Of a stretch of DNA of 64,000 nucleotides, positions 1-64,000 are shown piece after piece. The notes beneath the pieces are model-generated. The model worked only from the letters and a program-made list of their open reading frames with translations. It was not told where the DNA came from and did not search any database. How positions within the stretch are numbered: position 1 is the first letter of the stretch; the number at the start of each line of letters is the position of its first letter. The position numbers were made by a program, and so were the translations under genes. The DNA comes from Cymbomonas tetramitiformis. Lineage: Eukaryota > Chlorophyta > Pyramimonadophyceae > Pyramimonadales > Pyramimonadaceae. The stretch spans positions 1-64,000 of the forward strand of contig LGRX02033558.1 in assembly GCA_001247695.2 (NCBI GenBank), given 5' to 3'.

Positions 1-1575
1 TCCCGATGCCAGGCCACATCGCCCCTACACATCTCCCCTCATCCCGATTGCCAGGCTGCCAGGCCACATCGCCCCTACACATCTCCCCTCATCCCGATAT
101 CAGTCTGCATCTCCTCTAGCCACATACGGCCATCCCTTACCACAGCGCCCTAACAAGATCCCGTGGATTTCCGCAAGTGCTGACCAAGCACCTGCAGGCA
201 CTGGAGCAGACTCGGATCTGCGGGGCATGGGAATGGAGGCACATCAGGTGTGTGGGAGTTTAGTGACGCCAGATATGTGAGGTGTGGGAAATTTGCAGCG
301 GCAGCACACCTGGTCTGGTATTTCAGGGATGACTCGCGGCTCTGCTCAGGGTCCGGCGCCAGCCTCTGCGCACCGCAGCAAACCTCTGATTCAAGGCAGG
401 GAGCGCCTCAAAGCCATTGGATCTGTGGGATGTGCGGTGTGTGGCTGGGTTTGATTATGGCTGGGCTTGGGTCACGGCAGGCTTAGAACGCGGCAGATAC
501 TAGCGGGGGCTACAAGATTCCAGGGCTTTAGTCGCACAAGGTACGGAAATGCTGTAGGGTTTGGGGCGCGGCACGATCTTGCATCTTCGCATGGCCTCGG
601 TCAAGGCGGGGATTAGAGCGTTGCACAGTGTAGAGGGCAGTGGAGCTCGGGGAGTGACGGGGCTTGGACTGCAGTGAGTACTCGAGCGCAGCAGGATTCA
701 GAGCATGCCGAAGCTTGAGGGGTGGTGAGCATTAGAGTGGTGTGGGGGTCTGGGCATGGCGGGTGTTAGAGTAAAGCGGGGTTCCGAGCATGGCAGGTTT
801 AGAGGATGGCGGGGCTTGGGGAGCGGCAGGCATTCACGCTTAGTGCAGGTTGGGCCGCAACAGGTATCAGAGCGACGGGTCTTCAGGCATGGCAGGCACT
901 AAAGCATCCTGGGGTTTGGGGCGGCGGAGTCTGGACTGTAGCGGGCGTTAGAACAAAGTGGGGTTTGGAGAGAGGTGGGGCTTGAACAGCAGCATTCGAA
1001 TGTGACAGGGCTTTGGGGCGCAGCAGGTGTTGGAGGGTAGCATGGCTTGGAGCACGGCGTGAGTATAACAGCATTGCGGGGGCAAGGGCAGGGCGGGTAG
1101 TAGAGCATAGCAGGGCTTTCAAAGCTTGGACGGCGGCTGATGTTTGAGACCAACTAACGGGGCGTGGGGCACACTGGGTATCAGGGCATAGCAGGGTTTA
1201 GAGAGTGACAGGGATTGGGATGCAGTGGGTGACAAAGGAGAGTGGGGCTTCGGAAGAGGCAGCGTTTAGAGCCAAGGGGGTTAGGCCACGATGGGTGGGT
1301 ATCAAGGCTTAACAGGATCGAAGGGCGATAAGGCTTGGGCTGCAGCAAATATCATAGTGTAGTTTGGGCTTGCCCGGTAATGAAGTTTCGGCTTTGAGAA
1401 AAAATGCCCAGATAGCTATTTATGGATGTGCCACCATAAATACACATTGACCGCCCTGCGGGTTATGGTTCGAGGCGGCAGGGCTAGGCACACAATTGCT
1501 GACAGAGCCCTGCTTGCGGAGCCGTGCTAGCGGGCACCGGCTTCTACAAGTGCACCCGCAGGTTTCGGGCAGCCC
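1..1575. repeat. GC-rich degenerate repeat tract, probably intron of the BUB3-like gene
   Basis: No convincing exon was found. The first ~100 bases hold two copies of a ~50-bp unit containing GGCCACATCGCCCCTACAC. From about 480 to 1380 the sequence is a degenerate G-rich series of short units (variants of GGGGTTTGGG followed by GCAGCAGG-like blocks), as expected of a decayed minisatellite. The BUB3-like gene on the minus strand must continue to the left, so this tract is best read as a large intron. I looked for the remaining BUB3 WD repeats and found no convincing match. Confidence 0.5.
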
Positions 1576-1586
1576 AGGCGGCACAC

Positions 1587-3635
1587 CAGCATGCGCTTGT
1601 CGTAGATGTTGATGTTACGGTGCGCGGTGGCTACCACTAGACGATGCCCGCTTTGTGTCATGCTGAACACCTGTCAGCAACATCCACGAGTGGAGACAAC
1701 GCAGGGGTGAGAAGGGCTATCGTGCATCACTGTTCTTGTGCTGCAACCCAATTCTGAGAGAAGACGGCAGGTGTGCTAAGAGCACTGCTGGAAGGCTGAG
1801 CGATCCCTCTGCCTTCGGCCGGGCACCTGCACAGGTTGTGCCATTGCTGTGGCTTCCCTCCGGCGAGACGAATACCCTAAGGGGAGTGCTCTGTGGGCTG
1901 CCCGCCCGTTAGGTAGAAGCCCGTTACGCGTTCACAGTGGGAGCTCGTGTGACAAAACTCTAAGACGTCAAATTCGTTTGTGTGGGTTTTTAACCCTACG
2001 CTCCAATGCCACGCGCTGTTCCAAGTTGTCCTTCGGACTGCAAAGCGAGATGGGAGAGTGTGTATCAATCGACCTTCGACCACACCTTGTGTCTCGTTCC
2101 CGCGGGGGGCGAGCCAAGCGACGTCTACATGACAAAACGAAACGCAGATGCAGATGCAGAAAGATTCTAAGGCGCGAAAAGCCAGCCTAGAAAAGGATTT
2201 GAGTTGGGAACAAAGCAGCTCAGTCCAGGAGATGCGACAGCGAGGTGACCCTCGATTGAAGCGTGTGCGGGGAGAAGCCGCGCGCGCGTACCTTGGCTCC
2301 TTGTGGGAGCGAGCAGATCGGTGCCATAGGCGAGGTGCGAGGATCCCAGCATCGCACCGTTGCATCCCAGGAACCTGAGATTATCAACCCTGCAGGATCG
2401 CCCACCAAAACTAGAGTCTTAAGTCTGTCAGGGTTGCAAGGATATGGCACTTCATCTGCAGAATATCAAATATCATCGTTGCCCCTTAGACCGGCTGCAC
2501 AACACGACAAGTACTTCAAGCCCTCAGAGAAGACCCAGCACTTAACATACTGGATCACTTGACACAGTCGCCTTCGCGACCCACTTGCGACCCGATAGCG
2601 ACGCTAACAGTCCAGAAGGGCCGAAACTGGTAATGATAGACAAACACGACTCACAAAGTACGATTGTTGAGTGCTGGGCACGAAAGGAAAGCCAGCCAAA
2701 AGGGCGCACTGGCCACTGCTACGCGCGATGCTGGAAGGACGCAGTGACCTACACGCTCCGCGGTGGTGCGAGGTCAGGATGCGGCGAGCATAAGACACGT
2801 ACACACCATGCCAAACATAGACACTTGTAGATCAATAGTAGGACAGCTTTGCCTGCCCTTGCACAGTGGTATTGCACAGGTTGGCTGCTTCACAGGTTCT
2901 GTCTGACAGGAATTCTGATCATCTTTCGAGGCAGTTAACGACAACGCAAGATACAGGGTCAATTGTTGTGACAAAGGCACCTGTATCTTTGCAGTGTTGG
3001 ACGCAGCGGACAGGAGCATCGTGTCGCCCGATGTCTTCGCTAGAGCCGTTATTAAGATCGAACCTGACGTTCCAGTGTTTGGAGAGAGTTTAAGCCACTC
3101 GACAGAAACACAATTAAGTTTTGCATAACGTTTGCAGGTTGTGCAGTCTAAACGTAAATTTCACCTTTTGATAATCTTTTCCAAGCCCCCAGCAAGAATT
3201 GTGAGTGGATCTTGGTAGCAGCCATCCAAAACAGGTGCTCCTTCAGTAAACTTTCTCTGCAGTGTGTTACTAGCCACGTCGTAGATGCGTATGGTCTGTT
3301 GCAGGATTGCACGCAAACCATATGAACTCAAGAAAAACTTTTGGCGCATAATACCATCAATTAACTGAAGCCTAGTTCCTGTCGAAAGCTTGTCGCATGA
3401 GTTCGTGCCCACAATTAATTCTAAGCGAGGCCTGTGCAAACAGGTTGCTCGTACTTGAACTAGGAGAACCCAAGGTTGTACAGCAGAACGGCATATCGTC
3501 GCAAGCGACAGATATATCCGAGGAGTGTCGCACCTTGTCCCAGGACGTTACAAGAATGGAATCGTTATCCGGAGCAAAGACCAAACTGGACACACCGTCT
3601 ACAGGAGGATCTCTCAGCTCCTCGCCGAGCTGCAT
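1587..3635 (-). CDS. BUB3: BUB3-like WD40 mitotic checkpoint protein, 5' half, five exons, 3' end outside window
   Basis: BUB3 is a seven-bladed WD40 propeller that recruits BUB1 and BUBR1 to kinetochores in the spindle checkpoint. Exons on the minus strand: 3534-3635, 3165-3295, 2981-3063, 2292-2389 and 1670 down to about 1587. All splice phases agree (0, 2, 1, 0). Donors are GTGCGA, GTGAAA, GTGCCT and GTACGC; every acceptor is AG. The start is an ATG at 3635. The joined product has the BUB3 landmarks in order: PPVDGVSSLVFAP, SWDKTIRIYDV, GAPVLDGCY, FDLNNGS, GRHDAPVRCVQHC, SGSWDATVRCWDPR and a third-blade segment ending INIYDKRM. Spacing between these motifs matches BUB3 with no gaps. About 166 codons are covered, roughly half the usual ~330. 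The close paralogue RAE1 is the main alternative, but the N-terminus fits BUB3 better. The end of exon 5 is uncertain. Confidence 0.85.
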
Positions 3636-4475
3636 TGTAACTTGCTAGTTTTCCGTCACTCAAATAACACAAGCGGCACGATCTGAATAGACTGAGCAAA
3701 CACCTGACTCCCTGCTGACTATCAACCAATTGCTGCCTTGCTGGGACCGACTTATTGAGACTCAACTTAGGTGCATGAGCCCTGATAAAGCTGGCACAAT
3801 TTCGCAGGTCCGCCAAGACGAAGTTGACGTTAGGTGTCCTTACGGCTTACGCTAGCAGTGCAGTGCAAGATTCAAAAGCGCAGCTCGGGCGGGGGACACA
3901 CGACGGGAAGCTCCACATTCGACATTGCTGAACTGCGGAAGTGCGGATGCGGTCATGAACTGCACATGACGCATGACCGCAGGATCGGTGTCGGATGTTG
4001 CTGCATCTGCACTCTGCAGTTCAGATCCATCAGAACTGCGACAGCGATCGTGCGGACGCGAGGGGATGCGGAATTGCGGATGACACGCCCGCACAGCGTA
4101 GCGCGCACACCCGGCCGCCCACGCGCCCAGTCTTTCGCCTCGGTCGCAGTGCTGTAGAAATCCGACGTGGCACCGGTAGCTACCGGTAGCGATGCCCCTT
4201 AGCTACCGGCATCCGTCGGATTAAATTCCATACTTAACACCTTAAGGGCGAATTGGCATACTGCTCATACTCCTGTTTTCTAGGAATTTATTTTCACGTT
4301 TTCGGCAATAATTCAAGTTCTAGACATCCATTTGCCACGATTCTTCGTATACCTTATATTATGGAACTAGGTGGATGATATGGCACATTATGGAACTAGG
4401 TGGATGATATGGCACCTCATTATCACTCACACTGTATGTGCACACATGAATATATGTGACCCACCATCACCATAC
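3636..4475. other. Intergenic, upstream of BUB3-like gene
   Basis: This is the 5' flank of the BUB3-like gene on the minus strand and should hold its promoter. No TATA box or other site could be singled out. Around 4229-4260 there is a half-copy of the inverted-repeat element end found at 4476 (TTAACACCTTAAGGGCGA). Two short tandem copies of ATTATGGAACTAGGTGGATG lie at about 4360-4410. No gene is supported. Confidence 0.4.
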
Positions 4476-4936
4476 TTAACACTTAAAAGGCGATCTTTCA
4501 TACTCAGTATAGCTGATATTCGCAGGCTTGTGGGTAGAGCTCGCTAAAAGGGGCACAATTGTCGCGTTACTCGTCCATTTACGCCCATCTTGAAGTATGT
4601 AAGAGATGGGTGGCATACCTACTTGTGGATGCGTCCCCGGGGTTTAGAATCGATCCCTACTATGCGCAACGTCGCAGGTTACACACGTCATGGACGGGGC
4701 GTTTGCAGCGGAGCAGAGAAAATTTCTTCTTTTCGGTTTGGACAACCGGTGATATTTGAGTGTTTGATGGCATTTTTGTTGAAGAAATCGTTTCGCATAT
4801 GTCTATACTCAATGGGGATACCATATACGCCTCACGCGGGGTGCCTAATGCATCCACAATGTGCCGAAACGCAACTACATGTTGTACAATAGCTGATATT
4901 CATACTGCATTTCCCACATCGCCTTTTAAGTGTTAA
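4476..4936. mobile_element. MITE-like element with terminal inverted repeats (family M)
   Basis: The ends are perfect inverted repeats: TTAACACTTAAAAGGCGAT at the left and its reverse complement at the right. Further inside, CAGTATAGCTGATATTC at the left recurs in looser inverted form near 4890-4910. The element is 461 bp and has no credible coding capacity. The same terminal motif bounds the element at 35138-35594, so this is a dispersed non-autonomous DNA transposon family. No clear target duplication is visible. Confidence 0.7.
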
Positions 4937-5183
4937 CTCCCATGCTAGAATGTCTGCCTCTTCCGGCAGACAGATTTGATCGATTTACACCCCAATAAAC
5001 GCGTATTTAGACCCCTTAGACACCCCCTGCCAAGGCATTCCATAGCTCAAATTGTAGCTAATGATGCCAAGAAGAACTTGGCTGCAAGCACGAACACGCA
5101 TGGCTTGATATGTATCTTACAAAGTGACGGTGTAGCCAACCATACCGTGGAAACTCCAAATGCCATTCTAGCATAGGAGTTAA

Positions 5184-5203
5184 GATAATAATAATAATAA
5201 TAA
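5184..5203. repeat. (AAT)n microsatellite
   Basis: About seven uninterrupted ATA/AAT triplets between the inverted-repeat element and the 193-codon ORF. No other feature is seen from 4937 to 5486. Confidence 0.9.
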
Positions 5204-5486
5204 AACATTTACGTCGATGAGTAAGGCAACGCCTTCGGAACGATCTACTCGAGTCTGTTCCCCTCATACATGACAGTCTGCAAAGGCAGGAAGCATTCCA
5301 CAAAGCGTGGAAGCAAGGGTGGCAAAGCACTAATGAAAGCGTGTCTGCCACCAGCGTCGGAAAAAACATCAGCAGGTCGTGGAGCCGATGCACGATGGAG
5401 ATGGAGGCGGTGTGGGCGGTGGTGGTGATGAAGTGAGAAAAGCCCAGGGGTGCTCCGGCCGGTGGTGCCCCCTTAGGGCCGGGGCC

Positions 5487-6068
5487 CTAAGGGGCCCCAG
5501 CCCCGTGGGGGCTGGGGGGAGGGTGGGGGTTCACATAGCTGCCTAGCATTTCCCCTGCTGCCTGTACCGCCTCGGTTTCTTTCCTATCCCCCATGCAGAG
5601 CTCCTGAATACTGGGTGCCTCTTCTACAATGCCACTTTCAGGTAAGGCTCCCGTTTCATGCAATATGCATCTTTCCCTCGCATGACGCCTACACATCCTG
5701 GACAATTTTTTCAAGAGTGTCTTCACCCCCCGATGTGGAACCCCGATCCCTTTGAGCACCTTGCCAAAGCCTTCTGGTAAGTACCCCATAAGAGCAAGTT
5801 CCTCCGGCCATTCCACCGCATTAAGGAAGGGGGTTCCTCCTGCGTTCCTGTGCCCGCCATCCAAGTGTGCTCCAGGATACTGGTCACGTTGTTCTTCATT
5901 ATTCCTGCCCCCCACCCACGGGCACAATCGGGGCGGCAACAGACAATCTTTCTCACTAAGGGCTTGCTCAATCATATCCGGGTGCAGACCCGTTTCTTTG
6001 AGCAATTTGGGGGTGATCTTTTTATGCGGGACTACATTTATGAACCATTGAAGCAACTTGTATTGCAT
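5487..6068 (-). CDS. Hypothetical protein, 193 codons
   Basis: An uninterrupted ATG-started frame of 193 codons on the minus strand. The N-terminus (MQYKLLQWFINVVPHKK) could form a helix; the middle is rich in Gly and Pro; the last 20 residues are low complexity (NPHPPPSPHGAGAP) and run into a GC-rich stretch. I do not recognise a domain. A second frame at 5723-5971 also reads plausibly (RPDCARGWGAGIMKNNV), so this may be a frameshifted relic of a transposon protein instead of a live gene. No promoter or splice signals stand out. Confidence 0.3.
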   Translation of the reverse strand: MQYKLLQWFINVVPHKKITPKLLKETGLHPDMIEQALSEKDCLLPPRLCPWVGGRNNEEQRDQYPGAHLDGGHRNAGGTPFLNAVEWPEELALMGYLPEGFGKVLKGIGVPHRGVKTLLKKLSRMCRRHARERCILHETGALPESGIVEEAPSIQELCMGDRKETEAVQAAGEMLGSYVNPHPPPSPHGAGAP

Positions 6069-6299
6069 TTTCTCATTATCAAGGAAAGGAAGGAGTTAAG
6101 GAAATTCTGTTAAGGAGCTGCTGGGGGCATTTTTGGTTACCATGAACATGACGACACCACTATTGACTTGATGTTATGAGTGGGCGATGACGTATCATGG
6201 TGTATATCAATGAAACAAAAATACCCTATCCTTAATTTGAAGCCGTTAGAGCACTCTCCATAGAGCAAGCTTTGGGTATCTACAAGCAGAACAACAAGT

Positions 6300-6588
6300 G
6301 GCCAATTCAACACCTCGCGAGGCCCCAACGCCCCGCCAAGCGGAAAAGCTTAGCCAATCATGGTAAAGTCAGCAGTGAGAAAAGCGGGGTGATACCCCAT
6401 AACCTGTGAGATATATTATACTGTAATATATCGGGTGGTCACTGAATAGTTTTCATACAAGTGTAAACTGATTATAAGAGATAAAACGAATATAAGCGTA
6501 TCTGTGACCTAGGTTTCTGCCACCAAGTACTGTACGAGTACTGGTACAGCTAAACGGAGTCATGCACATAATGACCTACGGTGCACCG
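6300..6588 (-). mobile_element. 3' LTR of nested element E3
   Basis: Read on the minus strand, this LTR begins TGCTGGATTCGGTGCACC at 6588 and continues to about 6300. The segment 6299-6395 is nearly identical to 63906-64000 at the right edge, and 6400-6588 matches 60830-61016, so E3 and E5 belong to one family. It contains an inverted CCAAT-like sequence (GCCAATCA on the plus strand) and AT-rich TATATTA blocks expected of a promoter-bearing LTR. The 3' limit is approximate. Confidence 0.65.
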
Positions 6589-6751
6589 AATCCAGCAACC
6601 CCTGCACTTTCCACGCACGAGTCGAAGTCTTGAATCAGCGGATCGGGGTCGAGCTTGGAGTCGAAGTAGATGGCACAAAGCTCCTCGTAGTTCCCAAGGG
6701 GTGGAAGAACACGCGGGAGGAGCCGCTTCGTAACTTCCAGCAAGGCCCGCT
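6589..6751 (-). pseudogene. E3 Gag fragment, C-terminal side of the nested insertion
   Basis: The minus-strand frame reads KRALLEVTKRLLP, NYEELCAIYF and DPDPLIQDFDSC. This matches the Gag of E5 (KRALLEITKRLLP, HHEELLSITF, DPEPLVAQFDEC). It is the continuation of the N-terminal Gag piece at 12096-12572; the two were separated by insertion of E2 and share the CCGCT target duplication. The frame then runs directly into the start of the E3 LTR, so the rest of Gag has been deleted. Confidence 0.8.
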
Positions 6752-7435
6752 TGCTGGAATTGGCACAGTGACAAGTTCGTACTGTCACGTGTCATATCCG
6801 GTGTGTCATCTTCGGTGACTCTGCTTGTGCCAGTCTAAGTATTTATTCCCGTATGTTATCGATTCTTGAGTTCTGCTGGAAGTGACACCCCGACTGTCAT
6901 TACTATAGTTAGGGTGTATGACTGTCACCGGTCCCGGAACTCTAGACCCCGAACATATAACGGGAAGAGACTGAGTATTCTCCCCGATTATCTATTCTGA
7001 TTACCAGTCACACCGAATATACAATCCAGCTGATATATTCAGCAGGTTTGGTACCACGCACGCTTAATTTTACACTGCGACTTTGGCCATGATTGGCTAA
7101 ACACCGACGCTTGAGATGGGGTGAGGAGGGACCCGCGTTAGAGAGTTTTTTCGGTACGGGCGGTATGGCTCAGTTGCGGACGCGCGGTTGATTGGACATG
7201 ATTGGGTAGCGCGTACGGCAGCTTATTTTCCGTGCAATATCGTTGGGCTGGATTTTGTTGTTTCTGGTCGCTAGCACACCGTCCGACATTGATCACGTCC
7301 TTTCGTCCCACACGACCGCGTGCAATTTGTTGTTTCCCCGATTTATCCTCGACGACCCGCCGCAACTCGCAAGCCGTCGCCCACTCCGTTAGCCTCGCCT
7401 CGCATTATCCACCTCACCCTGTCCCTATAGTCATC

Positions 7436-9605
7436 ATGGGTACTTCTACGAGATCACACACTGCGGCCGCACGCCGCTCACTAGCGTTACCATTTTCGAC
7501 GATGCCGCAGCCAGGCATGCGACCACACCGGCCACTCCTACGGTTGCGGCTGCGCCGGCTGCCCAATCGGCAGGGGCACTGTTCCTCGACGCCGTCAAAC
7601 GTCTGGCGAAGGAATCCTTCGACGAGCGCGCCGCCAAGCTCGTCATCAAGAAGGTGTACGACGACAAACATGGACGTTTTGATGGTACGGAATCGAACGT
7701 CGGCTCTGTTTTCGCCCGTCTGGTGCTGGCATTACGGGACATTTTCGTCACTGAGGAGTCCGCGTTTTCATCTCTGTTCGACCTGGAGGATGCCACGTTG
7801 CCCGTTGCGCCGAGGCGAACAAACTACTATTTTCGGCACTGGAATTCATCATCGCTCCGGTGTCGCCCGCGGCAGACTGGATGGAGTCTTCGGCGGAGAC
7901 ACACCCGTTTGATGGAAAACGGGTAATACTGGAGATCGCCAGAATGCTTCTGGATTCCGGCGGACCCTTTCAGGGCACCGCAGACCTTCTGGCCATCAAG
8001 ATCAACCAGTTCGACCCGTCGCGGGCTATCGCCGCCTTCAACGCCGCTCTCCGGTCCGCTCGACGGAAGAGCACCCTCGACGACATGGAGGTCAAGTCCG
8101 TGTTCATCAAGTCCCTCGACCCGGTTTTCTACGCCCCGGTCGTCAACCGGTTTCTGTTGCACGACCAACGTGCGGCGGAGTCCCTTGCCACCATTCAGCA
8201 ATGGACCCGTGAGTGCTACGCACAAAACGGGGCGGATTCGCACGTCCCGCCTGCTACGCGCACGTTCTCCGCCCTCACCCTGGCTGGACAGAGCGACGAC
8301 GAGGACTTTAAGACCATCTTCGGCGAGCTCCGCGCCCAGCTCTTTGACATGAAGAAAGAGATCAAGGCCCTTCACACCCGTATCGACGACACGAAGGGCT
8401 TCACGCCCCGCGACGACAAGAAGAACGCCATCGGACGCGGTGGACATGGTGACGGCGTCCGCTTCGCGGCGAAGCCCCTTCCCGAGCACGGCAACTTCCC
8501 GCAGACCTTCCGTGGGAAGTCTTCGGGGAAGGTAGCTTTCCACAAGCCCACCGGTACGTTCGTTCCTTTGTGCCGGCACCCGACATGCTCCGCTACGGCG
8601 GAGAAGCATTGGCATCGGGACCGCCCGAACGGCGGGCCACGCGGACATGTTGGCGCACACGGTTTCAGCATTGCGGACAGCGAAAACGACGTACTCGCCA
8701 CGCTGTTCCAGAACGCCATGGACGACAACGACGCCGCCCGTTTCGACGCCGTCTGCTGCATTGCGGACGGCAAGCCGGAGCTCTACGACACCGTCTCCGC
8801 CTTCTCCTTCGTTGTCGCCGAGGAGCGGGTGCCCGACACCATCGACGAGTATCTGGAGTGCCGCCAGCCCGCTGACACCCGCTTCGGGGTTTGCGCGGTT
8901 GGTGGTGCTACGAACATCAACAACTTCAAGGTCCATGCGAAGGTCCATGACGACGCTCCGGTCGTACCACCGCCGCCAGCGCCGCCCTCCGCTCCGCAGT
9001 CGGTGGTGTCCGACGAGGAGATGTACCCCGTCAGCGCGTTGATGCACGCGCACGAGCCGCACATGTCCTTCATGGACAAGTTCGCGGTCAACTTGGACCT
9101 CACGGGGCCGGAGCCAACCCTCGCAATGCACAACATGGGGACCGTTGCGCCCGTGGACTCGGTATCAGTGGCAACAGACGACTCCGAGGATGACGACGAG
9201 TGTCTTCCGCCACCGCGGCGGACCTTGGGATGCGGCAGGCCACCGATGGGTTTTGGATTCTCCGCCCTCACATCTCTCGCAGTCTGCTTGATGTTTGTTG
9301 TTTGTGCGACCGCCGTGCCTTCACGAGACCGCTCCGCGCAAGCATCATCAGCAGCAGGGCGCACCAGCGACGAGGTCGGTGGTGCTGGTGTGCTGACGCC
9401 CACGGTCATCCCGCCGGCGCTCTACTGGCGCCCGGAGGGCTGGTACCCAAACGTGGTATACCGGTCCGGGTGGACGTGGCACCCGGGACCCTCGCAGCCA
9501 CCCGACCGAGGCAGCTCCGATTGTTACCGAGCCGCCCTCGCCGGGTGGTGCTCCGCCATCGCCGGTCTACGTGCCACCCGCCTGGGGCGGGGGAACCGGG
9601 GATGA
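7436..9605 (+). pseudogene. Gag-like gene of E1, frameshifted
   Basis: The longest open stretch is 7860-9605, starting at a GTG. Upstream, the homologous N-terminal part continues in another frame (LFLDAVKRLAKESFDERAAK, then SSLFDLEDAT), giving a break at about 7800-7815. It parallels the E5 Gag (VVKRVAKDT, DIFDLVDVT, DGKRALLEI). A Cys/His cluster (CRHPTCSATAEKHWH) sits where E5 has its CCHC knuckle but does not fit the CCHC spacing. The C-terminal part is acidic (DDSEDDDEC) and followed by one hydrophobic segment (LAVCLMFVVCATAV), a feature shared with E5. Structural Gag proteins build the particle that packages element RNA. The ATG at 7436 lies in a third frame, so the true start is unclear. 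Confidence 0.7.
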
Positions 9606-10024
9606 ACCTTCTTCTTCAATTCAGCACCGAACCAGACTGGTTGCACCCGGTGCAACTGACTACAACGACATCGGCACATCCTCAGTTCTCTCATTTTGCT
9701 CTACGCATGATTTGTCAGACAGTGGTACCAGCTCTCCTGGGCGCTGTAACAGTGGCACCGGCTCTCCCGGGCACTCTCGACGTGGCTAGAGTTGGCGAGA
9801 TTGAGATTAGCCTGCCTCCAGATTGTGATGCTGTTGGTTCAGGTTGCCCCAAGATGGGCTTAATTTAGGGTTTTAACTGTATCTGTATTCTGCAGTATGC
9901 CTCACTGACTGCTAGTTTCGGGAGTTACCCTGCCAGAAAGGACAGGTTCTCCTGTAGGATGCTTATTTCCGCCGAAGCTGAGTAGGTGTTTGTTTCAGTT
10001 CCGTGGCCACCTAATTTGCCAGTC

Positions 10025-10045
10025 ACCACCCTACTGTAGGTGGTG
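10025..10045 (+). other. Hairpin and GGTGGTG tract abutting E1 3' LTR (putative plus-strand primer site)
   Basis: ACCACCCTACTGTAGGTGGT folds on itself and ends with GGTGGTG directly before the LTR's TGCTGG. The same arrangement precedes the 3' LTRs of E2, E4 and E5. A polypurine tract normally sits here; this one is G-rich but carries T residues. Confidence 0.55.
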
Positions 10046-10499
10046 TGCTGGAAGTGACACCCCGACTGTCATTTCTATAGATAGGGTGTATGACTGTCAC
10101 CGGTCCCGGAACCCTAGACCCCGAACATATAACGGGAAGAGACTGAGTATTCTCCCCGATTATCTATTCTGATTACCAGTCACACCGAATATACAGTCCA
10201 GCTGATATATTCAGCAAGTTCGTTCTATCTCGCCGGGAGCGTTCTCCCCGTGGTTGCTGTGCTGTTTCCAACAGGTTATGGACCCACTTTACGCTTGCGT
10301 ATTGTGATTTTTAGCGTAAATTTTATTTCGTATTCGCCATACTATCTTTTTTGTTTTGAGCGTAGCCGTCTTTATCGCGGCCTACGGAGTCTGATTCTCG
10401 GTTCGCTTGGGCGGTCCGGCAGTTACGGGTATTTACGGCTGAGTGGTATCGGCATTTTTATTCGCGCGTTCGCTTTCTTTGACGGATTTTTTTCCCGCG

Positions 10500-11449
10500 A
10501 TGGCTCTCGCAGATGTTTTGTCCGATGAGGAGCTTCATGCTCTTTTGTTATCGTGTGATGCCAGAATGCAGAATGTGGATAAATTATCCCGAAACGCGTC
10601 CAGCTCATTTCGTTATGCCAAGCCCAAGCCAGGGCGCTCCAGCACTTTCGGAGTGCTCCGCAGATTTTGTCGCAGTCTACGGCGGCTTTCGAGCCGGTTG
10701 TTCTACGTCTAGTTGTTTCAGAGGGCACTGGAGTTGGTGGTGCCATGGGCAATGAGCAGCAGGCTTCGGACATTTCTTCGTGTAAAAAGGGCGTTGGACA
10801 TGGGCTAGCGGCTTTGGCTACCAAATCTGTGTCGTCACAAATAACAACCACTCGACGTGTGACTGGCTCCTCCAGCTCACGCAGCTCAGCGCGACAGGCC
10901 CCTCCTGTTCGCGTTGAACGTCATTTTTATCATACCGTCGGTTCTGGTTCTGGTTCTGGTTCTGGTACGATTGGTTCTGGACAGCAGGACATTCACGTGG
11001 TGTATGGAAGTGACGACAGCGAGGACGAGTCGAAGTACCCTCCTGGGTACTTCGACGAGTCTGACGACGATTGTGAGGACTCTGGTGGCCACTTGGCCTC
11101 TACGGCATTCTCTCCCTCGCAGTCTGAACACGTTCGATCTCTGGACACAGGTTTCCAGGGTGCGAATCATGGCGGTGGTTTCGACGTTGCAGCAACCGAT
11201 TTTTTTCCGCCAACCATTATGTCAACTAGCAGCGCAACCCTTTTCGAGGAGCACGTTGAGCCAGTTGACGATGACGACGACGAGGAATCCTACCCCTACC
11301 CTTCCGACGATCACGGTGAGCACGACTCTGGTGGTGCTTACGAGGACGAGACTGACCACTCCGATTACAATTCTGGAGACCGCTACGACTCTGGGTCTGG
11401 TGGTGCTGGCAGCGATTCTTCCTGTGGTTATTCTTCTGGGTCTTCTTAA
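10500..11449 (+). pseudogene. Unrecognised acidic protein of E2, frameshifted
   Basis: An ATG at 10500 opens MALADVLSDEELHALLLSCD. This frame stops at 10712, while the homologous continuation (LRLVVSEGTGVGGAMG) is in another frame, open to 11449. The C-terminal ~150 residues are very rich in Asp, Glu, Ser and Gly, with the landmarks YPPGYFDESDDDCEDSGG and SLDTGFQG. E4 encodes the same protein (SSEELHALLECID, PPGYYDD, TLDTGFQ), so it was a genuine coding region once. I recognise no known domain. Its location in a Gag-less, Pol-less LTR element suggests a structural or captured protein. Confidence 0.6.
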
Positions 11450-11902
11450 ATTTCTAAACGGACAGGCAGAGCTTTTGTTTATTTAGTGTGACGACCACTA
11501 GCTGAGATGGGATTCCTACTCTCCGATGGTTTTTGTTGAGTCAGTGATGACCACTTGCGGACAGCTAGACAACTTCGTAAGCCGGGCTTTTCAGGCAGTT
11601 AAGACCTCTTTTTATAAGTTCGCAATCCACCGTCCACAGCTAATAAGCCGACAGGCAGCTCCGATCAATTTTACATCGTATCCCGTGAGCAGACAGGCGG
11701 CACTGACGTTAGCTGCTGACCACTAGCCGGCAGGAATTAGGCTTAGATTGGAATGCCGCGTGGGATGAGCAACCTATCTGTGGTTTAACTTGCCGTACTC
11801 TTTTCATTCCTTACACTTGTGATCTGCTAGCCACTAGACTTAACATGCGCATTAGATGTGAACTCTAGTAGCTAGGGTGGTGACTTTCACAAGCTGTAGA
11901 TT

Positions 11903-11921
11903 CACCTCCGATGAGGTGGTG
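11903..11921 (+). other. Hairpin and GGTGGTG tract abutting E2 3' LTR
   Basis: CACCTC-CGAT-GAGGTG is a perfect 6-bp stem with a 4-base loop, followed by GTG and then the LTR start at 11922. It is the same arrangement as at E1, E4 and E5. Confidence 0.6.
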
Positions 11922-12095
11922 TGCTGGAATTGGCACAGTGACAAGTTCGTACTGTCACGTGTCATATCCGGTGTGTCATCTTCGGTGACTCTGCTTGTGT
12001 CAGTCTAAGTATTTATTCCCGTATGGTATCGATTCTTGAGTTCGTTCTATCTCGCCGGGAGCGTTCTCCCCGTGGCTGCTGTGTTGTTTCCAGTA

Positions 12096-12572
12096 CCGCT
12101 TCCCATCTCGCGGGGAAGCGCGTCCAGAGGCGTCCACCCGACGTCTGGCGGGCGAATGTGGCTTATTCAAAGATGTCAACGTCGTGAAAAGAATGGCATT
12201 GTAGACGGCGTTGGCCTCCTTGGTGGCATCCGCCAAGTCGAAGAGGGTGTCGTTGGCGGTGTCCTTCAGCTCAAATGCTGACTGTAAAGATGTCACCAAC
12301 GACGTCCACAGTACGTTTCGGTCTGATTCGTCACCTCGGAATGATGCATCCTTGGTGCCTAGAGCGTCACGGGACGCCCTCTTGATAAAATCCACGTCCC
12401 ATGAAGAATTCTGAACGGCCACGGAACGTGTCCGCTCAGGGGCCGTCAAAGCCGCCGCCGGAGATGCAGGCGTCGGCCGATAGCGCATCCCCACGTCTCG
12501 GGAAACAATTGTGTCGAGCCGGATTCGGTTGTGAGCCCCCATGGGGGGTGTAGCGTGCGAAGAAACACTCAT
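12096..12572 (-). pseudogene. E3 Gag fragment, N-terminal side of the nested insertion
   Basis: The minus-strand frame starts at an ATG at 12572 (MSVSSHATPPMGAHNRIRLD) and ends where E2 inserted, at ASPRDGKR. Aligned with E5 Gag it shares SSWDVDFIKRASRDALGTK, DLADATKEAN and PHSPARRRVDASGR. The protein continues, after 5.3 kb of inserted DNA, at 6751-6589. Together with the CCGCT duplication this fixes the insertion point inside the codon run for DGKR/ALLE. Confidence 0.8.
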
Positions 12573-12872
12573 GATGAAAATCCTATAGGTGGGTACGTCC
12601 GGGTAAGGTGGCGATGGCGCGGAGAGGAGGAACTCGCGGAAATGGTGATGGCAAATGCAGTCAAACCGTCCGTAACTGTGAAATCCCAATCGTAGAGATG
12701 CGGAAGTCGATAGATACGTTGCGCAAGAAGTCCGCGATAAAGAGTGATCAAGTCTAGTCAAAACGAAAATCCCGTGGACATCCAAAAAATCACGTAGGGT
12801 ACGCTGCAGCGATAAACACGATTACTCCGTAACGACGCGTGCCTCAACCGCGAGCCCTGGTAGCGCAACCAT

Positions 12873-13190
12873 CAAATGGGGCCCCAAAGCCCCAACGCCC
12901 CACCAAGCGGAGGCGTTTAGCCAATCATGCTACCAACCAAAAGTAGTGGAAGGTGCCTGGCGCACCATAACCTGTGAGATATATAGCTACAGCTATATGT
13001 TGAGTTACGGTCAGAATGCTTTCACTTTCGGTGTTTGCATAAGTGTAATAAACATAAGATAGTCTCGGCTTTGTGTCGGAACGAACCCTAAACCTGTGAC
13101 ACCCGTACTGTACCGAGTACTAGTACAGATAACAGGAAGCGACACACAAGACCCCCACTCGACATACAGTACCGAGTTTGGTGGACATTG
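12873..13190 (-). mobile_element. Probable 5' LTR of E3, diverged
   Basis: GGGGCCCCAAAGCCCCAACG through TTAGCCAATCATG resembles 6320-6363 and 63925-63968. ACCTGTGAGATATAT and the palindrome-like GTACTGTACCGAGTACTAGTAC resemble the LTR parts at 6400-6560 and 60940-60968. It is more diverged from the E3 3' LTR than expected of a single insertion, so either E3 is old or one LTR came from a related copy. The ends are approximate. Confidence 0.5.
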
Positions 13191-13952
13191 AAGGGTCGAG
13201 AGACCTCGCCCAACGGTCGCCAATATGGACACCAATACTTCATATATATCCAATAGTTGACTACCGTGGCAGTTATTATGAATGTTTCCGTGCTCATACA
13301 GATTCCATACTGCTAAAAACGAATTCGCCCTTAGGGTGGAGCATATATCGGTTAAATGCCCCCTTAGCCACTGGCAGCCGTCGAAATCGTACCGGTACAG
13401 TACCACCCATCAGATTCCAACAACAATGCTCGGTCGTGTCAAAGTCTCGATGAAGACGCACTTAGGCCCGTCGTTAAAACCTATCTATATGAAAACTCGA
13501 CGGGGGTGCCAATGAAAACATGGGAAAACTGGTTGTGGCCAATGTGACGATCGCCTTGGACGTCCAGAAATTCAGCATGTCACAACTTTTTTATCCCTCT
13601 GTAAGAGCATCCTCTGCTGGAATTGTCACTGTGACTAGTTCGTACAGTCTAGTGACATTCTTGTATGTCATCCTCTGTGGCTCGTTGTTTCACCGTCGGC
13701 AGCGTTCCCTCTCGTGAACTGCTGAGTTTCCAGCAGGTTATGGGACCACTTCACGCTTGCGTGTTGTGTATTTTAGCGTAGAACTTCATTTATTATCATC
13801 ATATTGTTGGAGAGTGTGTGTGCACGCCTTGTGGCTCGCTCAGATCAGATTCTTCGCTAAAGCTTGGAGCTCGCAGTATCCGAGAGATTTTAGACAAGTG
13901 GTACTCTACGATTTTCTTTGAGTGGATTCGTGACTTATTTCCGTTATATTTC

Positions 13953-14860
13953 ATGGATTCTTCCCAGATTTCTTCGAGCGAGGAGCTTCATGCTCTTTTG
14001 GAGTGTATTGATTCTGGTTTGGCGAGGGTTTCTACTTTTAAGCGGTCTCGGCTAATTTCTTTGTGCTCTTCTTTGAGCAAAGCTGGTTCGCATTTTCGTT
14101 CGCCGCAGATTCATCCGCAGCTTTTGACCGCAGATCCGCCGATTATTTTAGAGATCGTTGTGGCTGGGGAGACCACAGTTGGTGGTGCCTTGGTTGGAGG
14201 CCACTGTTTCCGGAGATTTTCGCGGTTCAAAATTGCAGCTTTGCGACGTGGGAGTTGGGGATTCGCCGGCAATTTTGGCAACCAAATCAGTCTCCACTCA
14301 GATTACGACCACTAGACCCTCGCCTAGTATTCCTAGGGCGACAGACAATGTGCCACAGGCCCCTCCTGTGCGCACAGAAGTTCACTTCGTTCACGCGCCT
14401 CCTCTTCCTGAGCCTCCCTATATGGGCTCTGGGGACCGGCATTTCGAGGAATTTGAAAGTAGTGAGGAGGATGAGTCGGAGTACTGTACCCCCTGGGTAT
14501 TACGATGATTGCAGCGACAGTTGTGTAGAGGGGTTGGGCCCCGCCGATGCTTTCGATATTTTGCACACACAACTGGAACGAGGCGACACTCTGGACACAG
14601 GTTTTCAGAGCGAATCTTATGGCGGCGTTTTAGAGCCCCCTGTTGGGGAGGAATTTTTCCCGCAGCATGAGTTTTCAGTTGGCGCTGTTTCTTTTGTAGA
14701 TGGGGCTAATCTTGAACACGAAAATTTATCGGAGAACGAGGAGTACACCGCTGAGGAGTGGGCGGCTTGGGATGCCGAGGCTCGTGATTCTTTCGACACT
14801 GGTGGTGCTGGATTTTATGATGAGAATGAATATTTTGAGGACTCTGCTTCCGACCGATGA
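13953..14860 (+). pseudogene. Unrecognised acidic protein of E4, frameshifted
   Basis: An ATG at 13953 opens MDSSQISSSEELHALLECID. The frame runs to 14315; homology with E2 passes to a second frame near 14240 (LATKSVSTQITTTR) and a third near 14490 (VPPGYYDDCSDSC), which ends at 14860. At least two frame breaks are needed to recover the full alignment with the E2 protein. Features shared with E2 are the EELHALL start, the GGAL/GGAM segment, the ITTTR motif and an Asp/Glu-rich tail. Function unknown. Confidence 0.6.
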
Positions 14861-15288
14861 TTATTATGATGGTTATTATTAATCTTAAACAGACAGGCGG
14901 TGTTTCCTTCGCAGTTTCTCCACCACTTGTTGTAGCTTTGGAATTGAGAATTTTTGTTGGAACTTTGACCACTAGCGGGCAGCTTTACTAATTAAGACGG
15001 ACAAGTTACGGCAGGAGACCTATTACAGTTCGCGGAAGTGACGGCTAAATCGACAGGTGGCGTTTGCTTCATGATTCTTCCGTAGCATGCCGACAGGCGA
15101 GATCTAAGGATTCACCCACCACTAGCTGGCAAGATGTTACCGGCCGATCAGATTTTATTTAGCGAGATCTCTAGCTTTAGCATGTATTATCTCATCGGCC
15201 ACTTGTGACTTTTCTAGCTTCTAGGCTTAACAATTTTGCATCTTACACTGTAAGCCTAGTAGCTAGGGTGGTGTGTGTCACAAGCTGT

Positions 15289-15308
15289 CCACCTCAGATG
15301 AGGTGGTG
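15289..15308 (+). other. Hairpin and GGTGGTG tract abutting E4 3' LTR
   Basis: CCACCTC-AGAT-GAGGTGG is a perfect 7-bp stem with a 4-base loop, ending two bases before the LTR start at 15309. It is the longest perfect stem of the four related sites. Confidence 0.6.
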
Positions 15309-15700
15309 TGCTGGAATTGTCATTGGGACTAGTTCGTACAGTCTAGTGTCATTCCCGTATGTCATCCTCTGTGGTCCGCTTGTGTCACCCCAAACTCAGT
15401 ATATATTCCTATTATCTGAGTTTAGCTTGGTTCGTTGTTTCACCGTCGGCAGCGTTCCCTTTCGTGAAGTGCTGAGTTTCTAGCATCCTCATGAGAACGT
15501 GAAAGAGAATCGTTTGACTTTTTACAGCATCTTTCTTGACTTTCTTGACTGACACGTATGCGGATCGGATTCGGTTATTTGATCGTCAATGCTTTATTGG
15601 TTGTTGATAACCGACTACACCGGCTAGCCAATTGCGTAAAGGTTCCTCTTTTCGCCCAAGGTCGGGTTTAAAACTCCAGGAGAGATCTTCTGAAGTCTTG

Positions 15701-16499
15701 ACAAGGGGAGCAACTATAGTAGTAGCGTAGCAGGGGGGCGCAACTGAATTTCTTAACACTGTGATCCGCCAAACCCACACATTACATCGATTGTTGCGCC
15801 CAGACCTCATTTTGACCGCCTAAGATTCGGGCGCAACACAGAATTACTTGCTCTGAAAAACTCCACTGTCGTGTTTCAGAGCAAGAATGCACGTGTATAT
15901 AGGTCCTTTAGAGCTGCACTTTTTCGCGCAGTTCCAAAGGACCTAGAATGGAAGCTATTCAAGAAAAAATCAACTTTCAATCGCTTTTCCCCGGAAAGAG
16001 GCTTCGGTCCGAACGTTCTAGCCCATCGCGAGCTAAAATGTCCGGACCGATGTTCATTTACGTTACGTCGACGTTTGCGCAAGTCATGTTAACTATTCAT
16101 ATATATTACTATTTCACTTCTCGCATATAGTATCTCAGCGGTTGATCCTCCAGGATAACCGTTTTTCTTTAAAAAAAATACGCTTGCGGAAGCCTTCCAC
16201 GGATGGAGTTGAGCATCATTCTTGGAAGAATGATGCTCAAAATCGGACCGCAAATTTCAGAAGTTTTGAAGGCGAATAAATAGCCCATCAAGGACCATTT
16301 GCGCATCATCAATTTATTGATATATCGTTAATTTGTTTTGCAATATACAGCGGTTGTGGGATATTTGCTCCGTTTTTCTTGTTTTCCCCGCTGCAACAAC
16401 CGATGTAACGTGTGAGTTTGGCATATCACGGTGTTAAGAAATCCGGTTGCGCCCCCTGCTACGCTACTACTATAGTTACTCCCCTTTGTCTGGATTCGT
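15701..16499. mobile_element. Foldback element with ~110-bp inverted arms
   Basis: The left arm (15701-15801) and right arm (16389-16499) are inverted copies with a few mismatches; both contain ACTATAGTAGTAGCGTAGCA. Weaker similarity extends outward around TGAAGTCTTGA (about 15680 and 16540). The 590-bp interior is itself full of hairpins, including GCATCATTCTTGGAAGAATGATGC-type and CTTGCTCTGAAA/TTTCAGAGCAAG pairs, and encodes nothing credible. No terminal motif assigns it to a known superfamily. Confidence 0.7.
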
Positions 16500-17205
16500 G
16501 TGGAGGTCGCCGCTCCGGCGCGGGGGCGGTCGGGTGACCTCAAGACTTCAGTGAAGTTTGGATTGAGTTCAAGTTTGAGTTGTATAAACGATTTCAGTCT
16601 AGCAGGAGCGTGGGATGAAAGCAGCGTATCCTTTATCGCAGACGGTCCAGAGATTTCGCCGGAGAGCGATGTAGCGTTTGGATTAGTATTGTCATGCCAG
16701 CTTCGAGCTTGAGTTGACGTGATGCTGACGGTGACGGTGAGGGTCGTGCACGTTGACGTAAGGGTAATTTTTTTACAACGTTTTGCACTAGAGATGTAGA
16801 GAATAAGAATTAGGGATGTCCCGAGGATTTAGGTGGCAAGGCGCGGTAGTCCCGCATCCCACCTACTCTAACGCTTGTCCCCAGAGCTTATGGTCAAAAA
16901 TGCACGTTTAGGGTTTGTAACAATCTGGGGTCCATAAGTTCTCCGAGCCCAAAGACAAACGATGTAACGTGACCCTCGCGTTGTGACCGAAACACTAAAA
17001 TATATACAAGGGCTGGATGTATATATATATATATATATATTAGGTTTCAAGAAACTCAGGAAACATGCAGGTGTAAACCCTGAGTGCAGTCACAGTCTAA
17101 GATGATATGATAAAATAACTTAGGTGTTTTATTATCGGTCGGAATTGACGGCAGGCATAATGCAAGTGACAGGTGTGACACCACAGGGCGAGGGGTGACA
17201 CAAGA
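16500..17205. other. Non-coding spacer
   Basis: No gene is supported. The segment 16811-16862 (GGCAAGGCGCGGTAGTCCCG and flanks) matches 59771-59822, a fragment of the TRIM-like element near 59.7 kb. An (AT)n microsatellite occupies 17019-17041. The left target-site copy of G1 (AGAG) is at 17206-17209. Confidence 0.5.
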
Positions 17206-17209
17206 AGAG

Positions 17210-17425
17210 TGTCGCAAACGCGTGCATATGATGGTACAACCATTCTCGGAATCGAACGAACTTAACACTCGCGACTGGTCATAAGCATCATTAATATTCA
17301 CTGGTGCCGGTGACTGTTCGGGCAATTCTCAACACAGCATAAGATCGTAAAGCTACAAAATTTTTAAAATTCTGATGCCCTGATATCGAACGCTGAACTC
17401 TTACATGCAAGCCCAGATTCCAACA
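17210..17425 (-). repeat. 216-bp direct repeat, outer copy
   Basis: Identical over its length to 17953-18168. Read on the minus strand it begins TGTTGGAATCTGGG and ends GTTTGCGACA, so it has TG...CA ends like an LTR. It lies between the G1 3' LTR core and the flanking AGAG, and has no counterpart at the 5' end of G1. Confidence 0.9.
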
Positions 17426-17950
17426 TGAAAAAGTATGAAAACAGCAGCAAAATATATCCGTCAAAATTGATATTATAACCACAAAATACGAATTATTGTG
17501 TACAAAAGCTGTGAGCAGAACTGTCTTAGCACTCTAGCACTGGCACGCGAACAGCCACCTAGTACTTGCGAAGGCAAAACAATAATGAGTCCACTAGCCT
17601 GACCTCCGGTCAGAGCCTACTTATATCTCAATGCTCTGTCACATTTCCCAAAACTGTAACGGGTTCTAGCCCTTAAATCTTCATCTGGCCAATGGAAAGT
17701 CATTATTCTATGCCAGCTCTAACAATGTTACCGTTTACCGCATTCTGACTGACACGTCAGCGGCAAAGGAGTCACTGCCATCTTCATCTTATCATTCCCT
17801 GGTCATTTGATGGTGACCATATCTTCTCTGACAAGTCTGCATCTCACAGATGGCCATCTTCGCAAAGCCTGTCATGCTGTCACCACTGTCATGCGTGTCA
17901 CCAGCTGAACAAACCCGGCGCGGTACCATGAGAAGCCGGCGTTTGTTACA
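17426..17950 (-). mobile_element. G1 3' LTR core
   Basis: 525 bp, ~99% identical to 32917-33439. Minus-strand ends are TGTAACAAACGCC and CTTTTTCA. It includes GATATAAGTAGGC, a TATA-like box. Unusually, both sides are occupied by the 216-bp repeat. Confidence 0.9.
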
Positions 17951-17952
17951 GC

Positions 17953-18168
17953 TGTCGCAAACGCGTGCATATGATGGTACAACCATTCTCGGAATCGAAC
18001 GAACTTAACACTCGCGACTGGTCATAAGCATCATTAATATTCACTGGTGCCGGTGACTGTTCGGGCAATTCTCAACACAGCATAAGATCGTAAAGCTACA
18101 AAATTTTTAAAATTCTGATGCCCTGATATCGAACGCTGAACTCTTACATGCAAGCCCAGATTCCAACA
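17953..18168 (-). repeat. 216-bp direct repeat, inner copy
   Basis: Identical to 17210-17425. It is preceded on the minus strand by ACAGATGGGGGA (18169-18180), which looks like a polypurine tract. By that criterion the 3' LTR of G1 would begin here, at TGTTGGAATC, and not at the core. Confidence 0.9.
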
Positions 18169-18205
18169 TCCCCCATCTGTAGCTGCTGCGTGCAGTAGCA
18201 CAGAC

Positions 18206-20761
18206 TCAAATGTGGGCTTGTTCAGCATACTGGGTCGTATCACCATCTGCCATGAACTTGCCCAAACTGAAAGTGAACATACCAATGCCTTCACCTTCTC
18301 CACCCTGTAACATTCTGGCTCTGACCAGCGGATTCTTGAACACCAAGACCCACATACACCTGCGGCCAATAGGTCCATGTTCCAAATGCCCAATCACATG
18401 CAAGCGTCCTGTCTGACTCAATCGTCTGAAGTACGCAGCCCTGCTCTCGGTCATGTCTGTCAAGTAATAAGATGGAACATGGACACACGCCACCACACGA
18501 CTGGCCATTACTGCCAACGGAAACGCGATATCCAGCGCTGCGAACCAAGGTGAAGTCACCACTGCATCACAAACGCCATACTTCTCCTTCCATATGCGAT
18601 AGTTACCTGGCTGAAGTGCGTCATGCGCCTCAGACCAACCCAACTGAGAGTTCCAGTCATTGTTCATGAATCTCAACTGCGGCCATTGCTCCACCATTAC
18701 CTCACTGATGACCCCAGTGCCTGCCCATGGGTCCCACACGCCATCGACGGACTTCCAGTCCACCTCTGTCGCCAAACGCCTCACCTCAGAGGGCACTGTG
18801 ATGACCAGTTCAAGCCCCCACTGCAGCGCGCTAGCTTCTCTCACCTGAGCCTTAGTCATGTGTCTCAGCTCTCCTCGTCTTTCAACTTCTTCTTCAGCCA
18901 ACGCAGGCACAAGAGGTGCATCCCTCAGATGCCTTGCCATGGCCTTCTGTTCCCGATATTTCTTGCTCAGCACCGTGCGATGCCCCTCATTCCAGTGCCC
19001 TGGCATGAAGATCTGCACAGCCTCAGAGAGCTTGTCCTGCCTTCCCCAGTCAATCTGATCTGGCATGCCCAAGAATATGTCCTCCTCTTTCAACAGCATC
19101 TCCCTTGATGAGATGGCATGCCAAGGCTGAAACTTGTCTCCCTTCACCACCCGACGGGGACCCACGTCTGCTGGCAACAGGCGCATCTCCGCAGACAGCT
19201 TCTCATTCAATTGCTGCTCCTTCATGCCCAGTCTGTCCTCTAGGGCACCAGAGCTCTCATCTTTCTGGGTCTGCACCTCAGCGTTGGCGGCTTGCATCCT
19301 CGTGCCTGAGCACCTGGGACATAGCCACTCGCCTTCTGGTACTCCATCCAGTGCTGGGGTCAGACACCACAAGTGGTACCCCCTGTTGCATGCGTCGCAC
19401 AACAACATCTCTGCTTCCCCATCAGTCTTCCTGCAAACTTCACATGCTAGGTGCTTACTGGGAACGGCTGCACTGCAGTCATACTGGTCCTTCACCTGTA
19501 GGTGACATGGCGCGATGCTCTGCACGGTGCTCTTCTCTCTTAACTTGGTGGCGTCCTCAAGTACCACCACACCATCTCGCTGTATCTTGACCAGCTTCAG
19601 AATGGCAGATTTGGTCGCGACTTCCATGCCGCTGCGAGGCTTCTGCCTGATGTAGACGAAATTGCCCACCTTAAACTGGTGTGGACTAGGCTCATAGCCC
19701 CCACCTCTTCTCCCTTCATAATGTAATGTATCACGATGCTGTGCGACCTCCAGGCTGCAACCAGCGTGTACCATCAGTCGCCTCACCACCTGTGCTCTCT
19801 GGTGGAGGTCCTTGACTCTGGCATCCTTCTCATCTTCGACCTCAGCACCAAAATCTATGCTGGGCGCCTGTTTCAAATCAGGCGGCACTGCCGCCTCTTG
19901 GGCAAACAACATGGTGAACGGCGCCACCCCCGTGGACTCCTGGCGTGCTGCATTATAGCTCAGCACTAGTGGCCAGAGCTGCTCATCCCACTCATAATCG
20001 AGACCCTTCTCCAAGGCAAGCTTCTTAAAGCAGAACTTCATAGTGCGTACCACTCGCTCGGTCAGCCCATTGCCTTCTGGTGAGTCTGGCGAGGTGACTC
20101 GCCGGTCGATCAGGCAGTCTCTGCACAGCTGCTTGAACTCACCTTCAAACTCCTTACCTCCATCCACCAAGCATTCTGCTGGCGCACCAAACACAGCCAG
20201 GACATGACTGCGAAATGCAGCTGCGATGGTGCTCGCCTCCTTGTCGGGAATGGGCACGCAGACTATGAACCTGGTGTAGTGCTCGGTCATGATGAGCACT
20301 CGGTTGTTGCCAGACTTGGTCTCTCTCCTCGAAGGCCATGCCAAATCCAGCGACCAGCGATACATGAACGACACGATCTCAAGGGGGGACAAACATGCCT
20401 CCTCTCTCGCATAATGAGTCTTCACACGCTGACAGGTCTCACACTGAGTGACCACAGCCTCCACGTCTTTCTTCAAATCGGCCCACCAATGGCGCTGCCA
20501 CAAAAGATGCTGCGTCCGTCTTATGCCCCAATGTCCAGTTCTGGAGTGCTGGTATTCCTTAACCAACGCGAGACGGTCAGCAGGCTTAGGTATTCTCACC
20601 TCCTTGCCCGACATAGTGACCATGTAGATCTCGTCCGTGGCCTCGTCCCATCGATGTCGTGCTGCTCGCCTCCTTACTCGACGAACTTCCTCTTCGGGCA
20701 CCCTCACTCTACCATTGGACTTCAACCATCTGAGGCACCATGCATCATCGTGTACAATTCA
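18206..20761 (-). CDS. G1 ORF3: integrase, PHD finger and second SAM-methyltransferase-like domain
   Basis: The open frame extends from just after a stop at 20759-20761; the first usable codon near the ORF2 overlap is a TTG at 20725, so frameshift expression from ORF2 is likely. Residues below count from 20725 (839 residues). An HHCC zinc-binding region lies at ~50-100 (GHWG...CETCQ). The integrase core shows the D,D,E triad at LDLAW (~125), VDGGKEF (~190) and LTERVV (~225). A C4HC3 PHD finger spans ~428-470 (CEVCRKTDG, LLCDACNRGYH, WLCPRC), a histone-tail reader fold. Then comes a region with DPWAGTG (~663), a motif I of SAM-dependent amino-methyltransferases, and VVTSPWF (~725) where a catalytic SPPY/NPPF-type motif IV would sit. 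The assignment of this last domain is tentative; integrase and PHD are clear. Confidence 0.88.
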
Positions 20762-23700
20762 TCTCGATGCTTGTCACGCTCCACCTGCTGCTCGGCCACG
20801 CTGGCCATCAGGTCCTCGAATCTGGTGGTGCACGCCAACCTGGGGAGTCTCATCTCTGAATCTTTGGCAGGCGGACTCCAGGCAGGCACATCCACGCGCG
20901 CTGCTGGGGTTGCGCCCTCCTTCACGAAGTGGTTCTCATGCCTCTGACGATACTGCGCCATGGTGTAGAGCTGCCACTCTTTCTTCTTCTTCTTCTTGGT
21001 TCCAGCCTTCTGTCGCTGGGCTCCAATTCCTTCTGCACCTTTCTGCCCTTGCGAGCACATTATCCGCAGCTTCTCCTCCCAGTCACGATGGGTCATAGTC
21101 TTCGCCACCTGCTGGGTATATGCATTCGAATTCTCGACCCATTCCGCCAGCAAAGCTTGCCTCTGCTGAAGGTCCGACCTCTCGTGGTCTGCCCAGTTGT
21201 TGTCTACAGCGATGGGCTGTCCTGGGGAATTCTCTGCCTCTGGGGATTCCTCGCTGTGAGGGAGCCCCTTCCTGCTCGCTTCTGCGACCGCCATCAACAG
21301 CTCCATTGCCCTGCGATCCATGGCCAGGCCCAGAATGCTTGCCAATTCTACGTCGTTCAGGCCATCGGCCATGCGTAGCTCACTTGCGCTGTAGCCCATG
21401 GCTCGCGCCTTCTCGTCGAGGTTCACTTCTCGAGATTCTTCCTCGGCGTCTTCATCGTCCTGGTTGCGCACCACGGTGCCCATTCTCGCTCTCCTAAACG
21501 CTCTTGACCCTTGCGTCGCCATGATGGTGGGAAGTGCCCTCAATGGTTCTCCCACCACGTTCACCACGTAGTGAGGCGCGCGGTCTGTCCTTATTACTGG
21601 CCTGGGATGCCAGCCCTTACATATGATTGACGATACAATTCGTCCTTCCGGTCTCACCACTTTGCTCATGACGGAGCGAAACTGGTGGCTCTGGAACAAG
21701 TTGCTCCAATACGCTCGCAATCGGTGTGCGTAAGCGCCTGCTTGTGCTGCATCAAAGGACACTGGTCGACCAATGACGCTGGCGATGTACGGGAACACCT
21801 CGTCCCTGATCTTGGTTCCAGGTCTGTGTGACAACGGAGAAACGTTTTCCAGGATATAACCTGGAGGCCTCTGTCGCTGCAGCTGCTGGAGTGTGGACAG
21901 AAGCCTGACCACTTCATAAAACAATTTGCTGTGCCTGCCATCCAGGCCTGTGAGTGTTCCAGCAGGGGAAAGATCCTGGCATGGGAACCCACATACCATG
22001 ACCCACTGGCGTCCTTGAAGAGCTCCTGCTCGTATAAAGTCGGCACTGGTGGTCTCGCGCAGATCTTGGGGTAGAGCCCCAAACTCTATTGCACGGGGCG
22101 AAATGAGGTCAGGATATCGTCTTAGCAATGCCGTGCACCTGGCCCTGGCAACTGTTCGACTGCTCGGGGATATGTCCTGATACAGGTAGCGATCCACCTT
22201 CATCCCACTGCGGAGCAACATCTCTAGCCCAGCACAGAGGCCTCCACATGGCTCGTAGCACACCACGCCTTCCTCCCGAGCTTGCGAGAAGAACCGCCTG
22301 CCCAGCACCCTGGTGTCCACCTTCTCAGGCTTCAAGATGCGCTCGCCGTCAAAGTACTCATTGCTGTACACAGCAGGGCTTCCCTCGCCGTGCGTGCCTC
22401 GCGTAGGCCTGACCAGGCTCAACGCCTTCCAAGCTGCTCTGGCTAGCCTTCCAGAGTCGGTCACCAGCTCAGGCAAGTCAGTGTCGAACATGTCCCCATG
22501 ATTGCATTCTAATTCCTCGCGGTGGTGCAAGTCGAACAAACGATGCACTGGTCCCGTGCCCAGCTGCTCCATGGCAGCCATCTTGCAGTAGTTGGCAACC
22601 TGTACCTCTGGCGTGGCCTCTTCCCCTGGGAAAGCATCCCCAGCCAACATAAAGCACAAGTGGTCACAGAAGTCCTTCGTGTGAACTTCCCCCACGCCTG
22701 CGTGTAACGCAGTCACCTTCTCCCTCTCATGCCTCGCTCCAGTCTCATCTGTCGTGGACGGCAGTGGGTAGCGAGACGGCACGTCAGCGTTGCTGTTCTT
22801 GGCACCTGGACGATACTTCACAGTGAAGTCGAACTCCTGCAAACTGATTGCCCAGCGTAGGTGTTGCCCTTGGAGATCGGCCTTCTCCATCAGGGTGGTG
22901 AGCGGTGAGTGGTCGGTCACCAAAGTGAAGTGGACTCCATGCAAGTACTGCCTCAGCGTGCGCACTGCCCATACCACTGCGAGCATCTCCCCCTTGAAAC
23001 TGGCGTACTGTCTCTCCGTTTTACTCAGAGATCGGCTGATTGCCATACAAATGTACTCCTTCCCATCATCGTCCTTCTGGCCCAGCACTGCGCCAATGCC
23101 ATAGGTGCTCCAATCGGTGTACAATATGAGGGGTCTATCATAGTCGATAGGCCTCAGACACCTCCCAGAACAGAGAGCATCCTTCAATTCTTGAAGTGCT
23201 CGATCTTGCTCCTTCCCCCAGGCTCCCTTGACGTCAGTGACCTCCTTTTTAAGCAGGTCATTGAGAGGGCGGGCCATCTCAGAGTAGTTTGGCCCCCCTG
23301 GCTCACCCACCAAGCCCTTGTAGTAGTTCATCATGCCCAAGATCGAGCGGAGCCCAGTCTTGTCCTGGGGGCTTGGAAGCTCCTGGATGGCCTTGCATTT
23401 AGCTTCTTGCGCGCCAATGGAGTTGTGACCAATGCGATAGCCCAGAAAGTCCACCGTGGCTGCACCGAAGGTACTCTTGCCTGCATGCAAACGGATGCCA
23501 GCGTCCCCCAAGGTGCGAAGTACGTCCTCAACGTCCTTCAGATGCTGCTCAGGCGTGGAATCCGTGTAGACCACTACGTCGTCGACGTATGCCACCGTGC
23601 AATGCTGCAAGTGACGTAACTCGTAGTCCATGATTCTTACGAATGCAGAAGTAGCTCCAGCTGCACCGAAAGGCATCGAGGTGTACTGGTACAGCTGATT

Positions 23701-25404
23701 CTTCCACCAAAACGCCGTCTTGCTCCTGTCCTCTTCCGTGGCCATGGGAATCTGGTGGAAGGCTTTAGTGGCATCCAGCGTGGTCTTGAACTTGGCCTTC
23801 GCCACCTTCTGGTAGAGCTCCTCTGGTCGGTGTGGCAGCGTATTGTCTTTGAGGGAGTGCCGGTTGACACCCCTGAGGTCCACGCAGAACCTCGTCTGGG
23901 TCCACAGGCCAGTCTCGTGGTCTTTCTTGCCAGCTACGACCACGTTGCTCGCATGCCTGCAATGCTTGGCTGCTGGCTCTATGAAGCCATACTCCAAAAG
24001 TTCCTTGCAACGAATGTCGATGATTTCCTGCTCGCCCGGACTGTACTTCCTGGGTCTCTGGTAGGCGGCCTTGGATTCGTCTACAAACGGAATGGAGAAC
24101 GTGTTGTGCTCCGCCTTGCCCTTGTAGCCTGTCAGATCGTGAGGACTGTTGGCAAAGGTGGTCTTGCACCTGCGAAGGACATTCCGCATTTCCTCCCAGT
24201 GCTCCTCCTTGAAGTCAGGATGTCCTCCAAACGTGGCATTGAGCTCAGTGTCGAGCCACGCTGCCTCGTCCTTGGTCACTGTCGTGTCACCTAGAGGTTG
24301 AAGCTCGTCCAACACGGTGTACGGCAAGACCTCATCCTGCTCCGCGACGTTGGCCACCCAGCCCGGCTCCCATTGCCTTGAGGACTGCTGAGCCTCCCAA
24401 GAAGTGCAAGGGGACGAACCCCAGGCGCTGCGTGTGGGTGACGTGACATCACACGTAGGCGCACACTCGGTCATCTTGCCAGCGACCCACAAGATTCCGC
24501 ACAAAAGCAGAAAAAATCGCAAAATTCGATTGAAATGCACTGCGGCTACCGGCGAGTTCGAAGCGAAGAAGCACGCCATTACTCTCCACCCCCCGTGCGC
24601 CAAGCGAGTACTCCCACCAGCGGCGGTGGAGACCACGACTGCGAGGACAAGCGCCATGTAGGCGGCTTGCGCGATGCGATGAAGTCGGAGATTGCGCCGA
24701 AGCTGCGTCCAGCGCGCGGCGAAGCGAGGCTTGTCCAACCTGGCCGGCAAAGCGGGCAGGCACCCGCGGCCCAACAAGAAGATTTGGGACCAACGCAGGG
24801 ACGGAATAGTCCATCCACGGCCACGTCGAATGTGACCTGCGTCCAGCGGGTCGTGCACGACACAGGAGGCGTGGTACGCCACGTCCTCAGCGTAAATGCT
24901 GGTACAAACCCAAAGCCAGGCGAGGACCACGAGGAGGAGGGCAGCCGCACACTGCGACCAGCATGCCAAGGAAATGACCACCCCCCGAAGGGGCACCACC
25001 ATCCAACCTTCTGCACGAACACGGTGCACGCCAGCATAGATGCCCGTGGCGCGCACGATAAGCAACCCAACGTACCATACGCAGGCGAGAGCCCATAAGA
25101 CCCAAATGTCGTAATACGCACGACGGGGATAACGTCGAACAGACGACCACCATACTGGCAGCTGGCGCAAAAACGAGGCCACGCAGCGCCTCCACCAAAC
25201 TTGAAAAGGGCACCATGATAAGTGCCATGTCATCGCCTCCCACATCGCCCACACGGCGGCCATGGGAACGGGACCACGTCCCAGCCACCACCAAACCACT
25301 GCACTGCCTGCAAACGAGATACACGCCCGCAGGACACCTGGCCTCAAGTGGACCGCCTGTGCAGGCAGCCCACGGCCACAGCGTTGGTCGCTCACCAGGG
25401 CCAC
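20722..25404 (-). CDS. G1 ORF2: hydrophobic N-region, reverse transcriptase, RNase H, DNMT3-like cytosine methyltransferase
   Basis: 1,560 codons from a GTG at 25404; it overlaps ORF1 by 13 bases in the -1 frame, so ribosomal frameshifting is the likely route. Residues ~1-330 contain five or six hydrophobic segments (for example YDIWVLWALACVWYVGLLIV). Reverse transcriptase follows, with FCVDLRGVN, TSMPFGAAGA and the catalytic YVDDVVV (~605). RNase H shows TDWSTYGIGAVLG (~763), FKGEMLAVVWA (~803) and TDHSPL (~830). After a linker comes a C5-cytosine methyltransferase: motif I CYEPCGGLCAGLEMLL (~1050), the catalytic PCQ in GFPCQDLSPAG (~1140), ENV (~1186) and HRLRAYWSNL (~1228). VDRYLYQDI and KLFYEVVRLL resemble DNMT3 and not DNMT1. 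The Cys nucleophile and ENV Glu are present, so activity is plausible. Confidence 0.92.
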   Translation of the reverse strand: MALVSDQRCGRGLPAQAVHLRPGVLRACISFAGSAVVWWWLGRGPVPMAAVWAMWEAMTWHLSWCPFQVWWRRCVASFLRQLPVWWSSVRRYPRRAYYDIWVLWALACVWYVGLLIVRATGIYAGVHRVRAEGWMVVPLRGVVISLACWSQCAAALLLVVLAWLWVCTSIYAEDVAYHASCVVHDPLDAGHIRRGRGWTIPSLRWSQIFLLGRGCLPALPARLDKPRFAARWTQLRRNLRLHRIAQAAYMALVLAVVVSTAAGGSTRLAHGGWRVMACFFASNSPVAAVHFNRILRFFLLLCGILWVAGKMTECAPTCDVTSPTRSAWGSSPCTSWEAQQSSRQWEPGWVANVAEQDEVLPYTVLDELQPLGDTTVTKDEAAWLDTELNATFGGHPDFKEEHWEEMRNVLRRCKTTFANSPHDLTGYKGKAEHNTFSIPFVDESKAAYQRPRKYSPGEQEIIDIRCKELLEYGFIEPAAKHCRHASNVVVAGKKDHETGLWTQTRFCVDLRGVNRHSLKDNTLPHRPEELYQKVAKAKFKTTLDATKAFHQIPMATEEDRSKTAFWWKNQLYQYTSMPFGAAGATSAFVRIMDYELRHLQHCTVAYVDDVVVYTDSTPEQHLKDVEDVLRTLGDAGIRLHAGKSTFGAATVDFLGYRIGHNSIGAQEAKCKAIQELPSPQDKTGLRSILGMMNYYKGLVGEPGGPNYSEMARPLNDLLKKEVTDVKGAWGKEQDRALQELKDALCSGRCLRPIDYDRPLILYTDWSTYGIGAVLGQKDDDGKEYICMAISRSLSKTERQYASFKGEMLAVVWAVRTLRQYLHGVHFTLVTDHSPLTTLMEKADLQGQHLRWAISLQEFDFTVKYRPGAKNSNADVPSRYPLPSTTDETGARHEREKVTALHAGVGEVHTKDFCDHLCFMLAGDAFPGEEATPEVQVANYCKMAAMEQLGTGPVHRLFDLHHREELECNHGDMFDTDLPELVTDSGRLARAAWKALSLVRPTRGTHGEGSPAVYSNEYFDGERILKPEKVDTRVLGRRFFSQAREEGVVCYEPCGGLCAGLEMLLRSGMKVDRYLYQDISPSSRTVARARCTALLRRYPDLISPRAIEFGALPQDLRETTSADFIRAGALQGRQWVMVCGFPCQDLSPAGTLTGLDGRHSKLFYEVVRLLSTLQQLQRQRPPGYILENVSPLSHRPGTKIRDEVFPYIASVIGRPVSFDAAQAGAYAHRLRAYWSNLFQSHQFRSVMSKVVRPEGRIVSSIICKGWHPRPVIRTDRAPHYVVNVVGEPLRALPTIMATQGSRAFRRARMGTVVRNQDDEDAEEESREVNLDEKARAMGYSASELRMADGLNDVELASILGLAMDRRAMELLMAVAEASRKGLPHSEESPEAENSPGQPIAVDNNWADHERSDLQQRQALLAEWVENSNAYTQQVAKTMTHRDWEEKLRIMCSQGQKGAEGIGAQRQKAGTKKKKKKEWQLYTMAQYRQRHENHFVKEGATPAARVDVPAWSPPAKDSEMRLPRLACTTRFEDLMASVAEQQVERDKHRDELYTMMHGASDG

Positions 25405-28400
25405 CCGCCCGCTGTGCCCGGGGAGCCCTGCTGAAAATGCGTTTGTCTCTGCGCCTCACGCTGTTCGTCCGTATGGCGTTCGAACGCCTGCGTCACCTCG
25501 CTGCATATCGAAACAGCTGGAGAAGGAGGACACTGCGAGGTAAGACCGGCCGGCATCCTAGACGCCCTTGGCGCCTGGACGACATGGGTGGCAGTCCCAT
25601 GACGACCGACAGAAGGGGCAGACGAGCGCGCAGCACCGCCCGCGCCCAGCTGATGCTCATACGTTCGGCTGGAAGGCTGGCCCTGACGACGTGCAGGGGG
25701 GTCGCGAACCTCGTGCACATTCCTCCGCCAGATCGTATCCATGTGCTCGGGTCTCTCAGCCACGAGAGCCTGATGGGCGAGCGGTGGCGGCGGCGGCGGG
25801 AGACGAAGTGCCTCCAAGGCCCCCAGGGCGGGGAGCAACCACGGCGCGGCCGTTTCCCTGGTCCCCCACTGCAAGCCTGTGAACTTCCGGTCGTCCTGCT
25901 CGAAATACTCATTCGTGAACTCAGCGTGCCAAGGAAGACACCGCTCGTCCTCCAGAAAGATGTAGTACACGGGTGTGGCATTTGGGTGCGCCATGCAGCG
26001 CAGCACGTGTGCCGCCCCAATCTCCACGTAGCTACACAGCGAGCACGCGACGTTCCTTGCATGTCCCCCCGGCAGCCGGTGCCCTGAGTCACGGTGCGAC
26101 AGATCAGCCCAGGCTGAAATCATGGCCTCCAGGAGGCTGGAAGACGTAGTCTGTCCCCCAAGAGGGAGACGCCAGCCATTGTTCCCGCACGCGATGGTCT
26201 TGTTATGCTTCTTCTCAACTTTGCTGGTGATGCCCGGATGTCTCCGCAGCCTGAGACCCCGCTCCTTGTTGCACACGCCAAGCTGGTACATGACGCGCTG
26301 GCCTCTGCACCGGTCATAGAACGTTATGCCAAACCGTATCATAAAGACAGTGAGGTTGCGGCGATCCTTCAAGGCGCTAACTTCCGCCACGGACAGAAAT
26401 CTGCACACTGAACTGGCGGACGTGGTGGCCATTCGTGCGGCATCCCAATCTGACCCTGCTGGAGATGGAGGCGCCCTCACAGGGGACCGAGGCAGGCGAC
26501 CCTCCCGTGGTGGACTCGGAGGCGTAGGAGGCGGGCCCCCCGGGGAAAGTGATCGGGAATCACGTGGGACACGCATTGAGTTCGCCCACGAGCCAATATT
26601 GGTGAAGGCGGGCGATGCAGGGGGCGACACCAAGTCCTCGGGCCCATGGCTGTCGGATGAAGGCGACGGTGTACGGCAGTATGCGATGTGCGCAAAGCGC
26701 GATGGCGAGTGGTCACTGGACCTGGCTTGAGATGGCCCTGCGACAGCTCGGGATGGTCGTGCAATGTGCGACGAGCGAGGTGGCGAGTGGCTGCCGGACC
26801 TGGCTCGGGATGGTCCTGCGCCTGCGGCAGAAGCAGGTGGCTGCGCAGGGGCTCGCTTCGTGAGCCTCATGTTGACCATGTTGTTGGGCGGTGGTGGCCT
26901 ACGCTCCGCATCTGCCTCGAGTGCATCATGGCCCTGCTGCCTGGTGTTGGCCGCCTTGAGCATTTGCCTCATTTCCCCCAGGCGCACGTACTCCTGAGCA
27001 GCGGCATTCTCGGAGAATACCCTGCCAGTTCCCCCAATACCATCCCCCACCGGGTAGTACTTGGTGCTCGAACCCAGGGTGTCGAGCTCCAGAGGTGGCG
27101 CTTCGCTGCCACGTAAATTGTACTGTCGGAGGATGCCAACCGAGAGGGACTCCATGTCCACCGGGCAAAGGTATCTGAGCAGCTGGTACGTCCAGACACC
27201 AGTGCTCTCGTACCAATGAGGGAGCTGAAGCTCGTTCAGCAACTCCTCACTGTTGTACACGAGTGCATGATCCAGCGTGCAGCGCATCAGCTCGAGGTAC
27301 TGCGTGGCTGCGCTCGGTTGCACACAGAGGACGCGCTCCTTCAGATCCCACATGAGGGTGCCAGCGACCTCACCACTGGGGTACTGGAACAACTCCTGGA
27401 GTGTGTGCTGCAGTCGCTGGATTGGGTTGAGGCTATCGAACGCTCTGCCTTCCTCCCTGGGCTTGACGACGCCCTGCTTGTTGGCAGGGGACGGCACGTG
27501 TGTCATGTAGCTCCCCTTGAGCACCCAGAGGTCCTTCTCCTCATCGTGATCCAGCTTCTGGTCCACATACAGCCAGTTAGGGGGCATCAGTTGGTCCACC
27601 GTCACCCACTTCTGCTCGAGACAACGGACGAACTCCACGCAGACGTGTTCCTGGGAAGGTTTGGCTGGCATGTCCTCGGGGAGGTCTTGAAGGATGCGGC
27701 AAAGACGCGCAACATGGTGCCGGTCCAGATACAGTCTCTGATCCGCCCAGTTGTGGTCAAGACGAACGTCCAGAGACGGACGACCCCCAGCCACCTGGCC
27801 ATCAGTGACCCACTTCGTGCGTCCACCCACCCAGGGGTTCGGTTCTGCGTAAAGTTGTGTAAGCATGCGTTCCGACACTGCCCGTGCACTGGGCGTCAGC
27901 AACGCCAGGTGGCTCCTTCGACCTCCTTCAAGAGAACATGTGTGACTGCGACACCTCTCCTCGATCTCCGCGCGTGTGGCGACTCGTGGTCTAGGGCGCG
28001 CAGCAGGTGGCCCTGACGAAGGCGCTGGAGACCTCACTGGTGAATCATAGCCGTCATGGATGTGCTCAGACTGAATCCCAGAGGCAGCAAACCTCTCCTC
28101 CCTCGTGCTCAAGGGTGGGTGCCCTAGCCATTCGCACTCCGTCCCCTGCCCAAAGATCTCTGATTGCAAACACACCACTGGGTCCACCCTCCTGGGCTGG
28201 TGAGGACGCCTGGGTGATGTCATGTCGACCAACGGAAGAACCACCTGAGCATCCATGCCCAAAATCGTCGGCGCATGCGACACGGCCACGCAACTTCCAA
28301 GCTTGATGTCGATCATCAGGGAATTCTTCAGTGGCCCTGTGCCTATCAGCAGGTCCCAAGAGTTCTCGGGCTCGAAGGTCACGAAGGCGTACAGCCGGTG

Positions 28401-29525
28401 AAGCGTCATGTGTGGCGTGCCCGCAGCCAGTATGACATCCACGTAGCAATAATGCGTGAACTTCGTGGGGCTGTTGTCACACCTGGTGACCTTGGCGCCA
28501 GTGCTGGCCTCATAAACCGTGAGACCCAGCCGCCTTACGACAGCGATGGAGATGATGTTGCAGTTGGCGCCGGTGTCCATGAGGATTGCCCGGTATAGCA
28601 TAAGCTCACCACCAGATGACACCAACGCCAGCCCCTCATACAGGGTGGCATTCCTCAACTTGCAGATGGGCTGCACCTGAGCCATCAGTAGCACCTGCTC
28701 GTCGGTCAGGTGCTGCTTCATGATCTTTGCCCTCAGTGCGTCGTAGGCGAAGGTCTTGATGGTGCCAGCTCGTACATGTCCATGGTCACTGAAGTCAACC
28801 ACCCCCAGGTCGTCCACGCAGGCAGCGGCTGCACATTGAGCGGCGGCGCTGTCGACCACACCGTTGGGCATCTCGTCCAATGGCACCTCCTCGATCGCGC
28901 GGTGTCCTGCACCATCTGCCTCTCTTCTTACCCCTTGCGTCGCTGTGGCGTGCGTGTCCTCCAGCTCATGCTCGTTGACCTCGGTGGGTTGCTCGGTTGC
29001 ATCATTCGGACCCTTGCCCATAAGCTCCTCCAGCGCCAAAAGGTTCTCGATGTCCTTCGGGAGGTCGATGGCGTTCTGGGATATCAGGATGGCAGCAATC
29101 TGCGAGCAGGCGCGCACGGAGCTGCGAAGATTGGATGCCAACAGGTGGAACTTCCTGCTGAGTACGTTGGGAGGAACGGCTCTGGGCACCTGAGCGGCCC
29201 TGTCGAACTCCTCCGGCGTCTTGACCTGGAAGCTCTGCATCTTCTGGGTGCTGCCCAGGGCGACAGCGGCGCTGGCCTGGAGACTCGGTGCGTGACCGAT
29301 GCCACTACCATGACCATCTTCCAGCCCATCCTCAGCAGGGCAGTCCTGCTCATCCTCCTCGTATTCAGCCTGTTGGTTGAAGTGAGAGTCGTACTCAGTC
29401 TCCGCCTCACTGACCTCTGACCGGGCCTGTGCATCGGCGTCCTTGTCACCCTTCGTAGGTGCCCCTGTCTGGAGACCTGTCAGTTCTGCAGCGAGTTTCT
29501 CTTTAACCTCGGCACTGGCCGCCAC

Positions 29526-29556
<31 letters not shown>

Positions 29557-31145
29557 GGCTGCTTCTGCTTGGACTCAGGGAGCTTGAGCCACTCCTTGGT
29601 GGTGATCCCCATCTTGTGGTTATTGAAGCGGTGCGCGATGTTGTAGGCACGCATCTGGGCATTCTTGACCTCGTCCGGCCACTTGGAGTTCTGCCTGTCC
29701 TTGTGGAAGTTTGGCGGCACCCGGGCCTCACGACACCCCGTGTAGCAGCGCTCTGGAGAGTGGGGCAGGCGCGTGAAGCACCAATCACACTGGAACTTCT
29801 TCGAAGCATCAGGTGGTGGCACCTTGCTGTAAGTAGGCTTCTGACGCTCGGCATTGTTCGCTTCCCTCGCAGGCTTCTTGGCGTCGTCGCCACCATGCTG
29901 TGCTTGATCCTTCTTCTTGGGGTCCCTGCGTCTGTCCCCAGTCTTGGAGGCAGAACCCGAGCGCCTCATGGCTGACACTAGTGCAGCCAGGTCAAGCCCC
30001 ATCTGCCTGGCCTCGTAGCAGGAGTACACGCAGTTGAGCCTACGAACCAGCTCCTGCTGCAGTGTGAGAGCCCAAGCCTCCGCATCGTTCTTCAGCTTGT
30101 CCTGCACCTCCACGATCACCTCCAGGTCCTCCCATGTGACCTTGTTGGGGGCAGGATGGCTGACACGCAGCTGCTCGGACACGCGATCTCGGTATTCTTT
30201 GATGCGCAGGCCCTTGATGCATTCCTCGATGTCCCGCCTGACGACGGAGACCTCCACCCTCTTGCCGGTGTTGAGTGCTGCCTCCCTGCGACGACAGCTC
30301 TTCACGTAGGCGAGGCCGTCCTGCTCGTTGGTCTGCGGCTTGGCGATCAAGAGATCCTCCTTCTCTTTGGTGCCCTTCATCAAGAATTTAGCTTCAAGCT
30401 CTGCAATGAAAGCCCTCAAGGCCCAAAAGTAGTGAGAATCTTCAGTGCCATCTGGCCCCGTGAGACCCTTAGTGGAGGTTCCCTCGCCTGCCCACTCATC
30501 AGACTCCTCGCCATCAGCATCACCTTCCTCGAACACCTTACAAACTGCCCAGGTCGATCCTGGCGCCAGCTCATGAAAAGGAGGCTGCGCACAGCGCACT
30601 GATCCCTGGTAGGCGTCTCTCATGGTGAGATCCTTAAGGACATGACAAGCGTGTGAGGCCATGACGCCATCCTTCAGGTAGGCAGCGCACCACCAGTCAT
30701 AAGCGACTGAGGTGGAATGATCGTCCCCTGCTAGAAACGAGGGTAGGCTGTCCCACAACGATCTGAGGTCTGGTCCGGAGTCAGCGAAAGCCTTCTTCTG
30801 CTGCTGACTGAGCGCGTGGAAAGATGCTGACTTCATGTGCTTACGCTTCTTGGCCTCAAAAGCCCGCTGCACTTTCGCTACCATGTCAACGAAACGCCTA
30901 ATGAAGAGCGCTCTATCCTCATTCTTGCCACCAGTGTACTGGAGTTTGACATCCTCCTTGTCAAGTGCATGGCTATCCCTGTCATAGTAATCCATCTCGT
31001 CTACGTCGTCAAGCGCAAAGAGGAACTGATTCGCAGGCGCTGAGGCTGCTACTGCCGCTGCAAGTGCTGTCGCTGCGAGCGCTGTTGCTGCTGGTGATGG
31101 CGGTGCGGAGGGAGTGGTTTCTGAGCCCGACCCCTCTGCGCTCAT
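25392..31145 (-). CDS. G1 ORF1: Gag and aspartic protease with long unassigned C-terminal extension
   Basis: 1,917 codons from an ATG at 31145. The N-terminus is Ala/Ser-rich, followed by a helical Gag-like region. A zinc knuckle of the form C-x2-C-x5-H-x4-C lies at ~452 (CDWCFTRLPHSPERC). A polyglutamine tract coded by CAG repeats follows (~530-540). The retroviral-type protease shows MDTGANCNIIS (~857) and the flap-side partner DLLIGTG (~931). Residues ~1100-1917 are unusual for Gag-Pol: a conserved-looking globular stretch, a Ser/Pro/Arg-rich linker, and a Cys/His-containing segment (ACSLCSYVEIGAAHVLRC) that may bind zinc. I cannot assign a function to this extension. The stop at 25392 is read past in the -1 frame to make ORF2. 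Confidence 0.88.
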
Positions 31146-32916
31146 ATATTCCGTGTCAAGGTCCTGACTGACCCGCTCTCGCGCCAGTCGCCGTGCCTCA
31201 CGTTCTCTGGACTGGGCAGAGGCAGCGCTTGGCTCTGCCTCACCCTCCGTGGTAAAGTACTGTGTTACTGCTCAGCTAATGGGACCAAGGAAGAGTCCCC
31301 TCTCTCAGCGCAAAGCTCGTTCACCAGTAGACTGGAGGCTTGATTCAGACTGGCTTAGGCCAGTGCACTGAGTGCTCCTGGATTCACCTCACTGAACAAG
31401 CGGAAGAACAAAACGCGTGCGGCCAGCGAACGCCTAAAGGTCCAGCACTGTGCTTCAGCGCTCTGAATCCGCAGCAGATGCAGAATATTTGTGCGAGTAG
31501 GACTTAAAGCTGGGCCAGTGTGCTGAACACTTCTGGATTAGCTGGGCCAGAGTTCATCAGGAGCACAGTGAATGAAAATGAGGGCAACTTCACGGCACCA
31601 AGAATAGTACTGATACGCAGCGGTGTGAGCTAGGCCAGTGTGCCGAGCACTCCTGGATTCACAACACCACTGCTAATCAAGGGTACCATAGCTGTCATGG
31701 AAGCTCACTCCCCAGTCCAGTAAGCACGTACAAGGTCGCTGGCAGAGTTGGGAGCTAAGCCAGTGTGCTGAGCACCCCTGGATTCGCAGCACCACTGCTG
31801 ATTCAGAAGGTGACCGGTGATATGAGGGCCTCACCGGCTGACCAATATCGTAGAAAAGATAGAAGAATTCTCCCACACATTATGATAAAGCACTAGAATG
31901 TCACTCCAGTGGTAAGCAGCACTCCAAGCTGGTCAAGTAATTAACTCTGAATCCACCAGATAACTGTATCACACCAGTGAATATTGCTTAAAAAGACCAC
32001 TCAGTTGTCGCCTTCAGGGCTGATGTTGCTGTCAGTCCTCTGGCAAGCTTTTCCCTACTTCAGGCTTAGGCCAGTACACCAGGGGTGTCCCTGGATTAAC
32101 CGTCAGACAAGGTGGAGCTGTCCAAGAAACCGTAAGTTGCAGTTCCAAACATAGAGCAGTGACTCACTGCTGATCCGCTTCTTTGCTGGTAAGTAAAAGC
32201 AGATGCCGCCGCTAATTAGCTCCTAGGCCAAGCACCCCTGCCTTTCAGCTAGGCCAGTACACCAGGGGTGTCCCTGGATTCACCTCAGACAAGGTGGCCA
32301 GCTGGAGAACCCACTGGAAGGTAGGTCATCAAGGTGCACATTAACTGCTGATCCACTCTTAGCCGGTAAGTCCAGGCAGATGCCGCTGCTGATTAGCTTC
32401 CAGGTGACACACACTTACTTTTCAGTTAAGCCAGTGCACCATGGGTGCCCCTGGATTCACTTCAAACAAGGTGGCCAGCTCAAGGAACCACTGAGAGGTG
32501 CTCATCCAGGTGTACATTCACTGCTGATTGACTCTGTCGCCGCCGCCGCCCAAGCTCATGCCGTGCTGATTAGCTCAAAACTGAAGAACACTTGTCAGCA
32601 GTTAGGCCAGTGCACCAGGGGTGCCCCTGGATTCACTGTAGAACAAGGTGCTGAGCATATCACCAGATAGAAGGAGGCCGCTCATGACTAGTGAATTCAA
32701 AGCTGATCCGTTGCCGCCGTAGCTGATAGCTCTTTCAGTGCAAGTACCACCAAGTTCAGGGAAGAAGAAGGGTCCGCCAGTGCACCGTGGGTGCCCCTGG
32801 AGTCGCCTGACTTCCGAATCCGCTCTTGCAAACTGCTGCTGACTTCTCGCCAAAGGGCCTTTACTTCTGGATTAACACTGAAATAAAAAGCCGCTCCGCG
32901 CAGGACATTATTGTTT
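31146..32916 (-). repeat. G1 5' leader with palindrome-bearing tandem repeats
   Basis: No ORF is supported. Plus-strand copies of a motif near CCAGTGCACCAGGGGTGCC followed by CCTGGATTC start at about 32065, 32248, 32424, 32601 and 32775, a period of 174-183 bp. More diverged copies lie at about 31353, 31517, 31632 and 31757. The core CCAGGGGTGCCCCTGG is self-complementary. Between the cores, blocks such as ACAAGGTGGCCAGCT and CTGCTGATTAGCT also recur. Confidence 0.8.
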
Positions 32917-33439
32917 TGAAAAAGTATGAAAACAGCAGCAAAATATATCCGTCAAAATTGATATTATAACCACAAAATACGAATTATTGTGTACAAAAGC
33001 TGTGAGCAGAACTGTTTTAGCACTCTAGCACTGGCACGCGAACAGCCACCTAGTACTTGCGAAGGCAAAACAATAATGAGTCCACACCTGACCTCCGGTC
33101 AGAGCCTACTTATATCTCAATGCTCTGTCACATTTCCCAAAACTGTAACGGGTTCTAGCCCTTAAATCTTCATCTGGTCAATGGAAAGTCATTATTCCAT
33201 GCCAGCTCTAACAATGTTACCGTTTACCGCATTCTGACTGACACGTCAGCGGCAAAGGAGTCACTGCCATCTTCATCTTATCATTCCCTGGTCATTTGAT
33301 GGTGACCATATCTTCTCTGACAAGTCTGCATCTCACAGATGGTCATCTTCGCAAAGCCTGTCATGCTGTCACCACTGTCATGCGTGTCACCAGCTGAACA
33401 AACCCGGCGCGGTACCATGAGAAGCCGGCGTTTGTTACA
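32917..33439 (-). mobile_element. G1 5' LTR
   Basis: 523 bp with TG...CA ends on the minus strand. GATATAAGTAGGC (plus-strand 33105-33119) is the likely core promoter for G1 transcription, pointing left into the leader and ORF1. Compared with the 3' copy there are a few substitutions and a 2-bp indel near the shared GAGTCCAC segment. Unlike the 3' end, it has no 216-bp repeat beside it. Confidence 0.9.
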
Positions 33440-33467
33440 AGAGACAGTCACCCGGGAGTCTGTCTAT

Positions 33468-34558
33468 GAGGTGGTGTCTCCATGACACCACCTCACCCCG
33501 AAGGCGTGAGGTGCCACGCGTGCAAGCTAGCCAGGCCGGGTCTAACATCCTACGGTTGGCCACGAAGGCAAAACCCTAAAAAGAAAACAAGCATATTTTG
33601 AGACCCTAAGAGGTCTTTTTCAACCCAGCTAGTGTGGCTCCGCCGCGCTGGTCTCTAGAACTTCGACGTGTCGGTCTGTCGCGTTTTTTTATCACGGCGA
33701 TTTGATTGGTTGGAAAATTCTGAAAACCGACATCGCGACATGCGACAGGGTCTACAATATCTTTTTTGGCTCTGTGACGTTATCTCTGCATGTCGTCGAA
33801 TTCGTAAGATAGTGTAGACCCAAAAAAGATATTGTAGACCCCTTTTGTCTCGGTTTTGTCGCTTTGTGTCGCGTGAATTTGAAATCTATCGTTAGATCCA
33901 AAAAACTTTAAGGGCGCACAGGCATTTCATGTCGGCCATGTCGGGCTCGCATGCCGGTTTCGTTCCGGTTCCACGTAGTAGGCAAAAATAAGACATGACC
34001 ACGTAGGCAACGCAAATTAATTAGGTCAAACGTTTGACCTAATTAACACTGTGCAGCAGCGAGGGTAGATTCGTGAAGAGATTGAAGTATTCGCGATATA
34101 TTAGAAGGAAATAATGTTCAATAGCAGGTATCATGAATGATACGAAGCATCCCCGCACATATTTGGTGACTGGAGGTAGATCTCGGATTCTCCCGCCGCT
34201 TCGTGTGGCGGAAGCGGGAATGGCAAAAGCGGAAAACCGCATCCGCAAAAACGGCATTTCCTTCGGTATCCTGCCGAAGGGAAAGCTAAGAAATACTAAT
34301 AACAACAACGGAGACATATTTTCAACGTTGTATGTGCGCATCTGGGTTTCATTATAGGTCAGTTGGTTCACCCGCTTCGAGCCCCGCGGCGGAAACGCGG
34401 ACGCAGTTGACATTCACGTTTCCGCCAAAGGTGACAGTGCACTGTCAGATGCGCATAATGGCTTTCTTAAGTTCACATGATATGCATGATATGCTCATGC
34501 TGTGCAGTATGAGTCCTTGTTGGGCGTGATTCGAGATGGCTGGCTCGAATCACGCCCA
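33468..34558. repeat. Cluster of perfect palindromes and hairpins
   Basis: Five strong self-complementary sites lie within 1.1 kb. (1) 33468-33494, 11-bp stem with 5-base loop. (2) 33748-33769 with 33820-33841, 22-bp perfect inverted repeat around 50 bases. (3) 34017-34046, a perfect 30-bp palindrome with no loop, centred on CAAACGTTTG. (4) 34388-34426, 10-bp stem; and 34432-34447, TGACAGTGCACTGTCA. (5) 34521-34558, 15-bp stem with an 8-base loop. ORFs here are short and unrecognised. It could be one or more non-autonomous DNA transposons. Confidence 0.65.
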
Positions 34559-35137
34559 TTACCCCCCCTCACAAGAACCGTCCAGCATCCTAAATCCTGG
34601 ACGGATCTTGCTCGTAAAAAAACGTGTGGTTCCTAACACTTATTAGAATTCATATTCAGAATAATTATGTGGTTTGTATACGTTAGTATCCCGAAAACTA
34701 CAGCTGCTGGATAGCGACTTACTGGGCACGGTCAATTTTATCACTGCATTCACGTTGAAGCTTGCATGCAAATGTTTTTGGCGTTGCCACGACGACATGA
34801 TTCAGACGCCACGTAGACGGGGAATGTTGCGCAGGATGTCGGTTTTCGCCAAAAGTTTCATCGTTAAAACTAGTCACGCGACAGCGACATCCGACACGAT
34901 CCGACACGATGCGACATCGCGACAAAATTCCCAAACCAGTTTTAACGACGGGCGTTAGCGAGAGCCGTGCGATGCAGAGTTGAGTTTCTCAAAATGCCGA
35001 AAATCCTGATGATTCAATTTTCGGTTCGCCGCCGGACCTTCCAAATTTGGACCCCCAAGTTGAAATTCCTCGCGCTTCACTGAGCGATCCGGCAAAATTT
35101 TGACCAGATAGAAATAAAAATGATCATGTCAGTCTTT
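34559..35137. other. Non-coding spacer
   Basis: No gene is supported. At 34870-34925 there is a run of CGACA/CGACAC-type units (GCGACAGCGACATCCGACAC) that resembles, in inverted orientation, the CTGTCGCG...AAAACCGACATC block at 33681-33735. These could be the ends of a degraded element spanning the palindrome cluster. Confidence 0.4.
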
Positions 35138-35594
35138 AACACTTAAAGGGCGAGGACACTTCGGGGCAGTATAGCATCAGTATGAGCGCGGAAACAGCCA
35201 TAACTTCTACGTACTAGGTGAACTATTTGCGATGTATGAAGCATTGATGTCCATATCGGCTAGTTGAGCAAGGTCGCCCAACCCTCCAAAGGCCACCAAA
35301 CTCCATATATAGTGCACGAAACTTGTTGAAATATGCAGGGGTGGCCTGCTGGAGGTATATTATGCTCTAAAGGCTTGAAATGGCGCCGACTTGCGCACAC
35401 AAAGGTGGATGTGTACGTGAGTTGTGAGTGATATAATACGGTGCAACGACACCCGTCTACTTCCGTAATATAACATGGGCGAATAATTATAGCAAATGGA
35501 TGTCTTGAACTCAAGTTATGGCCCAAAACGTGAAAGTGCGTACATGCAAAACAGCATCAGTACCAGCAGTATAGCCCCTCGCCCTTTAAGTGTT
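35138..35594. mobile_element. MITE-like element, family M, second copy
   Basis: Bounded by AACACTTAAAGGGCGAGG and its perfect reverse complement. The termini match those of the element at 4476-4936 apart from a few bases, and the lengths are nearly equal (457 and 461 bp). The interior is AT-rich and non-coding. Confidence 0.7.
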
Positions 35595-37113
35595 CAACGA
35601 TGAAAACGGATGGTCTGCTCCTCGATGATGCTTACCTAGTACCGTATGGGAAACCAAACACTGAATATAAATGAAAACGACTAAAATGCGAATCGAGAAA
35701 TATTGGTACAAACGGTCCTCTCAATTTACCTCCCTACTCACACACTTAAGCTCCGCGATGGCAGATGGGCCATGAAATCGCGATGACGGCTCAGAATCGC
35801 CGAAAATTGCGGAATGACGATTTCAGCGATTCGGAGCGGTCGATCATATTTATTTTCCCTCTTGCAGTTTTTATTTCAGTTTTCCGTCGCTAAGCGAAAA
35901 GGGCTGGCAGCCCTTATTTGACTTGATGCATATGAGTTATCTGCGTGATATGGATCAAGTATAAAGCCATTCTCAACATGTTGAGATGCCCGCGGGCTTG
36001 GCGCTTTGCGCAAAGTTTCAAGTTTTCAAGGAAACGGGATTCGCTCTAAAGGGATTTTCGCTTGTATCTTTTGATTGGCTTGGAGTTAGTTCTAAAGTGA
36101 AACAGAATACTGATGCTGGGACTCTTGCGCATCCGTTGCGCGTATCCAATATATAGCCGCGCCATGGGAGGTATACTGGATGCTCGATTGAGCGCTCCGA
36201 GGTGTGAGCCCAGGTAATGATGCTCGTTTTCAAGAATGTCTTCATACGATATCGCAAGACACCCGTAGAAACCAGTTGTGATACCAGTATGCTTCCTAAG
36301 AAGCACACTAATATATACAAATTTAGTGCGCTTCGAAAAAACGAGTATGCGAATTTAGGTTAAACATATGCTGCATCGAAAACCCTGATTTTTTCATCTA
36401 AATCGCCCGATGCGAAAATCTCGGTGGTAATTTGAGAGGACCGGTTGTACGATATCAAGTAATTCTAAAATCTGCAATTTTATCCAAAATGGTTTTCATT
36501 CATTTTTCATCGCAATTGAGAAATAACAGTACGAGATTAAGTGAGTTTTTAAATCCTCAATTTTGCTCAATATGATTTTCATTCACTTTAATGCCTTTTA
36601 GAGAAACACCAAAATCCTGACTTTCACTAAATTCCATTTTGAGAATTTTTGCTAAGAATTATTTGATGGCATTTGAATTGCAGTCGTATTCAGTATTCAG
36701 TTTTCCCTGGTGACACTTTATTGTTTTCTTATTGTTGGTGTATGGAGGTAGAAATTGTTATAAATGAACGTAAAACGATTTCCAATGAAATGGTTTTGCG
36801 GGCGCTGCAAAAACAATAAGGCCGTGGACGGCGTAATTAAGTTGACGATGTTATAATTACATAGGCAAGCGCTGGAAGACTGTGGAGTATTGCATTTGAT
36901 CCTCTGTCTCTTCGATCGAGGAAACCTATGTTGTAAGGCTAGTCAGTATCATTTTCGGGGATCCTTATTTCAGAAATTCGCATAGTAACTATTATCAAAC
37001 AAGAACAAATGCCCGTAAGCGATGGGGCTTCCATAGCGGGACAATACACATTGTGTCACAAGTGGCACGTGCTCCATTTGCTGTTTTCAATCACGCGGTA
37101 TCAAACTCGAATA
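35595..37113. other. AT-rich intergenic DNA
   Basis: Only short ORFs without recognisable domains. TTTTCGGGGATCCTTATTT occurs at about 36951 and again at 37249, the second copy inside the next inverted-repeat element. Nothing else stands out. Confidence 0.5.
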
Positions 37114-37282
37114 CGGGTGCTCCACCGAATATAAGTTGCTGGACGGAGTAATTAAATCGGGCAGATGGACGGTTCATATATTCGAAATTCGGTAATTAAG
37201 CCAGTGTTAAGGACCATCCGACGGCCCAAACATCCTATAAAATTCTTATTTTCGGGGATCCTTATTTTCCGTGGAGCACCCG
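37114..37282. mobile_element. 169-bp MITE with TA flanks
   Basis: CGGGTGCTCCAC at the left end is perfectly inverted at the right end, and the similarity continues inward (GAATATAAG against GAAAATAAG). Both ends are flanked by TA (37112-37113 and 37283-37284), the target duplication of Tc1/mariner and Stowaway-type elements. It encodes nothing. Confidence 0.7.
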
Positions 37283-37284
37283 TA

Positions 37285-39051
37285 GGTAGTTTGTCTTTGA
37301 CATCTATACCGACCATGTTGTTCACACTCTTTAGGGCACCCAAACGACGTTCTGTGCGTTTCATCCAGTTGTGCAAAGGATCGCATGAAGGATCCGTTCA
37401 CCTGGCACCGATGCACATGCTTTGATACAATAGATATAATTTCTCATTCCATGAACTACACAACCCTAGCAAGGAGAGAGCATGTTGCGTTCATACCTGT
37501 AAGTATATATTAACAAAAACATGTCTATACTCGAATTGGGTGATTACTATTCATCGTGCGGCGACTATTTGGGATGCGCTATGTTTAATTAAATGCTCAA
37601 CACGGTCAAACAATACCAAAACAGTCTCAACTTGCCTCAGCACCTTTCCTGTTCACCAACGCAGCACGCCTTCCATCCCATCAGCCCTGCGGAGCAGTGT
37701 AGTGAATATGCAATTGCATGTCACAAACAGTACCTCTAATAGAATATAGAAACATGTGCGTCTGTCTAGCTGCTCAATGTATCCTTCACAGACAGCTACA
37801 CATCCTTTGCTCATCGCAACGCTTCCGTTGGAAGTGCACGTGCCCATGCAACCTGCAAGAGGACCCTCCACAATGCACTGCTGTCAAGCAGGACAGGAGT
37901 GGGCAAGAAATGGAAGGGGCGGAACGCACCCACTCGCGCCACCGGTCTAATTTGACTTGAATAGTCTAAAGTTATCCTGCAGAAAGGTAACCAGAGCGAT
38001 GCCACGAACGTTAGGACAACAGTTAGGATAAAGTTTGGAACTGAGTGGAGCAAGGCATGCTGGGTGGCTGCTTGGAACCTAGAGTGGGATCAGTGCAGAA
38101 CAGCAGTTGCAGTGCAAGTGCAGAACTCAAGATCGCAGGTCATTCATAGGGTGTCCAGCGCCCAGGCTTCAGTTCCATAGAGTTGGTGTTGGAGGTAGGG
38201 GGTTGCAAGCGCAGAACGGTGGGCGCTCAAGGTCATTCTATAATTCAGTCTATAATTCAGCAATTCAGTCTATAATTCTCGGCCTCTTGGGACGGCCCTT
38301 TGGGACACTGGACGTGTGGCGGGTGGACAAGCTCTCTTGAGACTAGGCTTTGGGGCAGGCAGAGGGCAGAGTGGAGGTTCTGAGCGCAGGCTTGGTGGTG
38401 AGAAGATGGCTCAGGCAGCTGGGGGGGCAGAGGTGGACTGACTTCAAAGGCAGGGCGCTGGCAGTGCAGTCACAGAGGTGCTCAGGTGGCCCAGCGAGGC
38501 TTAGGGGGTCCCGTTCTCCACTAGTGAGCTCCGCAAAATCCGGATCAGTGTCCAGTGTCCCGAAGTGTATGCTGAATCCTTTGATCTCCGGTGAGGGTAC
38601 ATAGCGCAGCCGATCTTCTGCGGCTATATGGTGCCAAAGGAATCGGTCCAGGGATTAGCCACACACTGAACGGCATGAGGCCCGCTAACAAAGGCCAGCC
38701 CACAATCATCCCAGTGGATGTGAGAGGCCTCCAGGAACAGGACGGGGGGCGCGACAAGATACCATCGACCCACACACATCTAACACCAATTCCAATGCAG
38801 TATGGATAGATAGATGTATGTACCAATCACTGCCACACATACATTTTGCGAGACTGCGCAATTTTACGCAACCTCTGCACGCTGATCCCCGGGTGGTCTG
38901 GAGTAAGCAGATCCTGGCGGCTAGCCCCCCCGTTGGCTCATGATACATCGAATGGAACCTGTTGGTGGATGACTGCAAACCAATGGTGTGAAAATGGAAG
39001 GTACATCCAGGCACAAACCAGAAGCGGGCACCGAGGCGCTCCCCACAGAGA
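37285..39051. other. Region 3' of the channel gene, with a dispersed repeat
   Basis: No gene is supported. The segment 38650-38815 is about 80% similar to 45795-45965 inside a channel intron; both contain ATCATCCCAGTGGATGTGAG and end in a GATGTATGTA-type microsatellite. ATTCAGTCTATAATTCAG-like short repeats lie at about 38240-38275. The transcript end of the channel gene should fall here. Confidence 0.45.
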
Positions 39052-41416
39052 TCAAGGGAGTGCACAGAGGATGTCAAGCATGGGCCGTAGACTTTTGAGG
39101 AAGATTGGATTTGGAGCGCGGCTCACATTCAGTTTGCTCAGATTTTTGGAAGACTGGGTGCGGCGCCGGCGCTGCAGAACGGGCTCCTTCTTCAGGCCGA
39201 TCCCCTTCAGCTCGTCCTCCTCTTCGATTTGCCTTGACTGCCAATACCATGGAAGGTCTACAATCTGCCCCGTCATTTTTTCTATTAGGGACGTCGATTT
39301 GACTAATTGCTCCTGGAATTGTCTGCCTTCTTGCTTCGCCTTCATTTTCTGCTTGTGTACCTCCCAGTAGTGCTGGATGACGAGCGCGGCAGCTTCCTGC
39401 GGGCCGCAAGCACTCGGGACAGCAGTCAGGTGGCGCTTCCTCGCGGTACACAACGCCCTAGCAGCCCTGCGAAGAAAAGTGATACCAGCTCCCGGAAGCA
39501 TGGAAGACAGAATCTGGTCAACGAATCGGACCCTCGGTGCGATCGCACGCAGCGCCACCTTGCGCTGAGGACATCACCGAGATCCTCGACGAGACTTGTC
39601 GCTACCGAACCCTCGATGCCAATCATCGTCCCCGGACCCTCGCGGAGGCGCAGGTTTCAAGGACGCTTCGCGCAGGCGAAGGGCCCGAGCCACCGACAAG
39701 CGGCGCGCGAGCTGGTGGGGGTCATTCCAACCTCCCCGTGCCACAATACAGTTATTGCATTATGGGAACTCCTGAAATCGCGAACAGATGGCGTCATCTT
39801 TCACATGGGCCGCGACTCCCCGCGCGAGCATTCGCGTAAGGAGAGCGTCCTGAGCGCGCGTGCTGACGTGGACAAGGGATGATTCTGCGGGGTTCCTCTG
39901 AAGAGCCCCGCAGAGAACTCCTTGAATCGGGGACATGCGATCTACAATATCAGCCATCGTCAGCCATCGTCAGCTATTCGTACTTCCGATGCACCAATCT
40001 GTATGATGCAATGCGGATAGCAAGGAGATCGAAACCAAAAGGCAGAGATGCAACATGTACCAAAACTCCTCGCAGCGCATCGCGAACCTGGCCACGCAAT
40101 GCGCAGTTTCCATAATGCAATGACTGTAATGTACAGGTGGCAAGCAGCGATGAAGACAGCGGGATCCGAGCCCCGCAAGGCAGGAGGACAGAGGGCGGCA
40201 GGGGAGATGGTGGGCGTGCCGCACCTGCGAGATGTGGCTGTAGCGCGCATATGTGAGATGCTTGATGTAACCTTGCTCCACTCCCTTGAAGCTGTCCGCC
40301 CTGGTCAAACTGTTCATGACGTTTTGTGTGTTCACTGCCGCCTTAAACTTCTGTATTCCTTTCGCTCCCCTGTAACCGCACCGATCTCACCCTCCCATCG
40401 CGCTCCCCTCATTCCTGCGCGCCTGTGATGGCACTCATATCCCATCCCCGGGGCTGTCGCACTCTTTCTCGTGTCACAGCATTGCGATGTCCCACGCTCG
40501 GCCCCACAGCACTCAGCTCTGCACCGAGCAGGGGGGTGCGGGCAACAGGGCGCACTTTTGATTTTGTCGTTTGCCGATCGATTCGATGCGCGCAAGCTCC
40601 TTGGCCTCGAGACGGGAAGCGTACTGGAACGTCTGCCTCGCCTCCCTCATCATGCCGTATATGAAGGCCTGCGCAGCCCCGAGCCCGCGCTGATCAGACC
40701 CGGAAAGACCCTCCAAGGAGTCCCGAGCCCGCGCTGATCATACCCGGAAAGACCCTCCAAGGAGCCCCGAGCCCGCGCTGATCAGACCCGAAAGACCCTC
40801 CAAGGAGTCCCGAGCCGCTGATCAGACCCGGAAAGACCCTCCAAGGAGTCCCGAGCCCGCGCTGATCAGAACCGGAAAGACCCTCCAAGGAGCCCCGAGC
40901 CCGCGCTGATCAGACCCAGAAATACCCTCCAAGGAGTCCCGAGCGCGAGCCGATCAGCTCCGACAGCGGGGGAGTCCTAGTGCCCCAACTGGTGCTAGGG
41001 CGGAGGTGCGGGTCGCCGCTGCGGGTCTTATGCAGCAACCCACTAACAAAACTGACGAAAGCACGAGGCTCACATACAATGCCACCTGGCAGTCGCTCCC
41101 GGGAGAATCAGGCTAAAGCAGGGTGAAGAGGGGGTCAAGGGGTGATGAGAGTGGGAGGGGGATGGCCATGCGGCAGGACGAACGTGGATTTGCTTGCGCT
41201 GTTCGCCCTTGGGGAGCTCGTGCTGAGCGATGGTGGCGGTGAAAGCGTACAGCGTCGGGAAGAAGAGTACCCGATGCTCCACCACCTCGAGGTCCATGTT
41301 CCTCAGGCGCTGCAGCACCTTGGCCGCGTGGCACCGCCCGAGATTCAGCGGCTCCCCGAACTCCGCCACCCCGAGAGGGGGTGGCAGCTGGTCCATCAGA
41401 CGGTACAGCTTCCGCA
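39052..41416 (-). CDS. Channel C-terminal exons with IQ-like motif
   Basis: 41184-41416 reads VRKLYRLMDQLPPPLGVAEF and LFFPTLYAFTATIA, matching the conserved post-S6 region of Cav and Nav channels (the LPPPLG motif). 40556-40668 reads AFIYGMMREARQTFQYASR. Near 40.27-40.33 kb a coding-like stretch (NVMNSLTRADSFKGVEQG) could be another exon, but its phase does not fit. The last frame (~39500-39052) contains ALVIQHYWEVHKQKMKAK, an IQ-type motif that suggests calmodulin binding, and a basic tail ending LDILCALP before a TGA at 39052-39054. Confidence 0.7.
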
Positions 41417-44400
41417 CTGAGATGTGCTCTTGGGACTCTGCACCCACCCATCCTCGCCCCTCCCCAGACCCCTCCGCATGATGAACTACAGACGCAGAAC
41501 CCAGCGCGAAAATTCCGATGCAACTTCGCTCGCGATGCGCGCGCGCGTGCAGCAGGCTACCAGAAAGCTCGCCGCATGGTTGGGCGGAGGCCGAGCCTAT
41601 CTGATGAACGCCTTTCACGAGACTCGTGGCGATCGCTGTGCACCAGCAGGCACGGGCCCGTCCGGTGGGTCTGGGCACCTTGATCCGAAGCCAGGTCCGA
41701 CCACAGGGTGTGCATCTCTTGCATCTGAGACTCGGTGACTGGCCACTGTTCACGCTGCTCCAGCTCCTCGAAATTCTCAATGATGATTGCCGTGAACAGC
41801 TGCATCAGTATGAGCCCCACCAGCAGCAGAAACGTGCAGAAGTACGGTATGGCAATGGACCCTGCCAAGTGCGCCCCCACAAATGACCTCAGCCGGCAAG
41901 TCCAGGATGGGTGAAGAGAACGCGGGGCATGCGGGACGGGGCGGGAACATGGCAGGACCCCTGCAAGTGGAAAAACACGGGGCAGGAAGACGGGACAGGA
42001 ACATGGCAGGAACCCTGCAAGCGGCCGCCGAGCTTCCGTGGACTCGCGGCGCCCGGAGACCATCAAGATGCGATCTCCACTTGCCAGCTCCTTGGATCAC
42101 ATCGGGGAAGGCACTGTCTGCACAAGCGTTTGATCCGAGCGCCAGCAGCGGCCGAGCGAAGGCACTGTCTGCACAAGAGTTTGATCCGAGCACCGGCAGA
42201 GGCCGAGCGAAGGCACTGTCTGCACAAGAGTTTGATCCGAGCACCGGCAGAGGCCGAGCGAAGGCACTGTCTGCACAAGAGTTTGATCCGAGCACCGGCA
42301 GAGGCCGAGCGAAGGCACTGTCTGCACAAGAGTTTGCTCCGAGCACCAGTAGAGGCCGAGCGAAGCCCAAGATGCCGCACCTCCACACGCGCCGCTGCCC
42401 TCCATCGTGTCATCACACCCGTTACGCTCCACATCCTCCATCAATCCGACCCAGGCCTCCCCCGTCGCCACCCGCACCAGAGTGAGCACGGCCCAGCCGA
42501 AGTGCTCAAAGTTGGCGTGCTCGGTGATGTTGTCCCCGTGCGCCACCCGGCCGAACATCCCAACCCCCATGTACGCGTAGATGAAGAATACAAGCACCAG
42601 CAGAGACCCCACAGACCAGAAACCCGACACCGAAACCACCAGCGTGGCAAACAGCTGCTTCACGCCGGTGACGCCGCGCGTCAACCTGGTCACCCTCATG
42701 ATGCGCGTGATGCGGCTTATCCTGCACGTCCAACATCCATCTCCCTTTTCAGAACGAAGAGCAACCAGATGCCCAGGAGTTCGGCCACGGGAACTCACCC
42801 TAACTCTGGAAATAAGCGCTCAGCCTTCGCGGTACAAAAAGTGGAACCAGCTGCATTTCACTGGTTTTTATGGCCAACAGAGCAGCCTTCTTGTGACAGT
42901 TTGAGACACGTGACACAGAATGAGAGACAGCACGGGCGTATCAGTATTTCTTCGCCTTCCATTCTGTAGTTCTGCTTCCTTTGTACATTACAAAAGAAAC
43001 TCCACACTTTGGAAAACTTCCTTTGACGCGTGTCACGCTGTAAGAATCACAACCTGAGAATGGCTGCGAAGGTGAAACCTGCTGGGTCAGAGCTCCGAAG
43101 AGGACGCTTTTCTCAAGGCAACAGGCGGAGCGGCGGCCGCGGAGTACTTGAACGCAGCAACATTTGTTACACACAGGGCGCTGCCTGCGTTTTTCATGTG
43201 GCACATCTGCGCAAGTGGTGTTTGCAGCGTATGAGCACTTTATCCGCCAAGGCCAGTAATTCAAGGTCCGGGACTGAGGGGAATCTCAGATGGAGGGCGT
43301 GAGCACACAACGCCTCAGGGGGCGTTGCCCAGTGCTCTGCAGTATGCTGACCACTATGCCAAGGCGAGCACTGAACCTAAACGCTGTCAGTCCTAATGTG
43401 TGTCTGTCACCCGGCTACGTAACCACGCCGAGGAGACTTGCTCCATCATCGCCCCCTAGTCCAGGCAAATTAGGGCGTTACGAGAAGAGGGTGCACACGC
43501 CTCGAGATACGCCCGACGCGGAGGATGCGGAGGAAGGATGCGGAGACGAAGGAGATGGCGAGATCCATGATGGAGGTAAGCACGAGGATGAAGTCGAAGC
43601 GGTTCCACCCGGAGAAGCGCCAGTACACCTTCGGGTTGAGCGCGGCGATCTTCACCACGGCCTCTACTATGAACACTCCGGTGAACACCAGGTTGCTGTG
43701 GTAAAGGATGCTCGTCAGCAAATAGGACTGCTCGTACTGCACCACCATCATCGCCACGGTGTTCAGGATGATGCAGGACATGATCATCGCATCGAAGCCG
43801 TTGGAGTGGATCAGCTTGAACAGCTTGCGCCGCACATCGCCCACCCTGCCCTCCTGTTGCGTTGGCTGCAACGGGTTCTGCGAGATTCCCAAAACCAAGG
43901 CCAGGCGTTTTGCCACGTCAGGCACCCCAGTCTGCATACTGCGCCTGTGACACCGGGCGAAGAAGAAGCAGGGACATGGAGGAAGGCGGCCATCCGGAGG
44001 AAGCACCAGCGGGTGCAGGAGGGATGGTGTCAGGGGAGGGAGGACGGAGGAACAAAAGCTGCTGGTCAATAGTTGATGACACCAGATGGTGGGTGACGGC
44101 TGGAGACTGTGTCAGAGGCGCGGTGGCGCGCCTCCGCAGCACCGCCTCAGCACCCTCCCCCCTGAGGGTATAGGGAATGCTAACAGAAGCAGCAATGTGT
44201 GATCAGATTGTTAGCCTTTCTTTGTTTTGCGTTTCACTTCTGAAACGGTATGGCACCAACCGGAATGTCTGCGTTGCAGCGACAGGAGCAGAGAAACTAC
44301 AGCTGTGGGGAACGCGCCAGGCGTCACGTGCAGCAGGGAGGCTACAGCTGTGGGGAACGCGCCAGGCGTCACGTGCAGCAGGGAGGCTACAGCTGTGGGG

Positions 44401-47400
44401 AACGCGCCAGGCGTCACGTGCAGCAGGAGGCGCTGGGGAGGGGAACGCGCCAGGCGTCACGTGCAGGAGGGCGGCTACAACTGTGGGGAACGCGCCAGGC
44501 GTCACGTGCAGCAGGGCGGCTACAACTGTGGGGAACGCGCCAGGCGTCACGTGCAGCAGGGAGGCGGAATGGCGAGGCCTGCAGATCAGTGTTCCGCGAC
44601 GCTCGGACGAACAATGGCCTCCGCAACTGCGCAGCTGTCGCGCCCGGGCAGGGAGAAGGTGCCACAGGGAGGACCAGTACGTTGGGCTTCAATCGACTCA
44701 GCGAGTGCACGATGAGCTTCCAGTGCTTCTGCTCTTCGGTGAGGGTGATGTTGTTGGACTCCCGCTTCGCCTTCATGATGCTAAACTGATTGTGCACCAC
44801 GCCGACGAACAGATTGAGCAAGGCGAACCCCACCGTAGAAATAAACGCGAGCAGGAAGAAGAAGGCTATCGGGTTATTGTCCTTCTTCGGCGCTTTGTCC
44901 ACCCCCACCGAGTCCATGCCGCTATTCAGCACCTGAGGCAGCCCCAGCAAACCCCACAACTCACACGCCACACGCCCCACCGAGTCCATGCCGCTATTCA
45001 GCACCTGAGGCAGCCCCAGCAAACCCCACAACTCACACGTCACACGCCCCCACCGAGTCCATGCTGCTTATTCAGCAACCTGAGGCAGCCCCAGCAAACC
45101 CCACAACTCACACGCCACACGCCACACCGAGTCCATGCCGCTTATTCAGCACCTGGAGGCAGCCCCAGCAAAACCCCACAACTCACACGCCACACGCCAC
45201 ACCGAGTCCATGCCACTTTTCAGCACCTGAGGCAGCCCCAGCAAACCCCACAACTCACGCCACACGCCCCCACTGAGTCCATGCCGCTATTCAGCACCTG
45301 AGGCAGCCCCAGCAAACCCCACAACCTCACACGGCCACACGCCCCACCGAGTCCATGCCGCTATTCAGCACCTGAGGCAGCCCCAGCAACCCCACAACCA
45401 CACGCCCACACGCCACACCGAGTCCATGCCGCTATTCAGCACCTGAGGCAGCCCCAGCAAACCCCACAACTCACACGCCACACGCCACACGCCACACCGA
45501 GTCCATGCCACTATTCAGCACCTGAAGCAGCCCCAGCAAACCCCACAACTCACACGCCACACGCCACAGAGTCACGGAGTGTGGTGAGGTCCATTCCGTC
45601 CAGCCAAACGATAATCACAGCAAAATCGTCAGTCACGCCACAAGTGCACCCTAATCAACAGGCATTCCACAAGAGTCCAACAGGCAGCACACGATTGGGC
45701 AGGCTGGGTCTGGCCGGCGCACGATTGGGCAGGCTTGGGCTGTCTGAACAACTCGAGTGCGGCTTCAAGCACGGCGCATGTGTGCACAGGTGGCGCACAC
45801 ACTGAATGGCATGAGCCCCCCCGACAAAAGCCGGCCCAACATCATCCCAGTGGATGTGAGAAGCATTCAAGAACAGGGCAGGGCTGTGCCAGATACCACC
45901 GACACATACAACTCTAAACAAATGCAAAGCAGCATGGGTGGATGTATGTATGTATGTATGTACATGTGGCGCGCCCACACTCATGCAAGTTCCAGGCCAT
46001 ACGCGTCTGCCGCGAGCCTCCAATACGACTTGCTGCGCTCCCCTCCATACACGGCCCAGCGTAGCGCGATGCAGAATTGGCTGATTGGCTGCCGATTGGC
46101 TGTGAAGGAGGGAGCACGGGAAGGGACGCACGTCAACCCAGCCGTCGAGGGCGGAGACGACATAGAGAGCGAGCAAGCCGGCTGGGACACTGTCAAAATT
46201 GAGGTATGCGTTTTCCCAGCTGCATGTGTCGCAGTTGCAGTACACGCGATCCAGCAACTTCACGTCGGCCACATCGATGACCGACGCTACACCCTCCTCG
46301 TCATACCATGTTACATTCCCGGGCGTGGGCGCTGAATTCCCTCGCCCCCACAAGCCCTCCCACATACCCCAAAATGCTCACACGAGGGAGGCGGAGAACA
46401 GGGGACAGGGACAAAGGGCTTGGGCGGCGCTGAAGAGGGCAGAGAGGTGGGCGGCGCTGAAGAGGGATTCGAGTACAAGTTGAGGCAGAGAGGTGGGGGG
46501 CGGCCTGAGGGATCAGGTACCAGTTGTGGCAGAGAGGTGGGGGGCGCTGAAAGAGGGATCAGTACCAGTTGTGGCAGCAGAGGTGGGCGGCGCTGAAGAG
46601 GATCAGTACCAGTTGGCAGAGAGGTGGGGGGCGGCGCTGAAGAGGGATCCGAGTACCAGTTGTGGCAGAGAGGTGGGGGCGCTGAAGAGGGATCAGTACC
46701 AGTTGAGGCAGAGAGGTGGGGGGCGCTGAAGAGGGATCCGGTACCAGTCGTGGCAGAGAGGTGGGGGCGCTGAAGAGGGATTCGAGTACCAGTTGTGGCA
46801 GAGGAGGTGGGCGGCGCTGAAGAGGGATCCGGTACCAGTTGTGGCAGAGAGGTGGGGCGGCGCTGAAGAGGGATCCGAGTACCAGTTGTGGCAGAGAGGT
46901 GGGCGGCGCTGAAGAGGGATCCGAGTACCAGTTGTGGCAGAGAGGCCGGGCGGTGCGCACCTTCCGAGTCGCAGAAGTAGAAGCTGCCAGCAAAGAGCTG
47001 CACGCCGAGGATTCCGAAGATGAGGAAGAACAAAAAGCACACGGTGAAGACATGCACCATACTTGTCAGGCTGAAGACAAGTGACGCCACCACCAGCTGT
47101 ATCTTGCTGCTGCGACTGATCACGCGCAAGGGGCGCACCGCCCGCAGCACCCGCAAGATGGCTAGCACCTGGTCACCTTCCACGCCCACAGCGTTGAGAA
47201 TGATCCCCATCCAGCTTACTAAGACGATGACAGCATCGAGCTGATTCCAGTTGTCCCGGAGGTAGGGCGTGCCGGGTCCAAGCACCAGCCCGTACACCAG
47301 CACCTTCATCACCAGTTCCCCCGTGAAAAACACCGACAGGGTGATGTCCATATAGTAGTTCCACTCAACCTCGATCCCTGCGCCCGCATTGTCAATCCCG

Positions 47401-50400
47401 CAGCTGTCCGCTTATGCCTTCACCCTTGTCATGCGCGTGGACCCTGCGGACAGGAGGCCCGAAGGCCAGGTGCGTCGCAACCCACTCTCCCGCAATGCCC
47501 GTTTGCACAGCCGATATGCTTGCACCTGGCGACGCAGCAACTGGCAGTTCACAGCACCCCACATCTACCACCAACGTGGACGAGCGGGGAGACTGCCTCA
47601 AAGAGCGCTGCGGGGACCACATCTGAGGGTTACGGCGGAATCTGAGGGTGCGCCCCTGTCGAGCGAACATGCACGCCAGGCACCGCCCTCAGGCGACCGG
47701 AAACAGTCTCAGCGGCGCTTTCTTGCGGATGACGAGGGCCTCGCAAATGACCCTTTCACGTCGCATTTGGGCAGGAGTAGGTGCAGGGGCGTCCATGCGT
47801 CCAGCACCGCCCCAAACGGGGCGCAGCACAGTGAGAGCATCGGGCGCATCCAAGGGGCGCCGTTCACTTTGAAGGTTCGTCGTGAATCGCTGCGTTTTGC
47901 TTTTCGACTCCTCATCAAAAACAAAAACAACAGAGCGCATCGAAACGGTGCGTCGAGCAGACCGCGCAGTCACCGCCCTGAAGGGAGGACTCCTGGCGCC
48001 AGAGGCTGGCCCGCCAAGCCTTCTGGATGTGGAAGACCCAAACTGCCATCACCGCAGCGATGCAATTGGCACATCACTCCGGCCGTGGGAAACTGCACAG
48101 GACGTGGAGACACGCACCTGGGCGCTCGCAGGCCATGTTGAAGCAGGAGCACATGATGAGGAAGAACATGCCCATCTCAAAGCGATTACTAATGACGAGG
48201 TTCCACAGCGCCACCCGCAACGGATGCTCAACATCGAAGTAGCCCAGCGATTTGCCCTCCAGCTCCTCGATCTTCACCTCCTCATTCTCCTCTTCCCCCA
48301 TCAGCGCGTCGTCGCTTGATAGGTGACTCAATTGGGTGTCTAAGTTTTTAGCCTTCGCGTCTTCGCTCGTCGACTCTGGATCTCCAGGTACGAAGGGAGT
48401 TCCGTGCAACGGTGGTAGTGTTGACTTGCGGTTGGGAAAGGACTTCTTCTTTAGTTTCAGCATCTCCTTGGCCGACGGCGCCTCCCTCGCCAAGACTCCT
48501 GCTTGTCCACCGCCTCCCCTCCCTTGTGCCCTCAGCCTCCAGTGCGCCATCTCCCTCAGACTGTGCTACCGCATCTGTGATCACCTCTCTCACTTCCCCA
48601 GCGAACGTTTTGGTGAACCGAGTACAACAAGAAGCGGGCCATATCTATATATCGCATGTTAGTTATCGTCAAGTAATGATAAAAACAACTATATCCCCTC
48701 ACAGCAACAGCACTTTTCTTAAATTATTCCCTGTGCGTCACAGCGATCGTAGTGTATCATCATAGTCACGCTCCATCCGACCCCCCTGGGCGGGACTGGT
48801 GTAAGTACAGGATTTCATTCTAGTAGGCCCACGCCATATCTGCCCTGGGGGAGGGCACAGTTTCACTTTCAGTCCCGCCGGCCAGGACTAGCATGAATGA
48901 AGCACGACTAATTGCGTCAGGCAGGTTTGTCAATCTAAGGGTCCCCAGCATTGTCAATCTAAAGGTCTCCACTAGGCCAACATGAAATACGGGTGGAAAT
49001 GAACGGTCGATCTATTGAATGGTGTGTGTTGTCACGACTTGGTGTCGTCACAGGTCAGCATGTCAGATTAATGACGATTTATTTACGATGACACTATCAA
49101 GACTTGCGACAAACTGGCAATTCATTTTATACAATGAGATGTCTCATGCAGTCCAAAATTTCGGACGATGACATGGTGACATCATAAAGCACTGTGATTG
49201 GTGACAAATCCACATGTTCGCCAGGTGTGATTAGTTCACCAATCATAATATAGCTTTGATGAAATAAGTATCGAAATAAGTAAGTAATTTGCCCAAGCGT
49301 TCCTTTCATATGCGGGGCCCCTGTCGTGCCCTATGCGAACTCCAACGGGTCTGTGCACAGACCCCTTCATGCAAAGAATTGGTAACACCCTATGCCAACA
49401 CCAGCTGGCCTATGCTCTGCTTCCCTTGAAGTAGGGCTCCAGTACTATGCCCATTGTCCATTCCAAAAGACGCCATTTCTGCCGGTGGCGGATGTAAGAT
49501 TTGGAGGGACAGGTCACACTTCAGGCGGCGGGGGATGAGGGCGGCGAGGGTGCGGAACGGGGGAGCACCACTGCCTTCCTGCTTCCGTAAGCTGTTAGGC
49601 TCGGGCGAGCTCTGAGCTCGTTCGCGGCCTGCCAGCTCAGCGGACTCGCACACTGGCTGCCCTGCCAGCTCCCCTGCTGGCTCCACGAATTCGTGTGTCG
49701 CCATTTCCTCCTCCACCACTGCCTCTGCTGAGCCTAGCACGTCCTCCCATTGAGACAGCTCGCTCCGCATCGACGGAATTTTCTCCAGCTCCATCCCCTC
49801 GCACACCGCACTTGCGCTCCCATCCGAGGGCGGCCACACGGGGGACAAAGGGCGCCCCACGTGCCCAGGAGGGGTATGCAGAGGCATGACCCCTTCCTCC
49901 TCGGGGCAGCCCGGAGCAAACCCGGACAGCCCTTGCGAGACGGACCGATGATAATCTTTGGAGGAAAGCGGCGACGATCCTGAAAGGTCGATCGAATTTT
50001 CGCCCATCTGCCTGGTCGATAGTGTCACACTGGGTGTGCACAACAACTCCCCTGTCTGCACCTCCTCCATCTCCTCCTCCTCCTCCTCCTGCATGCGGAG
50101 GCTGTCACTGGACACGTCTGTGTGAAGCATGTTGCCTTCCGTCGATTCTGTCACCGCGCTCTTCTCTTGAGGGGCGTCCGCACTCTGCACGAGCCACCGC
50201 CCCGAATCGCATTCTCGGCTTCGTGGCAGTGCCGCATGCCATCGGCGGACAGCCAAACCCATCCAACGGTCAATGCTTTTGAGTTCCTTTCGATCAGACG
50301 AGCGGCTGCCTTCCACAAGCCCGACATTATCCCTGACGCATCGTTGATCATCAACAACTGAGAGCTAGCACCCTCTGGCTGCGGGCTGCCACCAGAGCGG

Positions 50401-53400
50401 TTCATATCACTCCGCATCCATTACGAGCGCCCTTCAGCTGAAGCCCCCCGTAGAGCTACAGCAAGCAGTCACAGGATGGCGCTCGAGCTGGAATCCCGTA
50501 AGCATCGCCCTCAAGGCACGGCCAGGATGCAGCGAAGGCGCCCTCAAGGCACGGCCAGGATGCAGCGAAGGCGCCCAGCCGTGCAACGATGCAATGCATA
50601 CTACAGCAGGAAGCGGTGTGGCCCGTGTATCAAACCGTGGGCCCACTGAAGCCCCCCAGCAAGCTCACAGGCGTGCGGCGCAAACCCTGATCCATCCCCG
50701 TGAGAAGCGCCTGGGGTCACTTGTACTCTCGATACCGCATTACGTGCTCGGAGCGTAGGGAGCCCGTGGCTCAACCTTCCAGCGGCGGTGGTCGTTGGAG
50801 AAATGCCGGCCAACTGCAAACGGCGTGAAGAATGGGTGGGACGGCAGCTTTCTCTGATGAGGATACCTCTCGGTGCGGCTCAAGATCCGCCACCAAAGAA
50901 GGTCCAAACCCATTCACAAATGCGGAGGTGGCAGAGATCCCTGGCGTCCACAGTGGAGTGCCACGCTGTCATGTCATGGCATGTCATGTCATGGCATGTC
51001 ATGATGATAGAACTGAGATGAAAGCGTACCTTGCTCAAGGACTCTGTCTCATCTAAATTTACCTTCTGCGGTCACCGGAGCCCCCATCACACGGATCACC
51101 GTCCCCCACCCATCATCAGCCTTGGTGGCTAGGCAGCATGTAGTCACAAGGCGTCTTTGACTGCCACTCTCCCCCATTGTGGCGCATGTGACACAAGGCG
51201 TCTTTGACTGCCACTCTCCCCCATTGTGGTGCATGTGTCACAAGGCGTCTTGACTGCCACTCTCCCCCATTGTGGTGCATGTGTCGTAAGGCGTCTTTGA
51301 CTGCCACTCTCCCCATTGTGGTGCATGTGACACAAGGCGTCTTTGACTGCCACTCTCCCCATTGTGGTGCATGTGTCACAAGGCGTCTTTGACTGCCACT
51401 CTCCCCCATTGTGGCGCATGTGTCACAAGGCGTCTTTGACTGCCACTCTCCCCCATTGTGGTGCATGGGCTGGTCCCAACCCTTGCTGCATCCAAACCCT
51501 GGGTGGAGGCTGAGAATTCTGACACTTCGAGAGCACAGATTGAGGCTCAAGGTGCAAAGGGTCGGGCACTAGGTCATCAATGAGGATCATATGCTTTGGC
51601 ATGCCCTACAACGGTTGAAGTCTCCCTGATGGTGCCGGCTTCCATGGTGACAGCTGTTGAAAACACAACCAACAGGCGGCGCCTGCATTCACAAAGATGA
51701 GATCTTATCGACAGCAAAGTGCACGCGAGCGTTGCCCTGGATCTCCCCCCGCTGGATTTGTACTCTATACGGCTCCCCCCGCTGGATTTGTACCCTATAC
51801 GGCTCCCGCCGCTGGATTTGTACTCTATACGGCTCCCGGATTTGTACTCTATACGGCTCCCGCCGTAGGCGTTTGGTCGCAAGCTGCACCACACGAGCTT
51901 TAGTTTCCACCGAGACGCCGTGTGGCAGCATATCAAGCATGCGCCGCGGTCCTCAGGTTCCAATGCGCATGACGAGCGGCAAACGTGAGCACATGAAGGG
52001 GGATCTCCTCAGCGTCTGCCCTGCTCTGGTCTCCGAGCAGGGGGCATGGAGTGGACGCACCTTGTCATCCTCATCCGCGTCAAAGGCATCCATCACCACC
52101 GCCAGAAACAAGGACAAGAAGATGTAGTTGCCAATGATGACCCAGGCAACAAAGTAAAGAGACTGAACGCCCATCCCCCCCCTCTCCCCACTCACCCGCA
52201 TCCCTCACACACCCTTCAGGTCAGCTAGCGCACTTGTGCCACCAGGCCAACACATGGATGCTGCACATGGCCCCATTGGCCGACGCGTGGACGCTGCACA
52301 CAGCCCCATTGGCCGACGAGTGGATGCTGCACATGCCCCATTGGCCGACGCGTGGATGCTGCGCATGGCCCCATCGGGCAAACACCCTGCCCCCGTTGAT
52401 AAGGGTGGGGCTCGGGCAAACACCCTGCCCCCCGTTGATAAGGGCGGGGCTCGGGCAAACACCCTGCCCCCGTTGATAAGGGTGGGGCTTTAGCAAACAC
52501 CCTGCCCCCGTTGATAAACCGGAGCCAGCGCCCCACCCTTATCAACGGGGGCAGGGTGTCTGCCAGAGCCCCGTGTTTGAATTATTACCGCTCTGCCAAG
52601 GACGTCGGGATATGTGCTGCGGGGAGTTCTCACCGATCCCCAGTTTGTGAGGTCCACCACGTTCATCATCACCTCGTTCCAATTATCCAACGTCAGAAGC
52701 TGCGGCACAACAGCACACAGTTCTTCCTTAAGTCGATTGCCAGTGGAACCTGCCTCCAATTCAAGTCCTTCACTTCTACAAGCTTCTCTGGTAGCTCCGC
52801 ACAAAACAGTGAGGATGCTGCACAAAATTTGTGCGGGAAGCACTGGTACGCAATGTGCTTGGATGGGCAAACATCGTCAGTGGTGCATGCAGGTGTCGCC
52901 GTGCCACTGTCATCGTCAGTGGTGCATGCAGGTGTCGCCATGCCGCTGTCATCGTCAGTGGCGCATGCAGGTGTCGCTATGCCGCTGTCCTCGTCAGTGG
53001 CGCATGCAGGTGTCGCTGCGCCGCCGTCATCGTCCGTGGTGCATGCAGGTGTCGCCGTGCCGCTGTCATCGTCAGTGGCGCATGCAGGTGTCGCTATGCC
53101 GCTGTCATCGTCCGTGGTGCATGCAGGTGTCCCCGTGCCTCTGTCATCGTCCGTGGTGCATGCAGGTGTCGCTATGCCGCTGTCATCGTCCGTGGTGCAT
53201 GCAGGTGTCGCCATACCGCTGTCATCGTCAGTGGCGCATGCAGGTGTCGCCGTGCCACTGTCATCGTCTGTGATGCATGCGGGTGTCACTGCGCCGCTGT
53301 CATCGTCAGTGGTGCATGCAGGTGCCGCTGTCAGCGTCAGCAGTGACTTTGCCTGTCCGCCGCACTCCCTGCAATGTCAGCAGGCCCTGACCGGGCGCGG

Positions 53401-56400
53401 TCACCTGGAACACTGTGACGGTGGACTTCCAGATGTTGGTGAAGGAAGTCCCACTGTCAAGCGCACCCAGCTCTCCAAACACATGCAAACCGATGATTGC
53501 GAACACGGCAATAAACAGCGAGAGCAGCACGCCGATGGAGAGGAAAGAGGCGAGCGACGAGAGCAGCGCCGCCACCACTTTGGCCAGCGCGGGGCTGTAC
53601 TTGAACACCTGGCATCGCCCCCACCACCCCAACAAGCAGCTCCTTATGTCGCGCGCGCTCCCGGGGTTGAGTAGCTGTAGCACGATAGCAGTATTCAGCA
53701 GCCTTCGGAACAGTTGAGATGGTATTGAAGTTTGGCTCCAGGGAGGAAACAAGGCCCCAGATGGGTGAAGCGGGAAAGCCGGAGAAACAGAGCATAGCAG
53801 TGGGTCTACTATCGCTCCCAACTCGCTAGCTCAGGAGCGGTTTTTTACCTATACCGTGGCTAGGAAAGCATATTACGGGGGTGCAAAAGTGTATGCCAAA
53901 CCACGAGCTGTTTGTGAATGTGCGGTGCGTGAAAGGCAACAAGTTGTGTAAAGGCATGTCGCAGGCCACGGGGCTGTATGGAAGCAAGTGATGGACAACC
54001 AGCTGTATGAAAGCGAGCAGCGGACAACCAGCTGTGGAAAAGCATAAGACTGCAGTAGGTTGTGCAAAGGCTTGAGAACAGCAACGATCCGTCCATTGTA
54101 CAGAGGTATGAAACCTTTTTGAGACCTACACATCCGAGAGTTGGTGGTTCCCTTAGAGAAGCATACGCCATATATTTGGCTACGACGAACGGGGCAGCGA
54201 GAGAAAGCATCGCAGCAACGAGTCACGGTTGAGAGCGCGAGCCAACCGCAGTTAGTGGTACCAGCATCCCCGAAGGAAGAAAAGCACGCAATACACAGCA
54301 CCACATAAGCATGCAGCACACGGCCTCGTGCATGGCAGCCCTGCAACGCTCCGCAGTGATGAACCCTATTTTTCACTATTGTGCATGTCTGCCTTATCCA
54401 TCGTATCACGGTTGTGCACGTCTGCCTCATTTCACCAAAGCAGCAGCCGTCACGCGTCGATCGTGCACTTCTCACAATTCACTCTGTACTGAGCAGACAC
54501 CTCCGATGATCCGAAGCTCCGCGTGTTCCACCGCACAGAGCCGAGGCGCAGGGGACCATCCAGATGTGCGATCGCTACGCAACCCTTATTCCGGACTGCG
54601 GTGGACGTCTGCCTTTTCCCTCTGTGTTCACCCGAGCGAGAGAAAATGGGTGCAGCAGAGCATTCCCGGCACGTGGCAGTACCTTGAAGACACGAAGCAC
54701 ACGGAAGGAGCGGAATGCAGTGAGGCTGACGCCTGCACCACCCGCGATCAAGAGCTCGGGGAGGGACAGCATAACGATGACGAAGTCGAAAACGTTAAAG
54801 GCATCAAAAAAGTAGGCCAAACCGAGCCCCAACAGCTTCAGCACCAGCTCCACCGTGAACATGATTGTCAGCTGCAGGTACACCCTCCCTCCCCCAAACC
54901 CCCATCTCCGGCCACACGGTGCGCCAGAGAGCTTGAAGGCCCTCCTTCATTCAATGCTGATCTGACACCTGTCGGAGGCTCGTGACTAAACTTCTCAATT
55001 TTCCGTTGTTGTTGCTTGCGCATTGTTTTGAGCAGAAAAGCTGCAACAGGTTTTGCCAACAGCTGTTGGGCTGCAAAACTGTGGAGAGCCACAACAAGAC
55101 CCCGAGCCCGTCCACAGCACCACAGCATTCACCATCACCATCAACTCTTCCTTAGACTGCTCCTGCTCCCACTGGCACAGCAGAAGACATATCTCTTCAC
55201 TAAGAGTTTGACTCGTACGACGTGGGGCGCCGTAGTCTCCATAGAATGCCGCCGAGGAGGTGTAGATTGGCTGTGGGTGAGACAGGATAAGATCCGCACC
55301 ACATAGTTGGAATTGTACAAAAAGGATTCTAGCTCCGCGGATTTGCCGTAGTGGTCCATAGCTAGGCATAACGTGTTCATTGAAATGATGACCAGGAAGA
55401 AGTTATCGAAATAAGGGTGCTCTATCAGCCTAGTGAAAACCTTCAAGGGGGAGTCCTCATTTTGTGATTGCACCAGTTTTTGGCTAAATTTCCGGCTCAT
55501 GTCCTGCAAAGCAACACGACGGCAGGTTGACCAAACCGATTTGTCTGGAAGCTGGGGTCGATAGAGCGAAGCGAGAGCGAAGCTCACGCACACGTCATTT
55601 GCTCTGAAATTCTTCAGTCGGGGTTGCCGGAAGGCAAATCTAATGAGGACTTGCACAAGTAGAAGGAAAGCTCTTCTTATCAAGCGCGTGGCCTGTCATA
55701 CGACTTCTCAAAAATAACTGCTTGCTTGTGAAATTCGCCCACACTGCTGGTCGAAGGCAGCTATTATAGATGCAGAACGTGCGTCTTTGGCAGCAGAGAT
55801 TGACCAGTACCTGCACGAAGGATGTTCTGGTAGCTTTTCCCAAAAGAGCATCGTTCGCCTTCTTCTGCTCTTTCCTCTTCTCGGAGCTCTCTGCAAACTT
55901 GATTTTAAGCACCTGTTCAGAATGAAAACTCTTTCAGATGTGAGAGAACAGCGGCCTCGAGATGTGAGAGAGAGCCGACTCGAGACTCGCCGCACCACTT
56001 GACTAACATATACCGAACACAGTCGTACAGCCTGACTAACTCGATCCGCAGGCTGCAAGCTACGAACAGAGTCTCATAATGGTGAACGATGTCAAGGCGC
56101 CTGTGGTCCTAACTCCGTATAAGCTACGAAAGAATGGCGAGCTTCGGAGTGGAGGCAGGACGAAGAAGCTTTCGCTGCAAAGTTAGAGGTGGATCCCAGG
56201 TGGGTGAACTTTCTGAATAACTGCTGAGAGACTCACTTACTCTAGGGCCGTGCACCCACAGGCATGCCTGAAGTCGCGAGATAATCTGGACCGGTATCGA
56301 CAGGACAAAAATAGCATTTATCGAAGCGTAAGGCCAGTTGCACTGGCCATGGTTTCCTCACAGACACATACTTCGATAAACCTAGCAGAGGCAGCTTAGC

Positions 56401-58235
56401 CCTACTTGAGATTGAATTGCACTGCACGATTTCTGATTCTCTAAGACCATCCAGAGGCTGGAAAGTGCAAAGGCAAGGCAGCGACTAGTCGGTGCAAAGC
56501 ATTCCTCTTCCGAAGCTACCACGGCAAGGTCAAGAAGGATGCTAGCAGAGCAAGTGGTCCCGACCGCAAGAAATAAGTTGACCACGAAGAAAGGCCCGGA
56601 GGCCACAAGCAATATGTAGAAGGTGACGGCGAACAACGCAGAGGTAGAATCCATACTACGATACATCATGTCCTGCCAGCCCTCAAGAGTCGTTGCCACA
56701 AACACCGTAAGCAGGCTGAGCACGAAGTTGTCAAAGCCCGGAAGGGCCTCGGGGAGAGGGTCATATCCATCAGCCATCTCTGACTCCGTTAGAGCACAGA
56801 ACTCGCCGCCTTTGCAGTCTCGTTCGCCTCCGCAACCGAACTCGTCGCTCTCGGAGGGCAGCAGGGTTTCCTCACTAACGCACCTGCACCATTCCAAACA
56901 GACCCCCTCACTGCCACAGGCAGCACACCCAGTGGAGTGTGCGCGTTTGACCGGCGCCTCTCGAGGATGTGCAGCTATGTTGTCGAACAACTCTTACGAC
57001 CTCCTGAGGACAATGCGTAATATCCGGTTTTGCTTTCTTTCTTAAGGCTAGGAGCTTCAACCAGCCAAGGTAGGTCTTTTGTGAGCACTCCATGACCTCT
57101 GCTCGAGTTGCGAGCACCGTGCAGAGTATTCACGCAAACAAACAAACAAACGGGGCATCGCGAGAGCAAGAAAAGGGCCGAGCACGCACTTGTAGTGCCA
57201 GGCTTCCATAAACATATGAAGCCCACAAATGCCAAAAAGCACAAGGTATATGAGCAGGACACCAACGACAGAAAGCAGCATGGGCAGGGCTTCCACGAAG
57301 CTGTCTGCGACTTGTCGCAGTGACTCCACTTTAGCCACCGTTCGCAACGGCCGCAAGGCTCTCAATGCGCGTAGAGCACGAAGGCCACCCGCGCCACTGT
57401 TAGGAATGATGAGATCAGAATAACCCAGAAGTACTATCCCTGCATCGAATATGTTCCATGCACTCTGAAGATGTTGATACAGACTCCCTTTCGCGGTGAC
57501 GCGGATGATAATTTCCACACTGAAGCAAAGGTTGAACGCGAGCTCGACGATTCCCAAGGCGGCGTTCCATTCGCTGTCTTCTTCTTGGGACGGGTCGTAA
57601 GCTCCGAGGGAAATGCAGTTTGCCAAAATTAGCACCACGATGCCGTTCTCAAATAATCCGTGGGTGGCAACTCTTATGGCATAACCTTGTATTCTACCCA
57701 CTGGCTTGCGCTTCACTTCTTCTACCTGATGAGTTTTGGCCGCAAGAATCGTGTCTGCGATAAAAGAGGAATGAACTGAATAATCATAACCAGGGGAAAC
57801 AGTAGGGTCAGCTTCTTCATCTACCGACGCAGCCGTAGGCGTGCAAATTTCTTGAGACAGTTCTTTTTTCCGCGGGGAAGGGGCCGGGGATACAGTCCGT
57901 CCCTCACTCGTTTCATCAGTTTCAGCTATAACGGCGTTTGAGAATTCGGGGGCAGCATGTTTGCTCAACGGGCTAAGCTTTACACTGGTGCCACCGTTCT
58001 CATCTAAAGACGTCGGGCCATTTGCTGGAGACTCGAGGCGTCCTTTGAGACCAGAAGACGCAAGAGCGTTGTTTACAGCATGTTCGCTGTCGTCTGCTGC
58101 TGTTGTGGAAGGCACTGACGAGACGCTTTCTTCAGCGGGTTGCGCATCAACCTGATCTTCTTCTCTTCCAGCCTCCTCGGAGCCTCTTTCGGGCGCTGTC
58201 GAATTGCAGTTTGAGGTTTCGACGACAGTCATCAT
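39052..58235 (-). CDS. Four-domain voltage-gated cation channel (Cav/Nav superfamily), at least 18 exons
   Basis: Forms a single-chain plasma-membrane or flagellar channel of four S1-S6 repeats. Phase-consistent exons: 57186-58235, 56565-56990, 55811-55912, 55300-55503, 54683-54871, 53405-53608, 52634-52699, 52061-52162, (linker exons unresolved), 48118-~48500, 46961-47377, 46132-46331, 44681-44932, 43501-43931, 42419-42721, 41679-41887, 41184-41416, 40556-40668, and a C-terminal exon ~39500-39052. Pore-loop residues are Glu (TLEGW), Asp (TLDNW), Asp (ALDGW) and Glu (TGEAW), which points to Ca or non-selective permeation and not Nav. The chosen start is the ATG at 58235, inside a frame opening at a TTG at 58253. 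Estimated length is about 2,000 residues. The II-III linker and the segment around 40.3 kb are uncertain. The introns hold ten minisatellites. Confidence 0.9.
39749..40128. repeat. Inverted repeat pair in a channel intron
   Basis: ACAGTTATTGCATTATGGGA at about 39751 is matched in inverted orientation at about 40105-40127 with a few mismatches. Short hairpins lie between them (TTCTGCGGGG...CCCCGCAGAA near 39882-39912). It may be a small inverted-repeat element inside an intron. Confidence 0.5.
40672..40960. repeat. Intronic minisatellite, ~44-bp unit, ~6 copies
   Basis: Units contain CTGATCAGACCCGGAAAGAC and CTCCAAGGAGTCCCGAGCC. The array stops directly at the acceptor of channel exon 40556-40668. 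Confidence 0.9.
41679..43931 (-). CDS. Channel exons of repeat IV
   Basis: 43501-43931 carries S1 (AMIMSCIILNTVAMMVVQ), S2 (FTGVFIVEAVVKIAAL), S3 and the start of S4. 42419-42721 completes S4: RILRVGRIS joined to RISRITRIMRVTRLTRG gives an Arg every third residue, eight or nine in all. It then holds S5 and the pore loop LTLVRVATGEAWVGLM with Glu at the filter. 41679-41887 is S6 (FCTFLLLVGLILMQLF) and the proximal C-terminus (IENFEELEQREQWPVT). Keeping frame between the first two exons requires a GC donor (AG|GCGTGT) at 43500-43499. Confidence 0.85.
42105..42368. repeat. Intronic minisatellite, 51-bp unit, 5 copies
   Basis: Units contain GGCACTGTCTGCACAAGAG and GAGCACCGGCAGAGGCCGAG. It lies between the repeat-IV pore exon and the S6 exon. 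Because 51 is a multiple of three, it creates long spurious ORFs on both strands. Confidence 0.92.
44285..44570. repeat. Intronic minisatellite, ~45-bp unit, ~6 copies
   Basis: Units contain GGGGAACGCGCCAGGCGTCA and CGTGCAGCAGGGAGGCTAC. It lies about 110 bases downstream of the donor of channel exon 44681-44932. Confidence 0.92.
44681..48500 (-). CDS. Channel exons of repeat III
   Basis: The first exon (donor at 48118) ends in S1 (MGMFFLIMCSCFNMACERP). 46961-47377 carries S2 (LSVFFTGELVMKVLVYG), S3 (LDAVIVLVSWMGIILN), S4 (LAILRVLRAVRPLRVISR) and S5. 46132-46331 is the turret and pore loop (LLALYVVSALDGWVD), with Asp at the filter. 44681-44932 begins VLNSGMDSVGVDKAPKKDNNP, then S6 (FFFLLAFISTVGFALLNLFV) and a charged III-IV linker (KAKRESNNITLTEEQKHW). 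Junction phases are 1, 1 and 0 and match in every case. The flanking introns contain arrays derived from the acceptors at 46331 and 44932. Confidence 0.88.
44901..45570. repeat. Minisatellite carrying copies of the acceptor and first codons of the repeat-III S6 exon
   Basis: About nine units of ~70-75 bp. Read on the minus strand each has CTGCCTCAG (the acceptor) followed by the first 27 bases of the exon (codons for VLNSGMDSV, with small changes), then ~35 bases of intron-like sequence. The unit at 44906-44940 is the true exon start. Confidence 0.92.
45740..45965. repeat. Dispersed repeat in channel intron, related to 38650-38815
   Basis: Shares ATCATCCCAGTGGATGTGAG, the preceding ACACACTGAATGGCATGAG and a terminal ATGTATGTATG tract with the region 3' of the gene. 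The overall similarity is about 80%. Confidence 0.75.
46395..46955. repeat. Minisatellite carrying acceptor-like sequence of the repeat-III pore exon
   Basis: About thirteen units of ~42 bp. On the minus strand each contains CTCTTCAGCGCCGCCCACC, close to the true acceptor and exon start TTCAG|CGCCCACG at 46331. The array fills nearly the whole intron and stops within a few bases of the donor at 46960. Confidence 0.9.
49390..51963 (-). CDS. Channel II-III linker, exon structure unresolved
   Basis: Two stretches look coding on the minus strand. Near 51.75-51.95 kb a frame reads MLDMLPHGVSVETKARVV and passes into an in-frame 30-base repeat (REPYRVQIQR units). At about 49.5-50.2 kb a frame reads SAVTESTEGNM, a run of six Glu in MQEEEEEEMEEV, then Ser/Pro/Glu-rich sequence, as expected for a cytoplasmic linker. 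The phase of the first stretch does not fit the exon 8 donor with the nearest acceptor, so splice borders cannot be fixed by eye. The interval 48.5-49.4 kb shows nothing but AT-rich intron sequence. Confidence 0.5.
50490..50575. repeat. Short tandem duplication, 33-bp unit, ~2.5 copies
   Basis: Copies of CGCCCTCAAGGCACGGCCAG with GATGCAGCGAAGG between them, in the II-III linker intron. Confidence 0.8.
51135..51468. repeat. Intronic minisatellite, ~47-bp unit, ~7 copies
   Basis: Units contain CACAAGGCGTCTTTGACTGC and CACTCTCCCCCATTGTGG. Copies are highly homogeneous, with single-base length changes. Confidence 0.92.
51745..51870. repeat. Tandem repeat, 30-bp unit, 4 copies, in frame with a possible exon
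   Basis: Units contain GCTGGATTTGTACTCTATAC with GGCTCCCGCC. On the minus strand the unit keeps an open frame (EPYRVQIQR repeats) that continues from a coding-like stretch of the II-III linker. Confidence 0.85.
52061..55912 (-). CDS. Channel exons 3-8: I-II linker and repeat II
   Basis: Exon 3 begins VLKIKFAESSEKRKEQKKAN, directly continuing S6 of repeat I. Exon 4 carries the linker and S1 (FFLVIISMNTLCLAMDH). Exon 5 has S2 (FTVELVLKLLGLG), S3 (FDFVIVMLSLPELL) and a weaker S4 (FRSFRVLRVFK, three Arg and one Lys). Exon 6 has the S4-S5 linker and S5. Exon 7 is only 66 bp and carries the pore loop LLTLDNWNEVMM with Asp at the filter position. Exon 8 is S6 (FVAWVIIGNYIFLSLFLAVV) followed by DAFDADEDDK. 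All six exons are in phase 0 at both ends. Confidence 0.88.
52240..52560. repeat. Two adjacent intronic minisatellites between channel exons 7 and 8
   Basis: The first (52240-52385) has ~31-bp units with CCCCATTGGCCGACGCGTGG. The second (52380-52560) has ~38-bp units with AAACACCCTGCCCCCGTTGA, and its last copy is inverted (TCAACGGGGGCAGGGTGT), giving a foldback end. Confidence 0.9.
52868..53335. repeat. Intronic minisatellite, 39-bp unit, 12 copies
   Basis: Units contain GTGGTGCATGCAGGTGTCGC and CCGCTGTCATCGTC. It lies between channel exons 6 and 7. The 39-base period produces a spurious 387-codon plus-strand ORF. Confidence 0.93.
56565..58235 (-). CDS. Channel exons 1-2: N-terminus and repeat I
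   Basis: Exon 1 codes for ~170 residues of acidic, Ser/Thr-rich cytoplasmic N-terminus. Then come S1 (ENGIVVLILANCISLG), S2 (with FSVEIIIRV), S3 (NIFDAGIVLLGYSDLI), S4 (LRALRALRALRPLR, Arg at every third position) and S5. Exon 2 holds a Cys-rich turret, the pore loop VFVATTLEGWQDMM with the filter Glu, and S6 (FYILLVASGPFFVVNLFLA). The turret has about ten cysteines and probably forms disulphides. The exon 1 donor is uncertain by a few bases (57186 or 57190). Confidence 0.88.
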
Positions 58236-59487
58236 CGACGAACAGCGCGACAACCTGTGAACTTAAGAGTGCTATCCTTGGGAGTCAAATACCGTTGCCT
58301 TCCAGTGGGACATGCACACATCTTCGAACACGAAACGTGGCTGCTGAAGGCTCAAAACGAGAGCACCGTAGAGGATATTACTATCTAGATACAACACCAT
58401 GTAATCAAATGAGATAACTTTTCTTCCACGTTCTCACGAGAGCCTCGGATACAGTGAAGGGCATCGTATACTTTAGACATTCATATGTCTAAAGGTCCCA
58501 TTGACCATGTTTCCCTGAAAACTGAACGGCATCAAGGGAACGGCATACCGCTATGAAGAACTCAGATAAGCCTGTTCTTTACACCGGTATTTGGATTGGC
58601 ACCGAGCCGTGTAATCACTGTAACAGGCAAGTTTTGCTTACATTCTTTCCGAAATACTTCGTCTTGAAGGAGAACGAAAGACGACGAAAATAATATTCCC
58701 GAAAGGAAAACTTGCTTAAGACCACGTCACAGTGGTATGACGTACTTATTCATGTTGTCGTGACCGCAGTCCTTTCGGCACAGTAGAATTTGGAACTTCT
58801 GTATGAAAAAACTCTCGACTGGAAGAGGTCAAGAATCATGCCATCTGCAATTCGCTTCAATTATCAGCGTGACCTGGTAGGCCAGAAAGAAATTGTTGCA
58901 TCCGACACTGTAGCTGAGTTGGTCAAGTCAATGAGGTTTCCACGCTGTCCGGGCGACGTTGACAACCCTGTGAAACAAAAGTGAAATGTTTCTCGAACGC
59001 AGCAGAGGTCGAAGTTAGTCTCGACTTTTAAAAAATGCGATATATTTGCGTCCACTTCGAGGCTGTTCATCATCAGCCATGAATATCACAATACCGCCTC
59101 AGTATGATCATATCCCTTGCTCATTTCCAAAGGAATCCATATATTATCTTCAGCCGAGAAGATTTGTTCTCCCCTTGCCTGTCCCTATTGAAAAATCAAG
59201 GTTTAGCTTAACCTTGCCCGCTGGAAACGGCTTCCACAACATGAACATTCGATCGGTCATCGCCAAGCTTAGCGAACCCGAAGGGCGACGCGCGAGCCCG
59301 AGCCCGACGCGAGGCCACGGCCTTTGGGCTTGCCCTTGCGCTTGGCCAGAGGCGAGAGGGAGAGGGCATGCGTTGGCCTTCATCCGCAATTCGAATTCCG
59401 CATGCACATCGGCTCTTGGGATATGGATATGGTGCCCAGCGCCAGCCAAAATCGTACGGTCAAAACCGCCATCGCCTGAAATACTTT
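58236..59487. other. 5' flank of the channel gene
   Basis: Should contain the channel promoter on the minus strand. A possible upstream exon cannot be excluded, since the first frame opens just before 58253. No clear promoter motif was identified and no other gene is supported. Confidence 0.4.
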
Positions 59488-60338
59488 TGGTCCAGTTTTT
59501 TTCAGCCTTGCGACCCACGCGTACGCGTAAGACCCGAACCCTGAGAGTTGGCCTGCATTTCGAACCCCACCATCCACCCTGCCCCCACACCAACCACCCC
59601 AAAAGTATTATTCCGCCACTCTTCTAGTGCGTTGGGACACCTCGCACGCCGCACGAATCGAAGCGGTTCGCTCGCTACGCCCTGTTCCGTCAGCGCAACC
59701 ATGCTCGGGCCACACCCCCTCCAGTGCCCCCACCTACCACAGTCTACATCAACAACCTTTTGCACTAGAATTAGGGGTGTGCCGAGCCTTCATGTGGCAA
59801 GGCGCGGTAGTCCCACATCCCACGATGTCTTCGTCATCCCCACCATGCATCTTGCCTTGGCCATCGAGCTACACGCCGCTTCAGCACGCCAACGCACCCT
59901 ACCGTCGTCCTGTGCAGGTGGTGGACCGCCATAGAGATATCCTGCCTAGCCCCCTTCGAAATCGGCGGATCCATGGGGCTCCAAGCCACCCCGGCGGTCG
60001 AGTGACCCTTCAGTATGTGTTACATTGTTTTCGATGCACATGGCACCACGAGACCGAGTTTGGATTCATTGGCCATATCTCTATGGTCCGGTTTTTTCAC
60101 CTTGCGACCCACGTAGCGTAAGATCCGAACCACGAGAGCCGGCCGCATTTCGAACCCCACCATCCACCCTGCCCCCACACCAACCACCCCAAAAGTATTA
60201 TTCCGCCACTCTTCTAGTGCGTTGGGACACCTCGCACGCCGCACGAATCGAAGCGGTTCGCTCGCTACGCCCTGTTCCGTCAGCGCAACCATGCTCGGGC
60301 CACACCCCCTCCAGTGCCCCCACCTACCATAGTCTACA
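59488..60338 (-). mobile_element. TRIM-like element: two ~258-bp direct repeats around 335 bp
   Basis: 59488-59748 and 60084-60338 are direct repeats. About 190 bp of each are nearly identical and the rest more diverged. On the minus strand each begins TGTAGACT and ends GGACCA, so they have TG...CA ends like LTRs. The 335-bp interior encodes nothing, and part of it (59771-59822) recurs at 16811-16862. No target duplication was found, so a tandem duplication remains possible. Confidence 0.5.
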
Positions 60339-60344
60339 TGTCAA

Positions 60345-61016
60345 TGTTAGTAGATATATAGTTCCGATGTACGTATATATCTAGCTGGAGAGATAAACGG
60401 TGGGTCGCCGATACAGCTGCTGTGAGAGATCAGGAATTCCGGGAAGTCGTGTGGTAGAGGCGGCGGCCGATACGCAACGGTGTGGTAACCAGCCGGAAGA
60501 CGCAAACCAGTCCAACGTTAAATCCCGTAAGAAAAATGTTCTCAAAGGCCTACCGCGCGCCGTAAATCAACCCACAAAACTTAGGCCATACCCGTGACCG
60601 CTGGCACTCTCACGCGCGGAGCGCCTCACTCCATCCCAAGCGTCCGGCTTTAGCCAATCATGTCGGCAGTGTCGCGGTGGCTAAATAAAGCGTAAGTGGG
60701 GCCAAACCTGTTAGATATATAGTTCCGTTGTAATATATATCTAGCTGGAGAGATAAACCCTGAGTTGAGGGATACGATATCAGAACAGTAAAAATGTGAT
60801 TGATAAAAGTGAGGCATACATAAATGTGAGATATAATATAACGTATTATATCGGAGTGGTCACTGAATAGTTTTCATACAAGTGTAAACTCATTATAAGA
60901 GTTAAACGAATATAAGGTGTCTGTGACCTAGGGATCTGTCACCTAGTACTGTACGAGTACTGGTACAGCTAACGGGAGTCAGATAAGTTATGACCTACGG
61001 GTCACTGAATCCAGCA
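60345..61016 (-). mobile_element. 3' LTR of E5 with a partial duplicate
   Basis: On the minus strand the LTR starts TGCTGGATTCAGTGACC at 61016 and runs to about 60640, matching the E3 LTR at 6300-6588. A further partial copy, sharing GATATATAGTTCCG and ATATATCTAGCTGGAGAG, lies at 60350-60400. The 5' LTR starts at about 64000 and is cut by the window edge. Confidence 0.65.
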
Positions 61017-61018
61017 CA

Positions 61019-61054
61019 CCACCTTGTGACTGTACATAGTGCTGTTACAGGTGG
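61019..61054 (-). other. Looped hairpin abutting E5 3' LTR
   Basis: Read on the minus strand, CCACCT pairs with AGGTGG across about 24 bases and is followed by TG and the LTR start TGCTGG. It has the same position and sequence as the hairpins of E1, E2 and E4, but a longer loop. Confidence 0.5.
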
Positions 61055-61220
61055 CAGAGAGCGGAGCGCAGACAAAGCAAATTTGTTCCGAAACAACAAA
61101 CAGCGAAGAGCTGGAAACTGCTAGAGGGAGGCCTGTGCTTTAGCCAGGGCGGTCCCTTTCTAAAACTGCTGCTAGGATACTGCTTGAAGCTAAGTTCCTA
61201 CAGCTCAGTTTCGCAGATAC

Positions 61221-63640
61221 TCAGCCACTTTGAAAGTGGTCTACAAAGCTGCAGAGTTCACTAGAGTCGAAGAAGTTGCCAGTGTCAAAGAAGTTCAACC
61301 AGAACCAGAGTCCAGAAGTCATAATCCAGAACCAGAGTCCAGAGGCTAGTGTCCAGAACCAGAAGCCAGAACCATAATCCAGAATCCAAGACCAGAAACC
61401 AGAGGCAGGAAAAGACTCGTAGAGCAAAATCAGAAATTCCGAAAATTGAAAATCAGAATTCAAACCCGCCGGAACCAAAGATGGAAAAGAAATGCCGAAA
61501 GTAAAATAGTACGGCAAGGCAGGCAGACCGTTGGCAGTCACCCCAGTGGGATGTACCGCTGCGGTGAATTCAGGGGCTCGATCGAGCACCACCGAACCCT
61601 GAACCGCTGACACACATGCAAGACACATGAGCGCGGGCAGGGCTAGAGATGCTAAAGAGGAGACCCTCGGCAATGTTGCCACACCGGCACGTGACCGTGT
61701 AGCCGGTGGGGCCGAGGGAATCTCGTCTCCGAAAAAGGAACAACCATCGGAGCCGTCGTCATCGTCGATCACGGAAAGCTCCCCCGGGTGAATCGGCTCG
61801 TGATCCGAGTCAATCGAGCACAATTTAAGGGAGGTGTTAGGGCATGTTGGCATTACCCGGTCCATAAAGGAAACCTGCAGTGGTTCCTCGAAAGGGGACC
61901 CGAAAGAAGCGGGGTCCGATGCCGAAACCGGGTAAAGCCCCGTGTCGATCTCGTGATTGGCAGGTGGTGGCGCATCGCACACCACCTGCGGCACAGATAA
62001 AGTGCCGATGTGCAGCGGTGGCTGCTTACCAGCTGTGGTAGCACCACCGACCTGTGCAGCCGTAGCCGCAGACCGCAGGGACTCGAGTACTCCCCGTGCA
62101 TCTGATAGCACATCTCCCATGCCGGCGCCCGAAGCACCATGACCCAAGCCCGCATAGTGGGCACGCAATCCCACGTCATGCCGCACCGGATAGGTGAAGG
62201 GCTCAGGATCGGTACGCACCAGTGGCTGGTCGTGCTCGTGGCAGAGGTCAGCGAATTCGCCTCGTCGTTCTCGTTGTCGAAGGCCGTCTGGAAGGCCGAG
62301 ACCACCTCGTCTAGGTCCATGGCGGCATCCCGTAGGTCCACATCGCACGAACCACACACCTCAGGGCAACGTGCAGTGTCGTGAAAGTGTCCAGGGCAGA
62401 GGGGGCACTCCTGAACGAAGGCCGAGGATGCGGAGTGAAAAGAAATGCTCCTAGCACCCTGCGGCTTCATGCCTTGAGGCCAATTCCCGCCCTTCGGGAG
62501 CGGGGATGCCGCGAAGCGTTGCTTCCAACCCACGTGACGATTACGTCCGTGAAACTTACCGTCGGTCCGACGGTTTCGTTCGTCGCGCCACTTGGACGGT
62601 GGAAATTTTACACCACCGCCCCCATGCCTACGGTGAAAATCACTCCGTGGCGGCGGTGTGTCGGGTGCGATCTCGCGCTCGTCATGACGGAGGGAGGTGA
62701 GTAGGGTAGAGGCCTCACCAATGATACGAGCGAACTCCTCGAGGAAGTCCGAGATGTCACCCTGTCCGTCACCTGCGTAAGCCAATCCGAGAGGCGTGTG
62801 CGTCGGGACAGGCGCGGCTGTCTTGTGGCGGGTGGGAGGGCCATTAGGGTTCGCACACCACCACACCTCTAGAACGTGAGTGTACACCTCCTCGATGCTC
62901 ACCTTCGCCAACTCGGTGTCCAGGCGGAGCGGGGTGATCACCTCCTTGTAGAAGTCGGCGTCCAGCGCTGCCAGTAGCTGCCTTTTGGCTGCCTCGTCAT
63001 CCAGGGGACCCGCTCCGCTAGCCGCGATAGCCTTGAGACATTCGTCAAATTGGGCAACCAAGGGCTCAGGGTCAGTGGACGACCCAAAAGTAATGCTTAA
63101 GAGCTCCTCGTGATGGCGGAGCGGCCGATGCCCAGGTGGCAGCAGCCGCTTGGTGATCTCTAGGAGAGCACGCTTACCGTCGCGCGGAGAAATCCGAGCG
63201 GAAGCGTCAACCCACCTTCGAGCTGGAGAGTGTGGCGTCGTCAAAGAGACCAACGCACGAAGTAAAATGTCGTTGAAGATCGGGTGAACCTCCTTGGTGA
63301 CGTCCACGAGGTCAAAGATGTCCTCGTTGGCGCTGTCCTTGTTGACAAACGACGCCTCCAAGGCAGTAACCAAGGAATCCCAAAGTAGCTGTCGATGAGG
63401 TTCACTTCCGGAAAATGAGGACGCCTTCGTCCCTAAGGTGTCCTTCGCAACACGTTTCACAACGTCAATGTCCCAAGACGATTGCAAAACAGCATTGCCG
63501 CGTGTTTTATCAGCAGCAGCGAGTGCGACATGCGCTGACTGCGGGGTGCTCTTGTAGCGAGCACCCACGTTCCTGGCAAAAATTGAATCTAGGCGCATTC
63601 TAGCGCCCATGGCCGGTGTGCCAACTGAGGATGAAGTCAT
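61221..63640 (-). pseudogene. Gag gene of E5 with CCHC zinc knuckle, one frameshift
   Basis: An ATG at 63640 opens MTSSSVGTPAMGARMRLDS. The first frame is good to about 62260 and includes a canonical knuckle, C-x2-C-x4-H-x4-C (CPLCPGHFHDTARC, ~410-425), which identifies it as Gag. Homology with E1 Gag then passes to another frame (FADLCHEHDQPLVRTDPEPF, then FMDRVMP), open to 61221. It contains an acidic stretch (SVIDDDDGSDGC) and a hydrophobic segment (LASLALPALMCLACVSAV). The tail is a low-complexity run of SGFWF/SGLWF units from repeated CCAGAACCAGAGT. No protease or reverse transcriptase is encoded, so E5 is non-autonomous. The shift could be a mutation or a programmed slip; E1 being broken elsewhere favours mutation. 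Confidence 0.78.
61280..61400. repeat. Short tandem repeat CCAGAACCAGAGT in E5
   Basis: About eight irregular copies of a 12-18 base unit, in frame with the end of the E5 Gag frame, so the encoded tail consists of repeating aromatic motifs. Confidence 0.7.
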
Positions 63641-63905
63641 CAGAATAAATTCCTATAGGAGGGGGGTTGGGGAAAAGGCGAGTGTCAAATCGTGAGGTGG
63701 CGGGCGACCGTAATGCAGTCGCGGAGTGAGGAGAAGAAGGGGTCGAACGAAATCAACGGAGTCGAATACGCGGCGGCCAAGGAGTTGTTGACAGGGGTGA
63801 TCAAATCCAGTCTAAAACAAAATCCAACGCGCACACCCGAAGAAGTTGCCGAAAATCCCAACTCGCAATCTCACCGCAACATAGCGCAAACCGCGCGCCC
63901 TAAAG

Positions 63906-64000
63906 TGGCCAATTCAACACCTCGCGAGGCCCCAACGCCCCGCCAAGCGGAAAAGCTTAGCCACTCATGGCAAAGTCAGCAGTGATAAAAGCGGGGTAAT
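63906..64000 (-). mobile_element. Start of the E5 5' LTR region, cut by window edge
   Basis: Nearly identical to 6299-6395, which belongs to an E3 LTR. It therefore marks the inner end of the E5 5' LTR. E5 continues beyond the window. Confidence 0.7.

Follow-up and report, generated by a model that had tools for sequence, protein, structure and literature searches.

The closest known element is KnitGypsy-Dnmt3 of Klebsormidium nitens (de Mendoza et al. 2018), in which a Dnmt3-type DNMT lies within a Gypsy Pol and is under purifying selection, and for which the legend of Fig. 4c gives DIRS-like repeats and Gypsy-like domains (PMC5890265). The same paper describes SymbioDIRS-Dnmt3, with a Dnmt3-type DNMT in Pol and split repeats in the order A-coding-B-A-B; its catalytic domains methylate CG in yeast, and the KnitGypsy and LINE DNMT domains gave no methylation in the yeast assay, which was called inconclusive there (PMC5890265). 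Split direct repeats are also found in Ngaro, as A1-[ORFs]-B1A2B2 (PMC8547959), and DIRS-like elements have a methyltransferase domain in Pol (PMC2685390). In Ginger1 transposons the integrase is Gypsy-like, and at least one family has a PHD at the C-terminus; the word 'methyltransferase' is absent from the available text of the paper describing them (PMC2836005). Chromodomain Ty3/Gypsy elements are present in Cymbomonas itself (PMC10675990).

The element reported here is a single Ty3/Gypsy-type element that fills positions 17210-33439, on the minus strand, of the window, the whole 64,000-nt stretch of Cymbomonas tetramitiformis DNA that was analysed (Table 1). By description, it shares Gypsy domains, a Dnmt3 in Pol and DIRS-like repeats with KnitGypsy-Dnmt3, whose host is a streptophyte alga whereas Cymbomonas is a prasinophyte. 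DIRS, PAT and Ngaro elements share the split direct repeats but have a tyrosine recombinase rather than an integrase, and the same enzyme separates SymbioDIRS-Dnmt3 from the Cymbomonas element with its DDE integrase and 4-bp duplications. Ginger1 elements are DNA transposons, unlike this retrotransposon. Chromoviruses carry a chromodomain reader on the C-terminal side of the integrase, whereas the Cymbomonas element has a PHD finger there and two methyltransferase-type domains besides. No Klebsormidium-labelled match was among the 58 rows of the search for relatives. The original prediction knew of no single Ty3/Gypsy element with a reader and two different writer-type domains; this was partly anticipated by the 2018 description of a Gypsy element with DNMT3 and DIRS-like repeats (PMC5890265). 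In the available main text of that paper 'PHD' occurs 0 times and the passages on adenine concern DIRS elements, and the PHD finger and second methyltransferase domain of the Cymbomonas element look new. The combination of DNMT3, PHD and a second methyltransferase domain in one protein seems to be unreported.

Table 1. Features of the element and its flanks in the window, in order of position.
Feature	Position	Strand	Remarks
Target-site duplication, 3' side	17206..17209	.	AGAG on +, CTCT on coding strand
Repeat A, terminal copy	17210..17426	-	Element 3' end; ends ...GCGTTTGCGACA
Repeat B, inner copy	17427..17950	-	Begins TGTAACAAACGC
GC dinucleotide at A-B junction	17951..17952	-	CA-GC-TG; missing at both termini
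Repeat A, inner copy	17953..18169	-	
ORF3, Pol second half	18206..20725	-	Integrase, PHD, second methyltransferase-like domain; no ATG
Second domain, predicted SAM-methyltransferase fold	18320..18775	-	ORF3 residues 651-802
Motif IV-like TSPWF	18542..18556	-	
Motif I DPWAGTG	18713..18733	-	
PHD finger, C4HC3	19310..19444	-	ORF3 residues 428-472
Integrase	19526..20563	-	H2C2 zinc binding, DDE core, C-terminal part
ORF2, Pol first half	20722..25404	-	RT, RNase H, DNMT3-like domain
DNMT3-like C5-cytosine methyltransferase domain	21268..22287	-	PCQ, ENV, AHRLR intact
RT (YVDD) and RNase H, Ty3-like	22738..24039	-	Pfam RVT_1, RNase H
ORF1, Gag-like	25392..31145	-	About 1000 C-terminal residues without match
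Aspartic protease match in ORF1	~28470-28586	-	Weak (MDTGANC)
5' leader	31360..32800	-	Nine copies of covarying hairpin
Repeat B, 5' terminal copy	32917..33439	-	Without A after it
Target-site duplication, 5' side	33440..33443	.	Adjoins element 5' end

The original prediction placed the three ORFs correctly on the minus strand, but ORF3 is the second half of a split Pol. ORF2 and ORF3 form a single Pol frame that is divided in the window copy by a frame change between DNMT and integrase, and an unbroken Pol frame of at least 2413 aa was found in 10 of the 54 scored copies. Pol is ordered as RT, RNase H, DNMT3-like C5-methyltransferase, DDE integrase, PHD finger and a tail with a predicted SAM-methyltransferase fold. 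RT and RNase H thus lie upstream of a Ty3-related H2C2 and DDE integrase, as in Ty3/Gypsy (Metaviridae-type) elements, and the RT/RNase H part of ORF2 matches Ty3 Pol with an E of 6.7e-67. In Pfam, ORF3 matches Integrase_H2C2 and also rve, at 3.4e-7, slightly short of the curated cut-off. In the integrase tree, a distant clade mixes DNMT-bearing and tail-bearing rows, but many branches there are long and no argument is based on this tree. The hairpin pattern of the leader gave 11 matches, 2 of which were discarded as unrelated, and five units of the long type are present in each of 4 other leaders. Compared with shuffles, the percentage paired, the changed cells and the covariation score of the hairpin were all above chance (0/500 each); pairs changed on both sides (102/500) and further pair types (499/500) were within chance.

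Both the methyltransferase domain predicted in ORF2, with its PCQ and ENV, and the complete PHD finger predicted in ORF3 were borne out. ORF2 matches the Pfam C5 DNA_methylase family (PF00145, E 2.2e-9), and its AHRLR is motif VIII-like. A DNMT profile of 17 sequences found DNMT3A as its best methyltransferase match (2.4e-10), and the first 27 methyltransferase matches were all DNMT3 chains. By its sequence, this domain is a C5-methyltransferase nearest to DNMT3 with the catalytic Cys and ENV present. When viral contigs were scanned with the DNMT alignment, 131 relatives were found and 80 were kept, with 23-56% identity over parts of the DNMT domain; neither the RT part nor ORF3 of the window matched these 80 loci in tblastn. 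No relative turned up when viral contigs were scanned with P0018, with ORF3 or with the tail alignment, nor in one scan of genome contigs. The PHD finger matches PF00628 (E 5.9e-12), and the C4HC3 zinc ligands are all present in 30 records, including ORF3 of the window, out of 85, many of which are fragments. It is nearest in sequence to the PHDs of CHD4, KDM5-type proteins, WSTF, ATXR5 and BAZ2, several of which read unmodified H3K4. This resemblance suggests a similar histone specificity for the element's finger.

DPWAGTG and TSPWF in the ORF3 tail had been read as motifs of an amino-methyltransferase, a reading that depends on a SAM fold. AlphaFold, from a shallow alignment of 15 sequences, does give the tail a SAM-methyltransferase fold. 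The model is of class I with the motifs in the order I to IV, motif I following the first strand and TSPWF following strand 227-230. Motif I, DP[WF][AS]G, is kept in 15 of 16 alignment rows and is degenerate in P0033. The canonical motif IV of amino-methyltransferases is (N/D/S)PP(Y/F/W), whereas all 16 rows have SP[WYF]F instead, with S, P and F invariant, and we know of no canonical form like it. Profile searches with the tail of the window ORF3 gave no match in Pfam at E<=1 and none in NCBIfam, and domain-profile searches gave no match to the Dam-type family (PF05869). A PHROG match with an E of 0.2 was disregarded. The predicted fold of the tail has adenine-N6 enzymes (HsdM, M.TaqI, METTL5) as its nearest neighbours, its sequence links are weak and lead to DNA methyltransferases, and catalysis by it is putative.

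Two other readings of the tail have to be weighed. It could keep the fold without catalysis and serve the integrase as a module that binds nucleic acid or has a structural role, which we consider unlikely. The non-canonical motif IV is consistent with this, as is P0081, a Chlamydomonas eustigma relative in which the tail and its fold signature are kept but motifs I and IV are lost. However, the conservation of motif I and the invariant residues of motif IV argue otherwise, and the 152 codons of the tail hold 1 nonsynonymous against 32 synonymous variants, which is seemingly beyond the needs of a mere binding module, although the copies compared were chosen by ORF3 protein score, a choice that lowers dN. 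Less probable still is an active methyltransferase whose substrate, rather than DNA, is protein or RNA, be it rRNA, a primer or the RNA of the element. METTL5 and KsgA are close to the tail in fold, and a substrate cannot be read from a fold. However, the tail lies no farther in fold from M.TaqI and type I HsdM, the weak sequence links point to DNA methyltransferases, and the tail is fused to an integrase and a PHD finger, both of which act on DNA or chromatin.

The predicted boundaries of the element are exact: both are flanked directly by a 4-bp duplication that reads CTCT on the coding strand. Its ends are not the ordinary LTRs that had been assumed but split direct repeats in the layout B-ORFs-A-GC-B-A. 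Identical LTRs at both ends were not found; the 5' end is B alone and the 3' end is A-GC-B-A. The two copies of A are 100% identical over 217 nt, and inner B matches 5' B at 518 of 524 positions. The 3' end is complete in 15 of 20 loci, with flanks differing between loci. The 5' ends of 11 copies were sought and 9 stretches were obtained (2 did not exist); 5' B was present in 4 of these 9 and absent from 5, and in those 4 copies, as in the window, it has no A after it. All 5 copies read at both ends have B first and A last, each adjoining a target duplication of fixed length, 4 bp. Where a tRNA primer-binding site would be expected, the sequence after 5' B (AAAACAATAATGTCC...) has no TGG start by eye. 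No tRNA was found in the window and no Rfam match at the gathering threshold in 17000-33600. The split direct repeats are a feature of the DIRS order, but none of the three ORFs matched a tyrosine recombinase at E<=1, and an rve integrase is present instead. Alternatively, recombination could have duplicated the 3' end of an ordinary LTR element, making A-B-A secondary, and inner A does occupy the place of a Gypsy 3' untranslated region. This is very improbable given the 5 copies just described and the near-inverted outer ends of B and A (TGTAACAAACGC / TGTCGCAAACGC).

The family is very abundant in C. tetramitiformis, and many copies are nearly intact. The ORF3 domains, whose presence in other copies was a second point on which the original prediction depended, were found in all 54 scored copies; these were the best-matching of 12966 candidates, so nothing can be inferred from them on the share of degraded copies. 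The full domain order is kept in four subfamilies, and integrase, PHD and tail occur together in distant metagenome relatives. A chance fusion or local rearrangement in one copy, to which the split frame of the window copy could point, is rejected on these counts and on the 3' ends shared by loci with differing flanks. Purifying selection acts on all the domains measured (DNMT, integrase, PHD and tail). Conservation of the tail equals that of the integrase, with a dN of 0.15-0.18 against 0.17-0.20, and dN is 0.52-0.68 in the linker. Selection figures for the DNMT and post-DNMT parts are from the longest stretch per locus only, and locus L090 gave none.

The explanation that we favour, with moderate confidence, is that of an abundant split-repeat Ty3/Gypsy element in which the DNMT3-like domain and the tail methylate, the PHD finger steers and the inner junction templates the ends. 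The element begins with B and ends with A, and it holds the complete A-GC-B junction internally. We infer that this junction would template both termini during reverse transcription and that the integrase would trim the GC. The DNMT3-like domain may put 5mC on new cDNA or target chromatin, as already proposed for Symbiodinium elements (PMC5890265). The PHD finger would guide the integration complex to nucleosomes, much as the chromodomains of chromoviruses do. The tail, joined to the integrase and PHD finger, might methylate a base in the cDNA, element RNA or target, at either adenine N6 or cytosine N4; this is the least certain step of the mechanism. That Pol is a complete epigenetic kit, with 5mC from the DNMT3-type domain, 6mA or 4mC from a tail whose motif IV defines a new class, and site choice by the PHD finger, so that new copies are doubly marked, is put forward only tentatively.

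Capture of DNMT3 by Gypsy elements was known from one streptophyte alga, and the data presented here add a prasinophyte, in which elements of similar design are abundant, and metagenome DNA as well. To the integrase of the Cymbomonas element are joined a putative histone reader and a second domain with a predicted methyltransferase fold. Split direct repeats, a DDE integrase and target duplications, found here together, bear on the origin of such ends.

ORF1, ORF2 and ORF3 form a single retroelement. A weak aspartic-protease match is the sole Pfam match in the Gag-like ORF1; ORF2 matches RVT_1, two RNase H models and C5 DNA_methylase, and ORF3 matches Integrase_H2C2, rve and PHD. This bears out the original prediction that one retrotransposon carries both a C5-methyltransferase and a PHD finger. 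Its placement in Ty3/Gypsy also holds, as Ty3 Pol is the best relative of solved structure for the RT-RNase H part (E 6.7e-67) and an integrase lies in ORF3. YVDD of the RT and the D, D, E of the integrase are visible by eye in the translation. A search of the window with all three ORFs found no second copy of the element.

Features of the element and its surroundings in the window
Feature	Coordinates	Strand	Description
ORF1	25392-31145	minus	retroelement reading frame
ORF2	20722-25404	minus	retroelement reading frame
ORF3	18206-20725	minus	retroelement reading frame, no ATG
ORF1 part	25395-28400	minus	~1000 residues past protease match
ORF2 start	24100-25404	minus	first ~430 residues before RT
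Leader	31360-32800	minus	spaced hairpins
Polypurine-like stretch	18170-18177	minus	GATGGGGG
Further ORF	57060-58253	minus	Ion_trans (PF00520, E 1.7e-30)
Minisatellite arrays	40600-53400		many, unit ~30-93 bp
Dispersed short repeats	6752-15374		D13, D15, D16

The ORF2 frame matches the continuous Pol of relatives up to a junction, and ORF3-frame residues immediately upstream of ORF3 match P0001, P0014 and other relatives with a continuous Pol at that same junction. Because the two frames meet in a continuous Pol, its natural make-up is RT-RNase H-DNMT-IN-PHD-tail, the tail being a second domain of predicted SAM-methyltransferase fold. The frame change in the window copy falls between DNMT and integrase and could be due to recoding, to a lesion or to an error in sequencing. 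By eye, the ORF1 part past the protease match, which is without known domain, recurs in the related protein P0004, and the ORF2 start is hydrophobic in places, like the protein starts of the relatives P0055 and P0066.

The element is abundant in the Cymbomonas genome, for which LTR elements (15.3%) and chromoviral pol genes are reported in PMC10675990. Nearly all organism-labelled matches are Cymbomonas tetramitiformis proteins, apart from a protein of Chlamydomonas eustigma and another whose identifier is in the style of Chromochloris. When 851.7 Mb in 25745 contigs were searched with ORF3 and the best 54 of 12966 first-look candidates were scored, ORF3 was covered at 98-100% identity in all 54 (in one as far as residue 837), which argues against a chance fusion in one copy. 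Fifty of these lacked an internal stop and 10 had a single open frame of at least 2413 aa, though the share of decayed copies cannot be inferred because the best candidates alone were scored. P0001, a protein of a different subfamily, is encoded in this genome at 100%, and a search with it (34 of 13048 candidates scored, 36 rows) covered DNMT-integrase-PHD-tail almost end to end in 30 rows, at 94-100% (3), 69% (2) and 67% (25) identity. Members of these groups diverge from the window and from one another, which brings the subfamilies sharing this domain order to at least four, the window's group included. This is stronger evidence of DNMT-tail linkage than the comparison of 85 protein records (three being pieces of the window), in which a DNMT motif occurred together with a tail match in six: P0001 with the two complete, four with partial tails and P0081 with a degenerate tail. 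The remaining relatives had one half only, but as a good number of them are fragments or come from short contigs, the second half may simply have been cut off.

The element is under selection. Across 20 loci, window included, the integrase had a dN/dS of 0.05, the PHD 0.06, the linker 0.16, the part ahead of the methyltransferase core 0.07 and the core itself 0.00 (152 codons with 32 synonymous variants and a single nonsynonymous one; Fisher p 7e-6 against linker, 0.02 against integrase). Selecting the loci on ORF3 protein score depresses dN across ORF3, yet the difference among domains persists. Between four subfamilies (five sequences; dS at least 1.1 and often saturated), dN was 0.15-0.18 for the core, 0.17-0.20 for integrase and 0.52-0.68 for the linker, and two loci of one subfamily, L110 and L111, gave a core dN/dS of 0.04 at a core dS of 0.26. 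Identity to eight distant relatives was 37-46% in the core, 37-43% in the integrase core and 16-26% in the linker. DPWAGTG and TSPWF, predicted originally in ORF3, are indeed there and kept at 20/20 loci. However, P0081 of Chlamydomonas eustigma, with DNMT, part of an integrase and a tail, has lost both tail motifs I and IV, which counts against constraint on the tail.

The 5' end of the element is repeat unit B alone (522-524 nt) and the 3' end is A-GC-B-A, its two A units identical across 217 nt; the B copies match at 518/524. Among 3' ends in 20 loci, 15 were complete, four had A only and one A-B. Both ends were read in four further copies, each with 5' B, 3' A and a 4-bp duplication (TAGG, CACA, ACGT and GTGG; CTCT in the window), and 5' B was not found in five other stretches examined for copy 5' ends. 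The termini, TGTAACAAACGC / TGTCGCAAACGC, are near-inverted. At the inner junction GC lies between CA and TG, and its absence from both termini would fit termini being copied from this junction with the integrase trimming GC. The polypurine-like stretch lies directly before inner A and not before B, likewise in other copies. Ngaro elements, according to PMC8547959, have an equal repeat plan but, unlike this element, tyrosine recombinases.

In the leader a short hairpin, CCAG..GCACC...GGTGC.CTGG, occurs nine times at intervals. Its nine pairs are standard in 81/81 cells, with both sides changing in four pairs; the covariation score and percentage paired were above all 500 shuffles, and two other measures were not. 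Five long-type units were found again in 4/4 other leaders by a pattern for the long type only, the short type falling outside it. A role in packaging or dimerisation is a guess. Elsewhere in the window, the Ion_trans ORF is likely an exon of a host channel gene, and the dispersed repeats hint at further mobile elements.

The claim of novelty survives in part. KnitGypsy-Dnmt3 of Klebsormidium nitens combines Gypsy domains, DNMT3 and DIRS-like repeats, and self-methylation of retrotranscribed cDNA was proposed in the same paper (PMC5890265), the main text of which does not contain the term 'PHD'. Cymbomonas scaffolds of very high coverage, according to PMC5741210, have homology to cytosine DNA methyltransferase among others. 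No account of a Gypsy element with PHD and a second methyltransferase was found in titles and abstract openings, most subscription papers and bioRxiv preprints lying outside the search. The DNMT3-Gypsy-split-repeat plan is thus already known, and what looks new is the PHD finger and the second, predicted methyltransferase-fold domain on the integrase.
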